Assembly (NCBI GenBank): GCA_035529075.1
Contig: DATKXK010000014.1
Location: forward strand, 326,264-390,263
From: Acidobacteriota bacterium
Lineage (GTDB): Bacteria > Zixibacteria > MSB-5A5 > GN15 > FEB-12
DNA length: 64,000 nucleotides
Direction: 5' to 3'
Below the pieces are notes generated by a model. It searched no databases and was not told where the DNA came from. It was given only the letters and a program-made list of their open reading frames with translations. A program made the translations under genes and the position numbers. Of this stretch, positions 1 to 64,000 are shown in pieces. The stretch's first letter is position 1; every line of letters begins with the position of its first letter.

Positions 1-408
1 CGTCATGAGGCTCATCAGGCAGAAAGGAACCGTGCGTTTCACTACGAACGCGCAATCACGGAGAAATCCATCGACGCACTGGACAAATGCTACAAAGTCA
101 TTGGAAATCTTGTCGCAGAGTTTGCAATCGTGGAGAAATCCCAATGGAAGGACATCAGCCGTTTCAAGACTGCCTGTCACGCGCTGGCTGAGGAAGGTAA
201 GGGCGTCTACCTATACCTGCCGGAACCACTACAGGACCATGTTAAAGGTGTATTCGCGCACTTCGTAGATATTCTGAGGAAACTTGAAGCCACACCAGAC
301 GATGTTAAGCTAAAGGCACTGCAAGATAGCCTCGCTTGTATGAATGAACTGAACACGCGGTTCAACAACTTCATGAGGAAGTACAACGTCCTCAACAAGG
401 CCGGGTGA
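1..408 (+). CDS. 3' part of an unrecognised gene
   Basis: The frame is open from the first base of the window to the TGA at 406-408, so the start lies outside. The visible 135 residues are rich in Lys, Glu, Ala and Leu and look mostly helical (for example the stretch around DILRKLEATPDDVKLKALQD). There is no signal peptide, membrane segment or cysteine motif in the visible part. I do not recognise the family. It ends 15 bases before the hydrolase gene that follows on the same strand, so the two could be cotranscribed. An internal ATG at 130 could start a 92-residue product, but the frame continues upstream without a stop, so a truncated longer gene is the better reading. Confidence 0.55.
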   Translation, partial: RHEAHQAERNRAFHYERAITEKSIDALDKCYKVIGNLVAEFAIVEKSQWKDISRFKTACHALAEEGKGVYLYLPEPLQDHVKGVFAHFVDILRKLEATPDDVKLKALQDSLACMNELNTRFNNFMRKYNVLNKAG

Positions 409-423
409 CGGCCATTTTGAGCA

Positions 424-1194
424 ATGCCTTTGGCTTCTTTCACAATCCTCGGTTCCTCCTCGGGCATGCCGCACCCGCACCGGGCCTGCTCCGGGTACGT
501 GCTACAGGTGGGGGAGAGCCTGAACCTGATCGATTGCGGTGGCGGGGTGGCGTCGTCGTTCCTCCGCTGCGGTTTTGACCCGCTGAAGCTGGACCGCATC
601 TTCATCAGCCACACCCATTCGGACCACGTCGCGGAACTGACGCTCTTTATCCAGATGCTTCACGTGCTCGAGGCCGGCCGGCGGCTGGCCGTGTACGTAC
701 CGGATGAGTTCGTTGACCGGTTTGAAGACTACCTTGAAGCCGTGTATCTCTTCGGGCCGCGCCTTCGCCTTGACCTGGAAATTCACGGCTACGGCGACGG
801 CCTGGTTATCGACGAGGGTTTTCGGTTAATCGCCATCGCCAACAGTCACATAGCCAAACTGGCTCCGTACCTCAGGGAGAATAACCTGCGCAATAAGATG
901 CAGTGTTACAGCTTCAAAATCGAGGTGAACGACAGGTCGCTGCTGTACTCGGCTGATATCGGTTCATTCGATGATATCCGGGGCTGTCTTGACGGTCTGG
1001 ATTACGCCCTTGTGGAAACCACGCACGTGGACGTCGGTGAAATCATCGAACACGCACGCACGTCGACGGTAAAGCAGTATATACTCACGCACCTGGGAAA
1101 CGACGACGAAGCGGCCGGGATAGACAAGCGTGTACGGGCGGCAGGGATCACCAACATGTTGCTTGCCGCCGACGGTATGCGGCTCGATTTGTAA
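424..1194 (+). CDS. Metallo-beta-lactamase-fold hydrolase, RNase Z-like
   Basis: 256 residues. The metal-binding signature SHTHSDH lies at residues 62-68 (H63, H65, D67, H68). Further likely ligands are D178 in YSADIG and H223 in THLGN, the pattern expected of a two-zinc metallo-beta-lactamase fold. The N-terminal strand FTILGSSSGMP resembles RNase Z/ElaC and related phosphodiesterases, and the LIDCGGG turn is typical of that group. There is no signal peptide, so it is probably cytoplasmic. The protein is shorter than tRNase Z (about 300) and I see no flexible-arm insertion. A phosphodiesterase or other MBL hydrolase is therefore as likely as true tRNA 3' processing. The ribosome site is weak, but no earlier in-frame start is better. 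It converges on sdhB, with a terminator in between. Confidence 0.85.
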   Translation: MPLASFTILGSSSGMPHPHRACSGYVLQVGESLNLIDCGGGVASSFLRCGFDPLKLDRIFISHTHSDHVAELTLFIQMLHVLEAGRRLAVYVPDEFVDRFEDYLEAVYLFGPRLRLDLEIHGYGDGLVIDEGFRLIAIANSHIAKLAPYLRENNLRNKMQCYSFKIEVNDRSLLYSADIGSFDDIRGCLDGLDYALVETTHVDVGEIIEHARTSTVKQYILTHLGNDDEAAGIDKRVRAAGITNMLLAADGMRLDL

Positions 1195-1210
1195 CCCGAC
1201 CAGCCCGCAG

Positions 1211-1244
1211 GCAAAAAGAAACCCCGGCGGTTTCCCGCCGGGGT
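1211..1244 (-). terminator. Intrinsic terminator of the sdh operon
   Basis: A perfect 10-bp stem (1221-1230 with 1235-1244) with a 4-base loop is followed, reading the minus strand, by TTTCTTTTT. The T-run is on the minus-strand side, so it ends sdhCAB transcription. The convergent hydrolase gene has no T-run of its own here. Confidence 0.85.
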
Positions 1245-1259
1245 TGCCGGTGACCGGGG

Positions 1260-2011
1260 TCAGACAAGTTCTCTCCTGAAGGAAGCTTTGAGAAACTCCC
1301 GGTTCATTTTGGCGATCACCTCGACACTAATCTCTTTCGGGCAGACCGCCTCGCATTCGTAGTAGTTGGTGCAGTTGCCGAATCCTTCGATATCCATCTG
1401 CGCGATCATGGCTTTGACGCGCCGGGCCTTTTCGGGACGGCCCTGCGGCAGGTGCGCGAAGTGCGACACTTTTGCCCCCACCAGCAGCATCGCCGACGCG
1501 TTCTTGCAGGCCGCGACGCACGCCCCGCAGCCGATACAGGCCGCAGCGTCCATCGCTTTCTCGGCAGCGGCCCTGGGAACCGGAATGGCGTTTGCATCCG
1601 GCGTACCGCCTGTATTAACCGAAATGAACCCGCCCACCTGCATGATGCGATCAAGAGCCGAACGGTCCACGACCAGGTCCTTCAGCACCGGAAAGCCCCT
1701 GGCCCGGAACGGCTCGATGGTGATAGTCTCACCGCTCTTGAAGTGCCGCATCCTCAGTTCGCAGGTAGTCGTGCCCCGGTTGGGTCCGTGGGGAATACCG
1801 TTGATTACCAGCGAACAAGCGCCACAGATCCCCTCGCGGCAGTCGTGGTCGAAGTGTATGGGTTCAATACCCTTCGCTACCAGGTCCAGGTTGACTACGT
1901 CGAGCAGTTCAAGGATGGACATATCCGGGTTGACGTCGTTGGCCTGGTAGGTCTCCATCCGTCCCTTGTCCCGCGCGTTCTTTTGGCGCCAGACACGTAA
2001 GGTCAGGTTCA

Positions 2012-2012
<1 letters not shown>
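1260..2012 (-). CDS. sdhB: Succinate dehydrogenase/fumarate reductase iron-sulfur subunit
   Basis: 250 residues. It carries electrons from the flavoprotein to quinone in complex II. The N-terminal 2Fe-2S domain has C58, C63, C66 (CREGICGAC) and C84. The C-terminal ferredoxin-like domain has C159, C162, C165, C169 ([11 protein letters not shown]) and C214, C220, C224 ([13 protein letters not shown]), enough for the 4Fe-4S and 3Fe-4S clusters. The NYYEC spacing is that of the Bacteroidetes and epsilonproteobacterial subfamily rather than the classical proteobacterial one. The ATG overlaps the sdhA stop by one base (TAATG), indicating translational coupling. It is the last gene of sdhCAB. Sequence alone does not fix whether the enzyme works as oxidase or fumarate reductase. 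Confidence 0.95.
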
Positions 2013-3925
<1,913 letters not shown>

Positions 3926-3926
3926 T

Positions 3927-4661
3927 CTACCTCATCCCCCCTGGCAGCGTTATCAATCCTGCCAAAATGGTTACCGGAATGGAGACAAATCCGACGAAAA
4001 GCACTATTGCAATCAGTGCGGAAAGCACCTCCAGCGCCTTCTTGGAACGCTGATTGCTCCATCCCATTGTCTGGAACATGCTTGAAAAGCTGTGACTGAG
4101 GTGATAAGCCACCATGAACATGGCAATGATGTACAGCCCGGAGATCCAGTAGTTCTGAAAGCCGAGGATAACCATCGAATAGGCATCGAATCGCCCCTGC
4201 CCGTCCGCCAGAGTGACGTAGGCCGGGTTGGTTACCCTGACCGTGAAGTGCAAAACGTGGTAGGCAACAAAAGCGAGAACCAGCAAGCCGGTGTAGATCA
4301 TCGTCCGCGACGCCAGCGTCGCCTCTACCGTGTCCTTGACGCGGTACCCGACCGGTCGCGACTGCCAGTTCTCGAGCTTGAGCTGGATGCCCAGCCAGAT
4401 ATGAAGCACGAACGAGATAAACAGCACTGCCCGGATCGCCCAGAGCATCGGTCCCAGGCTGTGCAGGAACTCAGCGTAGGCGTTCAGCTGGTCCTGGCCC
4501 AGGTAGATTTGAAGATTACCCAGCATGTGCCCGACCACGTACCCAAACGAGACAAATCCGGTAATCGCCATCACGATTTTCTTCCCGATTGAGGTGGTGA
4601 TCTGGGTGGTAATGCCTGCGGATACACGTGCCGAGATGGTTGACGAGACTGTCGCACTCAT
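3927..4661 (-). CDS. sdhC: Succinate dehydrogenase cytochrome b subunit (type B, five-helix)
   Basis: 244 residues from the ATG at 4661. That ATG has AGAAGGG nine bases upstream. A TTG two codons earlier (4667) sits too close to that site. This single membrane subunit replaces the SdhC+SdhD pair of other bacteria, binds two haems b and reduces quinone. Five hydrophobic segments are visible, with histidines inside or near them ([27 protein letters not shown]), matching the diheme b558 family. It is the first gene of the operon and sits 30 bases downstream of a consensus promoter. Confidence 0.93.
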
Positions 4662-4690
4662 AGGCAAATTCCCTTCTGTATTGATTTATG

Positions 4691-4719
4691 AACATAGCCT
4701 CATGTGACACACGTGTCAA
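4691..4719 (-). promoter_or_regulatory. sdhCAB promoter with an operator-like palindrome
   Basis: Reading the minus strand, TTGACA (4714-4719), a 17-base spacer and TATGTT (4691-4696) precede sdhC. The inverted repeat TGACAC-AC-GTGTCA (4705-4718) overlaps the -35 box and spacer, a typical position for a repressor site. The regulator is unknown. Confidence 0.7.
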
Positions 4720-4893
4720 ACGAAAAATGATTTCGCCGCCAGTTCAGACAAGAGCGCAGACTGGTGCATCGGGTATCGCGGGCAAGCGGCCGGCCGAACT
4801 AACCGGGAACCGCTTCTCATGGTCGGGGTATACATTCAAACGGGTCAGGCGCGTGTGGCCCCGTGCTTCGCCCGGTGTTGGCGGAAAAGTGGA
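4720..4893. other. Non-coding stretch between divergent promoters
   Basis: This is the rest of the gap between sdhC and the secreted-protein gene. I see no convincing reading frame, RNA gene or repeat in it. Confidence 0.5.
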
Positions 4894-4922
4894 TTGACAA
4901 CGGCGGAGGGGTTTTTTATGTT
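4894..4922 (+). promoter_or_regulatory. Promoter of the secreted-protein gene at 4988
   Basis: TTGACA (4894-4899), a 17-base spacer ending in a T-run, and TATGTT (4917-4922). The coding start lies 65 bases further on. Confidence 0.7.
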
Positions 4923-4987
4923 GACCCATTAATCGCATGGTGTCGATATAAGAAAGCGAACGGTTTAACTCGGTACTGGAGAAGGAT

Positions 4988-5557
4988 ATGTCCAAAGTAC
5001 GCATTCTGTTCGTCGCTGTCCTGGTGCTGGCACTGGCCGCCGGGTCGTCCATGGCCGCGTCGGTGTCGCTGAAGTTGTCCGGCCCCGGGATGGTCAACGA
5101 CAGCACAATCAAGGCTGGGGAAAAGGTTTCCGTTGACGTCTACTGGACCAACGACAAGGAACGTCGCGGTTTCACGGTTGGATTCAAGTTTGATTCCAAG
5201 GATATCAAGCAGATTGTGCATGTCGCTGACAGTGGCAAAGGTTTGAACCTGCTCGGTGATATCAAGGGGCACAACGGCTGGCAGGACAAGTCGATCTTCG
5301 ATATCACCGGCGTCCTGGTGCCCGAGATTGACTGGGACGGAAAGCTCCCGGATCTGGTTGGGTTTGGCGGAGCTGTGGGCAAACAGCGTTACCTCCCGCA
5401 CGAGGATATGAAGTGCCTCTCGTTTGATCTGATCGTTCCCGATGCCGGGACACTCGTTGTCGATTCCGCGTTCTTCCCTCCGGGCGGCTACTGGAAGTTC
5501 GGCTCGGGAGAACAGCCGGAATGGAAGGGGCCATACAGTTTCCACGTGGTGAAATAG
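4988..5557 (+). CDS. Secreted protein of unknown function, possibly cohesin-like
   Basis: 189 residues. A clear signal peptide spans about 1-23 (VRILFVAVLVLALAAGSSMA), so the product is exported. The mature part is beta-rich, with segments such as VSLKLSGPG, AGEKVSVDVYWTND and GFTVGFKFDS. This resembles the start of cohesin-like or other all-beta domains that bind partners outside the cell; that is inference from pattern only. There is no sorting domain and no lipobox. The ATG follows GGAGAAGGA. The gene stands alone between its own promoter and a strong terminator. If it is a cohesin-like module, the two dockerin-bearing proteins at 12.8 and 14.7 kb would be natural candidates to test as partners. 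Confidence 0.7.
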   Translation: MSKVRILFVAVLVLALAAGSSMAASVSLKLSGPGMVNDSTIKAGEKVSVDVYWTNDKERRGFTVGFKFDSKDIKQIVHVADSGKGLNLLGDIKGHNGWQDKSIFDITGVLVPEIDWDGKLPDLVGFGGAVGKQRYLPHEDMKCLSFDLIVPDAGTLVVDSAFFPPGGYWKFGSGEQPEWKGPYSFHVVK

Positions 5558-5570
5558 CGACAACGCTGTA

Positions 5571-5597
5571 AGGCCCGCTCTCGGGCGGGCCTTTTTT
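5571..5597 (+). terminator. Intrinsic terminator after the 4988 gene
   Basis: An 8-bp GC-rich stem (5571-5578 with 5585-5592) and a 6-base loop are followed by a T-run on the plus strand. It closes the single-gene unit. Confidence 0.88.
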
Positions 5598-5624
5598 ATT
5601 GGCCTTGAAAGCTTACCGCAAGAC

Positions 5625-6410
5625 ATGTACAAGCTCCTTTTTCTGCTCGCCCTGTGGACTGTCGCGTCCCGGGATATCTCGACCGAGACCGACAAGCCCG
5701 TGGTGCCCGAAACACCGGATACGACCGACGTCGGCAGGGCCGCTCACCTCGTCGTCAGACTCGGAAGGATCACGGTCGACAATATGCGGCTGGATGATAC
5801 CCTGTCGCTCATTCTTGAAGCCCCCGGTGATGAAATCGCCGCGTTCGCGCTGAAGTTCGGATGCGACAGCAGGTACGTGAACATCGTCGACGTGTTGCCG
5901 GGAGAGATCCCCGACTCGTGCGATTGGGAGTACTTCCAGGCCCTGCCCGTGACTACCGCCGATGATGTACGCAGGCCGCGAAACCTGTGGACAGCGATGG
6001 CTCTGGCCAAGATGTCCCCCGACGCTACCCGTCCGCCGTGCCTCGGACTGGGCCGTCCGGCCTCGTTGCTCAGGCTGGTTCTGTCCAACGAGAATGTGCC
6101 GCAGGTGCCGGATCAAAACGTGCCCATCTTCTTCTACTGGGAGGATTGCCGGGACAACGTGTTGTCGGATATGACCGGTCAGACACTGAACGTGTCCAAC
6201 AATGTAATCGATTACTACGACGTCGAACTGCCGGAGAACGAGGACCTGTTCCCGACCTGGAAAGGCACGCCGCAGCCGTGCATCGATCCCGCCCGCGAAA
6301 ACCACCCGCGCCGCCGCGTCGACTTTTACAACGGCGGCGTGGAATTTCGTCTTCAACTGGAGCCGCCTGCCGGTGATTCGGCAGCCGCCCCCGTTGGCGA
6401 TTCTATTTGA
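5625..6410 (+). CDS. Secreted protein of unknown function
   Basis: 261 residues. The N-terminus MYKLLFLLALWTVAS looks like a short signal peptide. The mature protein has several cysteines (GCDS, DSCDW, PPCLG, EDCRD, QPCID) that could pair in the periplasm or outside the cell. No family is recognised. The ATG follows a terminator by only about 28 bases. It has no good ribosome site, and there is no obvious promoter, so expression is uncertain. No earlier in-frame ATG, GTG or TTG comes close enough to be better. The last 8 bases overlap the end of the convergent gene. Confidence 0.55.
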   Translation: MYKLLFLLALWTVASRDISTETDKPVVPETPDTTDVGRAAHLVVRLGRITVDNMRLDDTLSLILEAPGDEIAAFALKFGCDSRYVNIVDVLPGEIPDSCDWEYFQALPVTTADDVRRPRNLWTAMALAKMSPDATRPPCLGLGRPASLLRLVLSNENVPQVPDQNVPIFFYWEDCRDNVLSDMTGQTLNVSNNVIDYYDVELPENEDLFPTWKGTPQPCIDPARENHPRRRVDFYNGGVEFRLQLEPPAGDSAAAPVGDSI

Positions 6411-7926
6411 CAAATGTCATCTTGATGACTCTGGATTCCCGTTCCGATTTCAGCCGCGCCAGGAAAACGCCGCTTGCCACCTGCCGGCCGGCCTGATCAC
6501 GCGCGGGCCATGTCACGCTTAGCTCCCCCGGATCTGTCACCTCGTTGTGCAGGGTAGCTACACGCTGCCCAAGAACGTTGAAGACTGCGAGTTCAAGGGG
6601 TTGTCTTCGCGGGTTGACAAAGGATATCACGGTTTCCCCGTTGAACGGGTTGGGGTAATTCTGCCTGAGCACGATGCTTGACGGCAGGGCGTCCAACTCC
6701 GGCTCAGTGACGTCCGTGGGCGTCGTCAGCCGGTAGATGAACACCGTATCATAAGACCTTGCCAGGACGTGAAGGTCCCAATCTGTCAACCCGGTCTCGA
6801 AGAACGAGACCGCCTGCAATCGATGGGGCAGCGAAACGGAGTCGGTGATCTGTCCCGTGGCCGCGTCAAGAGACAGGATTGACCCTTTGTAATTGATGCC
6901 GACTATGTTCTTCTGATCCTTTGTGGCATAGTGGAACGCAAGGCTGGCACCTGAACACCACAACTCGCTCAGGCCTCCCTCGGGATGGATGCGGATACAG
7001 CACAGACCCTCGGCCCGGGAAGTCGCATCTAATTCCAGCCAATCGCACCACCGTGGATCATCATAACTGGATGTACAGACCGTCCGCCATGTTATGATGA
7101 GTTCCTTGCCACTATGTTCCGGTGCGAAATCCCCGAAAAGCATCGACACCGCCAGACGATCCTGGTACGAGATGAACCCCAGGCCCTTGGAGCCGTCCCA
7201 GAGGCTTACTCCGATACGGGCTGACACCTCCGCCGGTTCACTACTGTGGACCTGGTAGTAATAGTAGCGATTATCGACGACTACGGTACCGATCCGGTCA
7301 GGATTACTCAATGGCGCGTCGAATATACCCGTCGACGCGTGGCTCCAATGAACCGAATCCAGCTCAGGGCTGAAGACAGTAGAATGGTCTTCTACGTCCA
7401 CGATGACGCCCGGGGGCATATACGAGCGGCAGCTAAAGACGTAACTAAACTGGACTCCCGTCAGCGCCCCCGTGGAATCGGTGACGCCAAAGAGATCCGT
7501 GTACAGGGCAATATCAGGGCTGTATACGGTACAGGGCCAGTCGAGTTCGTGTTCGTTTATCACCCATGCGGAATCCGTGGTCGCCCCCAGCGCAACCACA
7601 TGGGGAAAGCAACCGCCCCTGTAATATACCAGATAGATGAGCCACCGATCCTGTTCCGGATCGACGAAAGCCAGCGTCTTTTGCAGCTCCTCGCCTGTTT
7701 CGGCGACAACGTCCCGCGAACTGCCCATCGTGTGAATGACGACCCGCCCGTTCGTGCTGTCAGCGGCCACGTAGCCGATAAGCTGCCCGGCTTCGTCGAG
7801 CACCGGAGAAAGGTGCCGATAATCCTCCCCGCCGTCGACAACGCGCTGATATACAAGCTGGAACGGGCCTGCAAAGGTTGAGGAAACGAGAAGCGCCGCG
7901 GCCAGGGCGACCTGTAAGCCTTTCAT
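6403..7926 (-). CDS. Secreted protein with C-terminal T9SS (FlgD-like) sorting domain
   Basis: 507 residues from the ATG at 7926, which has GGGGGAG five bases upstream and begins a signal peptide (MKGLQVALAAALLVSSTFAG). A longer frame to 8007 adds residues that would bury that signal. The central 400 residues have scattered aromatic and glycine turns suggestive of a beta-propeller, but I cannot assign a family. The last 90 residues are a FlgD-like Ig fold: RQNYPNPFNGETVISF, then LAVFNVLGQRVATL and GVFLARLKSERES. This is the type A sorting signal of type IX secretion substrates. The protein is thus expected at the cell surface or outside. It is a probable client of the PorU/PorV-like genes at 20-27 kb. 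Confidence 0.85.
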   Translation of the reverse strand: MKGLQVALAAALLVSSTFAGPFQLVYQRVVDGGEDYRHLSPVLDEAGQLIGYVAADSTNGRVVIHTMGSSRDVVAETGEELQKTLAFVDPEQDRWLIYLVYYRGGCFPHVVALGATTDSAWVINEHELDWPCTVYSPDIALYTDLFGVTDSTGALTGVQFSYVFSCRSYMPPGVIVDVEDHSTVFSPELDSVHWSHASTGIFDAPLSNPDRIGTVVVDNRYYYYQVHSSEPAEVSARIGVSLWDGSKGLGFISYQDRLAVSMLFGDFAPEHSGKELIITWRTVCTSSYDDPRWCDWLELDATSRAEGLCCIRIHPEGGLSELWCSGASLAFHYATKDQKNIVGINYKGSILSLDAATGQITDSVSLPHRLQAVSFFETGLTDWDLHVLARSYDTVFIYRLTTPTDVTEPELDALPSSIVLRQNYPNPFNGETVISFVNPRRQPLELAVFNVLGQRVATLHNEVTDPGELSVTWPARDQAGRQVASGVFLARLKSERESRVIKMTFVK

Positions 7927-7948
7927 AAATACTCCCCCGCTTACTACC

Positions 7949-7976
7949 AATATAACCCTGATCCCCGGCCGGGCAA
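7949..7976 (-). promoter_or_regulatory. Promoter of the T9SS-sorted protein gene
   Basis: Minus strand TTGCCC (7971-7976), a 16-base spacer and TATATT (7949-7954). It lies 22 bases before the chosen ATG, which supports the shorter start at 7926. Confidence 0.5.
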
Positions 7977-8013
7977 GATAAAATCCTGGTGCCGCCGACC
8001 CTGACAATTCCGG

Positions 8014-8041
8014 TTGACTTGCGCCCGCAAAGAGCTACATT
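8014..8041 (+). promoter_or_regulatory. sucCD promoter
   Basis: TTGACT (8014-8019), a 16-base spacer and TACATT (8036-8041), 62 bases before the sucC ATG. Confidence 0.5.
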
Positions 8042-8103
8042 GGGCGGCAGAATTAACGTTTGCGACCCTGGACAAGCGATTCTACCCGGCAGGATTCCTG
8101 AGT

Positions 8104-9303
8104 ATGCGACTGTACGAATTCGAAGCTAAGGAATTGTTCAAGAAGTCCGGCATCCCGGTGCCGGAGGGCCGCGTGGCTGCCTCGGCCGACGAGGTTTACC
8201 GGGCGGCGGCGGCCGCAGGCGGGCCGGTGGCGCTCAAGGCGCAGGTTCTGACCGGCGGCAGGGGCAAGGCAGGCGGTATCAAGCTGGCTGACGGCCCCAA
8301 CGAAGCACGCACGCTGGCCGACGGTCTCTTCAAATTGACGATCAAGGACTTCCCGGTGGAACGCCTGCTGATCGAACCAAAGCTCGATATTCAGCGCGAG
8401 TTCTACGTCGGCGTAACGATTGACCGGGCCAATTACAGGCTGGTCTTGATCGCCTCCGGCGAGGGCGGCGTGGATATCGAGGAAACCGCCGAGAAACACC
8501 CTGAGAAAATCATCCGCAAGTCATTTTCCATAGACGAAAAGTTGTACACGTTCGATGCCCTGGACGTCGCCAAGAAAATCGGCATTCCGCCCGCCCTGCT
8601 CAGGGACGCAGCCGGGATCATCCGCAATCTCTACGGGCTGTTCAAGGCGCACGACGCCAAGCTGGTCGAGATCAATCCCCTTGTCTTGACCGGTGATGAC
8701 AAACTGATCGCGGCCGATGCCCGGATGTCGCTGGATGACGACGCCGTGTTTCGCCACCCGGAGCTGAAAGACATGGGCATCGAAAAGCGCCACGAGGAAG
8801 GGGAGATGACGCCGCGTGAGAGGCAGGCTTCCGACTGGGGCATCCCGTACCTCGATCTCGACGGCGACATCGGCATGTTTCCCGGCGGGGCGGGGTTCGG
8901 CATCATGGGCAACGACTTCATCGAGCACTTCGGCGGCAAACCGGCCAATTTCATGGATTCCGGCGGCGGGCCCTCGCCTGAACGCATTGCCAAGATGCTC
9001 GTGCTGCTCGATGAAAACCCGAACGTCAAGGCGATCTTCGGCGCGCGTTTCGGCGGCATCAGCCGCTGCGATGATTTCGCCAGGGGCGTCATCATGTTCC
9101 TGAAGGAACACGGCCTGTCCAAGCCGGTTGTCATGCGCATGACCGGCAACATGTGGGAGGAAGGCGTGCGCCTGTTCGAGGAAGCCAGAGAAGCGGACCC
9201 CACCCTCATGGACAAGGTCGAGTTTCACGGCATCGAGACACCTATCGAAGAAATCGCCCAACGTGCGGTCGAGCTGGCCCGGCAGGCGGGAGGCAGTGAC
9301 TGA
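8104..9303 (+). CDS. sucC: Succinate-CoA ligase, beta subunit
   Basis: 399 residues from the ATG at 8104 (MRLYEFEAKELFKKSGIPVP), which matches the usual family start. An upstream in-frame TTG at 8014 would place the coding start inside the promoter. The N-terminal ATP-grasp domain shows KAQVLTGGRGKAGG. The acidic metal ligands are likely in EINPLVLTGDD and AADARMSLDDDA. The C-terminal CoA-ligase domain has NFMDSGGGPSPER and FGGISRCDDFA. The enzyme makes ATP or GTP from succinyl-CoA in the TCA cycle. Its stop overlaps the sucD start by one base. Several motifs differ from textbook SucC, so another acid-thiol ligase of the same superfamily is a minor alternative. Confidence 0.9.
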   Translation: MRLYEFEAKELFKKSGIPVPEGRVAASADEVYRAAAAAGGPVALKAQVLTGGRGKAGGIKLADGPNEARTLADGLFKLTIKDFPVERLLIEPKLDIQREFYVGVTIDRANYRLVLIASGEGGVDIEETAEKHPEKIIRKSFSIDEKLYTFDALDVAKKIGIPPALLRDAAGIIRNLYGLFKAHDAKLVEINPLVLTGDDKLIAADARMSLDDDAVFRHPELKDMGIEKRHEEGEMTPRERQASDWGIPYLDLDGDIGMFPGGAGFGIMGNDFIEHFGGKPANFMDSGGGPSPERIAKMLVLLDENPNVKAIFGARFGGISRCDDFARGVIMFLKEHGLSKPVVMRMTGNMWEEGVRLFEEAREADPTLMDKVEFHGIETPIEEIAQRAVELARQAGGSD

Positions 9304-10169
9304 TGGCCATACTCGCTGACAAAAACAGCCGCGTCATGGTACAGGGGATTACCGGCGGGGCCGGCAAGTTCCACACCGAGCGCATGATCGCCTACGGCAC
9401 CAACATCGTGGGCGGGGTCACGCCCGGCAAGGGCGGGCAGAGCGTGCACGAAAGGCCCGTCTTTGACACTGTCACCGAATGCATGGAACAAACCGGGGCC
9501 GACGTCTCGGTCGTGTTCCTGCCGGCGGCGGCCGTCAAGGAAGCCGCTATCGAAGCCGTCCGCGCGGGCATTCGCTTTCTTGTCGTCGTCCCCGAGCACA
9601 TTCCGATTCACGACATGCTGCACGTCCGCGAGGAAGCCGTCAAACACGGCGCCACCGTCATCGGCGGCAACACCGCTGGAGTCATCACACCGGGCGAGGC
9701 CAACCTCGGCATCATGCCCGACATCGCCTTCAAGCCCGGCCGCGTCGGTACCGTCTCGCGCTCCGGATCGATCACCTACTACGTCGCCGACACGCTTTCA
9801 CGGACCGGCTACGGCGAGTCGACCTGTGTCGGACTCGGCGGCGACCCCGTGCTCGGCTCGACCTTCAACGAAATCCTCCGGATGTTCGAAGAGGACGACA
9901 AGACCAAAGCGGTGGTGCTGTGCGGAGAGATCGGCGGCGTCTACGAGGAAAAGGCGACCGAAATCATCCCGAAAATGAAAACACCGGTGCTGGCCATCAT
10001 CGGCGGTATATTCGCGCCCCCCGGCAAGCGCATGGGCCACGCCGGGGCGATTGTCGAGGGCCGCATGGGCACGGCCAGAGAAAAGCTCGACATGCTCACC
10101 GAGGCCGGCGCCCACCCCTGCAAGACCTTCCTGGACATCCCCGTCATCCTCAAAAAGCTGGGCGTGTAG
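9303..10169 (+). CDS. sucD: Succinate-CoA ligase, alpha subunit
   Basis: 288 residues, the usual length. The CoA-binding N-terminal domain begins GITGGAGKFHTERM. The catalytic phosphohistidine is in RMGHAGAI near residue 242. SRSGSITY and GLGGDPVLGSTF are also family motifs. One site is unusual: the normal GPNCPG loop reads GGNTAG here, followed by the standard VITPGE. The start overlaps the sucC stop (TGATG), so the subunits are coupled. With the sdh operon on the opposite strand, two consecutive TCA-cycle steps are encoded within 9 kb. Confidence 0.9.
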   Translation: MAILADKNSRVMVQGITGGAGKFHTERMIAYGTNIVGGVTPGKGGQSVHERPVFDTVTECMEQTGADVSVVFLPAAAVKEAAIEAVRAGIRFLVVVPEHIPIHDMLHVREEAVKHGATVIGGNTAGVITPGEANLGIMPDIAFKPGRVGTVSRSGSITYYVADTLSRTGYGESTCVGLGGDPVLGSTFNEILRMFEEDDKTKAVVLCGEIGGVYEEKATEIIPKMKTPVLAIIGGIFAPPGKRMGHAGAIVEGRMGTAREKLDMLTEAGAHPCKTFLDIPVILKKLGV

Positions 10170-10190
10170 TCCCGTCGTGGCGCAAAGCCC

Positions 10191-10219
10191 TTGTGCCGCG
10201 GTGCATCCCTAATTATATT
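10191..10219 (+). promoter_or_regulatory. Possible promoter of the small gene and kinase cassette
   Basis: TTGTGC (10191-10196), a 17-base spacer and TATATT (10214-10219). The -10 box is good and the -35 box poor. Confidence 0.35.
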
Positions 10220-10309
10220 CGGTTTAACCGTCAGGGGGTCCCGCATCGTGCCTGTCACATCAAGGCCTGACCTCAAGGAATCGATATGTAGATGAGAAGG
10301 AGGGCGCAT

Positions 10310-10543
10310 ATGCCGGATCAGAAACCCGATTGGAGATCGTTCGACCCGAAGAAATTCGCTGAGAACCGCAGGGAGCTTGACCGACGCGAGACCCAGGAGA
10401 AGGTCGCATCAGATGAACTCAGGCGGGTCGAAGCGCAGAGCCCGATAGATTTCGCGGCTTACAAAAAGGCGTTGCGCGCATTGGAGGAGAAGCGGAAGGT
10501 TACAACTGATTTCATCAAGAGCCTATTGGCCGAAGATGAATAG
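10310..10543 (+). CDS. Small charged protein of unknown function
   Basis: 77 residues from the ATG at 10310, which has AGGAGG six bases upstream. A start six codons earlier lacks this. The protein is highly charged and predicted helical: FDPKKFAENRRELDRRETQEK, then AYKKALRALEEKRKVTTDFIKSL. It is probably a short coiled coil with no signal or membrane segment. No family is recognised. It precedes the Ser/Thr kinase gene by 58 bases on the same strand, and the two may form a pair (substrate, adaptor or regulator). This is inference from position. Confidence 0.7.
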   Translation: MPDQKPDWRSFDPKKFAENRRELDRRETQEKVASDELRRVEAQSPIDFAAYKKALRALEEKRKVTTDFIKSLLAEDE

Positions 10544-10601
10544 TGGTAAGCCGTTCGTCGGGCTGTAATCTAGAAAGAGATAATATGGGAAGAGGTGTAG
10601 G

Positions 10602-11684
10602 ATGGCTCAGTCCTATGGAAAATGGCAAGTCGTAAAGAGTCTGGCCGAAGGCGGGCAGACACACGTCTTCCTCGTGCGTGATGAAAGCGCGCAGCACGAA
10701 GGTGATTTCGTTCTGAAAAGGCTGAAAAACGAGGCACGGCTTGGCCGGTTCAAGAACGAGATTGAGGCACGCCAGAAACTAGACCACAACCGTATACCTA
10801 AGGTTGTTGACAGCGATGTCGAGTCGAAAAAGCCATACCTTGTCGAGGAGTATGTTAACGGTATTACGCTCCGAAAGGCAAGGGACGAATTCAAAGATGA
10901 TCCCGTGAGGACGCTGGAATACTTCATCCAGATCTGCGAGGTCATACGTTTCGCGCACAGTCAGAAGGTCATCCACAGGGACATCAAACCTGATAATATC
11001 CTCTACCGCAAGAGCGACGATACGATGCACGTGACGGACTTCGGCATTTGTTACATATTGGATCAGGAAGGGGATGAACGCCTAACGCAGTTGCACGAAC
11101 AGGTAGGCCCTCGTGGTTTCACAGCGCCAGAACTCGAAGCGGGACGGGGCGCAGAAGTCACGCCCGCCTGTGACGTTTATAGCCTGGGTAAGCTTCTATA
11201 TTGGTTGCTGACCGGGAACGTCGTATTTAGGGAAGAACACCGGGGAGATCGGTGGGAGCTGACAAAGGTCCATGGTGCCCAAATGCTGAGAGTGCACAAG
11301 TTGCTGGACAAGATGCTGGTCAAAGAGGCGGACGCGCGATCTTCCGCGTTAGGCCCGCTGATAAAGCAGGCCCAGCGGGCTATAAGCCTGATGGCTCGGA
11401 ACGTGAATCCGATCTCGGGTGATGCACCTCAGTTGTGTATGTATTGTGGCATCGGTCATCTTGAGTGGGGTGCGAGTTGGTACCCCGACAAGGAGAAGAG
11501 CACAGGCGGAGCTTATAGAGATGTCAAAGCTGAGTTTGACGAGTTTGGCATTGAGTTGCCCCCGAATGAAGAACGGATATGGCATGTGGGCCTATGCAAC
11601 TACTGCGGAAACGTTCAACTGTTTATTCGCAACGCGAACAACCGCGTTTGGGAAGAGCGGACCCATCCTGAGCCTGAGTATTAG
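10602..11684 (+). CDS. Serine/threonine protein kinase with C-terminal cysteine-pair domain
   Basis: 360 residues, cytoplasmic, with no membrane segment. The Hanks-type kinase domain covers about 8-265: a degenerate glycine loop (AEGGQTHVF), catalytic lysine K39 (FVLKRL), E53, the catalytic loop HRDIKPDN (125-132) with D127, DFG at 146-148, and an APE motif near 175. The domain therefore looks active. The tail (about 275-360) has CMYC (C279, C282) and CNYC (C332, C335), a likely zinc ribbon-type module. It lacks the PASTA, TPR or membrane parts usual in bacterial kinases. GAGGTG precedes the ATG. Base use looks more AT-rich than in the neighbours, and the pair interrupts otherwise housekeeping genes, suggesting a transferred cassette. 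Target and signal are unknown. Confidence 0.88.
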   Translation: MAQSYGKWQVVKSLAEGGQTHVFLVRDESAQHEGDFVLKRLKNEARLGRFKNEIEARQKLDHNRIPKVVDSDVESKKPYLVEEYVNGITLRKARDEFKDDPVRTLEYFIQICEVIRFAHSQKVIHRDIKPDNILYRKSDDTMHVTDFGICYILDQEGDERLTQLHEQVGPRGFTAPELEAGRGAEVTPACDVYSLGKLLYWLLTGNVVFREEHRGDRWELTKVHGAQMLRVHKLLDKMLVKEADARSSALGPLIKQAQRAISLMARNVNPISGDAPQLCMYCGIGHLEWGASWYPDKEKSTGGAYRDVKAEFDEFGIELPPNEERIWHVGLCNYCGNVQLFIRNANNRVWEERTHPEPEY

Positions 11685-11712
11685 GTCTGGCCGTTGGTGA
11701 AGTACTGACCCC

Positions 11713-12231
11713 ATGCCCCCGCGTGAAATACTACAACTCGGGAATCCGGTGCTGTGGGAAACGTGCCAAAAGGTTGAGGACGTCTCCTCGCACGATACAC
11801 GCTCGCTCATTGGCGACCTGAAGGATACCCTCGCGGCCTTCAGAAAAGCCAACGGCTTCGGACGCGGGATAGCCGCACCGCAAATCGGGAAACTCCACAG
11901 AGTCATATACGTAAACATGCAGTCCGGCGGGTTCGAGGGTGCGCTCATCAACCCGGTAATCGTCCGGCAGGACGACCGGCGCATAGAACTTTGGGACGGC
12001 TGTTTCAGCTTCCCGGAGCTTCTGGTGCGGGTCTCGCGGGCGGCCCGGATAGACGTTGAATACGTCGATGAGCAGGGACAAAAACAAACCGTCGCGGCCG
12101 AGGACGACCTGTCGGAATTGCTTCAACACGAAATCGATCATCTGGACGGCATCCTGGCCGTGCAACGGGCCGTCTCGCCGACGGCTTTCATGACAAGGAA
12201 AGAATGGGAGCGGGCCGGAAGGCCGCGCTGA
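11713..12231 (+). CDS. def: Peptide deformylase-like protein
   Basis: 172 residues, typical length. Deformylases remove the formyl group from nascent N-terminal methionine. Motif 1 is GRGIAAPQIG (consensus GxGLAAxQ). Motif 3 is HEIDHLDG, with the two metal histidines and the catalytic Glu. Motif 2 reads DGCFS instead of EGCLS; the metal-binding Cys remains. The protein starts at ATG 11713 with a weak ribosome site. It is not next to fmt, and a cupin gene follows 12 bases after. Because motif 2 is altered it could be an accessory or repurposed paralogue rather than the essential enzyme. Confidence 0.82.
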   Translation: MPPREILQLGNPVLWETCQKVEDVSSHDTRSLIGDLKDTLAAFRKANGFGRGIAAPQIGKLHRVIYVNMQSGGFEGALINPVIVRQDDRRIELWDGCFSFPELLVRVSRAARIDVEYVDEQGQKQTVAAEDDLSELLQHEIDHLDGILAVQRAVSPTAFMTRKEWERAGRPR

Positions 12232-12243
12232 GAGGAGATCGTC

Positions 12244-12564
12244 ATGCCGTTTGTCAACCTGAAAGACTGCAAAGAAAAAGAACCCATCCCCGGCTATCGT
12301 GGCCGGTTCATTCATTGCGAGAGCATGACCATAGGGTACTGGGACATCGACGAGGGAGCGGTGGCGCCGGAACACACCCATCCCCACGAACAGGTGGTCA
12401 ACGTTATCGAGGGCCGGCTCGAGTTGACGGTCGATGGTCAGGCGCAAGTGCTGGAACCTGGCCTGGCGGCCGTTGTGCCCGGCAATGTGCCCCATTCTGC
12501 AAAGGCTCTCAGCCGCTGCCGGACTATCGAAGCGTTCTGTCCCGTAAGGGAAGACCTTCGCTGA
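12244..12564 (+). CDS. Single-domain cupin protein
   Basis: 106 residues forming one small beta-barrel. The metal-site motif is HTHPHEQ near 40-46, with a second motif around PGNVPHSAK. Such proteins bind a metal and act as isomerases, dioxygenases or sensors; the substrate cannot be told. The ATG has GAGAGGAG upstream and lies 12 bases after the deformylase-like gene, so the two are probably cotranscribed. The last 28 codons are also found, diverged, at 14315-14398 as part of a tandem duplication. Confidence 0.83.
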   Translation: MPFVNLKDCKEKEPIPGYRGRFIHCESMTIGYWDIDEGAVAPEHTHPHEQVVNVIEGRLELTVDGQAQVLEPGLAAVVPGNVPHSAKALSRCRTIEAFCPVREDLR

Positions 12565-12627
12565 GGCCGCTGTTCGTCAGGACATCAATTTCGGGGCCCG
12601 GCCGGCCCTTCCCGGCCTGAAATATCG

Positions 12628-12656
12628 TTGACTTTCTGGACCACGGTGCCTATATT
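12628..12656 (+). promoter_or_regulatory. Promoter of the first FG-GAP/dockerin gene
   Basis: TTGACT (12628-12633), a 17-base spacer and TATATT (12651-12656). The same boxes and spacing recur at 14462-14490 upstream of the second copy although the spacers differ, which supports function. Confidence 0.75.
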
Positions 12657-12832
12657 AGTACGTCAACTACGGCCCTGATCAACTTGCTACCGACTACTTG
12701 ATCTGACACCGGGATCAACCACTTCACGCTGAGGGGCTGGAGAATCCCTGCTGTGGGGGCGGGTGCGTTTTGAAACACGACGCTAAATGTCTGAGTTGGC
12801 TTGCAGAAAACCAAACACCAGGGGAGATAAAG
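12657..12832 (+). promoter_or_regulatory. Long 5' leader conserved between the two copies
   Basis: About 175 bases separate the promoter from the ATG at 12833. Short blocks such as TTCACGC-GAGGGGCT and the AAAT-TCTGAG region are kept in the copy at 14491-14668, while the bases between them have drifted. No known riboswitch was recognised. Confidence 0.4.
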
Positions 12833-14197
12833 ATGAAAAACGTACTCAGATCAGGGTGTATCCTGGCGCTGTGGATGATGGTGGGAATGGCACTGGTCAT
12901 ACCAGATGCCCTGGCCGTTGAACCATGGTTCGGCGCAAGGACCGACTATGTTGTGGGAAATGGTCCCATCTCTGTCGTCGCGATTGATCTTGACGGAGAT
13001 GGTGACAATGACCTGGCGGTAGCTGACGACCGTGTCTGCATTCTGAAGAATAACGGTGACGGGACATTTCAAGCCGCGGTCAACTATGTCGCAGGAGATG
13101 AGCCGACCTCTGTCGTCGCGATCGATCTTGACGGGGATGGTGACAATGACCTGGCGGTAGCCAACTATGGCACTGACGCTGTCTCCATTCTGAAGAATAA
13201 GGGTGACGGGACCTTTCAAACCGCGGTCGAATATGGCACGGGAGATTACCCAACCTGTGTCTTCTCGATTGATCTTGACGGTGATGGTGACAATGACCTG
13301 GTGACAGCTAACACAAACTCTGACAACGTCTCCGTTCTGGAGAATAACGGTGACGGGACGTTTGCGGCCCCGGTCAACTATGGCGCACTTGATGGTCCGT
13401 GGTCTGTCACCTCGGCTGATCTTGACGGAGATGATGACAATGACCTGGTGGTATGCAATAGCCACTCCGGCTATGTTTCCATTCTGAAGAATAACGGTTA
13501 CGGGACCTTTGCGGCTCCGGTCAACTATTACGGAATAGAACAGCCGAGTTCTGCCGTCGCGATTGATCTTGACGGGGATGGTGACAAGGACCTGGCGGCG
13601 GGTGATTATGACCTTCCTCGGTATGAGAGTGTCTTGATTCTCAAGAATAACGGTGACGGGACCTTTGCGGCCGCGGTCAACTATGGCGCAGGAGATGGTC
13701 CGCGCTCTGTCTTCTCGATCGATCTTGATCGTGATGGTGACAATGACCTGGTGGCAGCTAACTACTTCGATAACAACGTCTCCGTTCTGGAGAATAACGG
13801 TGACGGGACCTTTGCGGCCACGGTCAACTATGGCGTAGGAGTTGGTCCGCGCTCCGTCTCCTTGGCTGATCTTGACGGTGATGGTGACAATGACCTGGCG
13901 GTGGCTAACTTGGACTCTGATAATGTTACCATTCTACTCAACCTGTACATGGAACTCTGTTGCGAGGGTATCACCGGCAACGTGGATGGCGATCCGGGTG
14001 AGATCATCGACATCGGTGACCTGACATTCCTGATCCGGTACCTTTTCATTCCTCCCCCCGTTGCACCGGAGTGCATGAATGAGGCGAACATCGATGGAGA
14101 CGAAGCTGGCATAGTCGATATAGGCGACCTGACGGGGTTGATCGACTACCTGTTTATCAGCCAAACGCCCCCGGCGGACTGCCCGTCGGGCCTGTAG
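12833..14197 (+). CDS. Secreted seven-repeat FG-GAP (VCBS) protein with dockerin domain, copy 1
   Basis: 454 residues from the ATG at 12833, which has GGGGAG seven bases upstream and opens a signal peptide (MKNVLRSGCILALWMMVGMA). Seven repeats of about 49 residues follow, each with a calcium-binding motif like IDLDGDGDNDLAVAN. Seven such repeats would make a seven-bladed beta-propeller. The C-terminal 70 residues hold two dockerin-like EF-hand repeats (NVDGDPGEIIDIGDLTFLI and NIDGDEAGIVDIGDLTGLI). Dockerins bind cohesins outside the cell, so this is probably a surface or secreted binding protein. No catalytic domain is seen. It is paralogous to the next gene. Confidence 0.88.
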   Translation: MKNVLRSGCILALWMMVGMALVIPDALAVEPWFGARTDYVVGNGPISVVAIDLDGDGDNDLAVADDRVCILKNNGDGTFQAAVNYVAGDEPTSVVAIDLDGDGDNDLAVANYGTDAVSILKNKGDGTFQTAVEYGTGDYPTCVFSIDLDGDGDNDLVTANTNSDNVSVLENNGDGTFAAPVNYGALDGPWSVTSADLDGDDDNDLVVCNSHSGYVSILKNNGYGTFAAPVNYYGIEQPSSAVAIDLDGDGDKDLAAGDYDLPRYESVLILKNNGDGTFAAAVNYGAGDGPRSVFSIDLDRDGDNDLVAANYFDNNVSVLENNGDGTFAATVNYGVGVGPRSVSLADLDGDGDNDLAVANLDSDNVTILLNLYMELCCEGITGNVDGDPGEIIDIGDLTFLIRYLFIPPPVAPECMNEANIDGDEAGIVDIGDLTGLIDYLFISQTPPADCPSGL

Positions 14198-14275
14198 ACC
14201 ACAGCCGGTGCGGAGGGCGCATGAATAGCCATAAGATGCTGTTGTTGAAGTAGGGCGATTTACCCGAGATTATCG

Positions 14276-14304
14276 AAAGGGCAGGCCGGCCAGGCCTGCC
14301 CTTT
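14276..14304 (+). terminator. Hairpin after FG-GAP copy 1
   Basis: A perfect 12-bp stem (14276-14287 with 14293-14304) with a 5-base loop. There is no long T-run after it, so termination strength is uncertain. The same hairpin follows copy 2. Confidence 0.6.
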
Positions 14305-14314
14305 GCACATTCAA

Positions 14315-14398
14315 GGCAATGCCCCTCATTCCGGAAAGGCTCTCAGCCCCTGCCGGACTATCGAAGCGTTCTATCCCGTAAGAGAAGACCTTCGATAA
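14315..14398 (+). pseudogene. Fragment of the cupin gene (last 28 codons)
   Basis: From GGCAATG to the TAA at 14396-14398 the sequence matches the 3' end of the cupin gene (12481-12564), with scattered substitutions and one small length difference near its start. It keeps the reading frame from the CATTCC codons through ACTATCGAAGCGTTC to the end. No start or upstream part is present. It marks the left edge of the second duplicated unit. Confidence 0.85.
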
Positions 14399-14461
14399 AA
14401 CGAGTGTTCGAAAGCAGGTCGGTTTTGGCTTGCGACCGGCCCTTCCCGGCCTGAAATATCG

Positions 14462-14490
14462 TTGACTTTTTCGTCCATTGTGAGTATATT
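14462..14490 (+). promoter_or_regulatory. Promoter of the second FG-GAP/dockerin gene
   Basis: TTGACT (14462-14467), a 17-base spacer and TATATT (14485-14490), equivalent to the promoter at 12628-12656. A leader of about 178 bases (14491-14668) follows. Confidence 0.75.
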
Positions 14491-14668
14491 TATAGATCAA
14501 CTGTTGCCCGTCATCAGCCTGCTATCGCCTGCATGACCTGACATTGGAATAGCTGACTTCACGCCGAGGGGCTAAAAGATCCTTGCAGTGTGGGCGAGTG
14601 TTTTTCGAAAAGCGAAGCCAAATATCTGAGCCGGATTGCAGATTGAAAACATACCGGGGGAGGCAGAG

Positions 14669-16024
14669 ATGAAAAACGCACTTAGATCAGCGTGTATCCT
14701 GGCGCTGTGGCTGGCGGTGGGAATGACACTGGTCGCACCTGATGCCCTGGCCGATGAACCATTGTTCGCCGAAAGGATCGATTATGGCGCAGGAAATGGT
14801 CCGTGCTCTGTCTTCTCGATTGATCTTGACGGTGATGGTGACAATGACCTGGCGGTAGCTAATGCCCTCTCTAACAATGTTTCCATTTTGAAGAATAACA
14901 GTGACGGGACCTTTGAAACGCCGGTCAACTATGGTGTAGGAACCCGGCCAATTTCCGTCTTCTCGATTGATCTTGACGGTGATGGTGACAATGACCTGGC
15001 GACAGCCAACTTTGACTCTGACAATGTCTCCATTCTGAGGAATAACGGTGACGGGACCTTTCAAACCGCGGTTGCCTATGGCGCCGGAGAGGATCCGGCC
15101 TCAGTCTTCTCGATTGATCTTGACGGTGATGGTGACAATGACCTGGCGGTAGCTAATGCCCTCTCTGACAATGTTTCCATTTTGAAGAATAACGGTGACG
15201 GGACCTTTCAAACGGCGGTCAACTATTGGGCAGCAGGAGTCCGGCCAACCTCCGTCTTCTCGATTGATCTTGACGGGGATGGTGACAATGACCTGGCGAC
15301 AGCTAATAGTTACTCTAACGGTGTTTCCATTCTGAAGAATAACGGTGACGGGACCTTCCAAAGCGCGGTCGCCTATGACGCAGGAGTTTGGCCGCAATCT
15401 GTGTTCTCGATTGATCTTGACGGTGATGGTGACAATGACCTGGCGACAGCTAACTTCTACTCTGACGATATCTCCATTCTGAAGAATAACGGTGACGGGA
15501 CCTTTGGGTGGCCGGTCAACTATGCCGTAGGGACTCGGCCATCCTCTGTTTTCTCGATTGATCTTGACGGTGATGGTGATAATGACTTGGCCGTAACGAA
15601 CTTTGAGGCTGACAATGTGTCGGTTCTCAGAAATAACGGTGATGGGACGTTTGAAACCGCGGTCAACTATGGCGCAGGAGATGGTCCGTCTACTGTTTTT
15701 GCGATTGATCTTGACGGTGATGGCGACAATGACCTGGCGGTAGCTAACTGGTCGTCTGACAATGTTTCTATTCTCTTCAACCTGCTGATGTCCTGCTGCA
15801 AGGGTATCACCGGCAACGTGGACTGTGATCCGGGTGACATTGTGGATATCGGTGACCTGACATTCCTGATCCGGTACCTTTTCATTCCTCCTCCGACTCC
15901 GCCGCCCTGTATGGAAGAGGCAAATATCGACGGTGATGAAGCCGGGGTTGTCGATATAGGTGACCTGACGTCGCTTATCGATTACCTGTTTATCAGCCAA
16001 ACGCCCCCGGCGGACTGTCCGTAG
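14669..16024 (+). CDS. Secreted seven-repeat FG-GAP (VCBS) protein with dockerin domain, copy 2
   Basis: 451 residues from the ATG at 14669, with GGGGGAGG five bases upstream. The architecture matches copy 1: signal peptide (MKNALRSACILALWLAVGM), seven repeats centred on SVFSIDLDGDGDNDLA, and two dockerin-like repeats near the end. The repeats here are more alike at DNA level than in copy 1. Repeats 1 and 3 are almost identical over about 100 bases, pointing to recent exchange. The five-base SVFSI core is uniform while the loop residues (ALSNN, FDSDN, SYSNG, FYSDD) vary. That is what one expects if the scaffold is fixed and the surface is under change. Function is probably extracellular binding. 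Confidence 0.88.
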   Translation: MKNALRSACILALWLAVGMTLVAPDALADEPLFAERIDYGAGNGPCSVFSIDLDGDGDNDLAVANALSNNVSILKNNSDGTFETPVNYGVGTRPISVFSIDLDGDGDNDLATANFDSDNVSILRNNGDGTFQTAVAYGAGEDPASVFSIDLDGDGDNDLAVANALSDNVSILKNNGDGTFQTAVNYWAAGVRPTSVFSIDLDGDGDNDLATANSYSNGVSILKNNGDGTFQSAVAYDAGVWPQSVFSIDLDGDGDNDLATANFYSDDISILKNNGDGTFGWPVNYAVGTRPSSVFSIDLDGDGDNDLAVTNFEADNVSVLRNNGDGTFETAVNYGAGDGPSTVFAIDLDGDGDNDLAVANWSSDNVSILFNLLMSCCKGITGNVDCDPGDIVDIGDLTFLIRYLFIPPPTPPPCMEEANIDGDEAGVVDIGDLTSLIDYLFISQTPPADCP

Positions 16025-16112
16025 GGCCTGTAGACCACAGCCGGTGCGGAGGGCGGATGAATAGCCATAAGATGCTGCTGTTGAAGTAGGGCGATTTACC
16101 CGAGATTATCGA

Positions 16113-16139
16113 AAGGGCAGGCCGGCTCGGCCTGCCCTT
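16113..16139 (+). terminator. Hairpin after FG-GAP copy 2
   Basis: An 11-bp perfect stem (16113-16123 with 16129-16139) with a 5-base loop, no clear T-run. Same element as at 14276-14304. Confidence 0.6.
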
Positions 16140-16248
16140 CATTTGGGCCGTCCTTCTGAGTTTTCTGGAACCTTACCCTTGCGGGCGCAGCTATAAACCT
16201 GATACCTTTGACGGCGATGAATCGAATCCAGGAGAGAGAGGCATACCT

Positions 16249-16848
16249 ATGGCATATTCAGCAAAGCACCTTTGGCGGGTCGTATCAGTTACCGCGGCCG
16301 TTCTGGCATTGTCTCTGCCCGCCGCCGCCCAGAACTCCACTTCCTCACAAACCCCCAGCGAGATCGCCGAGGCGGGGTATCAGGCTTTTAAGGAGCTTGA
16401 CTGGGAGACGTACGCAAGCCTGATGCATCCTGAGAGCCTGGAGCGCTTCAAGAGCGGGATTGACCAGGTGTTGGCTGTGAGAGCCGGTGACGGCTCGGGG
16501 TCGGCGTCGAATCCCTTTACGGCTCAGTTCGGAGCACAAGCCAGTGGAGAGGTGATCAAAGCGACGCCCGCCGAGAAGTTCTTTGTCAATATGATGAAAG
16601 GCCTGCTGGCCAAACTGCCCGACATGGAGAAGTCGCTGCGGGCGGAAACCAGCCAGGTTGTCGGCGAGGTCGCTGAGGGGGATACCCTGGTCCACGTGGT
16701 GGCCCGAACCAAGTCGGCTCCACGCGAGAACGCCCGGGAGTTTATGACGGTGGTATCGGTGCGCCGGTCACCGGACGGCTGGAGGATGCTCCAGACGGCC
16801 AAGATAATGGACCTCAACATGGTCATCAGGCGGCTGATGGTGCAGTAG
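16249..16848 (+). CDS. Secreted protein of unknown function, possibly NTF2-like
   Basis: 199 residues. A signal peptide (about 1-27, ending LSLPAAAQ) is followed by a low-complexity Ser/Thr stretch. The mature part starts with a helix (EIAEAGYQAFKELDWETYASLM) and ends in strands (VVSVRRSPDGWRMLQTAKI), an order seen in SnoaL/NTF2-like folds. This is a fold-level guess only. There is no lipobox or membrane anchor, so it is probably periplasmic. The gene is alone, about 90 bases before the asparaginase gene. Confidence 0.75.
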   Translation: MAYSAKHLWRVVSVTAAVLALSLPAAAQNSTSSQTPSEIAEAGYQAFKELDWETYASLMHPESLERFKSGIDQVLAVRAGDGSGSASNPFTAQFGAQASGEVIKATPAEKFFVNMMKGLLAKLPDMEKSLRAETSQVVGEVAEGDTLVHVVARTKSAPRENAREFMTVVSVRRSPDGWRMLQTAKIMDLNMVIRRLMVQ

Positions 16849-16940
16849 GCGTCGCCGCGACACCAGATATTGGTGGCTTTTGCGCCCCTGATTGTGTATT
16901 CTCCGGTTTTGACGTACACCGTTGCAAGGGGAGTGACACC

Positions 16941-17954
16941 ATGGCGGGCGAAATAGCGGCCCGGGTTTACCGGGGAGAGGCGGTCGAGGCGGTTCACCGC
17001 GTTTCGGTGGCGGTGGTCGATGCCGCCGGAAAGCTGACGCATACTCTGGGTGATCCGGACCACGTCACCATGGCCCGTTCGGCGATCAAGCCGTTCCAGG
17101 CCCTGCCGCTCATTCTCACCGGTGCGGCCGACCATTTTGGTTTTTCCGCGGAACAACTCTCGATCATGTGCGGCTCGCACAACGGCACCGATGAACACCG
17201 GGCGCTGGTTGTTTCGATTCTGGAGCGCATCGGGTGCACGTCCGATGATCTCCAGTGCGGGGCGCACCTGCCGATCTTCATGCGCGTCAATGAACTGTAT
17301 CCCTCTGACGGCGAAGATCGCGATCCGGCCAGAAATAACTGCTCCGGCAAACACGCCGGTTTCCTGGCGCTGGCGAAATTTCTCAAGGATGACATAAAGG
17401 ACTACCTCAACCCGGAATGCAAATCGCAGGAGATGGTACGGGAGATGGTCGGGCGGATGACCGGAATGCGGCCCGGTATGATAACGGTATCGGTGGACGG
17501 GTGCAGCGCCCCCAATTTTTCTGTCACGCCGTACCATCTGGCCCTGGGTTTCAGGAGGCTGGCGTGCGGGCAGGGGGATGAGCCGGAAGTAAGCCGCGCC
17601 CTGGTACGCGTCAAGGCCGCCATGTCCGAACACCCCCGCATGTACTCCGGGGAAAAGCGTTTCGACTACGACCTCATGCGTTCGTTCCCCGGCAACGTGG
17701 TCTGTAAGGTCGGTGCTGAAGCGCTCGAGGGGATCGGCTTTTCCGATCCGCCCGTCGGTATCGCCGTCAAGGTCCACGACGGCAACACCCGGGCCCTCTG
17801 GCCGATCTGCGTCGAGGTGCTCCGGCAACTGGGGCTGGTTGCCAAAGCCGAGGAATTTCCGTATCTTGTGAGTTACGTCCGGCCGGAGGTTCTCAATGCC
17901 AGGAGAATCGTCACCGGCCACGTTGAGACAGGTTTCCAGTTGAGAAAAGTGTGA
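16941..17954 (+). CDS. L-asparaginase II family protein (AnsA type)
   Basis: 337 residues, the length of the rhizobial-type asparaginase family (distinct from the E. coli type). These enzymes hydrolyse asparagine to aspartate and ammonia in the cytoplasm. The residues reported as essential in the Rhizobium etli enzyme are all present: S47 and K50 (RSAIKPFQ), S79 (CGSHNG), C134 and K137 (NNCSGKHAG), C188 (DGCSAPNFS) and a lysine at 256 (CKVGAEAL). GGGGAG lies seven bases before the ATG. The tryptophanase-like gene follows after 141 bases, so the two may serve amino-acid catabolism. Confidence 0.9.
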   Translation: MAGEIAARVYRGEAVEAVHRVSVAVVDAAGKLTHTLGDPDHVTMARSAIKPFQALPLILTGAADHFGFSAEQLSIMCGSHNGTDEHRALVVSILERIGCTSDDLQCGAHLPIFMRVNELYPSDGEDRDPARNNCSGKHAGFLALAKFLKDDIKDYLNPECKSQEMVREMVGRMTGMRPGMITVSVDGCSAPNFSVTPYHLALGFRRLACGQGDEPEVSRALVRVKAAMSEHPRMYSGEKRFDYDLMRSFPGNVVCKVGAEALEGIGFSDPPVGIAVKVHDGNTRALWPICVEVLRQLGLVAKAEEFPYLVSYVRPEVLNARRIVTGHVETGFQLRKV

Positions 17955-18095
17955 TGGCAGGCAAAGCTAATCTCCATCTCGTGCCCGATCATCTGGATCT
18001 GGGGTACCGCCGCCGGCGGGTCAAAGACGTCACCTGAGCCATCTTCACGCTGTCGTTTCCTGCTGAATAAACCCTTACAGACGAAAGGGGAGATC

Positions 18096-19502
18096 ATGAA
18101 GCATTACCGTCAGCCGGCCGAACCATACCGCATCAAGTCGGTCGAGCCTATAAGACTGCTGAGCCGCCACGAGCGGGAGAAACGTATCATAGACGGCAAG
18201 TACAACCTGTTCAATATAGATGCCGAAGACATCTACATAGATCTGCTCACCGATTCGGGCACGCCGGCCATGTCCAATCAGCAATGGGCCGCGGTCATGA
18301 TGGGTGACGAATCATACGCCGGGGCAAGATCGTATCGCCGGTTCGAAAAAGCCGTACAGGAGATCTGCGGCAAGAAGTACGTGATTCCCTGCCACCAGGG
18401 CCGCGTCGCCGAAAACCTCATGTTCAGCTGCGTTCTCCAGCCGGGACAGTATGTTCTTAACAACACGCATTTCGACACCACCCGCGCCAACGCGCTGCAC
18501 AAACAGGGCATTCCGGTCGATCTGCCCTGCCCGGAATCGAAATCCGATGAAGCGCTGCCGTTCAAGGGTAACATGGACACCGGGCGGCTCGAGGCCTTCA
18601 TCGAGAAGCACGGCGCCGACAGGGTGGCTATGGTCATTATGACCGTAACCAATAACTCGGCGGGCGGGCAGCCCGTTTCCATGGCCAATATCCGCCAGGT
18701 CTCCGAGATATGCCGCCGGTACGGTATCCTTTATTACTACGACAGTGCCCGGTACGCTGAGAACTGTTACTTCATCAAGCGCGACGAACCGGGATACGGC
18801 AGCAAGTCCATAAAGGAAATTGCCGTGGAGATGTTCAGCCTCTGCGACGGGGTGATGATGTCGGCCAAAAAGGACGGGCTGGCCAACATGGGTGGTTTCA
18901 TCGCGCTTGACGACGAGGACCTGTACCGCCGCATCACCGAGTTGATGATTCTGATTGAAGGCTACCCTACCTACGGCGGACTTTCCGGGCGTGACATGGA
19001 GGCGGTGGCAGTCGGCATTCAGGAGGCCCTGGACTTCGACTATCTCGATTTCCGCGTGGAGCAGGTAGCGTACCTCGGCCGGAGGATCAAGGACGTCGGT
19101 ATGCCGATCATAGAGCCGACGGGCGGGCACGCTGTCTTTATCGACGCCGGTCGATTTCTTCCGCACGTGCCACCGGGGCAGTTTCCGGGCCATGGGCTGG
19201 CCGTGGAGTTCTATGTCGAGGGCGGCGTTCGTGTGGTGGAAATCGGCTCCCTGATGTTCGGCTCTACGGATCCCGAAACCGGCAAGCCGGCCCTGGCTCC
19301 GCGAGAGCTGGTGCGGATGGCCGTCCCCCGGCGCGTTTTCACCAACTCGCACGTCGATTACGTCGCCGAGATCGCTGAGAGAATTGCCTCAAGAAAGGAC
19401 TCCATACGCGGATACAAAATCCTCAAGCAGCCCAAGTACCTCCGGCACTTCACCTGCGAACTGGCGCCGCTGACCGCAATGCCTGTCGAGGTTGAATCAT
19501 AG
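18096..19502 (+). CDS. Tryptophanase / tyrosine phenol-lyase family beta-eliminating lyase
   Basis: 468 residues. This PLP enzyme splits an aromatic amino acid into indole or phenol, pyruvate and ammonia. Diagnostic features are DIYIDLLTDSGT, PCHQGRVAEN, NNSAGGQPVSMAN and the PLP lysine in MSAKKDG (K258/K259). Two substrate-discriminating sites favour tryptophanase: VEIGS where tyrosine phenol-lyase has the phenol-binding Arg (MERG), and LRHFT where the phenol-lyase has LRFFT. However, the extra loop of E. coli TnaA after the PTHQGRGAEQ region is missing, as in the phenol-lyase. I lean to tryptophanase, without certainty. GAAAGGGGAG precedes the ATG. Confidence 0.88.
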   Translation: MKHYRQPAEPYRIKSVEPIRLLSRHEREKRIIDGKYNLFNIDAEDIYIDLLTDSGTPAMSNQQWAAVMMGDESYAGARSYRRFEKAVQEICGKKYVIPCHQGRVAENLMFSCVLQPGQYVLNNTHFDTTRANALHKQGIPVDLPCPESKSDEALPFKGNMDTGRLEAFIEKHGADRVAMVIMTVTNNSAGGQPVSMANIRQVSEICRRYGILYYYDSARYAENCYFIKRDEPGYGSKSIKEIAVEMFSLCDGVMMSAKKDGLANMGGFIALDDEDLYRRITELMILIEGYPTYGGLSGRDMEAVAVGIQEALDFDYLDFRVEQVAYLGRRIKDVGMPIIEPTGGHAVFIDAGRFLPHVPPGQFPGHGLAVEFYVEGGVRVVEIGSLMFGSTDPETGKPALAPRELVRMAVPRRVFTNSHVDYVAEIAERIASRKDSIRGYKILKQPKYLRHFTCELAPLTAMPVEVES

Positions 19503-19506
19503 CTGC

Positions 19507-20109
19507 ATGAAACAGCGAGCAGTCTGCTTGCCCGGTGTTCTGGCCGCCCTTGCCGTCGTGCTCGGAATCGCCGGTTGCGGCGTCACGATTCAAACCGGCC
19601 CGCAAACCGCCGAAGAGGCTACGCAATCCAGCGAAGTGCAGGCCAGGACAATGCGCGCCCGGTGGATGAATCAACTTGAGGCGGCGCAACCGGTCGAGAA
19701 GGTTACCATGCTCACGGTGCTTATCGATTCGGTAAGTTCACTTTACACGGGCTACGGGTATGACGTGGCCGACCAGTGGCGGCAGGGCAATGAAGGACGG
19801 GGAGAGAATATTAGCGACGCCGAGATGCGGGAAATGGTTCAGCGCTGGACAAAAACGCAACAGCCACTCCTGCAATCGTACGAGGACGTGATCGAGTTTG
19901 CGCTCGAGCATATTCGCAAAGACAACTTCTTCGACGAGACGACCGATGGCCTGATTATGAGTCTGGCAGAACAGTTTTATGAGGTTTACAGCCGCGTCTT
20001 CTATCCCGTGGGGACGCTGGCGGACTATGAGTACGGGCTTTCCCGGTTGCAGGCGACTACGCAGGAGTTGTCCGACCAGGTTCGAGCTGATCTGCTGCGA
20101 TATCGATGA
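19507..20109 (+). CDS. Lipoprotein of unknown function
   Basis: 200 residues from the ATG at 19507; a TTG at 19492 is possible but overlaps the preceding gene. The signal ends in the lipobox LGIAGC, with the lipidated cysteine about residue 23. The mature protein is helical and acidic, with no recognised domain. A conserved-looking core is DVADQWRQGNEGRGENISDAEMR. It is probably anchored in a membrane facing the periplasm. It ends before a 430-base gap that holds the promoter of the secretion cluster. Confidence 0.75.
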   Translation: MKQRAVCLPGVLAALAVVLGIAGCGVTIQTGPQTAEEATQSSEVQARTMRARWMNQLEAAQPVEKVTMLTVLIDSVSSLYTGYGYDVADQWRQGNEGRGENISDAEMREMVQRWTKTQQPLLQSYEDVIEFALEHIRKDNFFDETTDGLIMSLAEQFYEVYSRVFYPVGTLADYEYGLSRLQATTQELSDQVRADLLRYR

Positions 20110-20355
20110 CGGGCGGCAACGACGACCCTGACATTGAAAGATCAGAAATGCGGAAAAGCTTGCCCAGAGAATATGAAATCGCATTCAGGTTTATCCTCGC
20201 GTTTTCCGGCTGTCGACGGCAGGGAGACCTGGCAGTATCGGCGTATCCTATTGTATTGCACTGAGTTATAGTAGAACCTGAGATTCCCGCCGAGATTCGG
20301 GCGGTTCAGGCCGGGAAATTGCATCACCCAACAGGACGACAACGGTGTGAATTGA
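20110..20355. other. Non-coding stretch before the secretion-cluster promoter
   Basis: No supported gene, repeat or terminator is seen. The bases become more AT-rich toward the promoter at 20356. Confidence 0.5.
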
Positions 20356-20384
20356 TTGACAAATCTGAGGGAACTTTATATATT
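20356..20384 (+). promoter_or_regulatory. Promoter of the porU-led cluster
   Basis: TTGACA (20356-20361), a 17-base spacer and TATATT (20379-20384): a near-perfect vegetative promoter. It lies 154 bases before the first ATG. Confidence 0.85.
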
Positions 20385-20538
20385 TTAGCGGTTTATACAG
20401 ACACAGGAGGACGAATTATAGCACGTTAGCTAATTGATGATAAGGCTCTCTGAAGGCTCGGAGAAACAAGTTTCGTTTTAATGGCCCGGAGACCGTGCTA
20501 TAATTATGTCGGTTCCAGGGCCGGGTGACTAACCCGGT
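20385..20538 (+). promoter_or_regulatory. Structured 5' leader of the porU-led cluster
   Basis: A perfect 12-base inverted repeat (20414-20425 with 20494-20505) encloses 68 bases, within which GAAAC-AA-GTTTC forms a small hairpin. A second perfect hairpin, CCGGGT-GACTA-ACCCGG (20521-20537), ends one base before the ATG at 20539. An orphan AGGAGG sits at 20405-20410 with no start codon near it. A 14-codon frame (ATG 20437 to TAA 20481) lies inside the enclosed region. No known riboswitch class fits. It could control cluster expression by structure or attenuation. Confidence 0.5.
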
Positions 20539-23500
20539 ATGTGCAAGTGCCTGTGTAAATTCATTGTTTCGGCTTTTCTGCCATTAGCCTGTGTCTCTTC
20601 TGTGGCCGCAGGGCCGGGAGGAATGCAGGTTCTTGCTTCTTCGGACTCCGAATTCCATTTCAGACTAACGGCTGATTCCACGCTGGCTAACCTGCCTTAC
20701 GAAGCCGACAAGGACGGCCGGCAACTCGTATTTCGCTCCATCCTGCTCGGCCTTCCGCCCGGGGCCGAAGCCACGCTGATTGCGGCATACGGCCGTGAGG
20801 CGGTCTCCGTTGCCCGGCAAAGGCGGAGTACTCTTGCCGATAATGCCGGTACTGCGCCGCTGGTCGAAATCTCGCCGCCCTTTGCCGTTCGAGGGCGCCG
20901 ACTTGTGAACGTGCGCGTCAACCCGCTAATCGGCAATGAGGTTTACCAGGCGGTAGAGGTCAGAGTCGGTTTTACGGGCGGGGCGGGTGCCGGCCGCGAG
21001 GCGGAATCGCCTGATCCGCTGTTTGACCGCATCTTCCGTACCAGCCTTGCCAACTACGATCAGGCCCGATTCTGGTCGCACAAAACGCGTCCGGTCGCCA
21101 CTTCGGCGCAGGCCGTCGAGAACGACCTGTTGAAGACTGATGCCTGGTACAAGGTAATTGTGACCGGAACGGGGCTGCACAAAATCACCGGTTCTCAGAT
21201 GGCTGCGGCGGGAGTCCTGTTGGCCGGGATCGATCCCGATTCAATCCGGCTTTTCAACGCGGGCGGGCTTCGGCTTCACGAAGACAACGATTCAGCGCGA
21301 CCTTCATTCCAGGAGATGGCGGTCATTGTGGACGACGGTGGAGATGCAGATTTCGATCTTTCGGACTATGTCCTCTTTTTCGGGGAATCCGTGAATCGGT
21401 GGGTATACCGGCCGGATCAGGCGCCGGTGTACATGAACCATCCGTATGCGACGGAGAACGTCTACTGGCTGGCCTTCTCGGGCGATTTCCTCGCCGCACC
21501 GCTTCGCATGCAGGAGACGTCGGTCGCTCCCGTCGGTTCGACGGACACTACGATAACAAGCTTTCTGCGGCCTGCTCGGGCTGAGCAGGATAATATGATA
21601 TCGAAGGACCCTGACGGGCATATCAAGGATTACTTTACCTGGTACTGGACCGATACCACCGGGCTGACGTTCTGGGTTCCGGCTCCCGGGGCGATCGACG
21701 GCGAACTTGCCTCGGTGACGCTTGTGGGCAAGACCAACGTCGGCACCGGTGACGCCGCCTATATGGACCTGAGCGTAAACGGCCAGGCGGCCGGCGGCAA
21801 GGTCTGCAATAACATTCGCTGTCAGTTCGAGACGTCTCAAATCCATGACGGGGCCAACAGGTTTGACGTGACGCTGGGCCCGCAGTCATTGAAAGTGCCG
21901 CCGTATTTCGATTACGCTGAATTGCAATATCACAGCCGGCTTCGCCCGGACGGGGACAGGCTGGACGTAGCGGTCGGGTCCTACGCCGGCCGGGCCGGGC
22001 TTGAAATCGATGACGAGTTTTCGTCGGTGCCGCTCATTCTTGACGTGTCCGACCCGCTGCGTCCGCGGATCTTGAGCGGATATGAGCAGTCTGGCGGCCA
22101 GATTACTTTCGAGGTCGACCTCGACGCCGCCGGCCCCAACCGCTTTTTCTGCGCTCCCGTGCAGCTTGCCGCCCAGCCCGCGGCGGTCGCCCCGGCGTCT
22201 GTCGCCGACATGCGCGATACGACCCAGCAGGCCGATCTGATCATAATCACGATACCCGGTCTGGCACCGTACCTTGATGAATATATCGCCTACCGCCGGG
22301 CTCAGGGTTACACTATCAGGGTCAGCTTTGTTGACGATATCATGGATAACTATGCTTACGGGCTGTATGATCCGACGGCTGTCCGTGACTACCTGAAATT
22401 TGCCTATGAACACTACCCCCCGCCTGCTCCCTGGGCCGTCCTGCTGGTGGGTGACGGCAGTTATGATTTTCTCGACCACATGGGTACGGGAATGCACAAC
22501 TTAGTTCCCCCGTACATTCGCCGGACGGATCAGGCCTGCAGCGACGACGCGTACGTGCACTTCGGCAGCCCCGGTATTTTAGACTCGGACAGCAGTTACA
22601 TCATCGTGCCGGACCGCGGGCTGGATATGGTGACGTCCCGCTGGCCGGTGCGAAACGGCGGTGCCATCCGGTCGATCGTACGAAAAATCCAGGCCTACGA
22701 GGCCAAAACGGGGTTCGGCCTCTGGCGAAACAACATTACCCTGGTAGCCGATGATGAGAAAGGGGCAACGGACGCTGAAGTAATCCACGTGCAGTCGTCC
22801 GAGTTTCTTGACCAGAACAATATTCCGGCGCATATCTGGCGCGACAAGATCTACCTGTGGGACTACCCGCTTGTGAACCGTCAGAGGCCGTCGGTGAACG
22901 ACGCCATCGTTGATGCCTTCAACCGGGGCACGCTTATCGTCAACTATGTCGGGCACGGCAACCCGGACGTGTGGGCGCACGAGCACATCTTCGAGCGCAT
23001 CGCCGATCTGCCCCGCCTGACCAACGCCGACCGCCTGCCGCTCGTCTACGCCGCTTCGTGCGCCATAGGCTTCTTTGACGATCCTCAGCGGGAAAGTATG
23101 GGGGAAGCGTTGCTGAGCCTGGACGACGGAGGAGGCATTGCCGTGATCGCCGCAACCCGCCTGGCTACTGCCGCCAGCAACGCCCTGCTCAACCAGAAGG
23201 TGTACGACGTGCTCCTGACCGATACGACGCTGTCAATATCTGAAGCCCTGTACGTGGCCAAACTGGACCGACAGTACCCCGGTCCGTACCAGAAACCGAA
23301 CGATCAGAAGTACGTTTACCTGGGCGATCCCTGCGTCCGGCTGGCCCTGCCGAAGCTGGATATAGAGTTCACCGAAGTACCCGACAGCCTGACCGCCCTG
23401 TCGCGGACGCGGGTACGGGGACGGGTTGTGGACGGAGTCGGGCAGGCAGTGCCGGACGACGGCACGCTGCTGGTCAACGTGATCGACAGTGATCGCCGCA

Positions 23501-24411
23501 GGCTCTTCCGGCTGGACGAGAGTGACACCGCGGGAATTTCGTACACGGTCCGGGGACCCTCGCTATTTCGCGGGTCCGCCACCATCACCGGCGGGACGTT
23601 TGATTTCGAGTTTATCACGCCGCTTGATGTCGGCTACGGTGGAACGGGAGCCTCAATTACCACCTACGCCATTCTTGATACCATCGACGGCCTGGGGCAG
23701 AAAGACAACATTGTCATCCGAGATTCCGTGGCCGTCAGCCAGGACTCCACAGGGCCGGGAATCGCCTATTCTATTGCCGGCCGCAGGAATTTTGTAAGCG
23801 GTGACGTCGTCTCGAGGGATGACGTGCTGCAGATCAGGCTTACGGATCCCTCCGGCGTAAACCTGGCTGACAACCTTGGCCATGGAATCACTCTGGAGAT
23901 CGACGGCCGGGCCGAAAACCAGAGGAATCTGACGGATTTGTTTGAATACGACCGGGATTCGATCACTACCGGCATGCTTGAGTATCCGCTGGCGTCGCTT
24001 GACGCCGGTGGCCACCAGTTTGAGATCAAGGCCTGGGATAACGCCAACAACGTGTCCGTGGCCCGGTTTTCCGCTGAGCTCGCCTCGGGATTCCAGCTGG
24101 CCATAAACGACCTGCTCAATTACCCGAACCCGATGAACGAGCGGACGACGTTTTACTTTGAATTAACCCAGCCGGCAGAGCGCTTTTCCATGGAGATTTT
24201 TACGCTGTCCGGCAGGAGAATCTGGTCGGTTACCCACTATGGTCTGGCTGCCGATAATTATCCTAATGGCGGAATTTCCCTCGTCTGGAACGGCCGCGAC
24301 GTAGACGGCGACCGCGTGGCAACCGGCGTATACATCTATAAAGCCTCGGCGCGGCCGCAGTCCGGCGGTGAAGGGGTCGAATCTTTTGGCAAAGTAGTAG
24401 TCGTAAACTAA
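20539..24411 (+). CDS. porU: PorU-like C25 (gingipain-family) cysteine peptidase with C-terminal FlgD-like domain
   Basis: 1290 residues. In type IX secretion PorU is the surface sortase that removes the C-terminal sorting domain from cargo. The protein has a signal peptide (about 1-25), a roughly 500-residue beta-rich N-terminal region, then the C25 catalytic domain. The His-Cys dyad is visible: H806 in NYVGHGNPD and C841 in YAASCAIGFF. The last 90 residues are FlgD-like (LLNYPNPMNERTTFYFELTQ, then GVYIYKASA), as in PorU itself. The start is forced, because an in-frame stop lies just upstream. It has no ribosome site and lies under a hairpin. First gene of an eight-gene run, followed after 18 bases by a PorV-like gene, its known partner. 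Another C25 surface protease is the alternative. Confidence 0.85.
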   Translation: MCKCLCKFIVSAFLPLACVSSVAAGPGGMQVLASSDSEFHFRLTADSTLANLPYEADKDGRQLVFRSILLGLPPGAEATLIAAYGREAVSVARQRRSTLADNAGTAPLVEISPPFAVRGRRLVNVRVNPLIGNEVYQAVEVRVGFTGGAGAGREAESPDPLFDRIFRTSLANYDQARFWSHKTRPVATSAQAVENDLLKTDAWYKVIVTGTGLHKITGSQMAAAGVLLAGIDPDSIRLFNAGGLRLHEDNDSARPSFQEMAVIVDDGGDADFDLSDYVLFFGESVNRWVYRPDQAPVYMNHPYATENVYWLAFSGDFLAAPLRMQETSVAPVGSTDTTITSFLRPARAEQDNMISKDPDGHIKDYFTWYWTDTTGLTFWVPAPGAIDGELASVTLVGKTNVGTGDAAYMDLSVNGQAAGGKVCNNIRCQFETSQIHDGANRFDVTLGPQSLKVPPYFDYAELQYHSRLRPDGDRLDVAVGSYAGRAGLEIDDEFSSVPLILDVSDPLRPRILSGYEQSGGQITFEVDLDAAGPNRFFCAPVQLAAQPAAVAPASVADMRDTTQQADLIIITIPGLAPYLDEYIAYRRAQGYTIRVSFVDDIMDNYAYGLYDPTAVRDYLKFAYEHYPPPAPWAVLLVGDGSYDFLDHMGTGMHNLVPPYIRRTDQACSDDAYVHFGSPGILDSDSSYIIVPDRGLDMVTSRWPVRNGGAIRSIVRKIQAYEAKTGFGLWRNNITLVADDEKGATDAEVIHVQSSEFLDQNNIPAHIWRDKIYLWDYPLVNRQRPSVNDAIVDAFNRGTLIVNYVGHGNPDVWAHEHIFERIADLPRLTNADRLPLVYAASCAIGFFDDPQRESMGEALLSLDDGGGIAVIAATRLATAASNALLNQKVYDVLLTDTTLSISEALYVAKLDRQYPGPYQKPNDQKYVYLGDPCVRLALPKLDIEFTEVPDSLTALSRTRVRGRVVDGVGQAVPDDGTLLVNVIDSDRRRLFRLDESDTAGISYTVRGPSLFRGSATITGGTFDFEFITPLDVGYGGTGASITTYAILDTIDGLGQKDNIVIRDSVAVSQDSTGPGIAYSIAGRRNFVSGDVVSRDDVLQIRLTDPSGVNLADNLGHGITLEIDGRAENQRNLTDLFEYDRDSITTGMLEYPLASLDAGGHQFEIKAWDNANNVSVARFSAELASGFQLAINDLLNYPNPMNERTTFYFELTQPAERFSMEIFTLSGRRIWSVTHYGLAADNYPNGGISLVWNGRDVDGDRVATGVYIYKASARPQSGGEGVESFGKVVVVN

Positions 24412-24429
24412 TATCTCGGAGACACAAGA

Positions 24430-27027
24430 ATGAAACACCACCCACTCAATCCGGCAATCCTGACCGTACTGCTAGTCCTGGTACTTGCCTTGAATAGCTT
24501 TGCTGAAGTCTCGAACACGGCGGTACTCTTTCTGCGCATCGCGGCGGGTTCGCGGGCGGCGGGTATGGGTGAGGCCTTTGTGGCGGTTGCCGACGACGGT
24601 ACGGCGACTCACTGGAACCCGGCCGGCCTGGGCGACTATCCGCTGGCCCACTCGTGGCTGAACGCCGACGTTCCGGAAGAGCTCGGCTCGATCCAGGGCA
24701 TAGCGACCGTGAAGACGGGCAGAGGCTCCAATTACATGGCTTACGATATCTGGGCCATCGCCGGCGGCCGGTTGATACGGTACGACACCAAGGGCTGGCA
24801 GACCGGAGAGGTCTTTCACACCAAGACCGATGAGACGGTGGCGAAGAAAGTACGTGACTATTTCGACGTGACCAGCGAGGCGCGCCTTGAGAAGATCATT
24901 CTGCAGGTCGCGGCCACCAACAATCGTGGCACGTATGATGAGCTCGTTCAGATGAGAGATCGGGTCATGGCCGTGGTCCCTCCCGACTACGACGATCTGG
25001 GTTCTTTGCAGGTCGGTTTTGACACACTTCTGACCGGGTACAACCTCTGCCTGCTGAAATGGGACCAGGTGGACAAGCTGAAGGACCACGTCCGTAAGGG
25101 GCTTGAGGACAGTGTCCTGACTACCGAGGAGATCGAACGCATCAACTTCGCCGTCGAGAAGTCGGTCGGGCGCTTCATTCCGGAGGCTCTGTCAATGCCG
25201 TATTCGGCCGTGCTCACCGGCGAACTTACGGCCATTTCTTCGGACGGCGATCTTCTGATCGTCGGCACCAGCGACGGCCTGCTGCAGTACAGCGGCTTGA
25301 AGTGGCGGCGATTCGGCCTTGAGGACGGTCTGCCGTCCGACCGCGTGACCTGCCTGCACAGCGTCGGTGCCCGGACCCTGGTCGGCACGGATAAGGGCGT
25401 GGTCGCGTACAACGGTGCTCAGATCGCTCAACTGGAAGCGATCGATAGCCTGCCTGCCGGTGCAGTCGAGGCCATTGGCGCCTCCGGGCTGGATGCCGTT
25501 TACGCCGTGGTCAACCACGACCTGTACTTTTACGACGGCAGCACCTGGTCAAACTCGATGCCGTATACGGTCGCGCTGGATGAGTCACCGGAAACGATTG
25601 CGCGGAGGTATGCCCTGTACGGTTCGCCGGAGGAGACTGAAAAGTACATCGCCAAGCTGGCCGTCGTCAACCAGCCGGCCGATGCTGAGGCGGGGACTGA
25701 AAGCAGCATGTCACTGTCGCCCGGCGCCGTCATCGCCGCGCCCTACCTTGCCGAACTCAAGGGAACGGTGCGGTCGCTTCAAGTCGGGGTAGACGGCCGA
25801 GTCTGGCTCGGGACCGATCTCGGCGTGCTGATATTCGATCAGGACAAGTGGGAGGTGCCCGGCTACCAGCGTCAGGCCGTGACTCCCGAAGACACATACG
25901 AATCCCTGGCCATTCGGGACGTCGCGGCAACCGAGGAACAGAAAGAGGCATACCTGGCCCGCTTCCGCGAACTTAACGACCTCACCGGCGAGGAGTTGGA
26001 GGTCGGTCGTGAAGTGCTGGTTTATGCCAACCCCGCGGCTGCTCCGGTCCGGCAGATCAAGAGTAACGACGCCGCCGTGTACGTTGCCACTTCGGGCGGG
26101 CTTCTTGAGTATGAAGACGAGGTATGGAGCCGGGCTTCGGTCGGTAACCTTGGCCACGAGCCGATGGTTGACGTCGCCTCCATCGACGCCGAGATCTGGT
26201 TCGCCAGCCCGACCCGTGTCATGACCCGGGCCAGGGGCCGGACGGAAATCTCGCTGATGCACGTCAACTGGCTGCCCGAACTGGCTGACGACCTCTACTA
26301 CGAGTTTGCCTCCTTTGTCAAGAGCACCGAAAGCTGGGGGACGTTCGGCGGGAACGTTACCTTCCTCTCGTACGGCACTCAGGTCAGGACTGATGCCGAA
26401 GGCAATGAACTTGGAGAATTCTCCTCTTTCGACGTGGCCGTTACTCTCTCCTACGGCACGCGGCTGACGAACACCCTCACGGGCGGCGTCTCGGCCAAGG
26501 TTATCTACTCTCGCCTGACCGATCAGGGTCAGAGCCACGAGAAGGGTGACGGCAAAGCGACCGCATTTGCCGTGGATCTCGGCCTGCTCTACCGGGTCAA
26601 CCCGCGCCTGACCTTCGGCACCGCGATTACCAACATCGGGCCGAAGATCTTGTATTCGGACGCCGGCCAGCGTGATGACCTGCCGCGTAACCTCGCGCTG
26701 GGGTTGGCTTACAAGTTGATTCAATCCAGCTATAACCGGTTGATCGTCACCGCCGAAGTGAACAAGATCATGGTTGGCCTGGATGATGGCCTGGGCGAGG
26801 AGTTCAGGCAACTCGTGCTCAACGGCGGGGCCGAGTTTACCTATGCCAATATGTTTGCCGTCCGGGCCGGGTATATCTACGATCAGGAAGGCAAGATCAA
26901 GACCATGACCGTGGGTGCCGGCGTTGCGTTGCTCAATCGATTCAAGTTTGACTTTGCCTACATTCCGAGCAACGAGGACGTCTCACTGGCCAATACCCTG
27001 CGAGTGTCGCTGTCCATACTGCCGTAA
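24430..27027 (+). CDS. PorV/PorQ-like outer-membrane barrel with inserted beta-propeller and LysM-like segments
   Basis: 865 residues; PorV is usually about 390. A signal peptide spans about 1-25. The family N-terminus follows (LRIAAGSRAAGMGEAFVAVA, then HWNPAGLG, residues 35-68). The rest of the barrel (about 605-865, with TLSYGTRLTNTLTGGVSAKV and GVALLNRFKFDFAYI) comes only after a 530-residue insertion. The insertion has a helical part (about 133-250) and propeller-like strands (about 255-600; LLIVGTSDGLLQYSGLKWRR, RTLVGTDKGVVAYNG, VWLGTDLGVLIFD). Two LysM-like pieces interrupt it: ETIARRYALYG to LSPGAVIAAPY (about 388-439), and TYESLAIRD to ELEVGREVLVY (about 489-532). PorV shuttles cargo to PorU, so the insertion may add peptidoglycan or ligand contact. 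The barrel assignment is firm; the insert is less so. Confidence 0.75.
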   Translation: MKHHPLNPAILTVLLVLVLALNSFAEVSNTAVLFLRIAAGSRAAGMGEAFVAVADDGTATHWNPAGLGDYPLAHSWLNADVPEELGSIQGIATVKTGRGSNYMAYDIWAIAGGRLIRYDTKGWQTGEVFHTKTDETVAKKVRDYFDVTSEARLEKIILQVAATNNRGTYDELVQMRDRVMAVVPPDYDDLGSLQVGFDTLLTGYNLCLLKWDQVDKLKDHVRKGLEDSVLTTEEIERINFAVEKSVGRFIPEALSMPYSAVLTGELTAISSDGDLLIVGTSDGLLQYSGLKWRRFGLEDGLPSDRVTCLHSVGARTLVGTDKGVVAYNGAQIAQLEAIDSLPAGAVEAIGASGLDAVYAVVNHDLYFYDGSTWSNSMPYTVALDESPETIARRYALYGSPEETEKYIAKLAVVNQPADAEAGTESSMSLSPGAVIAAPYLAELKGTVRSLQVGVDGRVWLGTDLGVLIFDQDKWEVPGYQRQAVTPEDTYESLAIRDVAATEEQKEAYLARFRELNDLTGEELEVGREVLVYANPAAAPVRQIKSNDAAVYVATSGGLLEYEDEVWSRASVGNLGHEPMVDVASIDAEIWFASPTRVMTRARGRTEISLMHVNWLPELADDLYYEFASFVKSTESWGTFGGNVTFLSYGTQVRTDAEGNELGEFSSFDVAVTLSYGTRLTNTLTGGVSAKVIYSRLTDQGQSHEKGDGKATAFAVDLGLLYRVNPRLTFGTAITNIGPKILYSDAGQRDDLPRNLALGLAYKLIQSSYNRLIVTAEVNKIMVGLDDGLGEEFRQLVLNGGAEFTYANMFAVRAGYIYDQEGKIKTMTVGAGVALLNRFKFDFAYIPSNEDVSLANTLRVSLSILP

Positions 27028-27037
27028 GAGGTTGAAG

Positions 27038-30000
27038 GTGTCACGATTCGGAACATGGATGATCCGGCAGGTCGTCTGCGCGCTTTTGCCGTTCCTGGCC
27101 GTTGGCGCAGCGGACGGTGACGGACTGCTGTACGGCAGCAAGCAGCAGGTTGCCGATAATCCGGGCGATAACCGCGTGCAGCATCGTTGTCTGACCCCGG
27201 AGATCCCCGCCGCCACCTTCATTCCGCTGGAGCGGGAACATCCCTGGTCCCTTCCGAAGCAGGCGCTCGCCGCAGACTTCGAGACCACCGTCCGGTGCCT
27301 GGTCCTTCGGTTCAACTTCCAGTACGAGGACCCGGACAATCCCAACACGACCGGCCGGGGTCGTATGGATTTCTCGCCTCACCCGCTGCCGAACGAGTTT
27401 AATTCGGCCACGTCGGAGGATTCCATCGAGTACCTTCAGCGCGTGGGGCATTTCATCGATCCGCCGCCGCACGACTCCGCGTATTTCAACCGTCATATGC
27501 GCGCTCTGCGCACCTACTGGGAGACGGTTTCGGAAGACAAGATCACACTGGACTGGGATATCTTCCCGCTCGCCGGGGATTCGGCCTACGAGTTGCCGTA
27601 CGCCATGAATCACTACGGGCGGTGCGATTTCGACGACGTGGTCGAGGGCCTGGAACAGTTTTTCCTTGACTGTATCCGGCTTGCCGACACCGTGCATCTT
27701 CTGGACACCAACCATGCGGACATCGATTTTTCCGCATACGACGCGATATTGCTTTTCCACGCCGGGTCCGACCGCCAGAACGATGTCGGCTTTCCGCCCA
27801 CGTGCAACGATCTTTTCACCGGCTTTATTCGTTTCGGTGATTCCGTAGCCGTCGACGGCGGTGCGTACTTCGTCAGGACGGCCCTCATGGTGCCGGAGAC
27901 GGCGGTCCAGGATAACAGGGCGACCGCGCTTAACGCCGTGCTGGCGCATGAGTTCGGCCACCAACTGGGGCTCGTTGACCTGTATAATACGCGCAACTTT
28001 TTCAGCCAGCTCGGGGACTTCGCCCTGATGGACAACAACGGCTTCGGCACGGGGGTTGATTTCGGCTTCCCGGCCGGCTACGCCTTCGGCACCACGCCGC
28101 TGTATCCGATGGCCTGGTCGCGCGCCCACTTAGGCCTGGTGCCCGTAGTAGATTTCCGCCGGGCGGATTCCATCCAGGTGGTGGCGGCCGAGGTACTCTC
28201 ACATGGGATCAAGATCGCGCGCGTGCCGATATCGGAAACTGAATACTATCTCATCGAGAATCGGAATATCGATATCGACGGTCTCCAGGCGGGATCCCAG
28301 TTCGATACCCTCACCAACGTCATTCTCGGCCCGGCCAGGCGGGAGCCCGACAACTCCATCGTACTGACCGGCGAATACGATTTTCTCATGCCCGGCTCCG
28401 GCCTGCTCATTTTCCACGTCGACGAGGCCGTGGCATCGCTGGATTATGACGGTGACGGAGAACCGAATTTCTTTGATAACGACCTGCAACTGGACCCGGA
28501 CCGGAAATTTATCACGCTCGTGGAAGCTGACGGCCTGGTCAATTTCGGCGGCTACTACCGGGCCGGTTTCGGCCGGGCCGAGGATATGTTCCGCGACGAC
28601 CGGCAGAACAGCTTCACGCCGAACACCAACCCGCCCGCGATTGACAATTCCGGAAACAACACGCACGTGCACGTAACGGACATCAGGCGGGCCTATGACG
28701 ACAGTAAGCCCAAGGACCCGTACGTCGACAGCATTATGCTGTTCAGACTCAGGACCGACAAGCTGGCCGAGAATTTTCCGATCCGCGCCGGTGTGCCCGT
28801 AAAAGGGCTGTCGCCGGTTGCGGATGATCTTAACGGCGACGGCGTTGACGAGATACTCGTGGCCTCGGGGAAGCTGCTCTCGGCGTTCACCTCGTCCGGG
28901 GACGACTTCCTTGAGCTGGTCGATCCCTGCGCCGCTTGCCCCACCTATTACGATACCATGATTACGTCCATCAATCGTCGCACGTCGTATCAACCTCTCA
29001 AGGGTTACCCCGTGCCGCTGTACGTTGAAGCGGACCAGCCCATCACCGCCGGTCCGGTGACGGGTGATTTCGGCGTTGCGGCGGGCGACAAGTACGTGGC
29101 TATCGGATATCCCCTTGATACGTTCGGACTGAATTTCAACGTGGTGCTTTACGGAGCACGGGACGACGACGATGACGGGCAGGCCGACGGCGTTGACGCC
29201 ATCACCACGGTCGGACGACCGATGGAGCTTTCCTTTGGTGACCGCCTGTACGTCCTGACCGACAGCGGCAAGGTGTATCGCCAGGATTCGCTGTTTTTCG
29301 CACCGTCGAATCCCACCTTTGAGTTGTCCGATGACGTATACTACGGCGTCTGCCGTCTCGGCGGTCGGTTGGTTGTGCTCGGTGGGAGGGAGGCCGTCAC
29401 CGGCGTCGGCGCCGCGACGACTGTTCACTGCCTCGATGATTCGGTGTACAGTTACCTGTTGCCCGGCAGCTACATCTACGGACCCGTCACGGTTGACGTC
29501 AATCGCGACGGCCGGCCGGAAATCGTTGCCTTCTCGGAGGACGGGGACGCCGTCTACTTGACGGTGGACACGACCAATCGGGCACCCTCGTTCTCGATTC
29601 TGAAGCAGAAGGAGACCGGATACCGGATCACCGTAAAGCCGTCGATCGCCGACGTGGACCTTGACGGCCGTCCGGACGTCATCACCGCCGGGCCGAACGC
29701 GGTTTATGCCTTCGGCGGCGGATTGAACCTGAAAACGGATTTCCCTATTGAGATTGATGACCGTTTTACGGATGCGGAGGTCATCACGACCGTCGTTGTG
29801 GCCGACATACAGCGGGGCGGTCTGCCCGAGTTGATCCTTTCGACCAGTGCCGGCAATTTCTATGCGTACGGCCAGCAGCTTGCGGCGGGTTTCCCTCTCA
29901 ATTCCGGCGAGCAGGCCCGGGTGTATTCCGACGGGGCGGCGGTCGTGTTTCATGATTCGACCGGCGGAAGGCTTGGCTACCTCGGCGGCGACGGCTGGTT

Positions 30001-30406
30001 CTACGCCTGGGAAGTCGATGCCGACACCGTGAGGAATTTCTGGCCGATGTCCGGCGGCACGGCCTCCGGCGCCTTTACCTTCGACCAGTCGCTCCTGCCG
30101 GCCGAACAGACGTTTGCCAAGAGCTTTCCCGATGAGCGTTTTTACAACTATCCCAACCCCGTGCTTGACGGCCGCACGACGATTCGTTATTTCCTTGGTG
30201 AGACGCCCGATCGCGTGACACTGAACATCTATGACCTGTCCGGTGAGCGGATCGCTCGTTTTACCGGTCCGACGGCCGGTGGTACTGACAACGAAGTCAT
30301 CTGGGAGTGCGACGGCGTAACGGGCGGCGTGTATCGTTGTGTGATCGAAGTGGATTTCGGCGGGCAACGGCGCACAGCCTTTACGGACATAGCCATCATA
30401 AGGTAG
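27038..30406 (+). CDS. M6-family metalloprotease with T9SS sorting domain
   Basis: 1122 residues from the GTG at 27038, which has AGAGG six bases upstream; an ATG seven codons later is possible. A signal peptide covers about 1-27. The catalytic zinc motif HEFGHQLGLVD begins at H304, typical of immune-inhibitor-A (M6) proteases. A middle region has FG-GAP-like sequence (VADDLNGDGVDEILVASG, IADVDLDGRPDVITAG). The last 90 residues are a FlgD-like sorting domain (RFYNYPNPVLDGRTTIRYFL, then NIYDLSGERIARF). It is probably delivered to the surface by the PorU/PorV-like pair directly upstream, from which it is separated by 10 bases. The natural substrate is unknown; self-maturation or processing of other cargo are both possible. 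Confidence 0.85.
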   Translation: MSRFGTWMIRQVVCALLPFLAVGAADGDGLLYGSKQQVADNPGDNRVQHRCLTPEIPAATFIPLEREHPWSLPKQALAADFETTVRCLVLRFNFQYEDPDNPNTTGRGRMDFSPHPLPNEFNSATSEDSIEYLQRVGHFIDPPPHDSAYFNRHMRALRTYWETVSEDKITLDWDIFPLAGDSAYELPYAMNHYGRCDFDDVVEGLEQFFLDCIRLADTVHLLDTNHADIDFSAYDAILLFHAGSDRQNDVGFPPTCNDLFTGFIRFGDSVAVDGGAYFVRTALMVPETAVQDNRATALNAVLAHEFGHQLGLVDLYNTRNFFSQLGDFALMDNNGFGTGVDFGFPAGYAFGTTPLYPMAWSRAHLGLVPVVDFRRADSIQVVAAEVLSHGIKIARVPISETEYYLIENRNIDIDGLQAGSQFDTLTNVILGPARREPDNSIVLTGEYDFLMPGSGLLIFHVDEAVASLDYDGDGEPNFFDNDLQLDPDRKFITLVEADGLVNFGGYYRAGFGRAEDMFRDDRQNSFTPNTNPPAIDNSGNNTHVHVTDIRRAYDDSKPKDPYVDSIMLFRLRTDKLAENFPIRAGVPVKGLSPVADDLNGDGVDEILVASGKLLSAFTSSGDDFLELVDPCAACPTYYDTMITSINRRTSYQPLKGYPVPLYVEADQPITAGPVTGDFGVAAGDKYVAIGYPLDTFGLNFNVVLYGARDDDDDGQADGVDAITTVGRPMELSFGDRLYVLTDSGKVYRQDSLFFAPSNPTFELSDDVYYGVCRLGGRLVVLGGREAVTGVGAATTVHCLDDSVYSYLLPGSYIYGPVTVDVNRDGRPEIVAFSEDGDAVYLTVDTTNRAPSFSILKQKETGYRITVKPSIADVDLDGRPDVITAGPNAVYAFGGGLNLKTDFPIEIDDRFTDAEVITTVVVADIQRGGLPELILSTSAGNFYAYGQQLAAGFPLNSGEQARVYSDGAAVVFHDSTGGRLGYLGGDGWFYAWEVDADTVRNFWPMSGGTASGAFTFDQSLLPAEQTFAKSFPDERFYNYPNPVLDGRTTIRYFLGETPDRVTLNIYDLSGERIARFTGPTAGGTDNEVIWECDGVTGGVYRCVIEVDFGGQRRTAFTDIAIIR

Positions 30407-30416
30407 GAGGCCTCGA

Positions 30417-31337
30417 GTGACGAACCGACGCGGACGGATATCGATCCTGATCATGGGCACGGTGCTGGCGGTGATGTACGGCCTGGCCGATGCCTCAACT
30501 GTGCGCAGCTCCGTTTTCGACCGCGGTCTGCAGGAGATCAGGGTCGCATACTCTGCTTCCGCTCTTGCCGCTCAGGACGTCGACGTCGGTGACCAGGCAG
30601 GCGGCGAATCCGTGAAGGTCGGTGCAGCCAGTGGCCTCAAGCGGCGATCACCGGCCAAGGCGTTTGCGCTGTCTTTGGCCGTGCCGGGCCTCGGCCAGTA
30701 CTACCTGGGCAGCCGCGTCAAGTCGGTGCTGTTCTTCGGAGCCGAGATAGCAGTCTGGACGCTGCACTTTACATGGCTCGCCGACGGCGGGGACAAGACG
30801 GATCTATTCGAGGCTTACGCCGACACGTACTGGGGGGGAAGTCGCTACGTTTACTTTCTCGAGACAGTGTATGGCGTAAGCAACGACCATGAGCTGGATC
30901 CCGGGGAGCCCGGAATGACTCACAACCTGCCCGATACCAAGACTCAGCAGTATTATGAGATGATCGGCAAGTATGACCAGTTCGGGTGGGGCTGGGCAGA
31001 CGCCTACGCCAACGGCAACCCCGGGGACACCGTGAACTCGACTACGTATTCGCTGCAACCTATCGACGTCGTCAAACCGGACTCACCCCTCCGCGACAAG
31101 TACGAGGATATGCGGCACGATGCCAACCGGACACTTGATCGCGCCAACAAAATGATCATGGTCTCGATGGCCAACCGGCTTATCAGCGCTTTCGAAGCGT
31201 ACTTCGCGGCCAAGAGCGCCAACAGCCGCATCAGGGAACAGGACAGCGAATTCGGACGGATAGGCGTGAAAGCACAGCTTTGCTCCTACACCTCCTTCAA
31301 TGACACGCCGTTCCTGAAAGTGAGCTACAGGTTTTGA
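30417..31337 (+). CDS. DUF5683-like membrane protein, first paralogue
   Basis: 306 residues from a GTG with GGTAGGAGG upstream. A signal-like helix spans about 8-25. The core KAFALSLAVPGLGQYYLGSR followed by a hydrophobic helix (VLFFGAEIAVWTLHF) is the pattern of the DUF5683 family, common in Bacteroidetes and relatives. A second amphipathic stretch near DRANKMIMVSMANRLISAFEA recurs in the next gene. The C-terminus (FLKVSYRF) ends like an outer-membrane strand. The role is unknown. Spacing of 10 bases from the M6 protease and 2 bases to the paralogue shows they are cotranscribed. Confidence 0.75.
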   Translation: MTNRRGRISILIMGTVLAVMYGLADASTVRSSVFDRGLQEIRVAYSASALAAQDVDVGDQAGGESVKVGAASGLKRRSPAKAFALSLAVPGLGQYYLGSRVKSVLFFGAEIAVWTLHFTWLADGGDKTDLFEAYADTYWGGSRYVYFLETVYGVSNDHELDPGEPGMTHNLPDTKTQQYYEMIGKYDQFGWGWADAYANGNPGDTVNSTTYSLQPIDVVKPDSPLRDKYEDMRHDANRTLDRANKMIMVSMANRLISAFEAYFAAKSANSRIREQDSEFGRIGVKAQLCSYTSFNDTPFLKVSYRF

Positions 31338-31339
31338 GC

Positions 31340-32146
31340 ATGTGTAAACGTGCGGGCATGAAGAGACTGGTAGCCATAGCGGTCCTGTGGGCCGCGACCT
31401 CGGCGGCCGCCCGCACCGTCCAGTTGAAACCTACGCCCGTCCGGGACGCGCTGGACGCCTCCATCCGCGAGTACGCCCTTGCCGGTGAATTCGACCGTGT
31501 CAATGATGCCTCCGCCGGCACACAGCCGTCCGGAGAACCTGCGTCGCCGGCCGGCAGATCGGTTTTCAAGGCCGGCCTGCTGTCAGCGCTGGTGCCCGGC
31601 GCCGGTGAGTATTACCTCGGCAATCGGGGTAAGGCGCGGTTCTTTTTCGCGGCCGAGGCGCTGACCTGGCTCGGATACATCTCCTTCAGAACGTATGGGA
31701 ACTGGAAGCGGGACGACTACATTCGTTATGCGTCCGTGCATGCCAACGCACAACTGGAGGGCAGGGAGGATGATTTCCTCGACCTGGTCGGATTCTATGA
31801 CGATATCGATCAGTACAACTCCCTGGCCCGCGTACTTGACCCCACCCGTCCCTACCTCGAGGACACTCCAGAAAACCACTGGCGATGGCACACCCTCGAG
31901 GATAGGTTTGCCTTTCGTCACCTCAAGAATCGCAGCCGTGACGCCTACCTGCGCGCTAATTTCATGATCGGGGTCGCCATCGTGGACAGACTGATTTCGG
32001 TGGTGGACGCGGTGCGCGACGCCAGGCGGATGCAGCGGCGTCTGGATGGGTCCTTTTCGCGGCATGACGACCGTAGAGTGCGAATTGCGGTGAACCCCCT
32101 GGCGGCCAGGAACCAGGTCACCCTGACTATCCTTACGGGTTTCTGA
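31340..32146 (+). CDS. DUF5683-like membrane protein, second paralogue
   Basis: About 268 residues from the ATG at 31340; a TTG at 31334 overlapping the previous stop and an ATG at 31358 are alternatives. The signal peptide (MKRLVAIAVLWAATSAAA) is followed by KAGLLSALVPGAGEYYLGNR and the helix ARFFFAAEALTWLGYI, aligned with the preceding gene. Later, YLRANFMIGVAIVDRLISVVDA corresponds to the second helix there. The two are therefore an old tandem duplication now well diverged. Function is unknown. They may work together as a membrane-associated pair within the secretion cluster. Confidence 0.72.
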   Translation: MCKRAGMKRLVAIAVLWAATSAAARTVQLKPTPVRDALDASIREYALAGEFDRVNDASAGTQPSGEPASPAGRSVFKAGLLSALVPGAGEYYLGNRGKARFFFAAEALTWLGYISFRTYGNWKRDDYIRYASVHANAQLEGREDDFLDLVGFYDDIDQYNSLARVLDPTRPYLEDTPENHWRWHTLEDRFAFRHLKNRSRDAYLRANFMIGVAIVDRLISVVDAVRDARRMQRRLDGSFSRHDDRRVRIAVNPLAARNQVTLTILTGF

Positions 32147-32148
32147 TC

Positions 32149-33114
32149 ATGCAACGCAACGCCCTCAGTCTTGTCCTGTCGGCATTATGTCTGTTCCTGG
32201 CAGGGTGCGGCGGCGCACGCAGAGCGGTGCCCGAATCTCGGCCGGTCGTCAAACGACCGCTTGCCCTGCTGGTCTCGCAAGAGATATCCGGCCGGATTCT
32301 TCAGCAAAGGTTGAGCGAGCCGTTCGGCCTGGCCGTGGACAACAGCGGGACGTTGTACGTGGCCGATGCCGGCAACAACCGGATCGTACATTTCAACAGT
32401 GACCTGGACCCGGATCGAGACTTCGGCGGATACGGCAGCCGCCCCGGGCTGTTTGACGGCCCGGGATTCATGGTCGTCGACAACAGCCTGAACCTGCTGG
32501 TCTCGGACGGCGGCAATCGCCGCGTGGCCCGATGCGACGGCAAGCTCAACTACGTCAACGAAATCCAACTTGTAGACGACGAAGATCCATTGAAGTTCGG
32601 GCTCATTTCCGGAGTCGCGGTGACTGACTATGGTGAGGTCTGGGTGGCCGACCGGGAAAACAACCGCGTAGCCGTGTTTGACAACCTCGGTCGCTTCGAC
32701 CGCTTCATCGGAGAGTTCGGTTACGCCGGGGGGGAACTATCCAGCCCCGAAAAGATCTACCACGATGCCGGGGGGCCGTTTGTGGTCTGCGATGCCGGCA
32801 ACGGACGTCTGGTCTTCTACGATGATTACGGCAATTACTCCCACCAGCTTGCCGCTGACGCCTTCGACTACCCCATAGCCCTCGCAGCCGATCGCCAGCG
32901 GCACTACTGGGTGCTGGACGGCCGCAGCGGCGTGCTGTTCTGCTTCTCGCTCAGCGGCGAACCGCTGTTCAGGGCGGGGCCCCTTCTGCCCGGCACCAGT
33001 CTGTCATTGCGGAAACCATCGGACGTTGCCGTGCTGCGCGATGGCCGCCTTGTTATTGCTGACACCGGCAACCACCGGTTGCTTGTTTGTACGGTCGTCT
33101 ATGAAGAACCCTGA
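32149..33114 (+). CDS. NHL-repeat beta-propeller lipoprotein
   Basis: 321 residues. The lipobox LFLAGC (cysteine about residue 21) follows a signal peptide, so the protein is membrane-anchored. The rest is a six-bladed NHL-type propeller, with repeats such as LYVADAGNNRIVHFN, LLVSDGGNRRVARCD, VWVADRENNRVAVFD, FVVCDAGNGRLVFYD and LVIADTGNHRLLVC. Such propellers bind proteins or glycans. The gene starts 2 bases after the previous stop and ends 12 bases before the large barrel gene. It is a candidate accessory lipoprotein of the secretion assembly. Confidence 0.85.
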   Translation: MQRNALSLVLSALCLFLAGCGGARRAVPESRPVVKRPLALLVSQEISGRILQQRLSEPFGLAVDNSGTLYVADAGNNRIVHFNSDLDPDRDFGGYGSRPGLFDGPGFMVVDNSLNLLVSDGGNRRVARCDGKLNYVNEIQLVDDEDPLKFGLISGVAVTDYGEVWVADRENNRVAVFDNLGRFDRFIGEFGYAGGELSSPEKIYHDAGGPFVVCDAGNGRLVFYDDYGNYSHQLAADAFDYPIALAADRQRHYWVLDGRSGVLFCFSLSGEPLFRAGPLLPGTSLSLRKPSDVAVLRDGRLVIADTGNHRLLVCTVVYEEP

Positions 33115-33126
33115 CGTCCCAGCGCT

Positions 33127-36100
33127 ATGTGCCAGGTGTCCGCGAAAGCCATACTTCTCTCAGCCGGAATCCTGATTGCTTTACCCGTTCGATCTCATGC
33201 GCGGACGGATCTGCGCCTGATCGGCGGCGAGATCTCGGAGCGCGTCACCACCGGCTCGCCGCATATCTTCTCCGGCTCGGACACCCTACGGCTCAACGGC
33301 AGGCTTCTCAGGCCCGGAATCGATTACCGGTTTGTAGTCGGTGAAGGGTACTTCGACCTGTCCGGACTGGTGCCCGGCGGTGACGACACTTTGCAGGTGA
33401 TCTATGAGCGAGTGCCCGCCTGGCTGGCCCGGTCGTACGGCCGACCGCTTCCCCGGGCGGTTCCGGCGGCACAGGGCGCGCCGTCCCTGTCATTGCCACG
33501 CCCCGAAAAACCGCCCGCCGGTTCCTTCGGCTCCCGCGTGAAGCTCTCAGGAGCCAAATCCTTCAGGCTGTCGGCACGTTCGGCGGGCGCTTCTGAATTC
33601 GGTCAGTCCCTTGACCTGACCCTGGCCGGCGAACTGGCCGAAGGTGTGCAGGTGGCCGGCTCAATATCGGATCGTGGTTTCGATCCCGCCTACGGCACGG
33701 CCAACAGCCGGCTGAGTGAACTGGACAAGGTCAACCTCGCCCTGACTTCCCGGCGGCTTACGGCGCAGATTGGAGATATCGCCGTGGCTGATCCCGGCCG
33801 CGGCCCTGGGGGCAAGGCGATCTCCGGAGCTTCGTTCAAGCTGACGTATCCCCGCTGGCACGTGCACGGAACCGCCGCTCGGCCCCGGGGAACGTATACG
33901 AGCTTCGAGTTGACGGGCCAGGACGGTTCTCAGGGACCTTACCAGATAGGCGAGGGGAGCCGGGCACGCCCCATTGTGCCCGGTTCGGAATCGGTCTGGC
34001 TGGACGGGCGGCTGCTGGAACGTGGGGCCGGCAAGGATTACACGGTTGACTACCCCACCGGCAGGATCACGTTCAACGCCAATCGGCCTATAGACGGGCG
34101 CTCGCGAATAGAAGTCGACTATGAACCCCGGATGACCGAGTACAAAGGGGAATTGCTGGCTTTCGGAACCGGTGGACAGTCCGAGGATTCAACCCTTTTC
34201 TTCTCGGCCGAGGTGCTTCGGGAGGGCGACGACAAGGATCAACTGCTCTCCGGCGACCTTTCGGACACTGACCTCGCGCTTCTTGAGGCGGCCGGAGATT
34301 CGGTTGCGGCGCGCTCCGGTGTGATACCGGACAGCACGGGGTCGTACGCACTGGTAAATGACAGTCTGCCGGATTCGGTGTATCAGCACGTAGGTGAGGG
34401 CGAGGGTGACTTCAGTGTCACTTTCAGCTTTGTCGGCAGGGGCAAGGGTGACTACAGGTTCCTCGGCTCCGACAATTATGAGTACGTCGGTCCCGGGCAG
34501 GGTGACTACCTGCCGATCGTCGTAGTGCCGGCGGCACGACGGACGTCCCGTTACAGCACGGTCATAGGCTTACGCCCCCGGGGGCTGGGGGAGCTGCGGC
34601 TCGACCTGCGCGCCTCGCGGTTCGACCGCAATCTCTGGTCGTCGCGTGATGATAATGACAACGACGGCATCTACTACGATTTGCAGTCTTATAAAGAGTG
34701 GCAGGCCAACGGCCGCACAAGCTTTGTGAAGGCGCACCGCCGCATTCGCCAGGCTGAATACAACGCCCGCGAGCGCATCAACCGGGCCGACTTCCGCCGC
34801 GATTTCCTCCTCCCGGAGGCGTTTGTTGCCGCCTCTGATGAAGCCCTGCACGATGTCAGCGCCTCGGTCAGCCCGTGGCGTGTCCTCTCCATCGGTGCCT
34901 CTTACGCCGACCTCGATTACGAGGGGGAATTCGATTCCCGATCCGGCGGCCTGGGCGCCGAACTGATTCCTCTCGACAGGTTGCGCCTGCACGGAGCCTG
35001 GCGGCGGGCCGTGGCTCGGCTGGCCGGCGCAAGCCTTTCGGGCGACGGGACCCTGACCCGGTTCGACGGCGGTGTGACCGTGGAGCCGTCCGAGGGAAGC
35101 GCCGTCTCCGCCGCATACGAGAGGGACGTGCGACGAAACGAATACTCCACCGAGCCGCGCGGTACGCGTTTCAACCGTGTCCGTCTGGGGCTGTATCGTG
35201 AGCAGGACGACGTGCAGTACGAGTACTTCGCCGAGGATTCTCTGAGCACCGGCTGGTCACAATCGCTGGTCCGCAATCGCGTCAGTGCCACGTCGAATCG
35301 TCAGATGGGCGTGCTCAGCTACGACGCGGCGGTCTCATACCAGTGGCTCAGGCAGCCCGACCTCAGAGGTGAGAATTTCCTGAGCAGGCTGAACCTGCGG
35401 TACAACAACGTACGCCGCAGGCTCATACTGGGTGCAGGATACCAGGTATCCGATGAACGGAGGAACGCACGCGGTATCACCTATCTTGAGGTTGAGCCGG
35501 GACAGGGGAATTTCTCGCGGGAAGATGGCCAGTTCGTCCCCGATCCGGACGGCAAGTATATCCAGGTCGAGGAGATTCTGTCCGATGACGCGCGGGTCCG
35601 ACGCGGCGACAAGAGCTTCCACATCGACAAAGACTGGCGGCTGATCCTGGTGCGTTTCACCTCGAATATCGAAGAGGAATTGCTCGAGGGCGGCCAAAGA
35701 AACCTGTGGTGGGTGCTTCCCTTCTACAGCGACGAGAGCCAGCCGTACCTTTATTATAACCGGCGTTACAATGCGGACGTGCGCCTTTTCCCGGTACGGG
35801 CCTTCTATGCGCTTAACCTCCAGTTCGCACAGGACCTGGAGAAACGTGACATAGCGGGGACAACGCGCCGCCGACGCGATACGCGGGGGGCCGTGTCCCT
35901 GAAACAGTCCCTTGTCAACACCTTCGTCGAGGAAAGTGCTGAGTTCTTCGAGAACGAGCGGGACGCCTACTTCACGGGTGCGGGCGAAATCAACGGCTAC
36001 AAGCTGGGGCTGTCAGTGCGCCAGGCCGTCGGCAGGGGCGAAGTCAGCGGCGGCGGCACCTTTCGACGGGCCGAAACGAGCCTGGACGAAACCTCGGTGC

Positions 36101-36378
36101 AGTATGCCCTCACGGCTGGTTTTCGGGCGGTCCTGCTCAGCCGTGGAGAACTTCGCCTGTCCACGGAACTGTACCGGCAGAACCTTGACAACCTGGCCGG
36201 GCCGCCGTCCTTCCGGCTTACAGACAACCGCCCCGGCGAGCGCGGTGCGCTCTGGTCGCTGTCCTTGCGCTACGGTGTCAAGTCCGGCGTGCGGGTGAAT
36301 CTCTCCGTCAACGGCCGGCACGCCGACGACCGGACTGCGCGTGTGGTGGCCCGCAGCGAGGTGGTGGCAAGCTTCTGA
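33127..36378 (+). CDS. Large predicted outer-membrane beta-barrel protein with SprA-reminiscent motifs
   Basis: 1083 residues with a signal peptide (about 1-24). Near residues 290-340 the pattern SVWLDGRLLERGAGKDYTVD, then YPTGRITFNANRPI and SRIEVDYEP, resembles the repeated LGGRxLxxGxDYTVDY module of SprA/Sov, the T9SS translocon. A shorter version lies near the N-terminus (LRLNGRLLRPGIDYRF). Another unit repeats G-x-G-D-Y (VGEGEGDFSV, GRGKGDYRFLG, VGPGQGDYLP, and later EPGQGNFS and DPDGKYIQ). The second half alternates polar and aromatic residues as barrel strands do, and the protein ends in VVASF. It is less than half the size of SprA, so equivalence is speculative. It could instead be a conserved FCB surface barrel of unknown role. 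Confidence 0.7.
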   Translation: MCQVSAKAILLSAGILIALPVRSHARTDLRLIGGEISERVTTGSPHIFSGSDTLRLNGRLLRPGIDYRFVVGEGYFDLSGLVPGGDDTLQVIYERVPAWLARSYGRPLPRAVPAAQGAPSLSLPRPEKPPAGSFGSRVKLSGAKSFRLSARSAGASEFGQSLDLTLAGELAEGVQVAGSISDRGFDPAYGTANSRLSELDKVNLALTSRRLTAQIGDIAVADPGRGPGGKAISGASFKLTYPRWHVHGTAARPRGTYTSFELTGQDGSQGPYQIGEGSRARPIVPGSESVWLDGRLLERGAGKDYTVDYPTGRITFNANRPIDGRSRIEVDYEPRMTEYKGELLAFGTGGQSEDSTLFFSAEVLREGDDKDQLLSGDLSDTDLALLEAAGDSVAARSGVIPDSTGSYALVNDSLPDSVYQHVGEGEGDFSVTFSFVGRGKGDYRFLGSDNYEYVGPGQGDYLPIVVVPAARRTSRYSTVIGLRPRGLGELRLDLRASRFDRNLWSSRDDNDNDGIYYDLQSYKEWQANGRTSFVKAHRRIRQAEYNARERINRADFRRDFLLPEAFVAASDEALHDVSASVSPWRVLSIGASYADLDYEGEFDSRSGGLGAELIPLDRLRLHGAWRRAVARLAGASLSGDGTLTRFDGGVTVEPSEGSAVSAAYERDVRRNEYSTEPRGTRFNRVRLGLYREQDDVQYEYFAEDSLSTGWSQSLVRNRVSATSNRQMGVLSYDAAVSYQWLRQPDLRGENFLSRLNLRYNNVRRRLILGAGYQVSDERRNARGITYLEVEPGQGNFSREDGQFVPDPDGKYIQVEEILSDDARVRRGDKSFHIDKDWRLILVRFTSNIEEELLEGGQRNLWWVLPFYSDESQPYLYYNRRYNADVRLFPVRAFYALNLQFAQDLEKRDIAGTTRRRRDTRGAVSLKQSLVNTFVEESAEFFENERDAYFTGAGEINGYKLGLSVRQAVGRGEVSGGGTFRRAETSLDETSVQYALTAGFRAVLLSRGELRLSTELYRQNLDNLAGPPSFRLTDNRPGERGALWSLSLRYGVKSGVRVNLSVNGRHADDRTARVVARSEVVASF

Positions 36379-36379
36379 G

Positions 36380-38026
36380 ATGCTTATGCGAGTATCATTG
36401 CTTATACCGGTTGTCCTGCTGATCACAACCACCGTCTGCGTGGGGGTCGAGATGACGTATGAAGGCACCCCCCCTGCAAAGGACGTAAGGCTTGAACGAT
36501 ACCTGAAGCAACTTCAGCAGGCCGGGGTCCGCCCGCAGGATCTGGCCGATTCGGCCGCGGCACACCTTCGCGACGCCGGCTACCTCGAGGCACGGGCCGT
36601 TCTTGCCGCCGATACCCTCGTCGTTGCGGCCGAAAGCCGATATCGGCTTGAACGGTTTGTAGTGACGGCGGACAGCACGTACGAGTTCTCGCCGGAGGGA
36701 CCTTTTACCCGAGATCATCTCGGTGAGGCCGTAGACAGGCTGCTGGACCGCTATCGAGATATGGGCTACTTCTACGCCACGGCGCGGGTCAGCGCAGTGT
36801 CACGACACAGCCGGCAGGTCACGGTTGATCTGCAACTCGAACCGGGGCCGGTCGTGACGATTGCCGACAATACTTACACCGGTCTTACACGCACCCGGGC
36901 GGACCTGGTGTCAAGGTACCTGCCGGTAGGACGGGGTGACACCTTGCGAGCAGCGCTCATCGAGCAATGCGAGCAGGCGGCTGAAGAGATCGGGTTTGTC
37001 AGGTTTGAGCGACCGGTGGGCATCCGGCCTCTGCCCGGGTATACTGAGGCGGATCTTGATTTCACGTTTCAGGAAAGGAAGCAGGTCGGCTTCGAAGGGG
37101 GCGGCGGCTACGTGCCCGACGATGCCGCAGGGCTTTTATGGCATCTGAACCTTTCCCTGCGTAATCTCTTCGGCGACGGCCGGGAGATTGCGATTCGCTC
37201 GGATCGACGCCAGAGGGGCAGGACGATTCTGGATGTCGGCTACCGCCAGCCGCTGTTTCTGCTGGGCGTCGGCCAGGCCACCCTGAACGTCGCCACCCGC
37301 GACTACCGTGATCAGTTCTACGAGTTCAGCCTGAGTACGGAGTATACAACCCGTATCCTGCGCTCGTACACGAGTGGCCTTGGCCTGGGGTGGAAACGCG
37401 TGGAGCCTGCTGACGCCGGCCCCGGATATTCTCGCGTCGCGGTCGACTATTCGCTGGGAGCGACGAATCTGGACAACCGCTACAACCCGTCCGGCGGTCT
37501 GGCTCTCGCCTGGCGAATTACGTACGCCTATCGCCAGTACTCGGCCACCGGCACCGACGCGGGCGGACGGCGAAGGGCCTACAACGAGACGCGCAACGAC
37601 TTGGCACTGGCCCTGTACTTCCCGCTGGCGTCACCGCTGGTGGTGCATTGCGCTCTGAACTACAGCGGCCTGGAGACCGCTGAGCCGCTGGTGCCTGAAT
37701 CGGAACTGACCTTTGTCGGCGGGCCGGGAACGATCCGCGGATTCCGTAACGAGCAGTTTGTCGCTCAGCGAACCGCCTTCGGTACCCTCGAACCGCGCCT
37801 GAGGTTCGCTCAGGCTTTTGTCTTTGCCTTCTGTGACGCCGCGTATATCAACCGCCCCGTGCCTGCCGGTGACGGCGTCGAGACCGATGAGTTCTACCGG
37901 TTCGGTTACGGCCTGGGGTTTGCCGTCTTGGACAGCCGGCGTTCGCTCAAGGTATCGATCGGCTGGAACCGGGAGCTGTCGTTCGATCAGCCGCGCCTTT
38001 CGATTGAACTGGCCACCGACCTGTAA
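36380..38026 (+). CDS. Omp85/BamA-superfamily outer-membrane protein
   Basis: About 548 residues from the ATG at 36380, one base after the previous stop; a second ATG two codons on is possible. A signal peptide (VSLLIPVVLLITTTVCVG) precedes POTRA-like segments (YRDMGYFYATARV, then VTVDLQLEPGPVVTIADN). A 16-strand-type barrel follows, with the superfamily motif GGPGTIRGFRNEQF (the RGF of loop 6). It is shorter than BamA (about 800) and has one or two POTRA units, closer to TamA- or D15-like proteins. Last gene of the cluster; it probably assembles or secretes proteins in this membrane. Clustered with the large barrel upstream, which might be its client. Confidence 0.85.
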   Translation: MLMRVSLLIPVVLLITTTVCVGVEMTYEGTPPAKDVRLERYLKQLQQAGVRPQDLADSAAAHLRDAGYLEARAVLAADTLVVAAESRYRLERFVVTADSTYEFSPEGPFTRDHLGEAVDRLLDRYRDMGYFYATARVSAVSRHSRQVTVDLQLEPGPVVTIADNTYTGLTRTRADLVSRYLPVGRGDTLRAALIEQCEQAAEEIGFVRFERPVGIRPLPGYTEADLDFTFQERKQVGFEGGGGYVPDDAAGLLWHLNLSLRNLFGDGREIAIRSDRRQRGRTILDVGYRQPLFLLGVGQATLNVATRDYRDQFYEFSLSTEYTTRILRSYTSGLGLGWKRVEPADAGPGYSRVAVDYSLGATNLDNRYNPSGGLALAWRITYAYRQYSATGTDAGGRRRAYNETRNDLALALYFPLASPLVVHCALNYSGLETAEPLVPESELTFVGGPGTIRGFRNEQFVAQRTAFGTLEPRLRFAQAFVFAFCDAAYINRPVPAGDGVETDEFYRFGYGLGFAVLDSRRSLKVSIGWNRELSFDQPRLSIELATDL

Positions 38027-38151
38027 AGGCACGCCGTCAGGTTCGGTCGCATCCGGCGGCCTTCGCCAAACCACTGCATTGTTATCATCGAACGCGGGCA
38101 GGAGACCGGCATTATTGTTGACTGCCCTACCGCAGCGGCGTATCGTTTCGC

Positions 38152-38997
38152 GTGCAGAAACTCCTCGACGTTTTCAGGCTCATGCGCCTGGCCAACTGTC
38201 TTCTCGCTATGGTCGGCGTGGCCATCGGTGCCCGCATGGCCTGGCTGACGCCCGCCTATTACGGCCCGTTCGTAGCCGCCCTGGCCGCCTTCTTCGTCTG
38301 CGCCGGAGGCAACGTCGTGAACGACATAGTCGACGTCGACGTCGACCGCGTCAATCATCCTGACCGTGTTCTCGTTCGCGGGCGTCTCTCCGTGTCGTTT
38401 GCGCTCTGGATGTCGGTGGTACTGAACGTGCTGGCCCTGATATGCGCTATTGCGGTCAACTGGGTCGTGACGTTTGCCGTCGCCGGCGGCATCGGGCTGC
38501 TGGTCGTGTACAATCTCCGGCTGAAGAAAATCATGCTGGTGGGCAATCTGGTTGTCGCCCTCCTTGCCGGGCTGACCTTCATGACCGGAGGCTGGGCGGC
38601 TGATGCGGTTCTGACGATGGCGCTCCCGGGACCGCTCATTCCCGCCGTATACGCTCTTTGTTTCCATCTCGTCCGCGAGATTCTCAAGGACGTTCAGGAT
38701 ATCGAAGGAGACCGCCGCGCCGGGTACACGAGCCTGCCGATTCGAATCGGCACCTCGCCCTCGCTCATGATCGCACTGCTCGTATTTGCGGTCCTGCTCG
38801 TCCTTACCCTCATACCGGTGTGGATGCGATGGTTCGGCAGGACCTATGAGATAATCGCGGTGTATGTCACAGGGCTTCCGCTTCTGGCCCTGCTGATTTT
38901 CGTCTGGGGCAGTCCCCGGCCCTCGATGCTGCGGGTCGGGTCGGCGGCTCTGAAGGTGGGCATGGTTCTCGGGCTGGTCGCCCTTGCTGCCGCATAG
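38152..38997 (+). CDS. UbiA-family prenyltransferase
   Basis: 281 residues from a GTG start that gives the usual family N-terminus (FRLMRLANCLLAMVGVAIGA). This is an integral membrane enzyme with about eight to nine helices. The two prenyl-diphosphate/Mg sites are NDIVDVDVDRVNHPDR and DVQDIEGDRRAG. The NHPDR pattern is like that of geranylgeranylglycerol-phosphate geranylgeranyltransferase-type members often found in FCB bacteria, rather than 4-hydroxybenzoate UbiA. The acceptor cannot be fixed from sequence. It stands about 125 bases after the Omp85 gene. I see no terminator between them. Confidence 0.87.
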   Translation: MQKLLDVFRLMRLANCLLAMVGVAIGARMAWLTPAYYGPFVAALAAFFVCAGGNVVNDIVDVDVDRVNHPDRVLVRGRLSVSFALWMSVVLNVLALICAIAVNWVVTFAVAGGIGLLVVYNLRLKKIMLVGNLVVALLAGLTFMTGGWAADAVLTMALPGPLIPAVYALCFHLVREILKDVQDIEGDRRAGYTSLPIRIGTSPSLMIALLVFAVLLVLTLIPVWMRWFGRTYEIIAVYVTGLPLLALLIFVWGSPRPSMLRVGSAALKVGMVLGLVALAAA

Positions 38998-39076
38998 GAT
39001 CGGCTGAAACCAAAACCGCCGCGGACGGTATAATCTTTCGTTAAGCGGGTAGTAAATGGTCGACGTAACTAAAAAC

Positions 39077-39105
39077 TTGACAGCGGCTTACGGGGTCCTT
39101 ACTTG
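39077..39105 (+). promoter_or_regulatory. Possible promoter of the Bat operon
   Basis: TTGACA (39077-39082), a 17-base spacer and TACTTG (39100-39105), 54 bases before the first ATG. The -10 box is weak. A TATAAT at 39029-39034 with a poor -35 region is the alternative. Confidence 0.4.
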
Positions 39106-39159
39106 GTCGGGCCGTTGGTTCACTGGCATTGCGTAACTCACGGATCTCTGGAAACCGGT

Positions 39160-40020
39160 ATGCTCTACAGATTGTTGTGCGCGCTCCTGCTCGTTCTGCC
39201 GGTCCCGGCCGCCATGTCGGCCGGTATCAGCATCTCACAGTCCATAGATAAGACCGAAACAGCCTTTGAGGACGTGGTGCATCTCGAGATCCGGCTTTCA
39301 TGGCCCGGACCACAATCGGCGTACCTGTTCGACCAGCCCCTGAATCCGGTGTTTGACGGGTTCAAAGTTACGGAATTCTCGTCGTCCGTGTCCTCGACCG
39401 GCTCAGGCGAGAATGAGATCACGGCCAAGACGCTTCGTTTTACGCTCGCGCCGCGCTCATCCGGTATGGCGTCGATTCAGCCGCTGACCGTCAGCTACGT
39501 CTCATGGCCTGACAGCATTCCCGGGGAACTGGTTACCGAAGCCATGGTTGTAACTATCGCCGAACGCAGGCCGACGGCCCGCTCGGAATCGGGAGATTTC
39601 TTTACGCTTCCCCGTGTGCTCGGCGGTCTCGGCGTTATGATTGTTGCGGCGCTCGTGGTGGCGGTGGTGGTTCGGCGACGTAAACCGCCCGTGATCGTGA
39701 AGTCGGCCCGTGAGGTGTTCCTCGAGAATCTCTCCCGGCTCAGGGCCGAATGTGGAAATGACCTGAAAAAGCTGCAGACCGGCGTGTATAAACACCTGAC
39801 GGACTACCTGGCCGGCGAATACCAACTGGACCTGGCCAACAGGACGGCTGACGAAGTGGCGGCAGCACTTGAGGATACCAACGTGTCACAGGCTCACCGC
39901 GAGAAAATCGTGGGCTGGTTGACCCGGGCGGAAAAAGAGAAATACAGTCCGGTTACCGGTGCGCCGGGTGAGACTGTGCGGCTCGAGGCCGAACTGCGCG
40001 AATTCTTTGAAAAAATGTAA
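39160..40020 (+). CDS. BatD-like membrane protein (first)
   Basis: 286 residues from the ATG at 39160, where a signal peptide begins (MLYRLLCALLLVLPVPAAMSA); an in-frame start 19 codons earlier would bury it. The mature part is a beta-sandwich typical of BatD N-terminal domains (ISISQSIDKTETAFEDVVHLEI), then one membrane helix (VLGGLGVMIVAALVVAVVV), then a helical cytoplasmic tail. BatD proteins occur with MoxR/VWA genes and are thought to help protein maturation or stress resistance at the membrane. This is the first of three BatD-related genes in the operon and the smallest. Confidence 0.75.
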   Translation: MLYRLLCALLLVLPVPAAMSAGISISQSIDKTETAFEDVVHLEIRLSWPGPQSAYLFDQPLNPVFDGFKVTEFSSSVSSTGSGENEITAKTLRFTLAPRSSGMASIQPLTVSYVSWPDSIPGELVTEAMVVTIAERRPTARSESGDFFTLPRVLGGLGVMIVAALVVAVVVRRRKPPVIVKSAREVFLENLSRLRAECGNDLKKLQTGVYKHLTDYLAGEYQLDLANRTADEVAAALEDTNVSQAHREKIVGWLTRAEKEKYSPVTGAPGETVRLEAELREFFEKM

Positions 40021-40044
40021 TCCTTGTAGAATTTCGGAGGACCG

Positions 40045-41034
40045 ATGAGCATTGATATCCAGGAAATCCAGGCGAAAGTCGAGAAAGAGTCTTTCTTCGT
40101 TGAACGGCTGACCGCGCAGATCGGCGCGGTGATTGTCGGACAACGGTATCTCGTGGAACGCCTGCTGATTGGCATTCTGGCTGATGGTCACATACTTATT
40201 GAAGGTGTTCCCGGGCTGGCCAAGACGCTTTCGGTAAAGACGCTGTCGGATGCCATTCAGGCCAAATTCCAGCGGCTGCAGTTCACACCTGATCTTCTGC
40301 CCGCGGACCTGATCGGCACCATGATATACAACCCGCAGAAGGCGGAGTTTTTTGTAAAGAAAGGGCCGATCTTTGCCAACATTATCCTGGCTGACGAAAT
40401 AAACCGTGCCCCTGCCAAGGTGCAGTCGGCCCTGCTGGAGGCGATGCAGGAACGCCAGGTCACTATCGGGGAGACTACATTCAAGCTTGATCAGCCGTTC
40501 CTGGTCATGGCCACTCAGAACCCCATCGAGCAGGAGGGCACCTACCCGCTGCCGGAGGCCCAGGTGGATCGATTCATGCTTAAGCTCAAGATCACCTACC
40601 CAAACCCGGGCGAGGAGCGGGAGATCATGGATCGCAACACCGGCCTTGGGACCGTCGCCGTGGATAAGGTTGTCAAGCCGGAGGATATTATGAAGGCCCG
40701 CGAGGTGGTCCGGTCGATCTACGTCGACGAAAAGGTCAAGGACTATATCGTCAATCTCGTCTTTGCCACCCGGGAACCGGAGAAGTACGGTCTGGCCGAC
40801 ACGAGTGACCTCATCGCCTTCGGCGCCTCGCCGCGTGCCAGCATCTATCTGAACCTGGCGGCCAAGGCGCACGCCTTTATGAAGGGGCGCGGTTATATCA
40901 CGCCCGAGGATATCAAGGCCATCGGGGCCGACGTGCTCCGCCACCGTATCCTGCTCACGTACGAGGCTGAAGCGGAAGAAGTGACCAGTGACGATATCGT
41001 AAAGCGCGTCTTTGACACGGTCGAGGTCCCGTAA
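40045..41034 (+). CDS. MoxR-family AAA+ ATPase
   Basis: 329 residues. Walker A GVPGLAKT (near residue 54), Walker B ILADEINRAPAK and sensor-like MATQNPIEQEGTYPLPEAQ are all intact, so it should hydrolyse ATP. MoxR ATPases act as chaperones on VWA-domain partners, here the DUF58 and BatA/BatB proteins encoded downstream. The ATG has CGGAGG upstream. Next gene after 12 bases. Confidence 0.95.
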   Translation: MSIDIQEIQAKVEKESFFVERLTAQIGAVIVGQRYLVERLLIGILADGHILIEGVPGLAKTLSVKTLSDAIQAKFQRLQFTPDLLPADLIGTMIYNPQKAEFFVKKGPIFANIILADEINRAPAKVQSALLEAMQERQVTIGETTFKLDQPFLVMATQNPIEQEGTYPLPEAQVDRFMLKLKITYPNPGEEREIMDRNTGLGTVAVDKVVKPEDIMKAREVVRSIYVDEKVKDYIVNLVFATREPEKYGLADTSDLIAFGASPRASIYLNLAAKAHAFMKGRGYITPEDIKAIGADVLRHRILLTYEAEAEEVTSDDIVKRVFDTVEVP

Positions 41035-41046
41035 AGAAGATAGAGA

Positions 41047-41922
41047 ATGATCCCCAAAGAGATTCTCAAGAAGGTCAGACGGATAGAGATCCGCACCCGC
41101 CGCCTGGTCAACGACTTGTTCTCGGGCGAGTACCATTCCACCTTCAAAGGACAGGGGATGGAGTTCGAGGAAGTACGGCAGTACGAACCGGGCGATGATA
41201 TCCGGCTCATCGATTGGAACGTCACGGCCCGCACCGGCTACCCGTACATCAAGAAATACCGCGAGGAGCGGGAGCTCTCGGTGGTCCTGCTGGTGGACGC
41301 CTCGTCCTCCGGCCGGTTCGGGACCCGCACCCGGTTTAAGAGCGAGGTGGCCGCCGAACTGTGCGCGCTGCTTGCGTTTTCGGCCATCAAGAACAACGAC
41401 AAGGTGGGGCTGATTATTTTCACCGACCGGATCGAGAAGTTCGTCCCGCCGAAAAAGGGCCGTGGCCACGTGCTGCGCCTCATTCGAGAAGTCCTCTATT
41501 TCCAGCCGGAAGGCGTTGGCACGGACGTTGTTGGCGCCATCGAGTACTTCAGTCGGGTTATCAGGCGCCGCTCGGTTGTCTTCCTGGTGTCGGATTTTCT
41601 TTCTGAGGGGTACCGGCGTCCGCTGCAGATCGCCAACAAGAAGCATGACATCATTGCTATCAGGATTTCCGACCCGCGTGAGTCGGCCTTTGATAATGTC
41701 GGCCTGATCGAACTGGAGGATATTGAGACGGGCGAGGTGGTGCTGGTTGACACGGCCTCGCGGCGGTTCCGGCGGGAATTTGCCGCCCGCGCCGGGGAGG
41801 ATGATCGTAACCTGTCCAGAGAACTCCGGCTAATCAACCTGGATTTCATCAGCATTCGGACCGATCAACCGTACATTAACCCGCTGATCAATTTTTTCAG
41901 GATGAGGGAGAAAAGACGGTAA
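41047..41922 (+). CDS. DUF58 / VWA-like protein
   Basis: 291 residues, no membrane helix. The DUF58 signature (FEEVRQYEPGDDIRLIDWNV) lies near 38-57. A VWA-type fold follows, with the metal-site-like DASSS motif (VVLLVDASSSGRFG). DUF58 proteins pair with MoxR ATPases in the same operon. Its stop shares one base with the next start (TAATG). Confidence 0.92.
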   Translation: MIPKEILKKVRRIEIRTRRLVNDLFSGEYHSTFKGQGMEFEEVRQYEPGDDIRLIDWNVTARTGYPYIKKYREERELSVVLLVDASSSGRFGTRTRFKSEVAAELCALLAFSAIKNNDKVGLIIFTDRIEKFVPPKKGRGHVLRLIREVLYFQPEGVGTDVVGAIEYFSRVIRRRSVVFLVSDFLSEGYRRPLQIANKKHDIIAIRISDPRESAFDNVGLIELEDIETGEVVLVDTASRRFRREFAARAGEDDRNLSRELRLINLDFISIRTDQPYINPLINFFRMREKRR

Positions 41923-42848
41923 TGGCTACGGTGGTGCGACACACCTTCGCGGCGCGCCTGGCGGTTTTGGCTTTTCCGTTGGTCGTGGCCGCGTTGCTGG
42001 TGGCCTGTCAATCCGAAAGCGCACCGGATGAGGCTGAGATGACGCTGCGCAAGCAGTTGGCCGGGGAACTGCGCGACAACAAGCTGTTCGAAGCAGCCAT
42101 CGAGGAATATCGCGCCATCCTGCAATTCAAGGGAGTCCCCCCACGGCAGATGGCGAATATAAACTACCTGATCGCTCGCATCTATTTCGAAGACCTCAAG
42201 GACTACCCAAAGGCTGCCTCCTACTATATGCGGGCGCGCGCCCTGGATCCCGAGGGTTCGTTCATGGCCGAGGCGTCGCAGAACCTGGTCGCGTCGCTGC
42301 AGAAGATGGGTAACGTGGTCGACGCCAGGCGGGAACTGGCCGCGGCCGCCGACGTTGACGGTCAGCCCAGGTCGCCGGACGACGTGCCGGTGGCCCGCAT
42401 CGGCGAAGAGCCGGTGTGGCGCTCGGAGGTTGAACGGGCCATACAGACCCTGCCCCCGGAACTGCAGGAACGGATACTGACGCCTGAAGCAAAAGTGGAG
42501 TTTGTTCGCCAGTACGTGGGTGTCGAACTGCTGTACCGGGCCGCCGCCCGTGAGAATTACCTGAGCCATCCCGAAATCGTCCGGCAGCAGGAACAGGTGG
42601 TCAGGAAGCTCGTGGTCGACAAGTACCTCGTCGATAAGGTGATCCCGCAGATCAGCATCGACACGCTCGACGTTCGTAACTACTACCTGGCCCATCAGGG
42701 CGACCGGTACGACGACAAACCCTACGATTCCGTCCGGGCGCAGGTGTTCCTGGACTATCAGCAGGAAAAGGCGGAGACCGCCTACAGCGAGTACATAAAC
42801 CGTCTGGCCGAAGGGGAACGGGTTGAGTTCCTCGACTACAACTGGTGA
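41922..42848 (+). CDS. Lipoprotein with TPR and SurA-like N-terminal domain, no PPIase
   Basis: 308 residues. The lipobox ALLVAC (cysteine about residue 29) marks a lipoprotein. Residues about 40-130 form TPR-like helices (FEAAIEEYRAILQFKG, YYMRARALDPEGSFM). Residues about 145-305 resemble the chaperone part of SurA/PrsA-type proteins (VARIGEEPVWRSEVERAIQT, then EFVRQYVGVELLYRAAAREN), but the parvulin isomerase domain is missing. It therefore looks like a periplasmic holdase. It is not a usual Bat component. Its position between DUF58 and the second BatD-like gene, with a one-base overlap, makes it part of the unit. Confidence 0.75.
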   Translation: MATVVRHTFAARLAVLAFPLVVAALLVACQSESAPDEAEMTLRKQLAGELRDNKLFEAAIEEYRAILQFKGVPPRQMANINYLIARIYFEDLKDYPKAASYYMRARALDPEGSFMAEASQNLVASLQKMGNVVDARRELAAAADVDGQPRSPDDVPVARIGEEPVWRSEVERAIQTLPPELQERILTPEAKVEFVRQYVGVELLYRAAARENYLSHPEIVRQQEQVVRKLVVDKYLVDKVIPQISIDTLDVRNYYLAHQGDRYDDKPYDSVRAQVFLDYQQEKAETAYSEYINRLAEGERVEFLDYNW

Positions 42849-42856
42849 GGCGTAAG

Positions 42857-43903
42857 GTGAGTGTGATCGATATCAGGAAGTCGCACCGTCGGATGACGGC
42901 CGCCCTTGTCGGCCTCGTCGTTTGCCTGGTCGGCGTCGTGCAGGGGGAAGAACCGGCCGACACGGTAGGCTCCATGCCGGGCATCGAGGTCGCAACCTCG
43001 GTGGACGTCGCGGAGATCTACATCGGTGACCTCATTACCTATACGATTTCGATCACGTACGACTCCACGTACGAGCTGATCCCGCCGCCGCTGGGGGCCA
43101 ACCTGGGCGCCTTCGACGTTAAGGATTACGAGCCGGATGTCACGACAAAACTTTCCGACGGGCGAAACCGGAGCGTGACGGTCTTCCGTCTGACGACGTT
43201 CACGACCGGCGACTACGTCATTCCGCCGATGCCGCTCTTGTTCACGCTGCCGGACAGCAGCAGAAAAGTGATTTTGGCCGAGCCGGTACCGATCACGGTA
43301 AAGTCGCTGCTCGCCGAGGCCGTTGATTCGCTCGATATTCGACCGTTGAAGGCCCAGTACGAGTTTCAGCGCGGGCTCAACCGGCTATACGTGGTGCTCG
43401 GCCTCGCTCTGCTCGTGCTCGTGGCCGGCGGTGTGCTCTGGCTGGTCGCTCGCAAGCGCAAGGAGCGACGGGCGCCGGTCGATCTTCGCCCTCCCTGGGA
43501 AATCGCCCTGGAGAAGATGGCCCTGCTGCAGGAGAGAAACCTTCCCGGATCGAGTGCGTTCAAGAGCTACTACTACGAGTTGACCGAGATTGCCCGGGAG
43601 TACCTTGGTCGGATGTACCGGACGTATGTGCTGGAGATGACCACCGAGGAGTTCCTCGAGTATTTCCGGGACGTTGCCACTCCGGACGGACTCCGGAACG
43701 GCATGATTAATTTTCTCGGACATGCCGACCTGGTCAAATTCGCGAAATTCGTTCCCGAGAAGCTCCGCGCCGAATCCGACTTCCAGTTTGTGCATGATAT
43801 GATCGATGAAGTGCGCGAAGATTACGAACGGCGACAGCCGGAGGAGATGGCCCTCGGCGGCTCCTCGACCGGCCGCGTCGCCGTGACGGGTGGGGAATCC
43901 TGA
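42857..43903 (+). CDS. BatD-like membrane protein (second)
   Basis: About 348 residues from the GTG at 42857, which has GAGG six bases upstream; a GTG at 42845 overlapping the previous stop is possible. The N-terminal signal (MTAALVGLVVCLVGVVQG) is followed by a beta-domain (VATSVDVAEIYIGDLITYTI), a membrane helix (LYVVLGLALLVLVAGGVLWL) and a cytoplasmic helical domain (FKSYYYELTEIAREYLGRM) like the DUF4381-type tail found in these operons. It is likely partner of the VWA proteins that follow. The stop overlaps the next start (TGATG). Confidence 0.78.
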   Translation: MSVIDIRKSHRRMTAALVGLVVCLVGVVQGEEPADTVGSMPGIEVATSVDVAEIYIGDLITYTISITYDSTYELIPPPLGANLGAFDVKDYEPDVTTKLSDGRNRSVTVFRLTTFTTGDYVIPPMPLLFTLPDSSRKVILAEPVPITVKSLLAEAVDSLDIRPLKAQYEFQRGLNRLYVVLGLALLVLVAGGVLWLVARKRKERRAPVDLRPPWEIALEKMALLQERNLPGSSAFKSYYYELTEIAREYLGRMYRTYVLEMTTEEFLEYFRDVATPDGLRNGMINFLGHADLVKFAKFVPEKLRAESDFQFVHDMIDEVREDYERRQPEEMALGGSSTGRVAVTGGES

Positions 43904-44949
43904 TGAGTACGCTCGAGTTCTACGGCCTGGGCGTGAACCTTTTCGACGTCTTCGACACCACGGTGCCGCCCACGGTGATTTTCCTGCTCGGTGCCCTGCT
44001 GATGATGGGCATGGCTTTCTACTATTTCCGTCGAAAGCGCGTCCGGTCGGCGACGGTGAAGTACTCGGACGTCAGGATCGTCAGCCGGGCGGCCCGCTCC
44101 GGGCGTAAGAAGTACCGCGTGGCGGTAGTGGTTCTTCGTCTGGCCGCTGTCGCCTTGTTCGTTGTGGCTTTCGCAAGGCCGCGGTCCGGCACCGAGGTCC
44201 GCGAGGTCACGTCCGAAGGCGTGGACATCATGATTGCCCTGGACGTGTCCTCCTCGATGCAGGCCGAGGATTTCAAACCGCACAACCGCCTGTATGTGTC
44301 CAAGGAAGAGATCAAGAAGTTCATCAACAAGCGGGTCAACGACCGCATCGGCCTGGTCGTGTTCGCGCGCCACTCCTTCACCCAGTGTCCCCTCACCGTT
44401 GACTACGGCGTGCTGCTCGGGTTTATCGACCAGGTGGATTTCGGTTTGATCGACGACGGCACGGCCATCGGCATGGCTGTAGCCAACGGTGTCAACCGGC
44501 TGCGCGAATCTGACGCCAAGTCCAAAGTTATGATCCTGCTGACCGACGGCGACAACAACGCCGGTGAGATTGACCCCCTGACCGCAGCCAACCTGGCCGC
44601 CGCGTTTGACATCAAGATATACACGATCGGTGCCGGTAAGCAGGGCAACGTCATGTTCCCCTACAATGATCCGATCTTCGGCAAACGCTACGTCTACCAG
44701 CCGACCAACATCAATGAGGAATCGCTCAAGGAGATTGCGGCGAGAACCGACGGCAAGTACTTCCGTGCCCGGTCGGGAGAGGAACTGGAAGAGATTTACT
44801 CGATAATCGACAACATGGAGAAGACGGAGATAAAGGTCGCGGCCCACGTTCAGTACCGGGAACTGTTTCACTACTTTGCCTACGCCGGTCTGGCGCTGCT
44901 CATTCTGGAACTGGTGCTGGCCAACACGTATTTCCGGAAGCTCCCGTGA
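43903..44949 (+). CDS. batA: BatA-like VWA-domain membrane protein
   Basis: 348 residues. Two N-terminal membrane helices (VIFLLGALLMMGMAFYYF and VVVLRLAAVALFVVAF) precede a periplasm- or cytoplasm-facing VWA domain. The metal-ion site is intact: DVSSSM near residues 109-114, a T in the TAIGMAV loop, and D in LLTDGDNN. A last helix (YAGLALLILELVLANTYF) ends the protein. This is the BatA arrangement. In Bacteroides the operon was linked to aerotolerance. Confidence 0.9.
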   Translation: MSTLEFYGLGVNLFDVFDTTVPPTVIFLLGALLMMGMAFYYFRRKRVRSATVKYSDVRIVSRAARSGRKKYRVAVVVLRLAAVALFVVAFARPRSGTEVREVTSEGVDIMIALDVSSSMQAEDFKPHNRLYVSKEEIKKFINKRVNDRIGLVVFARHSFTQCPLTVDYGVLLGFIDQVDFGLIDDGTAIGMAVANGVNRLRESDAKSKVMILLTDGDNNAGEIDPLTAANLAAAFDIKIYTIGAGKQGNVMFPYNDPIFGKRYVYQPTNINEESLKEIAARTDGKYFRARSGEELEEIYSIIDNMEKTEIKVAAHVQYRELFHYFAYAGLALLILELVLANTYFRKLP

Positions 44950-44973
44950 TAGAAAGGCAAGCAGGCTGACAAG

Positions 44974-46005
44974 ATGCGATTCGCGGAACCGATGAGCTTA
45001 CTGATCCTGATCGGCATTGCGGCCGTGGGTGTGTTTCTCTTCTGGGCGGTGGCGCGCAAGAAACACCTCCTGGCGCTGTTCGGCGATTTGCCCCTGCTGG
45101 TCAAGAATGCCCCGTATATTTCCTTTGCCAGGCAACGCACCAAGGCCGTGTTGCTGGTCCTGTCCCTTGCCTTCGTCGTCATGGCCCTGGCCCGGTTGCA
45201 GTTCGGCACTCACCTGGAGTTGCTGCAGCGCGAGGGCCTGGACATTATCGTGGCCCTTGACGTATCCAACTCGATGCTTGTCCGCGATATGAAACCCAGC
45301 CGGCTGGAGAAGGCCAGGCAGGAAATCCGCAGCGTCATTGACCGCCTGCAGGGGGACCGGATCGGCCTCGTGGCCTTCGCCGGTGAGGCCTTTGTCCAGT
45401 GCCCGCTGACGCTCGATTATTCGGTGGCCCGGATGCTGCTTGAAGCCATGGACAACAATTCGGTGTCGGTCCAGGGGACCTCGCTCTCTGACGCCATCCG
45501 GGTCTCTTCTGAGTCGTTCAGCCAGAAGGAAAAGAAACACAAAGTGCTGATGCTGTTGACCGACGGCGAGGACCACCAGGGCAGGGTAGAGGAAGCAGCC
45601 AAAGAAGCGCGCAAGGACGGGGTCAAGATCTACACCGTCGGGATCGGCAGCCCGGTAGGGGAACCGATTCCGATTCTTGATCGTAAAGGTAATCAGGTAG
45701 GGTTCAAGAAGGATGAATCCGGCGAAGTGATCGTCTCGCGGCTGGACGAGGCCACGCTGCAACAGGTGTCGCTGGCCACCGGCGGCAAGTACTACCATGC
45801 CACTGCCGGAGAAATGGAACTGGACAGGATATTTACCGAGATTTCCAAGCTGGAGAAAAAGGAGCTTGAAGGCACGCTGGTAACGCGCTATGATGATCGC
45901 TACCAGTGGCCACTTCTGATCGCCATGCTGTTGCTGGCGGGAGAGTTTTTCCTGCCCGAGAGGAAAAGGCCGCCGAGGAGTTCACAACATGTATCGTCTG
46001 TATAG
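44974..46005 (+). CDS. batB: BatB-like VWA-domain membrane protein
   Basis: 343 residues with the same layout as BatA: helices near 5-24 and 53-72, VWA domain with DVSNSM and LLTDGED, and a C-terminal helix (WPLLIAMLLLAGEFFL). BatA and BatB are tandem paralogues. Its end overlaps the BatC start by 17 bases. The tail after the last helix is short and basic (ERKRPPRSS). Confidence 0.9.
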   Translation: MRFAEPMSLLILIGIAAVGVFLFWAVARKKHLLALFGDLPLLVKNAPYISFARQRTKAVLLVLSLAFVVMALARLQFGTHLELLQREGLDIIVALDVSNSMLVRDMKPSRLEKARQEIRSVIDRLQGDRIGLVAFAGEAFVQCPLTLDYSVARMLLEAMDNNSVSVQGTSLSDAIRVSSESFSQKEKKHKVLMLLTDGEDHQGRVEEAAKEARKDGVKIYTVGIGSPVGEPIPILDRKGNQVGFKKDESGEVIVSRLDEATLQQVSLATGGKYYHATAGEMELDRIFTEISKLEKKELEGTLVTRYDDRYQWPLLIAMLLLAGEFFLPERKRPPRSSQHVSSV

Positions 46006-46708
46006 CGCTGTAACCATCGTGCTGGTGCTCTGCGTGCCCCCGGCCACTCATGCCGGGGACTACATTGATGCCGTCACGCTTGGCAATGAGGCGTACCGCC
46101 AGAAGGACTACGGGAAGGCGCTGGAGCAGTACCGTATAGCGGAGACCGAGATCCCGGAGTCGGCGGAGCTTGACTACAACCTCGGCGGCGCGCTGTATCA
46201 GCAGGGGAAGTACGAGGAGGCCGTCGAGAAATTTTCGCGCGCCCTGAACAGCACCGACCTGAACGTCGAAGCGGCCGGACAATATAACCTCGGCAATACG
46301 TACTTCCGCACGCAGGATTACCAGAATGCCATCCAGAGTTACCAGAAAGCGCTTGAAATTCGCCCCGACGACGTCGATGCCAAGTTCAATCTCGAACTTG
46401 CCCGCAAGATGCTCAAAGAGCAGATGAAACCGCAGGAGCAGGAACAACAGCAGCAACAGCAGCAGCAACAGCAGGAGCAGCAACAGCAGGACGAACAACA
46501 GCAGGACGAACAGCAGCAGGATCAGCAGAACGAACAGCAACAGCAGGAACAACAGCAACAACAGCAGGAGCAGCAACAGGATCAGCAGGAGATGTCACGC
46601 GAGGATGCTGAACGTATTCTCAATGCGCTGCGTGACGATGAGCAGGAGATTCAAAAACAGATTCGTCGGCACCGCGCAGCCGGCGAGTACGCCGGCAAGG
46701 ACTGGTAA
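45989..46708 (+). CDS. batC: BatC-like TPR protein with glutamine-rich tract
   Basis: 239 residues from the ATG at 45989, with GAGGAG nine bases upstream. A signal peptide (about 1-23) is followed by three TPR units (NEAYRQKDYGKALEQYRIAE, YNLGGALYQQGKYEEAVEKF, YNLGNTYFRTQDYQNAIQSY). Residues about 148-205 are almost only Gln, Glu and Asp. A charged helix (SREDAERILNALRDDEQEIQ) ends the protein. BatC proteins usually have an acidic or Gln-rich linker, but this tract is long. The tract is written in CAG/CAA triplets and could change length by slippage without breaking the frame. Confidence 0.88.
   Translation: MYRLYSAVTIVLVLCVPPATHAGDYIDAVTLGNEAYRQKDYGKALEQYRIAETEIPESAELDYNLGGALYQQGKYEEAVEKFSRALNSTDLNVEAAGQYNLGNTYFRTQDYQNAIQSYQKALEIRPDDVDAKFNLELARKMLKEQMKPQEQEQQQQQQQQQQEQQQQDEQQQDEQQQDQQNEQQQQEQQQQQQEQQQDQQEMSREDAERILNALRDDEQEIQKQIRRHRAAGEYAGKDW
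46432..46590 (+). repeat. CAG/CAA-rich triplet tract inside batC
   Basis: About 160 bases composed mostly of CAG and CAA codons with some GAG, GAA and GAC. Imperfect, with no long uniform run of one triplet. Confidence 0.85.
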
Positions 46709-46711
46709 GCA

Positions 46712-48526
46712 ATGAATCGTGTCGTCAGCGGATTGTGCGTAACCGTCGCGCTTTTCCTGTGCCTGGCGGCAACGCCGTCACCTGTCTGCGGACAGGATGA
46801 AATTCAGGTCGTGGTCTCAATCGACAGGGACACGATCGGTCTGGATGAGCAGGCCATCATCCAGGTGGAGGTGATCGGTGAGAGCCAGAACCTCCCGAAC
46901 CCCAAGCTGCCAACTCTGCCCATGTTCGAGGTATACTCGCAGGGCCGTTCCAGCAACATCAGTATCGTCAACGGCAAGGTGAGCGCCTCGGTTACCTACC
47001 GCTACATGCTCCTTCCGCTGGAGGCCGGGACGTTCCCTATCAGCGGGATCGCGGTGGTTCAGAACAACAAGCGCTACGAGGGGGGCACCTTGGAGATTAC
47101 CGTCCTGAAGACAGGAACGGGTACCGCGCCGGAACTTGAAGACCGCGCCGTGGACGCCACGGGACAGCGGCGTGATTACTTTATGGAAGCCATAGCGGAC
47201 AACGAGCGGCCGTTCGTCAACGAGCAGGTGACATTGACCCTCAAGATTTACTTTGCAGTCCAGACGTACGGGTCACCGGAACTGACTGAGCCGACGACGA
47301 CCGGCTTCTGGACCGAAGTACTCGGCAACGAAGCACCGTACTACCAGAAGATCAGCGGGCGCACGTACAAGGTGATCGAACGGAAATACGCGCTCTTCCC
47401 GACCCAGACCGGGAAGCTGACGATCGGCCGGGCTATGATCGGTGCCACCGTGGCCGCTCAGTCGCGCCAGCGTGACCCTTTCAGTGTATTCGGAATGTTC
47501 GGCCGGGGTGAAGAGATCACCATGCGGTCGCTGCCGATCCAGGTCGATGTTCGCCCGCTGCCGACCAAGAGTCGGCCGAAGGACTTTACGGGCACGATCG
47601 GCCAGTTCACTATCTCGGCGTCGGTTAACAGAACGGAGGTGGAGGTCAACCAGCCGGTCACGGTTGTCTTTTCGATAAACGGCGTGGGCAACATTAAGTC
47701 GGTGGCCGAACCGTTGCTGCCTGACCTCGAGGATTTCCGCGTCTATCGGGCGTCGACCCGCGAAAACGTGTCCAAACAGAATGACCGCATGGGCGGCACC
47801 AAGGTCTTCGAAGAAGTTTTTATCCCCAACAAGCCCGGGACGCTTACAATTCCGGCGGTGAGCTTCAATTACTTCGACCCGCAACGGGAGCGGTACCAGA
47901 CAGTCAGGACGAGACCCATCACGCTCCGGGTGCTCAAGCCGGAGGGGTACGTCCAGGGTGCCGACGTTCCCTACGTCTCGCCGGACATGACCGTCGGCTC
48001 GCGGGCGAGCGACATCCGATACATCAAGAGTGATATCGGCAAGCTGACTCCCGCCGGTCGTTTAATCGCCTTCACTCCACTGTACATGGTCGTTAATGCT
48101 CTGCCGGTGATGATCCTGGCCGGCACGGTGTTGCTGCGACGCCGGCGTAAACGACTGGCCGCCGACGTCGGTTATGCCCGCTCACGGGCGGCTTCGCGGC
48201 TGGCCCGCAAACGGCTGGCCAAAGCCAAAACGATGGCTGCCGTGGATACGGCCGGTGAGTTCTATGCCGAACTGTCGCTGGCCCTCATGTCGTACGTGGC
48301 TGACAAGCTGAATCTCTCCCCATACGGTCTGACCGCTCAGCGCCTGTCCGAACTTCTGGAAGAACAGTCGGCGGATCAACAGCTCGTTCAGGACATCGTT
48401 CGCTTCCTTGAGGAATGCGATTTTGCCCGGTTTGCCCCGGCGGCCACCTCGCAGGAAAAGATCGATCACGCCCTGCGACGGGCGGAGGACGTAATTGTAC
48501 GGATTGAAGGGGTGAGCTTTGAATAA
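46712..48526 (+). CDS. batD: BatD protein
   Basis: 604 residues. A signal peptide (about 1-28) precedes a large extracytoplasmic region of beta-domains (VVVSIDRDTIGLDEQAIIQV; later FTISASVNRTEVEVNQPVTV), one membrane helix near 450-475 (LYMVVNALPVMILAGTVLLR) and a cytoplasmic helical tail. This is the full-length BatD plan, unlike the two shorter relatives upstream. The ATG is 3 bases after the batC stop. The end overlaps the next gene by 8 bases. Confidence 0.9.
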   Translation: MNRVVSGLCVTVALFLCLAATPSPVCGQDEIQVVVSIDRDTIGLDEQAIIQVEVIGESQNLPNPKLPTLPMFEVYSQGRSSNISIVNGKVSASVTYRYMLLPLEAGTFPISGIAVVQNNKRYEGGTLEITVLKTGTGTAPELEDRAVDATGQRRDYFMEAIADNERPFVNEQVTLTLKIYFAVQTYGSPELTEPTTTGFWTEVLGNEAPYYQKISGRTYKVIERKYALFPTQTGKLTIGRAMIGATVAAQSRQRDPFSVFGMFGRGEEITMRSLPIQVDVRPLPTKSRPKDFTGTIGQFTISASVNRTEVEVNQPVTVVFSINGVGNIKSVAEPLLPDLEDFRVYRASTRENVSKQNDRMGGTKVFEEVFIPNKPGTLTIPAVSFNYFDPQRERYQTVRTRPITLRVLKPEGYVQGADVPYVSPDMTVGSRASDIRYIKSDIGKLTPAGRLIAFTPLYMVVNALPVMILAGTVLLRRRRKRLAADVGYARSRAASRLARKRLAKAKTMAAVDTAGEFYAELSLALMSYVADKLNLSPYGLTAQRLSELLEEQSADQQLVQDIVRFLEECDFARFAPAATSQEKIDHALRRAEDVIVRIEGVSFE

Positions 48527-49280
48527 AGCGGCCGCGTACCTTATAACGACCCTGGCCCTGGTTCTGGGTCAGGTCGCCTCGACCGCCGCTTCGCCGGACG
48601 AAGATTTCCGCGAAGCCAACCAGCTCTTTGAGACCAGGGAGTACGAACGCGCGATAACCCTTTACACGAGCATCGTGCAGCAGGGTCTGGAGTCACCGGC
48701 GTTGTATTTCAATCTCGGGAACGCCTACTTCAGGAACGGAGATCTGGGGCACGCTGTCCTTTACTACCTGAGGGCAAAGCGGCTTTCGCCCGGGGACGAT
48801 GACATCGCCGCCAACCTGCAATTCGCCAGGAGCTTCACGCGCGTTCAGATGGAGGGAGTCAGACTGAACCCGGTTCAGAGCCTGCTCGAGTCGATCCTCG
48901 AACCGTATCGACTCAACAGCCTGGCCTGGGCATCTTCACTGGTGTTCATCCTGGTCCTTTCACTGCTGACCGTGCGTTACGGCCTCGGCGTGTACAGCCG
49001 GGCTTTACGCTCCGCCGTGATCGCGCTGTTTTGCCTCCTGGTTGTCTTCTCTTCCCTGACCACTTTCAAGTATCGCAACGACTACCTGACCCACAGGGCG
49101 GTCGTGATCGCCGAGGACTGCTCAGTCCGAACGGGACCGTCGGACCAGTCCGATATCGAGCTTGAAGCCGCTCCGGGACTGGTCGTTGAGATTCTGTCTG
49201 AATCCAGCGACTACTTCAACGTTTTGTTTGAGAACAAACGCCGCGGGTGGATTCAGAAAGAACTACTCGCTGTCCTGTAA
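48519..49280 (+). CDS. batE: BatE-like protein with TPR and SH3-type domains
   Basis: 253 residues from a TTG start with GGGGTG just upstream. Signal peptide (AAAYLITTLALVLGQVAST), TPR helices (FREANQLFETREYERAITLY, YFNLGNAYFRNGDLGHAVLY), two membrane helices near 130-180, and a C-terminal bacterial SH3 domain (VVIAEDCSVRTGPSDQS to NKRRGWIQKELLAVL). BatE closes the Bat operon. SH3b domains often touch the cell wall. No terminator is evident after it. Confidence 0.85.
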   Translation: MNKAAAYLITTLALVLGQVASTAASPDEDFREANQLFETREYERAITLYTSIVQQGLESPALYFNLGNAYFRNGDLGHAVLYYLRAKRLSPGDDDIAANLQFARSFTRVQMEGVRLNPVQSLLESILEPYRLNSLAWASSLVFILVLSLLTVRYGLGVYSRALRSAVIALFCLLVVFSSLTTFKYRNDYLTHRAVVIAEDCSVRTGPSDQSDIELEAAPGLVVEILSESSDYFNVLFENKRRGWIQKELLAVL

Positions 49281-49312
49281 CGACTTAGACCACGCCGCCA
49301 TCCTTTATTTGA

Positions 49313-49341
49313 TTGACACCCTCTTGTAGATGGTCTATCTT
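49313..49341 (+). promoter_or_regulatory. Promoter of the flippase-like/corA pair
   Basis: TTGACA (49313-49318), a 17-base spacer and TATCTT (49336-49341). It lies 20 bases before the ATG at 49362. Confidence 0.75.
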
Positions 49342-49361
49342 GGTTGGCAACGCGATGAAAG

Positions 49362-50417
49362 ATGCGACAACGTATGGTGGGATTCTGGAAGAAAAAGCAG
49401 TTCTGGGGTGGCCTGATCGGGCTCGGGCTGCTGACCTTTTGCGTCAAAGACATTCGCGGCTCGGAGTTGCGCACGCTGCTGTCCCAAGTCAACCCTGGCT
49501 TTCTGGCAGCGGGACTGGTCATGTCTTTCTTCTTCCTCGTCCTGCGAGGTTTGCGGTGGAAACTGCTGGTCGGACAGCAAAACTCCATTACGAACCTGCG
49601 GGCCGTGACCCTGTATGCCGCCGGGCAGGTGCTCAACTCTGTGATGCCGGTCCTGACCGGACAGGTGGGCCGCCTGATCCTGTTTGCCCGGAAGGAGGGA
49701 CTGCGCAAAACGTTCGTGTTCTCCACCATGGTCCTGGAGATACTCTTTGACTCCCTCAGCCTGATAATTTTCGTCTTTTTCACTTCCCTGGTATTCCCGT
49801 TCCCCGACCAATACCGCTTTATCGGCTACATCGTCATCGTGTTGACGGCGGTCGTGATCCTGGGACTTTACGTCATTCTGCACTTCCAGAAGGGTCTGGA
49901 GGACTATGGTCGCAGGCGGCTGCGCGAGCGCTGGCCGGGTGCCCATATCACGGTCAAGAAGTTTATCCGTTCATTCATCAAGGGCATCGAGCTGCTTCGA
50001 TCTTCCCAGCACCTGGCCGGTAGTCTGGTCTATTCCGTAGCCGCCTGGGTCGCACATCTCCTGGCCATCTACCTGCTCTTCGAGGCCTTCGGCCTGCAGA
50101 TACGGTTCTCGGGAGCGGCCGCGGTCATGATTATCAACACACTGGTCCTCATGATCCCCATCACCCCGGGCAACGCCGGAACGTTCGAGGTCGCCGTCAG
50201 CACCACCATGTCGGCGCTGGCGGTCGGACGCTCCGATGCCGTGCTCTTTGCCCTGGCCCTGCACATCGTGGACATCCTGCCGATGTTCGTTCTCGGCTTT
50301 ATCTTTCTCCACGTCGAGAAGCTCTCGCTGCGCCAGCTTCGGAGGGAGCACGAACACGAGGTCATTCTCCGTCGCATCTCCGAGGAGGGCACGTTCATCG
50401 AGGAGGAAGTGGTGTGA
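49362..50417 (+). CDS. Membrane protein of the AglD/MprF-N (UPF0104) family
   Basis: 351 residues with about eight membrane helices. Family landmarks are LRGLRWKLLVG (near 66), LNSVMPVLTGQVGRLILFAR (near 91-110) and IPITPGNAGTFEVAV (near 267-281). Members of this family (the flippase half of MprF, and AglD) are thought to move or handle lipids or lipid-linked sugars. There is no catalytic lysyl-transferase half here, so phospholipid lysylation is not expected. Start at ATG 49362 or 49374; neither has a strong ribosome site. The stop overlaps the corA start by 4 bases. Confidence 0.85.
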   Translation: MRQRMVGFWKKKQFWGGLIGLGLLTFCVKDIRGSELRTLLSQVNPGFLAAGLVMSFFFLVLRGLRWKLLVGQQNSITNLRAVTLYAAGQVLNSVMPVLTGQVGRLILFARKEGLRKTFVFSTMVLEILFDSLSLIIFVFFTSLVFPFPDQYRFIGYIVIVLTAVVILGLYVILHFQKGLEDYGRRRLRERWPGAHITVKKFIRSFIKGIELLRSSQHLAGSLVYSVAAWVAHLLAIYLLFEAFGLQIRFSGAAAVMIINTLVLMIPITPGNAGTFEVAVSTTMSALAVGRSDAVLFALALHIVDILPMFVLGFIFLHVEKLSLRQLRREHEHEVILRRISEEGTFIEEEVV

Positions 50418-51382
50418 TCAGGTCGTTCTACTACCTTCCCGGCGAGGGTGTGCGGGCGCTGGAGGGCATCGCCGATTTCGACAAGCTGAGCGCGACCGAG
50501 CAGTCGGTGCTGTGGGTGGACATGAAAAAGCCGACCGATCAGGAATCCTACGTTCTTACGCACGACTTCAAGTTCCACCCGCTGGCCATCGAGGACGTGA
50601 TTTCCGAGCGATCGCGCACCAAACTCGACGACTACGAGCGATATCTCTTTCTCGTTTTCCCCATCGTGGATTTCGTCGGCCGGGAAGAGGGGCTTAAAAT
50701 CAGCGAGCTTGACTTCTTCCTGGGCGCCAATACCCTCGTGACGGTGCGCTACGACGATCACCGGATATTCGACTACCTGCACAACCGAGCCGAGCGGGAC
50801 GAACGATTGATCAGCCGAGGCGCGGATTACCTGTTTCATGCCATTATCGATACCGTGGTGGACAACTACAACGCCACGCTTGACATCTTCGAGTACGAGG
50901 TCGACCAGGTGGAGGACGACGTGCTGGGCGAGCACGATGAAGAGACACTCAAGTCGATCTTCACGCTTCGTCGCGATATCGTGCAGCTCAAGCGCATCGT
51001 CATGCCACAGAAAGAAGTGGTCAAGCTGATGTCCCGGCTGAACCACCCGCGTATCTCCGAGGGCCTGAGGGTCTATTTCTCGGACATCCATGATCACCTC
51101 GCCCGTACCAACGATATGGCCGACACCCACCGTGAAATCCTCAACTCCTCCCTGGAAATCTACTACTCGACGATATCCACCAAGACCAATGAGATCATCA
51201 AGGTCCTGACGATCCTGACGGCGGTCTTTATTCCGCCCACGTTTCTGGTTGGTCTCTGGGGAATGAACTTCCGCAACATGCCCGAGCTGGCAATAGAGCA
51301 CGGGTACTTTATCTCCCTGGTCGCTATCCTCCTGATCATGGTCGGGATGATCCTGTTCTTCCGCAGGAAAAAGTGGATTTGA
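50414..51382 (+). CDS. corA: CorA-family magnesium/metal transporter
   Basis: 322 residues from a GTG that overlaps the previous stop (GTGA) and follows GAGGAAG. A cytoplasmic alpha/beta domain with a long helix (VVDNYNATLDIFEYEVDQVE) leads to two C-terminal membrane helices. The selectivity motif GMN is present in LVGLWGMNFRNMPE, at the end of the first helix. CorA forms a pentamer that admits Mg2+ (also Co2+, Ni2+). The C-terminus is basic (FFRRKKWI), as usual. Confidence 0.95.
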   Translation: MIRSFYYLPGEGVRALEGIADFDKLSATEQSVLWVDMKKPTDQESYVLTHDFKFHPLAIEDVISERSRTKLDDYERYLFLVFPIVDFVGREEGLKISELDFFLGANTLVTVRYDDHRIFDYLHNRAERDERLISRGADYLFHAIIDTVVDNYNATLDIFEYEVDQVEDDVLGEHDEETLKSIFTLRRDIVQLKRIVMPQKEVVKLMSRLNHPRISEGLRVYFSDIHDHLARTNDMADTHREILNSSLEIYYSTISTKTNEIIKVLTILTAVFIPPTFLVGLWGMNFRNMPELAIEHGYFISLVAILLIMVGMILFFRRKKWI

Positions 51383-51437
51383 GAGGTCGGCGCAGGCGTA
51401 CCTGGAACTTTTCCGCCGGAAATTGTAGAAAAGCCTA

Positions 51438-51465
51438 TTGACAGAACTGCGTGTGGGTGTATATT
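51438..51465 (+). promoter_or_regulatory. Promoter of the tetR-efflux operon
   Basis: TTGACA (51438-51443), a 16-base spacer and TATATT (51460-51465). Confidence 0.8.
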
Positions 51466-51487
51466 AGATACCGGTCGGTAGGTATCT
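51466..51487 (+). promoter_or_regulatory. Operator for the TetR-family regulator
   Basis: AGATACC (51466-51472) and GGTATCT (51481-51487) form an outer perfect inverted repeat. TACCG and CGGTA (51469-51473, 51476-51480) form an inner one. The site starts right after the -10 box, where bound repressor would block transcription. This nested palindrome is typical of TetR-family operators and implies autoregulation. Confidence 0.75.
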
Positions 51488-51531
51488 AAAGACGCTGCCG
51501 GCGAAAAGGTTTCAAGACTGGGGAAAGCGGC

Positions 51532-52140
51532 ATGGCTAAGATCAGGCAAAGTCCCAAGCTGCCGGCGGAAAAGCGCCGGGCGCAGCTTTTGGCCTCGGCT
51601 CACAAACTCTTCATGAAGAAGGGGTATCGGAGCACGACGACCGAGGAAATCGCGCGGCACGCCGGACTGACCAAAGGCGCCCTGTACTTCCACTTCAAGA
51701 GCAAGGAAGACATCCTGATGGAACTGATGCGTGCCATCACGGCACACAACGAGGAGGTGTTCACGGCCCACCTGAAGCCCGGGATGAGCCCGGGCGAGTT
51801 TCTCAACCGGCTGTTCACCGTGCACCTCGGTCACCGCAGACCGCACTACGAGGACATGATCGCGCTGTGGCTGCAGGCGGTGCGTATCCCGCGCGTCAGG
51901 CGGCACCTCACCGGGCGCCTTGACCGCCTGGTCAAACTGTTCAGCACCTACGTCGACCCCGCCTGTGCGGGCAGCCGGAAAAGGTGTCGCGATCTGGCCG
52001 TGATGATGCTGGCCCTGGTCCACGGGCTGTCCGGGATACGAATGATTTCTCCGTCGCTGGTCGACCCGGACTCGCAGGTCAAACAGCTACAGACACTCCT
52101 GGATATGCAGATGAACCGAAAATCACGGAGCAGAGCCTGA
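51532..52140 (+). CDS. TetR-family transcriptional regulator
   Basis: 202 residues. The N-terminal helix-turn-helix is clear (AHKLFMKKGYRSTTTEEIAR, then AGLTKGALYFHFKSKEDIL, about 21-64). The C-terminal ligand domain is divergent, as usual. It is the first gene of an efflux operon and probably represses it from the operator at 51466-51487 until a toxic ligand binds. The stop overlaps the tolC-like start (TGATG). Confidence 0.93.
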   Translation: MAKIRQSPKLPAEKRRAQLLASAHKLFMKKGYRSTTTEEIARHAGLTKGALYFHFKSKEDILMELMRAITAHNEEVFTAHLKPGMSPGEFLNRLFTVHLGHRRPHYEDMIALWLQAVRIPRVRRHLTGRLDRLVKLFSTYVDPACAGSRKRCRDLAVMMLALVHGLSGIRMISPSLVDPDSQVKQLQTLLDMQMNRKSRSRA

Positions 52141-53510
52141 TGAAAGCAATGCGGCCACGTCGCGTGGCTACCCTAATGCCGATTCTGCTGATAACACTCC
52201 TGGCCGCCGGCCGGGGTCAGGCGCGCACCACGCTCACGATCGCCGATGCCCGCCAGCGGGCGCTGGCCTTCAACCGCATGTACCTCTCGGCACAGGAGGG
52301 GGTGGTCAAGGCGCAGGGCGACGTGCGCAAGGCTCGGGCCGGCGCCCTGCCCGATGTCAGCTTGAGCGGCCGCTATAACCGGAACCTGAAGCTGGGATCG
52401 ATGTTCTGGACGAGCACGGACGATCAGGGCATAGAGAAAACGACGGAGATTCGATTCGGCTTTAAGAACAATTTCGGCGCCTCCCTGACCCTCCAGCAGT
52501 CCATCTGGCAGGGAGGGAAGGTCTTCACTGCTCTCCGGATTGCCAGGTTGTACGGCAGCTATACCCGGGCGCAGGCCGAACAGACCAGAGCCGATGTGAA
52601 GTACCAGGCGGAGGTGCTCTTTTACGGCGCCATTCTCCAGGGCTCGGTTCTGGCGGTGCTTCAGAAGTCGTTTGAAGCCGCCAGCCGCAACCTTGAGGTC
52701 GTCGAGAAGTTTTACTCACAGGGGTTGGTGTCCGAATTCGAGTTGCTTCGGGCGCGGGTCGAGAAGTCCAACCTGATGCCGCGGATTCTCCAGTTGGAAT
52801 CGGAAGTCCGCCTGTCGGACAAGCGGCTGAAGTCTTTCCTGGGTATTGACCTCAATGAGGAAGTGGTCCTCATGGAGGAGCCGGACGACACCTCGCTGGC
52901 CGCATTGCTGCCTATGACGTTACTGGTTGACACAGCCCTTGGCCGGCGTCCGGAAATGCGGCAGCTCGATTATCTGACCGATATCTCGAAAAAAGCGATC
53001 AGCATAGCACGGGCCGACTACCTGCCGTCGCTGGCGGCCGTCTCTCAATATGACTGGCAATCGCAGTCGGACAAGCTTACCCTCCGGGAGAACATCAGCC
53101 GCTCCTGGACGGCCGGGCTGGTGCTGTCGGTTCCTTTATTCAGGGGCGGGCGGGTCGGCGGCGCCGTGGCTCAGGCCAAAGCCGACTATAATCAGACGAG
53201 GCTGGCCTCCGCGCAGATGCGCGATGACATCAGGCTGGAGGTCGAGGAGGCATATGATCGCATCAGGCAGGCGAAGAAGGCTCTCGATATCCAGGGCGAA
53301 ACCATAGCCCAGGCTGAAGAGGGCCTGAAGATAGCTAACCTTCGGTACGAGTCCGGGGTAGGCACGCAACTGGAAGTGCTGTCGGCCCAGGCGGCGTTGA
53401 CAGAGGCGCGCCGGGTCCGGGCCGAGGCGACCTTCTTCTTCCGGGAGGCCAAGGCCCGGCTGAAGCGGGCTACAACCGTAGACACAGATGAGGTGGATGA
53501 TTTGCCATGA
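52140..53510 (+). CDS. TolC-family outer-membrane efflux protein
   Basis: 456 residues from the ATG at 52140; the frame is open further up inside tetR, but the signal peptide (ATLMPILLITLLAAGRGQA) supports this start. Two repeats of long helices plus strands (LTIADARQRALAFNRMYLSA; later GLKIANLRYESGVGTQLEVL) are the TolC signature, and PLFRGGRVGGAVAQAKADY is the second strand-helix unit. It forms the outer-membrane duct for the adaptor and pump encoded next. It overlaps the adaptor gene by 4 bases (ATGA). Confidence 0.92.
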   Translation: MKAMRPRRVATLMPILLITLLAAGRGQARTTLTIADARQRALAFNRMYLSAQEGVVKAQGDVRKARAGALPDVSLSGRYNRNLKLGSMFWTSTDDQGIEKTTEIRFGFKNNFGASLTLQQSIWQGGKVFTALRIARLYGSYTRAQAEQTRADVKYQAEVLFYGAILQGSVLAVLQKSFEAASRNLEVVEKFYSQGLVSEFELLRARVEKSNLMPRILQLESEVRLSDKRLKSFLGIDLNEEVVLMEEPDDTSLAALLPMTLLVDTALGRRPEMRQLDYLTDISKKAISIARADYLPSLAAVSQYDWQSQSDKLTLRENISRSWTAGLVLSVPLFRGGRVGGAVAQAKADYNQTRLASAQMRDDIRLEVEEAYDRIRQAKKALDIQGETIAQAEEGLKIANLRYESGVGTQLEVLSAQAALTEARRVRAEATFFFREAKARLKRATTVDTDEVDDLP

Positions 53511-54556
53511 TAGCTGTTCGTCAGTATGTAATCGCCGGGCACCTTTGTCTTGTGTCGCTGCTGAGTGCCTCATGCGGCGGCAATAATAATGATGAAGTCG
53601 AGCAAAGCGAGCGCCGGGTGGCCGTTAAAGCACAGATAGTCGACCGCTCCGACCAGGTGCTGGTCAAAACCTTTACCGGGTCTCTTGAAGGCGAGAAGCA
53701 GGCCGTCCTCTACGCCAAGCTGGCCGAGGCGGTTGAGGCGGTGAACGTCCGCGAGGGGCAGACTGTCACCGAGGGTCAGGTGCTGCTGGTGCTCGACAAG
53801 TACGGTCCGAGTTCCCGGTACAGCAGTGTGCTCTCCGTATACCGTAATTCTGAGAAGAACTTCAGCAAGATGGAATACCTCTTCAAGGAGGGCGCCATCT
53901 CCGAGTCGGCATACGACGCCGCCCGGACCGAATATGAAGTCAACAAGGCGGCCTTCGACGCGGTGAGTCGGCTTGTCGAAATCCGGTCACCGATTGCCGG
54001 CGTCGCGACCTCGGTGGCTGTTTCGGAGGGCGATCTGGTTCAACTCGGCCAGGTGCTGGCCACCGTGGCCACGGTCGAACGGCTGCGCGTAAAATTCGCC
54101 GTCAACGAAGAATACATCGGGCGGTTCCGGATCGGTTCCGAAGTCACGGTGTCATCCGAGGCGGTCGGAGGGAAGCTCGTCGGGCAGGCTACTTCGATTT
54201 CCGAGTCAGCCGATCCCGTTACCCGTTCGTTTGAGGTGGAGGTACTGGTTGACAACGCCGAGGGCGTGCTGCGTGTTGGCACGTTTGTGCGGATCGACGT
54301 CGTGTTACAGGCACTGGACGGCGTGCTGACGATTCCCCGACCTTCCGTGGTGACCCTGAACAACCAGCCTGTCGTCTATATCGTCCGTGGCGACGTGGCC
54401 CGGAAGAAATCTATCTCGCTCGGCCTTGATCTTGGGCCGAGCGTCGTTGTCGATGAGGGGCTGGCGGCGGGTGATACGCTCGTTACTCTCGGGCAGAACT
54501 TCCTTACCGACGGCATCAAAGTTAACATCACCGACTGGACTCAGGCTGACAGATGA
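53507..54556 (+). CDS. RND efflux periplasmic adaptor (membrane fusion protein)
   Basis: 349 residues. The lipobox LLSASC (cysteine about residue 23) anchors it to the inner membrane. The lipoyl-like halves (VEAVNVREGQTVTEGQVLLV and IRSPIAGVATSVAVSEGDLV) flank a short helical hairpin. A beta-barrel and membrane-proximal domain follow (VKFAVNEEYIGRFRIGSEVT). It links the RND pump to the TolC-like duct. It overlaps the pump gene by 4 bases. Confidence 0.93.
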   Translation: MIAVRQYVIAGHLCLVSLLSASCGGNNNDEVEQSERRVAVKAQIVDRSDQVLVKTFTGSLEGEKQAVLYAKLAEAVEAVNVREGQTVTEGQVLLVLDKYGPSSRYSSVLSVYRNSEKNFSKMEYLFKEGAISESAYDAARTEYEVNKAAFDAVSRLVEIRSPIAGVATSVAVSEGDLVQLGQVLATVATVERLRVKFAVNEEYIGRFRIGSEVTVSSEAVGGKLVGQATSISESADPVTRSFEVEVLVDNAEGVLRVGTFVRIDVVLQALDGVLTIPRPSVVTLNNQPVVYIVRGDVARKKSISLGLDLGPSVVVDEGLAAGDTLVTLGQNFLTDGIKVNITDWTQADR

Positions 54557-57500
54557 AGTTATCCGAGATATCGATAAAGCGGCCCGTCTTTGCCACTATG
54601 ATGATCGGGGCCCTGCTCGTTCTGGGGCTGTTCTCCTATCTGGGTCTTTCACTCGACCTGTTCCCGGATATTGATTTCCCGTTCGCCACCGTCGTGACGA
54701 TATATCCCGGCGCCTCGGCCGAAACGGTGGAATCCGAGGTGACCAAGAAGATTGAAGACGCGGTGAACGAGGTTTCCGGGATTCGACACATCACGTCCCA
54801 GTCCCGGGAAGGTTATTCGCTGGTCATCGTGGAGTTTGAGCTGGAGAAAGAGGGTGCCGAAGCCACCCAGGACGTCCGTGAGAAGGTCTCCGGCATCAGG
54901 GCGGATCTGCCGGACGACATCGAGGAACCGGTCGTACAGCAGTATGACCCCGGCGCCCAGCCGATCATGTCACTCGTCGTGGCCGGTGAGAGACCGGCCA
55001 GGGAAGTCACCGAGCTGGCCAAGAACGTCGTCAAGCGGCGCCTGGAGACGATCGACGGCGTGGGCAGCGTGCGGCTGATCGGCGGCGAAGAACGCGAGAT
55101 CCTCGTGGCCCTGGATCCGCACAAGATGGAATCCTACCAAGTCAGCATCGACGAGGTCAGGCGCTCCGTTCTTGCGGCGAACCTTGAAATCCCCGGCGGC
55201 CGGGTCGAGGAGGGCTCCCACGAGTACCTTGTCCGAACCATGGGCAGGCTCAACACCGTCCCGGAGTTCAATGACGTCGTCGTCACGAACAACAAGGGAA
55301 TCCCCGTATACGTTAAGGATATCGCCTCGGTAAAGGACACGGTGCAGGAGCAGCGCTCGTACTCCAGTTACAACGGTGAGTCGGCCGTCTCGGTCAGCGT
55401 TGTGAAGCAGTCGGAAGCCAACACGGTCGACGTTGCCGTCAGGGTCAGGGCGGCCGTCGAGCGGCTTCAGCAGGAAATGCCCCCGGACGTCAATATCGTG
55501 ACGGTCGATGACAACGCGGTCTATATCGAAGATTCCGTGCACGAGATCTTGTTCAACATCGAGTTCGGCACCCTGCTGGCCGTGTTCGTGATCTTCCTCT
55601 TCCTGCTGAACATCCGGCCGACCATCATCACGGGTCTCTCCATACCCATCTCCATAATCGCCACCTTCACGATCATGAAGGCGCTTGGCTACACGATGAA
55701 CATGCTGACGCTGATGGGACTCTCCCTGGCCGTCGGTATCCTCATCGACGATGCCATTGTCGTGATCGAGAACATCTACCGCCATATGAGCGAAGGCCGA
55801 TCGGCCATGGAGGCCGCTATCAGCGGCACCAAGGAGATCGGGCTGGCCGTGATGGCGACTACCTTCGCCATTGTCGCGGTCTTTGTGCCCATCGCATTTA
55901 TGAGCGGGATTGTCGGCCGGTTCTTTACGCAGTTCGGCATCACTGTCGCCGTGGCCGTGTCGATCTCCCTTTTCGTGGCTTTCACGCTGACGCCGATGAT
56001 GTCGTCGCGCATGCTCAACCACAATCCCGGTCCGCCGCTTTCCCAGAGGCAGGGCCCGCTCGCCGCGGTGGCCCGTGGTTTCAACGTGTTCTGGCAGCCC
56101 GTCTTCAGGGTGCTGTCTGTCTGGAACGGCTTTTTCGAAGGCCTCAAACCACACTACCGGAGCCTGCTCGTCCGGTCACTTGGGCATCGTTGGCTGGTGG
56201 TGGTGATAGCCGTCGGGTCCCTGGCCGGCGCTCTCGGGTTGAGCCGGTTCATCGGCTCTGAGTTCATGTCGGAAACGGACCGTGGCCGGTTCGTGGTCAG
56301 CGTCGAGACGCCCCCGGGCACTAACCTCCAGCAGACGATCCGGCGTTGCAGCGAGGCCGAGAAGGCGATCAGGAGCTTTAGCGAGGTGACCGATGTCTAT
56401 ACGACGATAGGAGCCGGCAACGAACCCGTTACCAGTGCCGGCATTGTCGTATTCCTGACCGACAAGGAGGAGCGGGAGCTGTCCGTGTGGGCGATCTCGG
56501 ATTCCGTAAGATTGCTGACGCGGGAAATCCCGGGCGTAAGCATCGCCGTAGGCAGCGGCGACCACGGCGGGCCGGGCGGCAAACCGGTGGAGTTCTCCAT
56601 CCGCGGCGCGGACATGGATGAGCTTACCATGCTTACCCACCGGGTACAGGAGGTTTTCTATGCCACTCCCGGGGCGGCCGATATCGACAACACTCTTGAG
56701 GAGGGCAAGCCGGAAATCCAGATCGAGGTTGACCGCAAGCTGGCCAATGACCTCGGACTGGGTCTTTATGAGATACCAGCGACCGTCAGGTCTCTGGTTG
56801 AGGGTGAGGTTGTCACTCATTTCAAGGAAGGCGACGAGGAGTATGATGTGCGCGTCCGCCTGGACGAACGGTTTCGCGCTTCGGCCGATGATGTCGGCCG
56901 GATTCTGATAGCGAGCAACAAGGACGTAGAAGGGAAAAGCACTTTCATGGTTCCGCTGAACCGCGTCGCCGCCATCCGCAAGGGCTCCTCGATTGGCCAG
57001 TACAACCGCTATGACCGCCTGCGCGAGGTGCGCGTGGACGCCAACGTTCTCAGCGGATCATTCTCGGGCACGGTGTCAAACGAAATCGCGGCCAGAATCC
57101 AGGAGATAATCGACCTGCCGCCCGGCTATCATATCGAGCCCGTCGGCCTGGCCGAGATCATGGCTGAAGCCTTCCAGAACATCTTCCGGGCGCTTGTGCT
57201 GGCCGTGATCTTCATATACCTGCTTCTCGCTTCGCTCTACGAGTCCTTTGTCGATCCGTTTTCCATCATGCTGTCCTTGCCATTGGCGCTGATAGGTGCT
57301 ATTATAGGTCTGGTCGGCTCCTCGTTTTCGATTATGTCCCTGATCGGCATCGTCTTGCTGATGGGCCTGGTGACGAAAAACGCGATTCTGCTGATCGATT
57401 TTGTGAAACAGCAGCGAAGGCAGGGCGCTTCCAGAACGGACGCCATCTTGAAAGCCGGCCCGATCAGGTTGCGGCCGATCCTGATGACGACGTTCGCGAT

Positions 57501-57699
57501 GGTTTTCGGCATGCTGCCCCTGGCTCTCGGGATTGGCCCGGGCGCTGAACTGAGGGCCCCCATGGCCAGGGCGGCGATCGGCGGTATCATCTCGTCGACC
57601 CTGCTGACTCTGGTGGTGGTGCCGGTCGTCTATACGTTGATTGACGATTTCATGGCGCTCTTTCGCAGGAAAGAGAAGAAAGCAATCCCGACTGCATAA
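54553..57699 (+). CDS. RND-family (AcrB/HAE1-like) efflux pump
   Basis: 1048 residues, full length. Twelve membrane helices are arranged as 1+5 and 1+5 with two large periplasmic loops. The N-terminus (LSEISIKRPVFATMMIGALL) is characteristic. The proton-relay acidic pair is in helix 4 (GILIDDAIVVIENIYRHM). Helix 10-11 has GLVTKNAILLIDFVKQQR, with the relay lysine-asparagine. It exports drugs or other hydrophobic compounds using the proton gradient. Substrates cannot be told. The bacillithiol genes follow 11 bases later. Confidence 0.95.
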   Translation: MKLSEISIKRPVFATMMIGALLVLGLFSYLGLSLDLFPDIDFPFATVVTIYPGASAETVESEVTKKIEDAVNEVSGIRHITSQSREGYSLVIVEFELEKEGAEATQDVREKVSGIRADLPDDIEEPVVQQYDPGAQPIMSLVVAGERPAREVTELAKNVVKRRLETIDGVGSVRLIGGEEREILVALDPHKMESYQVSIDEVRRSVLAANLEIPGGRVEEGSHEYLVRTMGRLNTVPEFNDVVVTNNKGIPVYVKDIASVKDTVQEQRSYSSYNGESAVSVSVVKQSEANTVDVAVRVRAAVERLQQEMPPDVNIVTVDDNAVYIEDSVHEILFNIEFGTLLAVFVIFLFLLNIRPTIITGLSIPISIIATFTIMKALGYTMNMLTLMGLSLAVGILIDDAIVVIENIYRHMSEGRSAMEAAISGTKEIGLAVMATTFAIVAVFVPIAFMSGIVGRFFTQFGITVAVAVSISLFVAFTLTPMMSSRMLNHNPGPPLSQRQGPLAAVARGFNVFWQPVFRVLSVWNGFFEGLKPHYRSLLVRSLGHRWLVVVIAVGSLAGALGLSRFIGSEFMSETDRGRFVVSVETPPGTNLQQTIRRCSEAEKAIRSFSEVTDVYTTIGAGNEPVTSAGIVVFLTDKEERELSVWAISDSVRLLTREIPGVSIAVGSGDHGGPGGKPVEFSIRGADMDELTMLTHRVQEVFYATPGAADIDNTLEEGKPEIQIEVDRKLANDLGLGLYEIPATVRSLVEGEVVTHFKEGDEEYDVRVRLDERFRASADDVGRILIASNKDVEGKSTFMVPLNRVAAIRKGSSIGQYNRYDRLREVRVDANVLSGSFSGTVSNEIAARIQEIIDLPPGYHIEPVGLAEIMAEAFQNIFRALVLAVIFIYLLLASLYESFVDPFSIMLSLPLALIGAIIGLVGSSFSIMSLIGIVLLMGLVTKNAILLIDFVKQQRRQGASRTDAILKAGPIRLRPILMTTFAMVFGMLPLALGIGPGAELRAPMARAAIGGIISSTLLTLVVVPVVYTLIDDFMALFRRKEKKAIPTA

Positions 57700-57710
57700 G
57701 AGGGAAGTTC

Positions 57711-59336
57711 TTGACGAGCAGACTGATAGCGCCGGGCAAAACGTTCGGCTACACTGACATGTACCTGGATTTCCTGGCCGGTTCCGATCCGGCCAGGAAC
57801 TTTTACCAGGCCCCGACTGCCGCCTCGGTCGCGGAAAAACTCGATATGATTGCCTTTGACCGCGAGCTACTGGTCGGCTTCCTTCACCAGCAGAACCAGC
57901 GTTACGGGGCTTCTTTGGGGACACATGAGGCCATCGACAAGCTGCGTGATCCCCGCGCCGTGTGCGTCTTTGCCGGACAGCAGGCCGGTCTGCTCGGCGG
58001 TCCCATGTACACGTTGATAAAGGCCCTGGCTACCGTCAGGGCGGCGGCGGCCTACACTCAGGAACTTCAGCGTCCCGTCGTCCCGGTTTTCTGGATCGCG
58101 GGCGATGACCACGATTTCGAAGAGGCCAATCACGCCTGGGTGCTTGACCGGCAGGGTCAGTTGGTGCAACTGGCCTACCAGTCCGCGCCTGAAGTACAAT
58201 TGCCGACTGCCGAAATCAGGTTCACCGATGCCGGGGAACTCAATCGTGTAATGGCCGCCCTGCGTGAATGTCTGGGTGAGACGGACTTCACGCCGGGATT
58301 GTATCAACTCGTGGCCTCTGCGTACACCCCGGACGATACCTTTGTCACTGCCTTCGGGAAGTTCATGGCCGCGCTGACGAAGGATCTAGGCCTGGTACTT
58401 TTCTGTCCCGGTGATCCGGCAGTTAAGCGACACGCCGTGCCCTTTTTCACAGCCATTGTTGAGAAACAGGATGATCTCCGACGGGCCATCACTGAACGCA
58501 ACCACCTGATAGAGCAGTCCGGCTACCACATCCAGGTGGAGAAAAAGGACAACGCGAGTCATCTCTTCTACAATGAGGGGGGAAGAACACCGGTTCTGCA
58601 CGCCGGAGATTCATTCGTCGTGGGCGACGGGCGTATGGCTCGCACGGAGCTTCTGGCCCTTATTGAAGAGTACCCGGAGCGGTTCTCGCCCGATGTCATG
58701 ACGCGGCCGGTCTTTCAATCGTTCCTTCTGCCGACGGTCTCCCAGAAAGGCGGCCCGGCGGAGCTGGCGTACCTTGCACAGATCAACCCGATCTTCGAAC
58801 TGTTTGATCTCCCGGCCCCATACTACCTCGCCCGGCCGACCGTCACGCTTCTGGAAGCGCGCTACGAACGGCTGATGCGCGAGCATGGTATCACCTTTGA
58901 AGAACTGGCGGGCGACGTTGAGCTGGTGGTCAATCGGGTGCTCGCCGGGACCTTCCCGCCGAATCTCCAGGGGCTGCTGGAACAACTTCGCCGTCACGTA
59001 CAGACTCATTTCGAGGATATGAGTAAGGGTTCTCTGGCCTTCGATCCGGCCCTGGGCAGCTTCGCCCGGCAGACGCTCGGCAAGATCGACTTTGCTCTCA
59101 AGGCGTTCGAGGCCAAAGTGTTCTCTTCACACAAGAAGAAGAGCCAGGAAACGCGCGACCGGATCTATCGGCTGTGGCACGCGGCCTATCCCAACCACGG
59201 ATTCCAGGAGCGGACGCTGAACGTGTCGTATTTCGTGTCTCGATACGGGCTTGACATCGTATCGTTCATGTATGAAAAGATGGATTGTGAAGAAAAGGCA
59301 CACCAGGTGCTGTACCTGTCGGGATACACGCAGTAG
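57711..59336 (+). CDS. bshC: Bacillithiol synthase BshC (putative cysteine ligase)
   Basis: 541 residues, the normal length. BshC adds cysteine to glucosamine-malate in the last step of bacillithiol synthesis. Family motifs are FAGQQAGLLGGPMYT (near 85-99), PVFWIAGDDHDFEEAN and, later, ARPTVTLLEARYERL with a C-terminal coiled coil. The start is a TTG with AGAGGGA just upstream, a few bases after the RND pump gene. No pause or terminator separates them, so the thiol genes may be read from the tetR promoter as well. Confidence 0.93.
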   Translation: MTSRLIAPGKTFGYTDMYLDFLAGSDPARNFYQAPTAASVAEKLDMIAFDRELLVGFLHQQNQRYGASLGTHEAIDKLRDPRAVCVFAGQQAGLLGGPMYTLIKALATVRAAAAYTQELQRPVVPVFWIAGDDHDFEEANHAWVLDRQGQLVQLAYQSAPEVQLPTAEIRFTDAGELNRVMAALRECLGETDFTPGLYQLVASAYTPDDTFVTAFGKFMAALTKDLGLVLFCPGDPAVKRHAVPFFTAIVEKQDDLRRAITERNHLIEQSGYHIQVEKKDNASHLFYNEGGRTPVLHAGDSFVVGDGRMARTELLALIEEYPERFSPDVMTRPVFQSFLLPTVSQKGGPAELAYLAQINPIFELFDLPAPYYLARPTVTLLEARYERLMREHGITFEELAGDVELVVNRVLAGTFPPNLQGLLEQLRRHVQTHFEDMSKGSLAFDPALGSFARQTLGKIDFALKAFEAKVFSSHKKKSQETRDRIYRLWHAAYPNHGFQERTLNVSYFVSRYGLDIVSFMYEKMDCEEKAHQVLYLSGYTQ

Positions 59337-60467
59337 ATGGTTATCGGCATCACATGCTACCCCGTAGCGGGCGGCTCCGGCATCGTCGCCACCGAGCTGG
59401 GCCAGCAGCTGGCGGCCAGGGGGCACGAGATCCACTTCGTGTCTTACGCCATGCCGTTCCGGCTTGATCGTTACCAGACCAACCTGATGTTTCACGCAGT
59501 GGAGACGACCGCGTACCCGCTGTTCAAGTTTCCGCCGTATACGCTGACGCTGGCCTCGAAGATCGCCGACGTCAGCCGCAACTACAATCTCGATATCCTG
59601 CATATGCACTACGCGATCCCCCACGCCGCCTGCGCTTACCTGGCCAGGCAGCTGCTTGCAGACAGCGGGTCGTGCCAGCCGAAGATCATAACCACCTTGC
59701 ACGGCACCGACATCACGCTTGTCGGCTCCGATCCGTCATTCTACGACATCACGCGGTTTTCCATACGCATGTCCGACGGCATTACAGCCGTCTCCGCATA
59801 CCTTGCCCGGGAGACAGAAGAGGTCTTCAGGATCAACAAGGAGATACGCGTGATTCACAACTTCTTTGACGTCGATAGATTCAAGCCCGGTCAGAATGAC
59901 GTCCCGAAGTGCGAGTTCGCCGAAGAAGGGGAGTTTCTTATCAGCCATATCTCGAATTTCCGTCCGGTGAAGCGGACGCTTGACGTGGTGGATATTTTTG
60001 ACCGGATCGCTTCCGAACTGCCCGCCCGTCTTCTGCTGATCGGAGAGGGTCCGGACATCGTTCTGGCGCGCCGGCAGGTAAACCGTCGGGGACTAACTGA
60101 TCGTGTCATCTTCCTGGGCAATCAGACGAGAGTAGAGGCGATATTGCCGTGCTCTGATTTGTTCCTGATGCCGTCGGAAGAGGAGTCGTTCGGTCTGGCG
60201 GCGCTCGAAGCGCTGGCCTGCGGGGTACCGGTCATCGGCTCGGCCGGCACCGGCCTTGTCGAAGTCGTCGATCACGACAAAACCGGCTTTCTCCTGCCCA
60301 TTGGCGAAACGGCGGCGATGGCCCGGGCCGCCGTGTCGTTGTTGCGGGACGGGCAGAAGCTGTCGATGTTCAAGAAAGCCGCAGCGGAGACCGCGGTGGC
60401 GAAATTCAGGGCCGACAAAATTGTGGGCGAGTATGAATCGTATTATCAGGAAGTCTTGAATGGTTAA
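59337..60467 (+). CDS. bshA: BshA, N-acetylglucosaminyl-malate synthase
   Basis: 376 residues, usual length. The GT4 retaining glycosyltransferase joins UDP-GlcNAc and L-malate, the first bacillithiol step. GITCYPVAGGSGIVATELG at the N-terminus is nearly the family consensus. The acidic E-x7-E motif is in EEESFGLAALEALACGVPV. HMHYAIPHA and TLHGTDITLVG are further matches. The ATG directly follows the bshC stop. It overlaps bshB1 by 8 bases. Confidence 0.95.
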   Translation: MVIGITCYPVAGGSGIVATELGQQLAARGHEIHFVSYAMPFRLDRYQTNLMFHAVETTAYPLFKFPPYTLTLASKIADVSRNYNLDILHMHYAIPHAACAYLARQLLADSGSCQPKIITTLHGTDITLVGSDPSFYDITRFSIRMSDGITAVSAYLARETEEVFRINKEIRVIHNFFDVDRFKPGQNDVPKCEFAEEGEFLISHISNFRPVKRTLDVVDIFDRIASELPARLLLIGEGPDIVLARRQVNRRGLTDRVIFLGNQTRVEAILPCSDLFLMPSEEESFGLAALEALACGVPVIGSAGTGLVEVVDHDKTGFLLPIGETAAMARAAVSLLRDGQKLSMFKKAAAETAVAKFRADKIVGEYESYYQEVLNG

Positions 60468-61233
60468 CGCTGTGCACCTTGACGTCCTCGCCGTTGCCGC
60501 GCACCCCGACGACGCCGAGATCACCTGCGGCGGTCTTCTCATCAAGATGGCCGGTCGCGGCCGCCTGACCGGTATCCTCGACCTCACTGAGGGCGAGATG
60601 GGCACCCATGGTGACGAGAACGACCGTGCTTCCGAGGCCGCCAAAGCTTCGGAGGTGCTCGGCCTGGCCTTCCGGCAGAACGCTTCCATCCCTGATTCGG
60701 CCGTAGAATACAACTACGAGAACAAGCTCAAGATCGCGCAGGTCATCCGTGACACCCGCCCCGAACTCGTCTTGCTGCCGCACTGGATGCAGCGTCACCC
60801 GGATCACCTGGCCGCCAGCCGGCTCGGCTACGACGCGTGCTTTCTGGCCGGATTGCAGAAGGTGCGACTCGCGGGCGAACCGTTTCGACCGAGGAAGATC
60901 ATCTACGTATCGTATTTTCGCAACCTGGACTATTCGTTCCTCGTGGATATTTCCGATGAGTTCGAGCGTAAGATCGAAGTGGTGGCGGCTTACGTGTCAC
61001 AATTCGGATCGTGGCCGGATCCGGCGCAGGCCGTCGGGTCGAGCCAGGGCCGTCGTGACCCGGAGCCGGACACCAGGGATGTCTTTCACCCGGGAGTCAA
61101 CATCTTCGAATTCATGCACACGCGGGCCAGACAGCTCGGTCAGCTCGCGGGCGTGAGGTACGCCGAAGCGTATACGATCAAAGAGCACATGCTTATCGAC
61201 GACCCGCAGAAGATGCCGGTCAGGTCGATTTGA
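60460..61233 (+). CDS. bshB1: BshB1, bacillithiol pathway deacetylase
   Basis: 257 residues. This zinc-dependent LmbE-type enzyme removes acetate from GlcNAc-malate, the second step. The metal motif AHPDDAE lies near 14-20, with the partner HPDH in MQRHPDHLAASR. EGEMGTHGDENDR matches the BshB1 subgroup. With bshC and bshA, all three steps of bacillithiol synthesis are encoded in one unit. Confidence 0.93.
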   Translation: MVNAVHLDVLAVAAHPDDAEITCGGLLIKMAGRGRLTGILDLTEGEMGTHGDENDRASEAAKASEVLGLAFRQNASIPDSAVEYNYENKLKIAQVIRDTRPELVLLPHWMQRHPDHLAASRLGYDACFLAGLQKVRLAGEPFRPRKIIYVSYFRNLDYSFLVDISDEFERKIEVVAAYVSQFGSWPDPAQAVGSSQGRRDPEPDTRDVFHPGVNIFEFMHTRARQLGQLAGVRYAEAYTIKEHMLIDDPQKMPVRSI

Positions 61234-61304
61234 GTCACCGGCCCGCGCCGAAGCGCTTATTCGCTGTTGCATCGTAAAGAGTTTTTCACGAGGTTCTACG
61301 GATC

Positions 61305-62234
61305 ATGAGTGCAGCCAAGCTTTCATCCGACACGCCTGATAATAACTACCTGCTCGGGGGCATCTCGGCAGGTCTGAGGGTTACCTGGGTCGGGATGGCG
61401 GTTAACGTAGCGCTGGTTGTATTCAAGCTGTGGGTCGGATTCGTCAGCAGGAGCCAGGCGCTGATTGCTGACGGTATGCATTCACTCTCTGACCTGTTCA
61501 GCGATTTTGTCGTCATCTTCGGGTTGAAATGGGGCCGCAAGCAGGAAGACGAGGATCATCCGTACGGCCATGCTCGTATAGAGACGATTTCAAGCATGGT
61601 GGTCGGCCTGCTGCTCATTCTTGTCGGGCTCGGCATCGCTTACCGGGCGATTCAATCCATATACACTCATCAGGCCTCCATCCCCAGCCTCTTTGCGATT
61701 TACGCCGCGGCGACCAGCATTGCGCTCAAAGAAGGTCTGTTCTGGTACACCTACATCGTAGGCAAACGGCTCAGGAGCCTGGTGCTCATAGGCAACGCCT
61801 GGCATCATCGCTCTGATGCTCTCAGTTCGGTGGCCGTGCTCATCGGCGTGGGAGCCGTGTACGTTAACCCGAACTGGCACCTGGCTGATTCGTATGCCGC
61901 GCTGGTGGTGACGTTCTTTGTCGTCAAGATCGGGATCAACCTCGTATGGGGAGCCTTCAGAGAACTGTCAGACACGGCGCCCGGACAGGAAGTGCTTGCC
62001 CAGCTTGCTGAGAAGGCCCGACAGATGGAGGGTGTGCGCCAGGTGCACGACATGCGGGCGCGCCATTCCGGAGCCCAGATTTTCGTGGAACTGCATATCG
62101 TCGTTGACCCCGGCCTCACGGTCAGAGAAGGACACCAGATAGCCAAAAGCGTCAAGCGTCGGCTGATTGTCGAGTTTCCGGACGTCACCCGCGTGATAAT
62201 TCACGTCGACCCTGAACCGAAGCGGGGCGAGTAA
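61305..62234 (+). CDS. Cation diffusion facilitator (zinc/iron/manganese exporter)
   Basis: 309 residues with six membrane helices. Metal-site motifs HSLSDLFSD (helix 2) and HHRSDALSS (helix 5) show the H-x3-D pattern, which favours zinc or cadmium specificity over the D-x3-D of manganese or iron types. The cytoplasmic C-terminal domain (VRQVHDMRARHSGAQIFVEL, then VTRVIIHVDPE) is complete. The gene follows bshB1 after 71 bases. Thiol and metal export often go together, as bacillithiol binds zinc. GAGG lies upstream of the ATG. Confidence 0.93.
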   Translation: MSAAKLSSDTPDNNYLLGGISAGLRVTWVGMAVNVALVVFKLWVGFVSRSQALIADGMHSLSDLFSDFVVIFGLKWGRKQEDEDHPYGHARIETISSMVVGLLLILVGLGIAYRAIQSIYTHQASIPSLFAIYAAATSIALKEGLFWYTYIVGKRLRSLVLIGNAWHHRSDALSSVAVLIGVGAVYVNPNWHLADSYAALVVTFFVVKIGINLVWGAFRELSDTAPGQEVLAQLAEKARQMEGVRQVHDMRARHSGAQIFVELHIVVDPGLTVREGHQIAKSVKRRLIVEFPDVTRVIIHVDPEPKRGE

Positions 62235-62329
62235 ATATCCTTCAACCGGCAGGCGGACGGGCTGTGACGCATGGCCCGGATCGCCGTTGGCCCGTGTCGT
62301 GCCCTCCGGGCGATCACGATTGAAACAAA

Positions 62330-62355
62330 GGCCCGGTCGATGCATCGACCGGGCC
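62330..62355 (-). terminator. Palindromic terminator between the CDF gene and the nuclease gene
   Basis: An 11-bp perfect stem (62330-62340 with 62345-62355) and TGCA loop. On the minus strand it is followed by TTTGTTT, so it ends the nuclease transcript. The symmetric stem may also slow plus-strand transcription from the CDF gene. Confidence 0.75.
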
Positions 62356-62383
62356 CTGTCTGTATCGGTTCCGACCTGTTCGT

Positions 62384-63277
62384 TTATCTCGGGACGACAA
62401 TCAGGTCGTCGGGATCGTACTTCATCCTGATCCTGTCGCCGCGCACTTCGACGATATCGTGCATGTTGCCAAGCCGTGCTTCGGAAATGATCCAGATTTG
62501 ATCATCCCGGCTGGGGATGGCTCGCAGCCAGCCGTCAAACCGCGTCAGTCCCCGTGGGTGTGCCTTGAAGTACTTGACCAGCCGCCGGAACAGTTTCGGC
62601 CAGACGGCCAGCTTTTCCAGTTGTGCCAGGCTGTCGGCCCGGGACCAGCGCCGGGCATAGCTGCGCTCGACCCGGTGCATCTTGAGCCGGCGTTGGCGAG
62701 CCCGCCTGCACAGGCCGACCAGTTCGAGACGAAGATCGTACGGCAGGCCCGTATAAAAGGCGGGGTAGACGTGGCCGGCCGCCGCCAGGCGTCCGTTGAG
62801 GCTGGTCCTGATTTCCTGCCGCCTCAGGTAGTGATCGGAACCGCTCGGCCGGCGGTGCGAGCCGGCAAAGACAAACGCCACCGGGCGGCCGTAGGGGTCA
62901 ACGTTCCGCGTCAGAATGTAGCCGTTCAGCGGGTGGGGCTGAGCCGTGCGAACGCGCAGGGGAATCTTCGATGTCGGGGCGTAAGTGACCTGGTTGAATC
63001 CCGCCGTCTGAAGCAGAGAATCGCGCGCGCCGGTGGCCGCGACCGGGTGCTGGTGGGCGCCGACGAAATGCAGCTCGAGGGCGTCGATTCCCTCAAAGCG
63101 CAACTGGGCAAACCCTCCCTTGTTGTACTTGGCGGTTCGTCCCTGGAGATTGCGCAGGTGTTGGCGCCGGTACGGTTTGAACCACATGGAATCGCCGTCC
63201 GGCTCCGACCCCTGCTGGCGCCCGGCGGCATTCCGGTAAAACAGGTGAAACTCACCCTTGATGAGTCGATAACTCAT
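62384..63277 (-). CDS. SNase-like (thermonuclease-family) nuclease
   Basis: 297 residues. The start is certain: AAAGGAGGT stands five bases before the ATG. The first 130 residues look like a staphylococcal-nuclease OB fold: PDGDSMWFKP (metal-binding Asp), then LRFEGIDALELHF, which holds the Arg, Asp and Glu positions expected at the active site. The rest (about 130-297) has no recognised domain. It is basic and contains many Arg and Tyr, so it may bind nucleic acid. There is no signal peptide, which is unusual for SNases but known for cytoplasmic members. It stands alone, closed by a terminator. Confidence 0.75.
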   Translation of the reverse strand: MSYRLIKGEFHLFYRNAAGRQQGSEPDGDSMWFKPYRRQHLRNLQGRTAKYNKGGFAQLRFEGIDALELHFVGAHQHPVAATGARDSLLQTAGFNQVTYAPTSKIPLRVRTAQPHPLNGYILTRNVDPYGRPVAFVFAGSHRRPSGSDHYLRRQEIRTSLNGRLAAAGHVYPAFYTGLPYDLRLELVGLCRRARQRRLKMHRVERSYARRWSRADSLAQLEKLAVWPKLFRRLVKYFKAHPRGLTRFDGWLRAIPSRDDQIWIISEARLGNMHDIVEVRGDRIRMKYDPDDLIVVPR

Positions 63278-63448
63278 CGCGTACCTCCTTTGTGTGAGAG
63301 CAAACTACTGGTAACCCCCAGGGACTGCCAGGAAACGACCACGGCCACCGGTGTCCGGACTGCACATGTGTCGGCAGCTAAGTTCCCCGGCCAAGACTGC
63401 AACAGGGTCCCATGTTTAACACTGCGTCAAGCAGCCCCCGGCCGGACT

Positions 63449-63745
63449 TCAAATTTCCTGCGCCAGTTCCACGATACGCTTGTACGGTATGGCCGTCCAG
63501 CTTTCGGCGACCGCCGCCCCGTTGGCGCGGCTGATCATGGACACCTTGGCAGCCGTCTCCTCGTCGGGAGCCTCGTAAATGTCCATGAAATCGTACGTTC
63601 CCAACAGGCCGTAATGCGCCAGGAACTTCACCTCCGGACACTTCTCGTGTACCTGGTCGAGCCAGGCGGCACCGATTTTGGCGCGGTCTTTCATCCTCGA
63701 CGTGACCTCGGGCGCCAGCTTGGTCATCAGCACAAACGTTTTCAC
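63449..63745 (-). CDS. GYD-domain protein
   Basis: 98 residues, a single ferredoxin-like fold domain. The family motif appears as GTYDFMDIYEAPDEE (near 49-63). The start is a GTG with AGGAG seven bases upstream. GYD proteins are small and usually oligomeric, and their function is unknown. Confidence 0.85.
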   Translation of the reverse strand: MKTFVLMTKLAPEVTSRMKDRAKIGAAWLDQVHEKCPEVKFLAHYGLLGTYDFMDIYEAPDEETAAKVSMISRANGAAVAESWTAIPYKRIVELAQEI

Positions 63746-63827
63746 GGTCTTACTCCTGTCTCCAGCATGGTTTCATGCGTTATCGCTTGTCTGTATTAGC
63801 AGCCGAGTCTGTTCGAGAAACAATTCT

Positions 63828-63924
63828 TGGCGGAAGGGGTGGGAATCGAACCCACCGGGGACAATGCGATTGCCCCCCGCACGGCTTTGAAGGCCGGGAT
63901 CGCCACCAGACGACATCCTCTTCC
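63828..63924 (-). tRNA. selC: tRNA-Sec (anticodon TCA)
   Basis: 97 bases including an encoded 3' CCA. The anticodon loop CTTCAAA gives TCA, which reads UGA. The D arm has a six-pair stem (GTCGTC with GGCGAT) and a four-base loop, a hallmark of tRNA-Sec. The variable arm is long (GGGG-CAAT pairing with ATTG-CCCC around a CGC loop). The T loop is TTCGATT with stem GTGGG/CCCAC. The acceptor pairs GGAAGAG(G) with CCCTTCC, with one A-C mismatch. Acceptor plus T stem totals 12 pairs on the 3' side, against 13 in E. coli. It implies a selenocysteine system elsewhere in the genome; selA, selB and selD are not in the window. Confidence 0.93.
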
Positions 63925-63930
63925 ACCCCT

Positions 63931-63959
63931 ATGATAGAATATCCCCAACCGCTTGTAAA
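63931..63959 (-). promoter_or_regulatory. Promoter of the selenocysteine tRNA
   Basis: Minus strand TTTACA (63954-63959), a 17-base spacer and TATCAT (63931-63936), with the tRNA starting 7 bases after the -10 box. Confidence 0.7.
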
Positions 63960-64000
63960 CATCAAATTGCCGCCAATGAGCAAGTGTACCTGAGGGGTCG

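Follow-up and report, generated by a model that had tools for sequence, protein, structure and literature searches.

The outer-membrane translocon of the type IX secretion system (T9SS), SprA or Sov (TIGR04189, PF14349; PDB 6H3I and 8GL6), is the closest described system to the protein analyzed here. SprA forms a 36-stranded barrel, described as the largest yet found in an outer membrane (PMC7463736). Its outer face is capped, and PorV docks at a lateral opening (PMC10994853); more than 150 kDa of SprA lies on the extracellular side (PMC12611786). SprA proteins are ∼2000–2700 aa in length, with a large extracellular part. Two other groups of outer-membrane proteins are relevant: the ushers of chaperone-usher systems (FimD, PapC), which have 24 strands, and the Omp85 family (BamA, TamA, FhaC/CdiB).

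Here we describe a 1083-aa protein encoded in a window (the whole stretch of DNA analyzed, 64,000 nucleotides) of a Zixibacteria genome. It is half the length of SprA and is best described as one of a compact group of giant barrels that form a second family related to SprA.

The Locus and the Barrel Family

The gene is an ORF on the forward strand (33127–36378, ATG to stop) and lies in a cluster of T9SS genes. Coordinates are those of the window.

20539–24411, forward strand: PorU sortase (NCBIfam NF033707, 2.7e-189)
24430–27027, forward strand: PorV-family protein (NCBIfam NF033709, 5.1e-75)
26915–30406, forward strand: M6-like protein (NCBIfam NF052323, 1.9e-76)
30417–32146, forward strand: two conserved small proteins of 306 and 270 aa (weak, sub-cut-off DUF5683 similarity; conserved in most loci)
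32149–33114, forward strand: NHL beta-propeller protein with a lipoprotein-type N-terminus (Pfam NHL, 1.3e-32)
33127–36378, forward strand: predicted SprA-related giant barrel, 1083 aa (ORF; AlphaFold2 model)
36380–38026, forward strand: Omp85-family protein of the BamA/TamA type, the partner gene (Pfam POTRA, 1.3e-9; Omp85, 1.7e-9)

The PorV-family protein is itself unusual in size. It has 865 aa, of which only residues ∼586–863 match PorV; the remainder is an N-terminal extension of ∼570 residues with a second, short PorV2-like stretch at residues 25–69.

Relatives of the barrel protein were found by a contig scan with an alignment-derived motif; a first contig scan with the single protein as query found none. 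They occur in Zixibacteria, Krumholzibacteriota, WOR-3, Fermentibacteria/Aegiribacteria, Eisenbacteria, Hydrothermus, Kapabacteria, Ignavibacteriales, Rhodothermales, and other Bacteroidota, and are mostly ∼990–1330 aa in length. A Pfam scan of the 1083-aa protein gave no family above cut-off, and neither the usher domain nor the plug and barrel domains of TonB-dependent receptors (Pfam) matched it or nine relatives. The family is real and conserved, and it is unnamed in Pfam and NCBIfam. No description of it was found in titles, abstracts, and selected passages of the literature, and a literature search for SprA paralogs returned no title on a second giant barrel.

Predicted Structure

Structural models make it very likely that the protein is a giant barrel. 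AlphaFold2, run with a 51-member alignment, gave a pLDDT of 86.1 and a pTM of 0.73, and 38 long strands are counted from DSSP of the predicted model (residues 137–1082), at ∼20 residues per strand outside two long inserts. The parts of the protein, all on the forward strand, are as follows.

33211–33435, forward strand: N-terminal SprA-type module, aa 29–103, preceding strand 1 (hhalign to SprA 584–659, E 5.4e-8)
33535–33915, forward strand: predicted barrel strands 1–7, aa 137–263 (DSSP of the model)
33940–34140, forward strand: second SprA-type module, aa 272–338, between strands 7 and 8 (hhalign to SprA 598–686, E 1.3e-10)
34141–34245, forward strand: predicted barrel strands 8–9, aa 339–373 (DSSP; covered by the module alignment to SprA)
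34246–34539, forward strand: insert with conserved VGxGxGDY repeats, aa 374–471, between strands 9 and 10 (DSSP; family alignment)
34540–36372, forward strand: predicted barrel strands 10–38, aa 472–1082 (DSSP)

Turns after even strands all have 2–6 residues, and the long connections (19, 75, 98, 30, 22, 20, and 17 residues) all follow odd strands. Such an arrangement is expected of an outer-membrane barrel whose two ends are periplasmic and whose long loops are outside. Because the N-terminal module precedes strand 1, topology would place it on the periplasmic side, and the second module and the VGxGxGDY insert are by the same topology predicted to be extracellular. The C-terminal residue, Phe 1083 (codon 36373–36375), is near-invariant in the family; a C-terminal Phe is typical of outer-membrane barrels. 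Geometry for 36–38 strands and the usual shear number gives a barrel ∼64–68 Å across at the backbone (a pore of ∼65 Å).

A second model, of a Rhodothermales member that is only 22% identical, also has 38 strands (pLDDT 83); its alignment is different, yet some sequences are common to the first. The original prediction had called this a mid-size barrel and had proposed a strand count as a check. Mid-size is apt for the polypeptide but not for the predicted barrel, whose 38 strands in two models are about the size of SprA (36). The count could be a prediction artifact in which the strands form a smaller or multimeric barrel and not one giant one, and the pTM of only 0.72–0.73 in the two models leaves some room for this. 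We consider the artifact improbable, given that two divergent members have the same number of strands, albeit from partly overlapping alignments, and that short turns and long loops alternate regularly.

In a Foldseek search with the first model, SprA is third, amid BtuB and other barrels. With VIA-align, 699 residues of the first model (134–1083) are matched to SprA (133–2401; Z 13.7) in a loose superposition (rmsd 9.6 Å); none of the other 49 entries listed aligns over more than 355 residues. It is aligned length that sets SprA apart for this model and not Z, which is lower than that of several porins and FimD (14–16). SprA is not among the 50 VIA-align matches listed for the second model, which does not imply that the folds differ. 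The ushers FimD and PapC are among the best structural matches (Z 15.7 and 18.5) and likewise have an N-terminal periplasmic domain and a domain inserted early in the barrel, but fewer than 390 residues of 1083–1161 are aligned to them.

Similarity to SprA

The original prediction started from a motif resembling repeated modules of SprA/Sov, with a second, weaker copy near the N-terminus, and both are borne out. The flagged motif falls within the second module (33940–34140), and the protein has the string SESVWLDGRLLERGAGKDYTVDYPTGRITF...RIEVDYEP. NCBIfam TIGR04189 matches residues 250–334 (E 1e-6), although this match spans only positions 573–653 of the 2319 in the profile and its 26.3 bits are below the curated cut-off of 200 bits; other members of the family score 14–26 bits or have no match. 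BLAST against SprA of the same genome finds 33% identity over residues 279–369 (E 3e-5). Profile–profile comparison with 21 Zixibacterial SprA sequences aligns residues 279–368 to SprA 598–686 and residues 29–103 to SprA 584–659 at the E-values listed above, and a deeper pair of Bacteroidota-centered profiles (106 and 41 sequences) repeats both matches (E 3.5e-10 and 1.9e-5, respectively). The E-values from TIGR04189, BLAST, and profile–profile comparison therefore put the likeness of the modules to SprA above chance.

The module is present in two copies in the 1083-aa protein (29–103 and 279–368) and in one copy in SprA. The additional N-terminal copy and the VGxGxGDY insert distinguish the protein from SprA, as does the SprA_N domain PF14349, which has no match in it at E ≤ 1. 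Among outer-membrane families, profile searches tie the protein to SprA only; the family profile found no relative among PDB sequences. A related channel, one of the two identities originally proposed, is thus supported by a profile link exclusive to SprA, the same slot for the module, and a similar predicted number of strands.

Both predicted extracellular segments have strongly conserved residues in the family alignment. In the region of the second module, G270, P271, and Y272 are invariant and E288, D293, G294, G300, D304, and Y305 are near-invariant. In the VGxGxGDY insert, G405, G441, Y443, and P463 are invariant and G423, G427, G447, G459, and Y461 are near-invariant. The VGxGxGDY repeats (aa 374–471) and a related VEPGQGNFSREDGQFVPDPDGKY stretch (aa 789–810) rank among the best-conserved segments of the family, and no Pfam model above cut-off covers either. 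In several family members, the second module (aa 272–338) also weakly matches a phage distal tail protein model (TIGR02217) and a tail tube model (NF052337). Such matches suggest that the module may be a widespread small beta-sandwich common to SprA and phage tails.

Homology to SprA probably extends outside the shared module, as argued by matches that are collinear and individually weak. Here the module is inserted between strands 7 and 8; in SprA it likewise comes after early strands, and the hhalign alignment of the second module to SprA extends across strands 8–9. With the Zixibacteria profiles, strands 1–7 align collinearly with SprA 157–300. When strands 1–7, 8–9, and 10–11 are searched singly, their best places in SprA (158–300, 659–686, and 728–751) are again collinear. 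The best non-module match of the Bacteroidota-centered profiles pairs residues 152–264 of the reference member with SprA 92–196, where the SprA barrel begins (P 0.024). Scores of the flanking segments beat those of reversed decoys, but segments of Omp85, PorV, and the family's own late barrel, used as controls, score equal or higher against SprA. Significance of the flanking strands by score alone was therefore rejected: single matches mean nothing and only their order and position are informative. In the profile scan, strands 12–25 gave no SprA signal.

Coexistence with SprA

The genome has its own SprA of 2003 aa, at contig positions 394023–400034, ∼4 kb beyond the window, and it is the one match to PF14349 in a search of the genome. 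The 1083-aa barrel thus adds to SprA. Across the phylum, SprA is present in 117 of 132 genomes and in 75 of the 78 good ones. No paper that pairs Zixibacteria with type IX secretion was found in the literature searched.

The barrel family also co-occurs with SprA beyond the phylum. In a sample of Bacteroidota (the phylum of a Rhodothermales genome), 94 of 148 genomes have the barrel family; all 94 carriers have SprA, versus 23 of the 54 noncarriers (Fisher p ∼1e-17, with genomes treated as independent and kinship ignored). Of the carriers fetched outside Zixibacteria, 37 of 40 have SprA, and the remaining three are incomplete or unassessed assemblies. In the sample, the barrel family therefore occurs only alongside SprA, and SprA often occurs without the barrel family. 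The barrel family is missing from several lineages in which SprA, PorV, and the M6-like gene are retained.

A reduced translocon was the other identity originally proposed, based on the shared motif and the place of the gene in a PorU/PorV cluster. In the sense of a substitute for SprA, it is contradicted by the full-length SprA that this genome and nearly all carriers have, and we have practically dismissed it.

The Omp85 Partner and the Neighborhood

In Zixibacteria, the function of the barrel is very likely coupled to the Omp85-family protein encoded immediately downstream. This protein of ∼560 aa has two POTRA matches and a barrel domain (Pfam matches above cut-off) and matches BamA in a profile comparison (E 9e-56). 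The (V/I)RGF-type motif of L6 is IRGFR, in which R466 is invariant and G467 near-invariant. It is a member of the Omp85 family that differs from those described in having two POTRA matches at this length and in its genetic tie to a giant barrel in Zixibacteria. In 40 of 40 Zixibacterial loci, an Omp85 protein (∼430–590 aa) is encoded directly 3' of the barrel gene.

Nine loci lack the barrel gene, and each lacks the Omp85 gene too. These loci are otherwise intact, with PorU synteny kept and PorV, M6, the two DUF5683-like genes, UbiA, and Bat in order; SprA and the M6-like gene are still present in the genomes. On a tree of the M6 protein, barrel and Omp85 must have been lost five separate times, all forced by well-supported branches. 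Barrel and Omp85 are thus a unit dispensable to the T9SS locus, and their joint loss is the strongest functional evidence. Since the M6-like gene stays where the barrel is lost, its product is not the private cargo of the barrel. The original prediction had proposed co-occurrence with the PorV-like gene as a check. The two co-occur by position in Zixibacteria, but PorV is retained where the barrel has been lost, and in the Bacteroidota loci read the barrel gene lies outside this cluster. It is the 3' Omp85 gene, rather than PorV, to which the barrel gene is tightly linked and with which it is lost.

Omp85 neighbors are also found in Krumholzibacteriota, Aegiribacteria/Fermentibacteria, and Eisenbacteria. 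Most Bacteroidota loci have no Omp85 gene next to the barrel gene, so the partnership is not universal.

The NHL protein is a possible third partner. Its gene is directly upstream of the barrel gene in Krumholzibacteriota, Eisenbacteria, and WOR-3 as well, and also in Rhodothermus and another genome of the Bacteroidota sample. In the nine barrel-less loci, it was lost with the barrel–Omp85 pair in five and kept in four. The 281-aa gene at 38152 was considered as a fourth member of the unit and rejected: it encodes a UbiA-type prenyltransferase that is kept where the barrel is lost.

Proposed Function and Alternatives

We propose that the protein is a single-chain outer-membrane beta-barrel of ∼36–38 strands, a distant relative of SprA without most of the extracellular bulk. 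The N-terminal copy of the module would sit in the periplasm; outside, the second module and the VGxGxGDY insert could, by analogy with SprA, act as a small cap or gate for the ∼65 Å pore. In Zixibacteria, the barrel would work as a unit with the neighboring Omp85, which most likely inserts or folds it, and the barrel is probably built with or by this partner. The NHL lipoprotein may be an accessory. In cells with a T9SS, the barrel may be an additional wide conduit for large cargo, an accessory to the T9SS that is not essential to it. Taken whole (a giant barrel that is related to SprA, assists the T9SS as an accessory, is linked to Omp85, and serves as an extra wide conduit), we give this reading about an even chance. 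Its parts differ: functional dependence on the T9SS is moderately probable, and that the barrel conducts protein is a tentative suggestion.

A giant barrel related to SprA need not be a translocon. It could instead import large ligands or bind them as a receptor or surface scaffold, with its two modules as the seal. In most of the Bacteroidota loci read, the barrel gene stands alone; T9SS genes remain where it has been lost; and the NHL propeller encoded next to it could be a ligand-binding lid. All three points fit such a role. A general receptor would have no need of SprA, however, and the barrel is almost never found without it, in the Bacteroidota sample or elsewhere; we regard this alternative as somewhat unlikely. 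Relatedness to SprA may instead be confined to the module, if it is a mobile beta-sandwich common to SprA and phage tail proteins that was placed in an otherwise unrelated large barrel. The weak matches of the same stretch to the two phage tail models agree with this, as do the controls that reach the scores of the flanking segments and strands 12–25 without a signal. Against it, the slot of the module and the collinear flanking strands on both sides recur in two pairs of profiles, and the predicted barrel is similar in size to SprA; we hold a mobile module to be on the unlikely side as well.

The adjacency of the two genes and their joint loss in Zixibacteria could also reflect an arrangement like two-partner secretion, in which Omp85, which has the size of FhaC/TamA, is the transporter and the 1083-aa protein its secreted substrate. 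The latter is modeled as a membrane-type barrel that ends in an aromatic residue, and not as a beta-helix, and most Bacteroidota homologs have no Omp85 neighbor, which makes secretion by Omp85 improbable. Being a client of Omp85 for insertion, in turn, is part of the preferred reading of a giant barrel with an Omp85 partner.

If correct, the preferred reading has several consequences. Giant barrels would no longer be a single exception, since a second family with much shorter chains is predicted to reach the same size. The family would be an unrecognized T9SS-associated component that is widespread in Bacteroidota and other FCB phyla. Being compact, it would be a near-minimal model for giant-barrel construction, and because it is lost together with a dedicated Omp85 gene, the assembly of giant barrels becomes directly accessible to testing. 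A broader and rather unlikely extension is that FCB bacteria have two kinds of giant SprA-type barrels, SprA and a compact translocon that depends on the T9SS and that some phyla would pair with an Omp85 assembly partner of its own. Large or folded cargo would then have a second way out of the cell, and at 38 strands this translocon would equal or exceed the largest known outer-membrane barrel.

Other Features of the Locus and of SprA Genes

The UbiA prenyltransferase gene (38152–38997, forward strand) is conserved beside the locus across the phylum. Its best NCBIfam models include geranylgeranylglycerol-phosphate geranylgeranyltransferases of the archaeal type, and a link to archaeal-type lipids is possible. 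A Bat-type operon (MoxR ATPase, DUF58, von Willebrand, and BatD-like; window positions 39103–48526) follows the locus and is conserved with it.

Some PF14349 matches lie in reading frames of unusual length. Two Zixibacterial genomes have a second PF14349 match in an ORF of ∼1045–1178 aa (G022:C1:2152700–2153587 and G031:C280:2441–3127), possibly half-size SprA paralogs or fragments. Conversely, the frame around one SprA_N match (G250:C7:262811–263968) has 6523 aa, far above the usual length of SprA, and may be a fusion or a very large SprA. SelA-like and SelB-like genes, identified by eye, are located about one gene downstream of SprA (L033:12664–16003; ∼74660–78000 in window coordinates); SelA functions in selenocysteine biosynthesis and SelB is the corresponding elongation factor.
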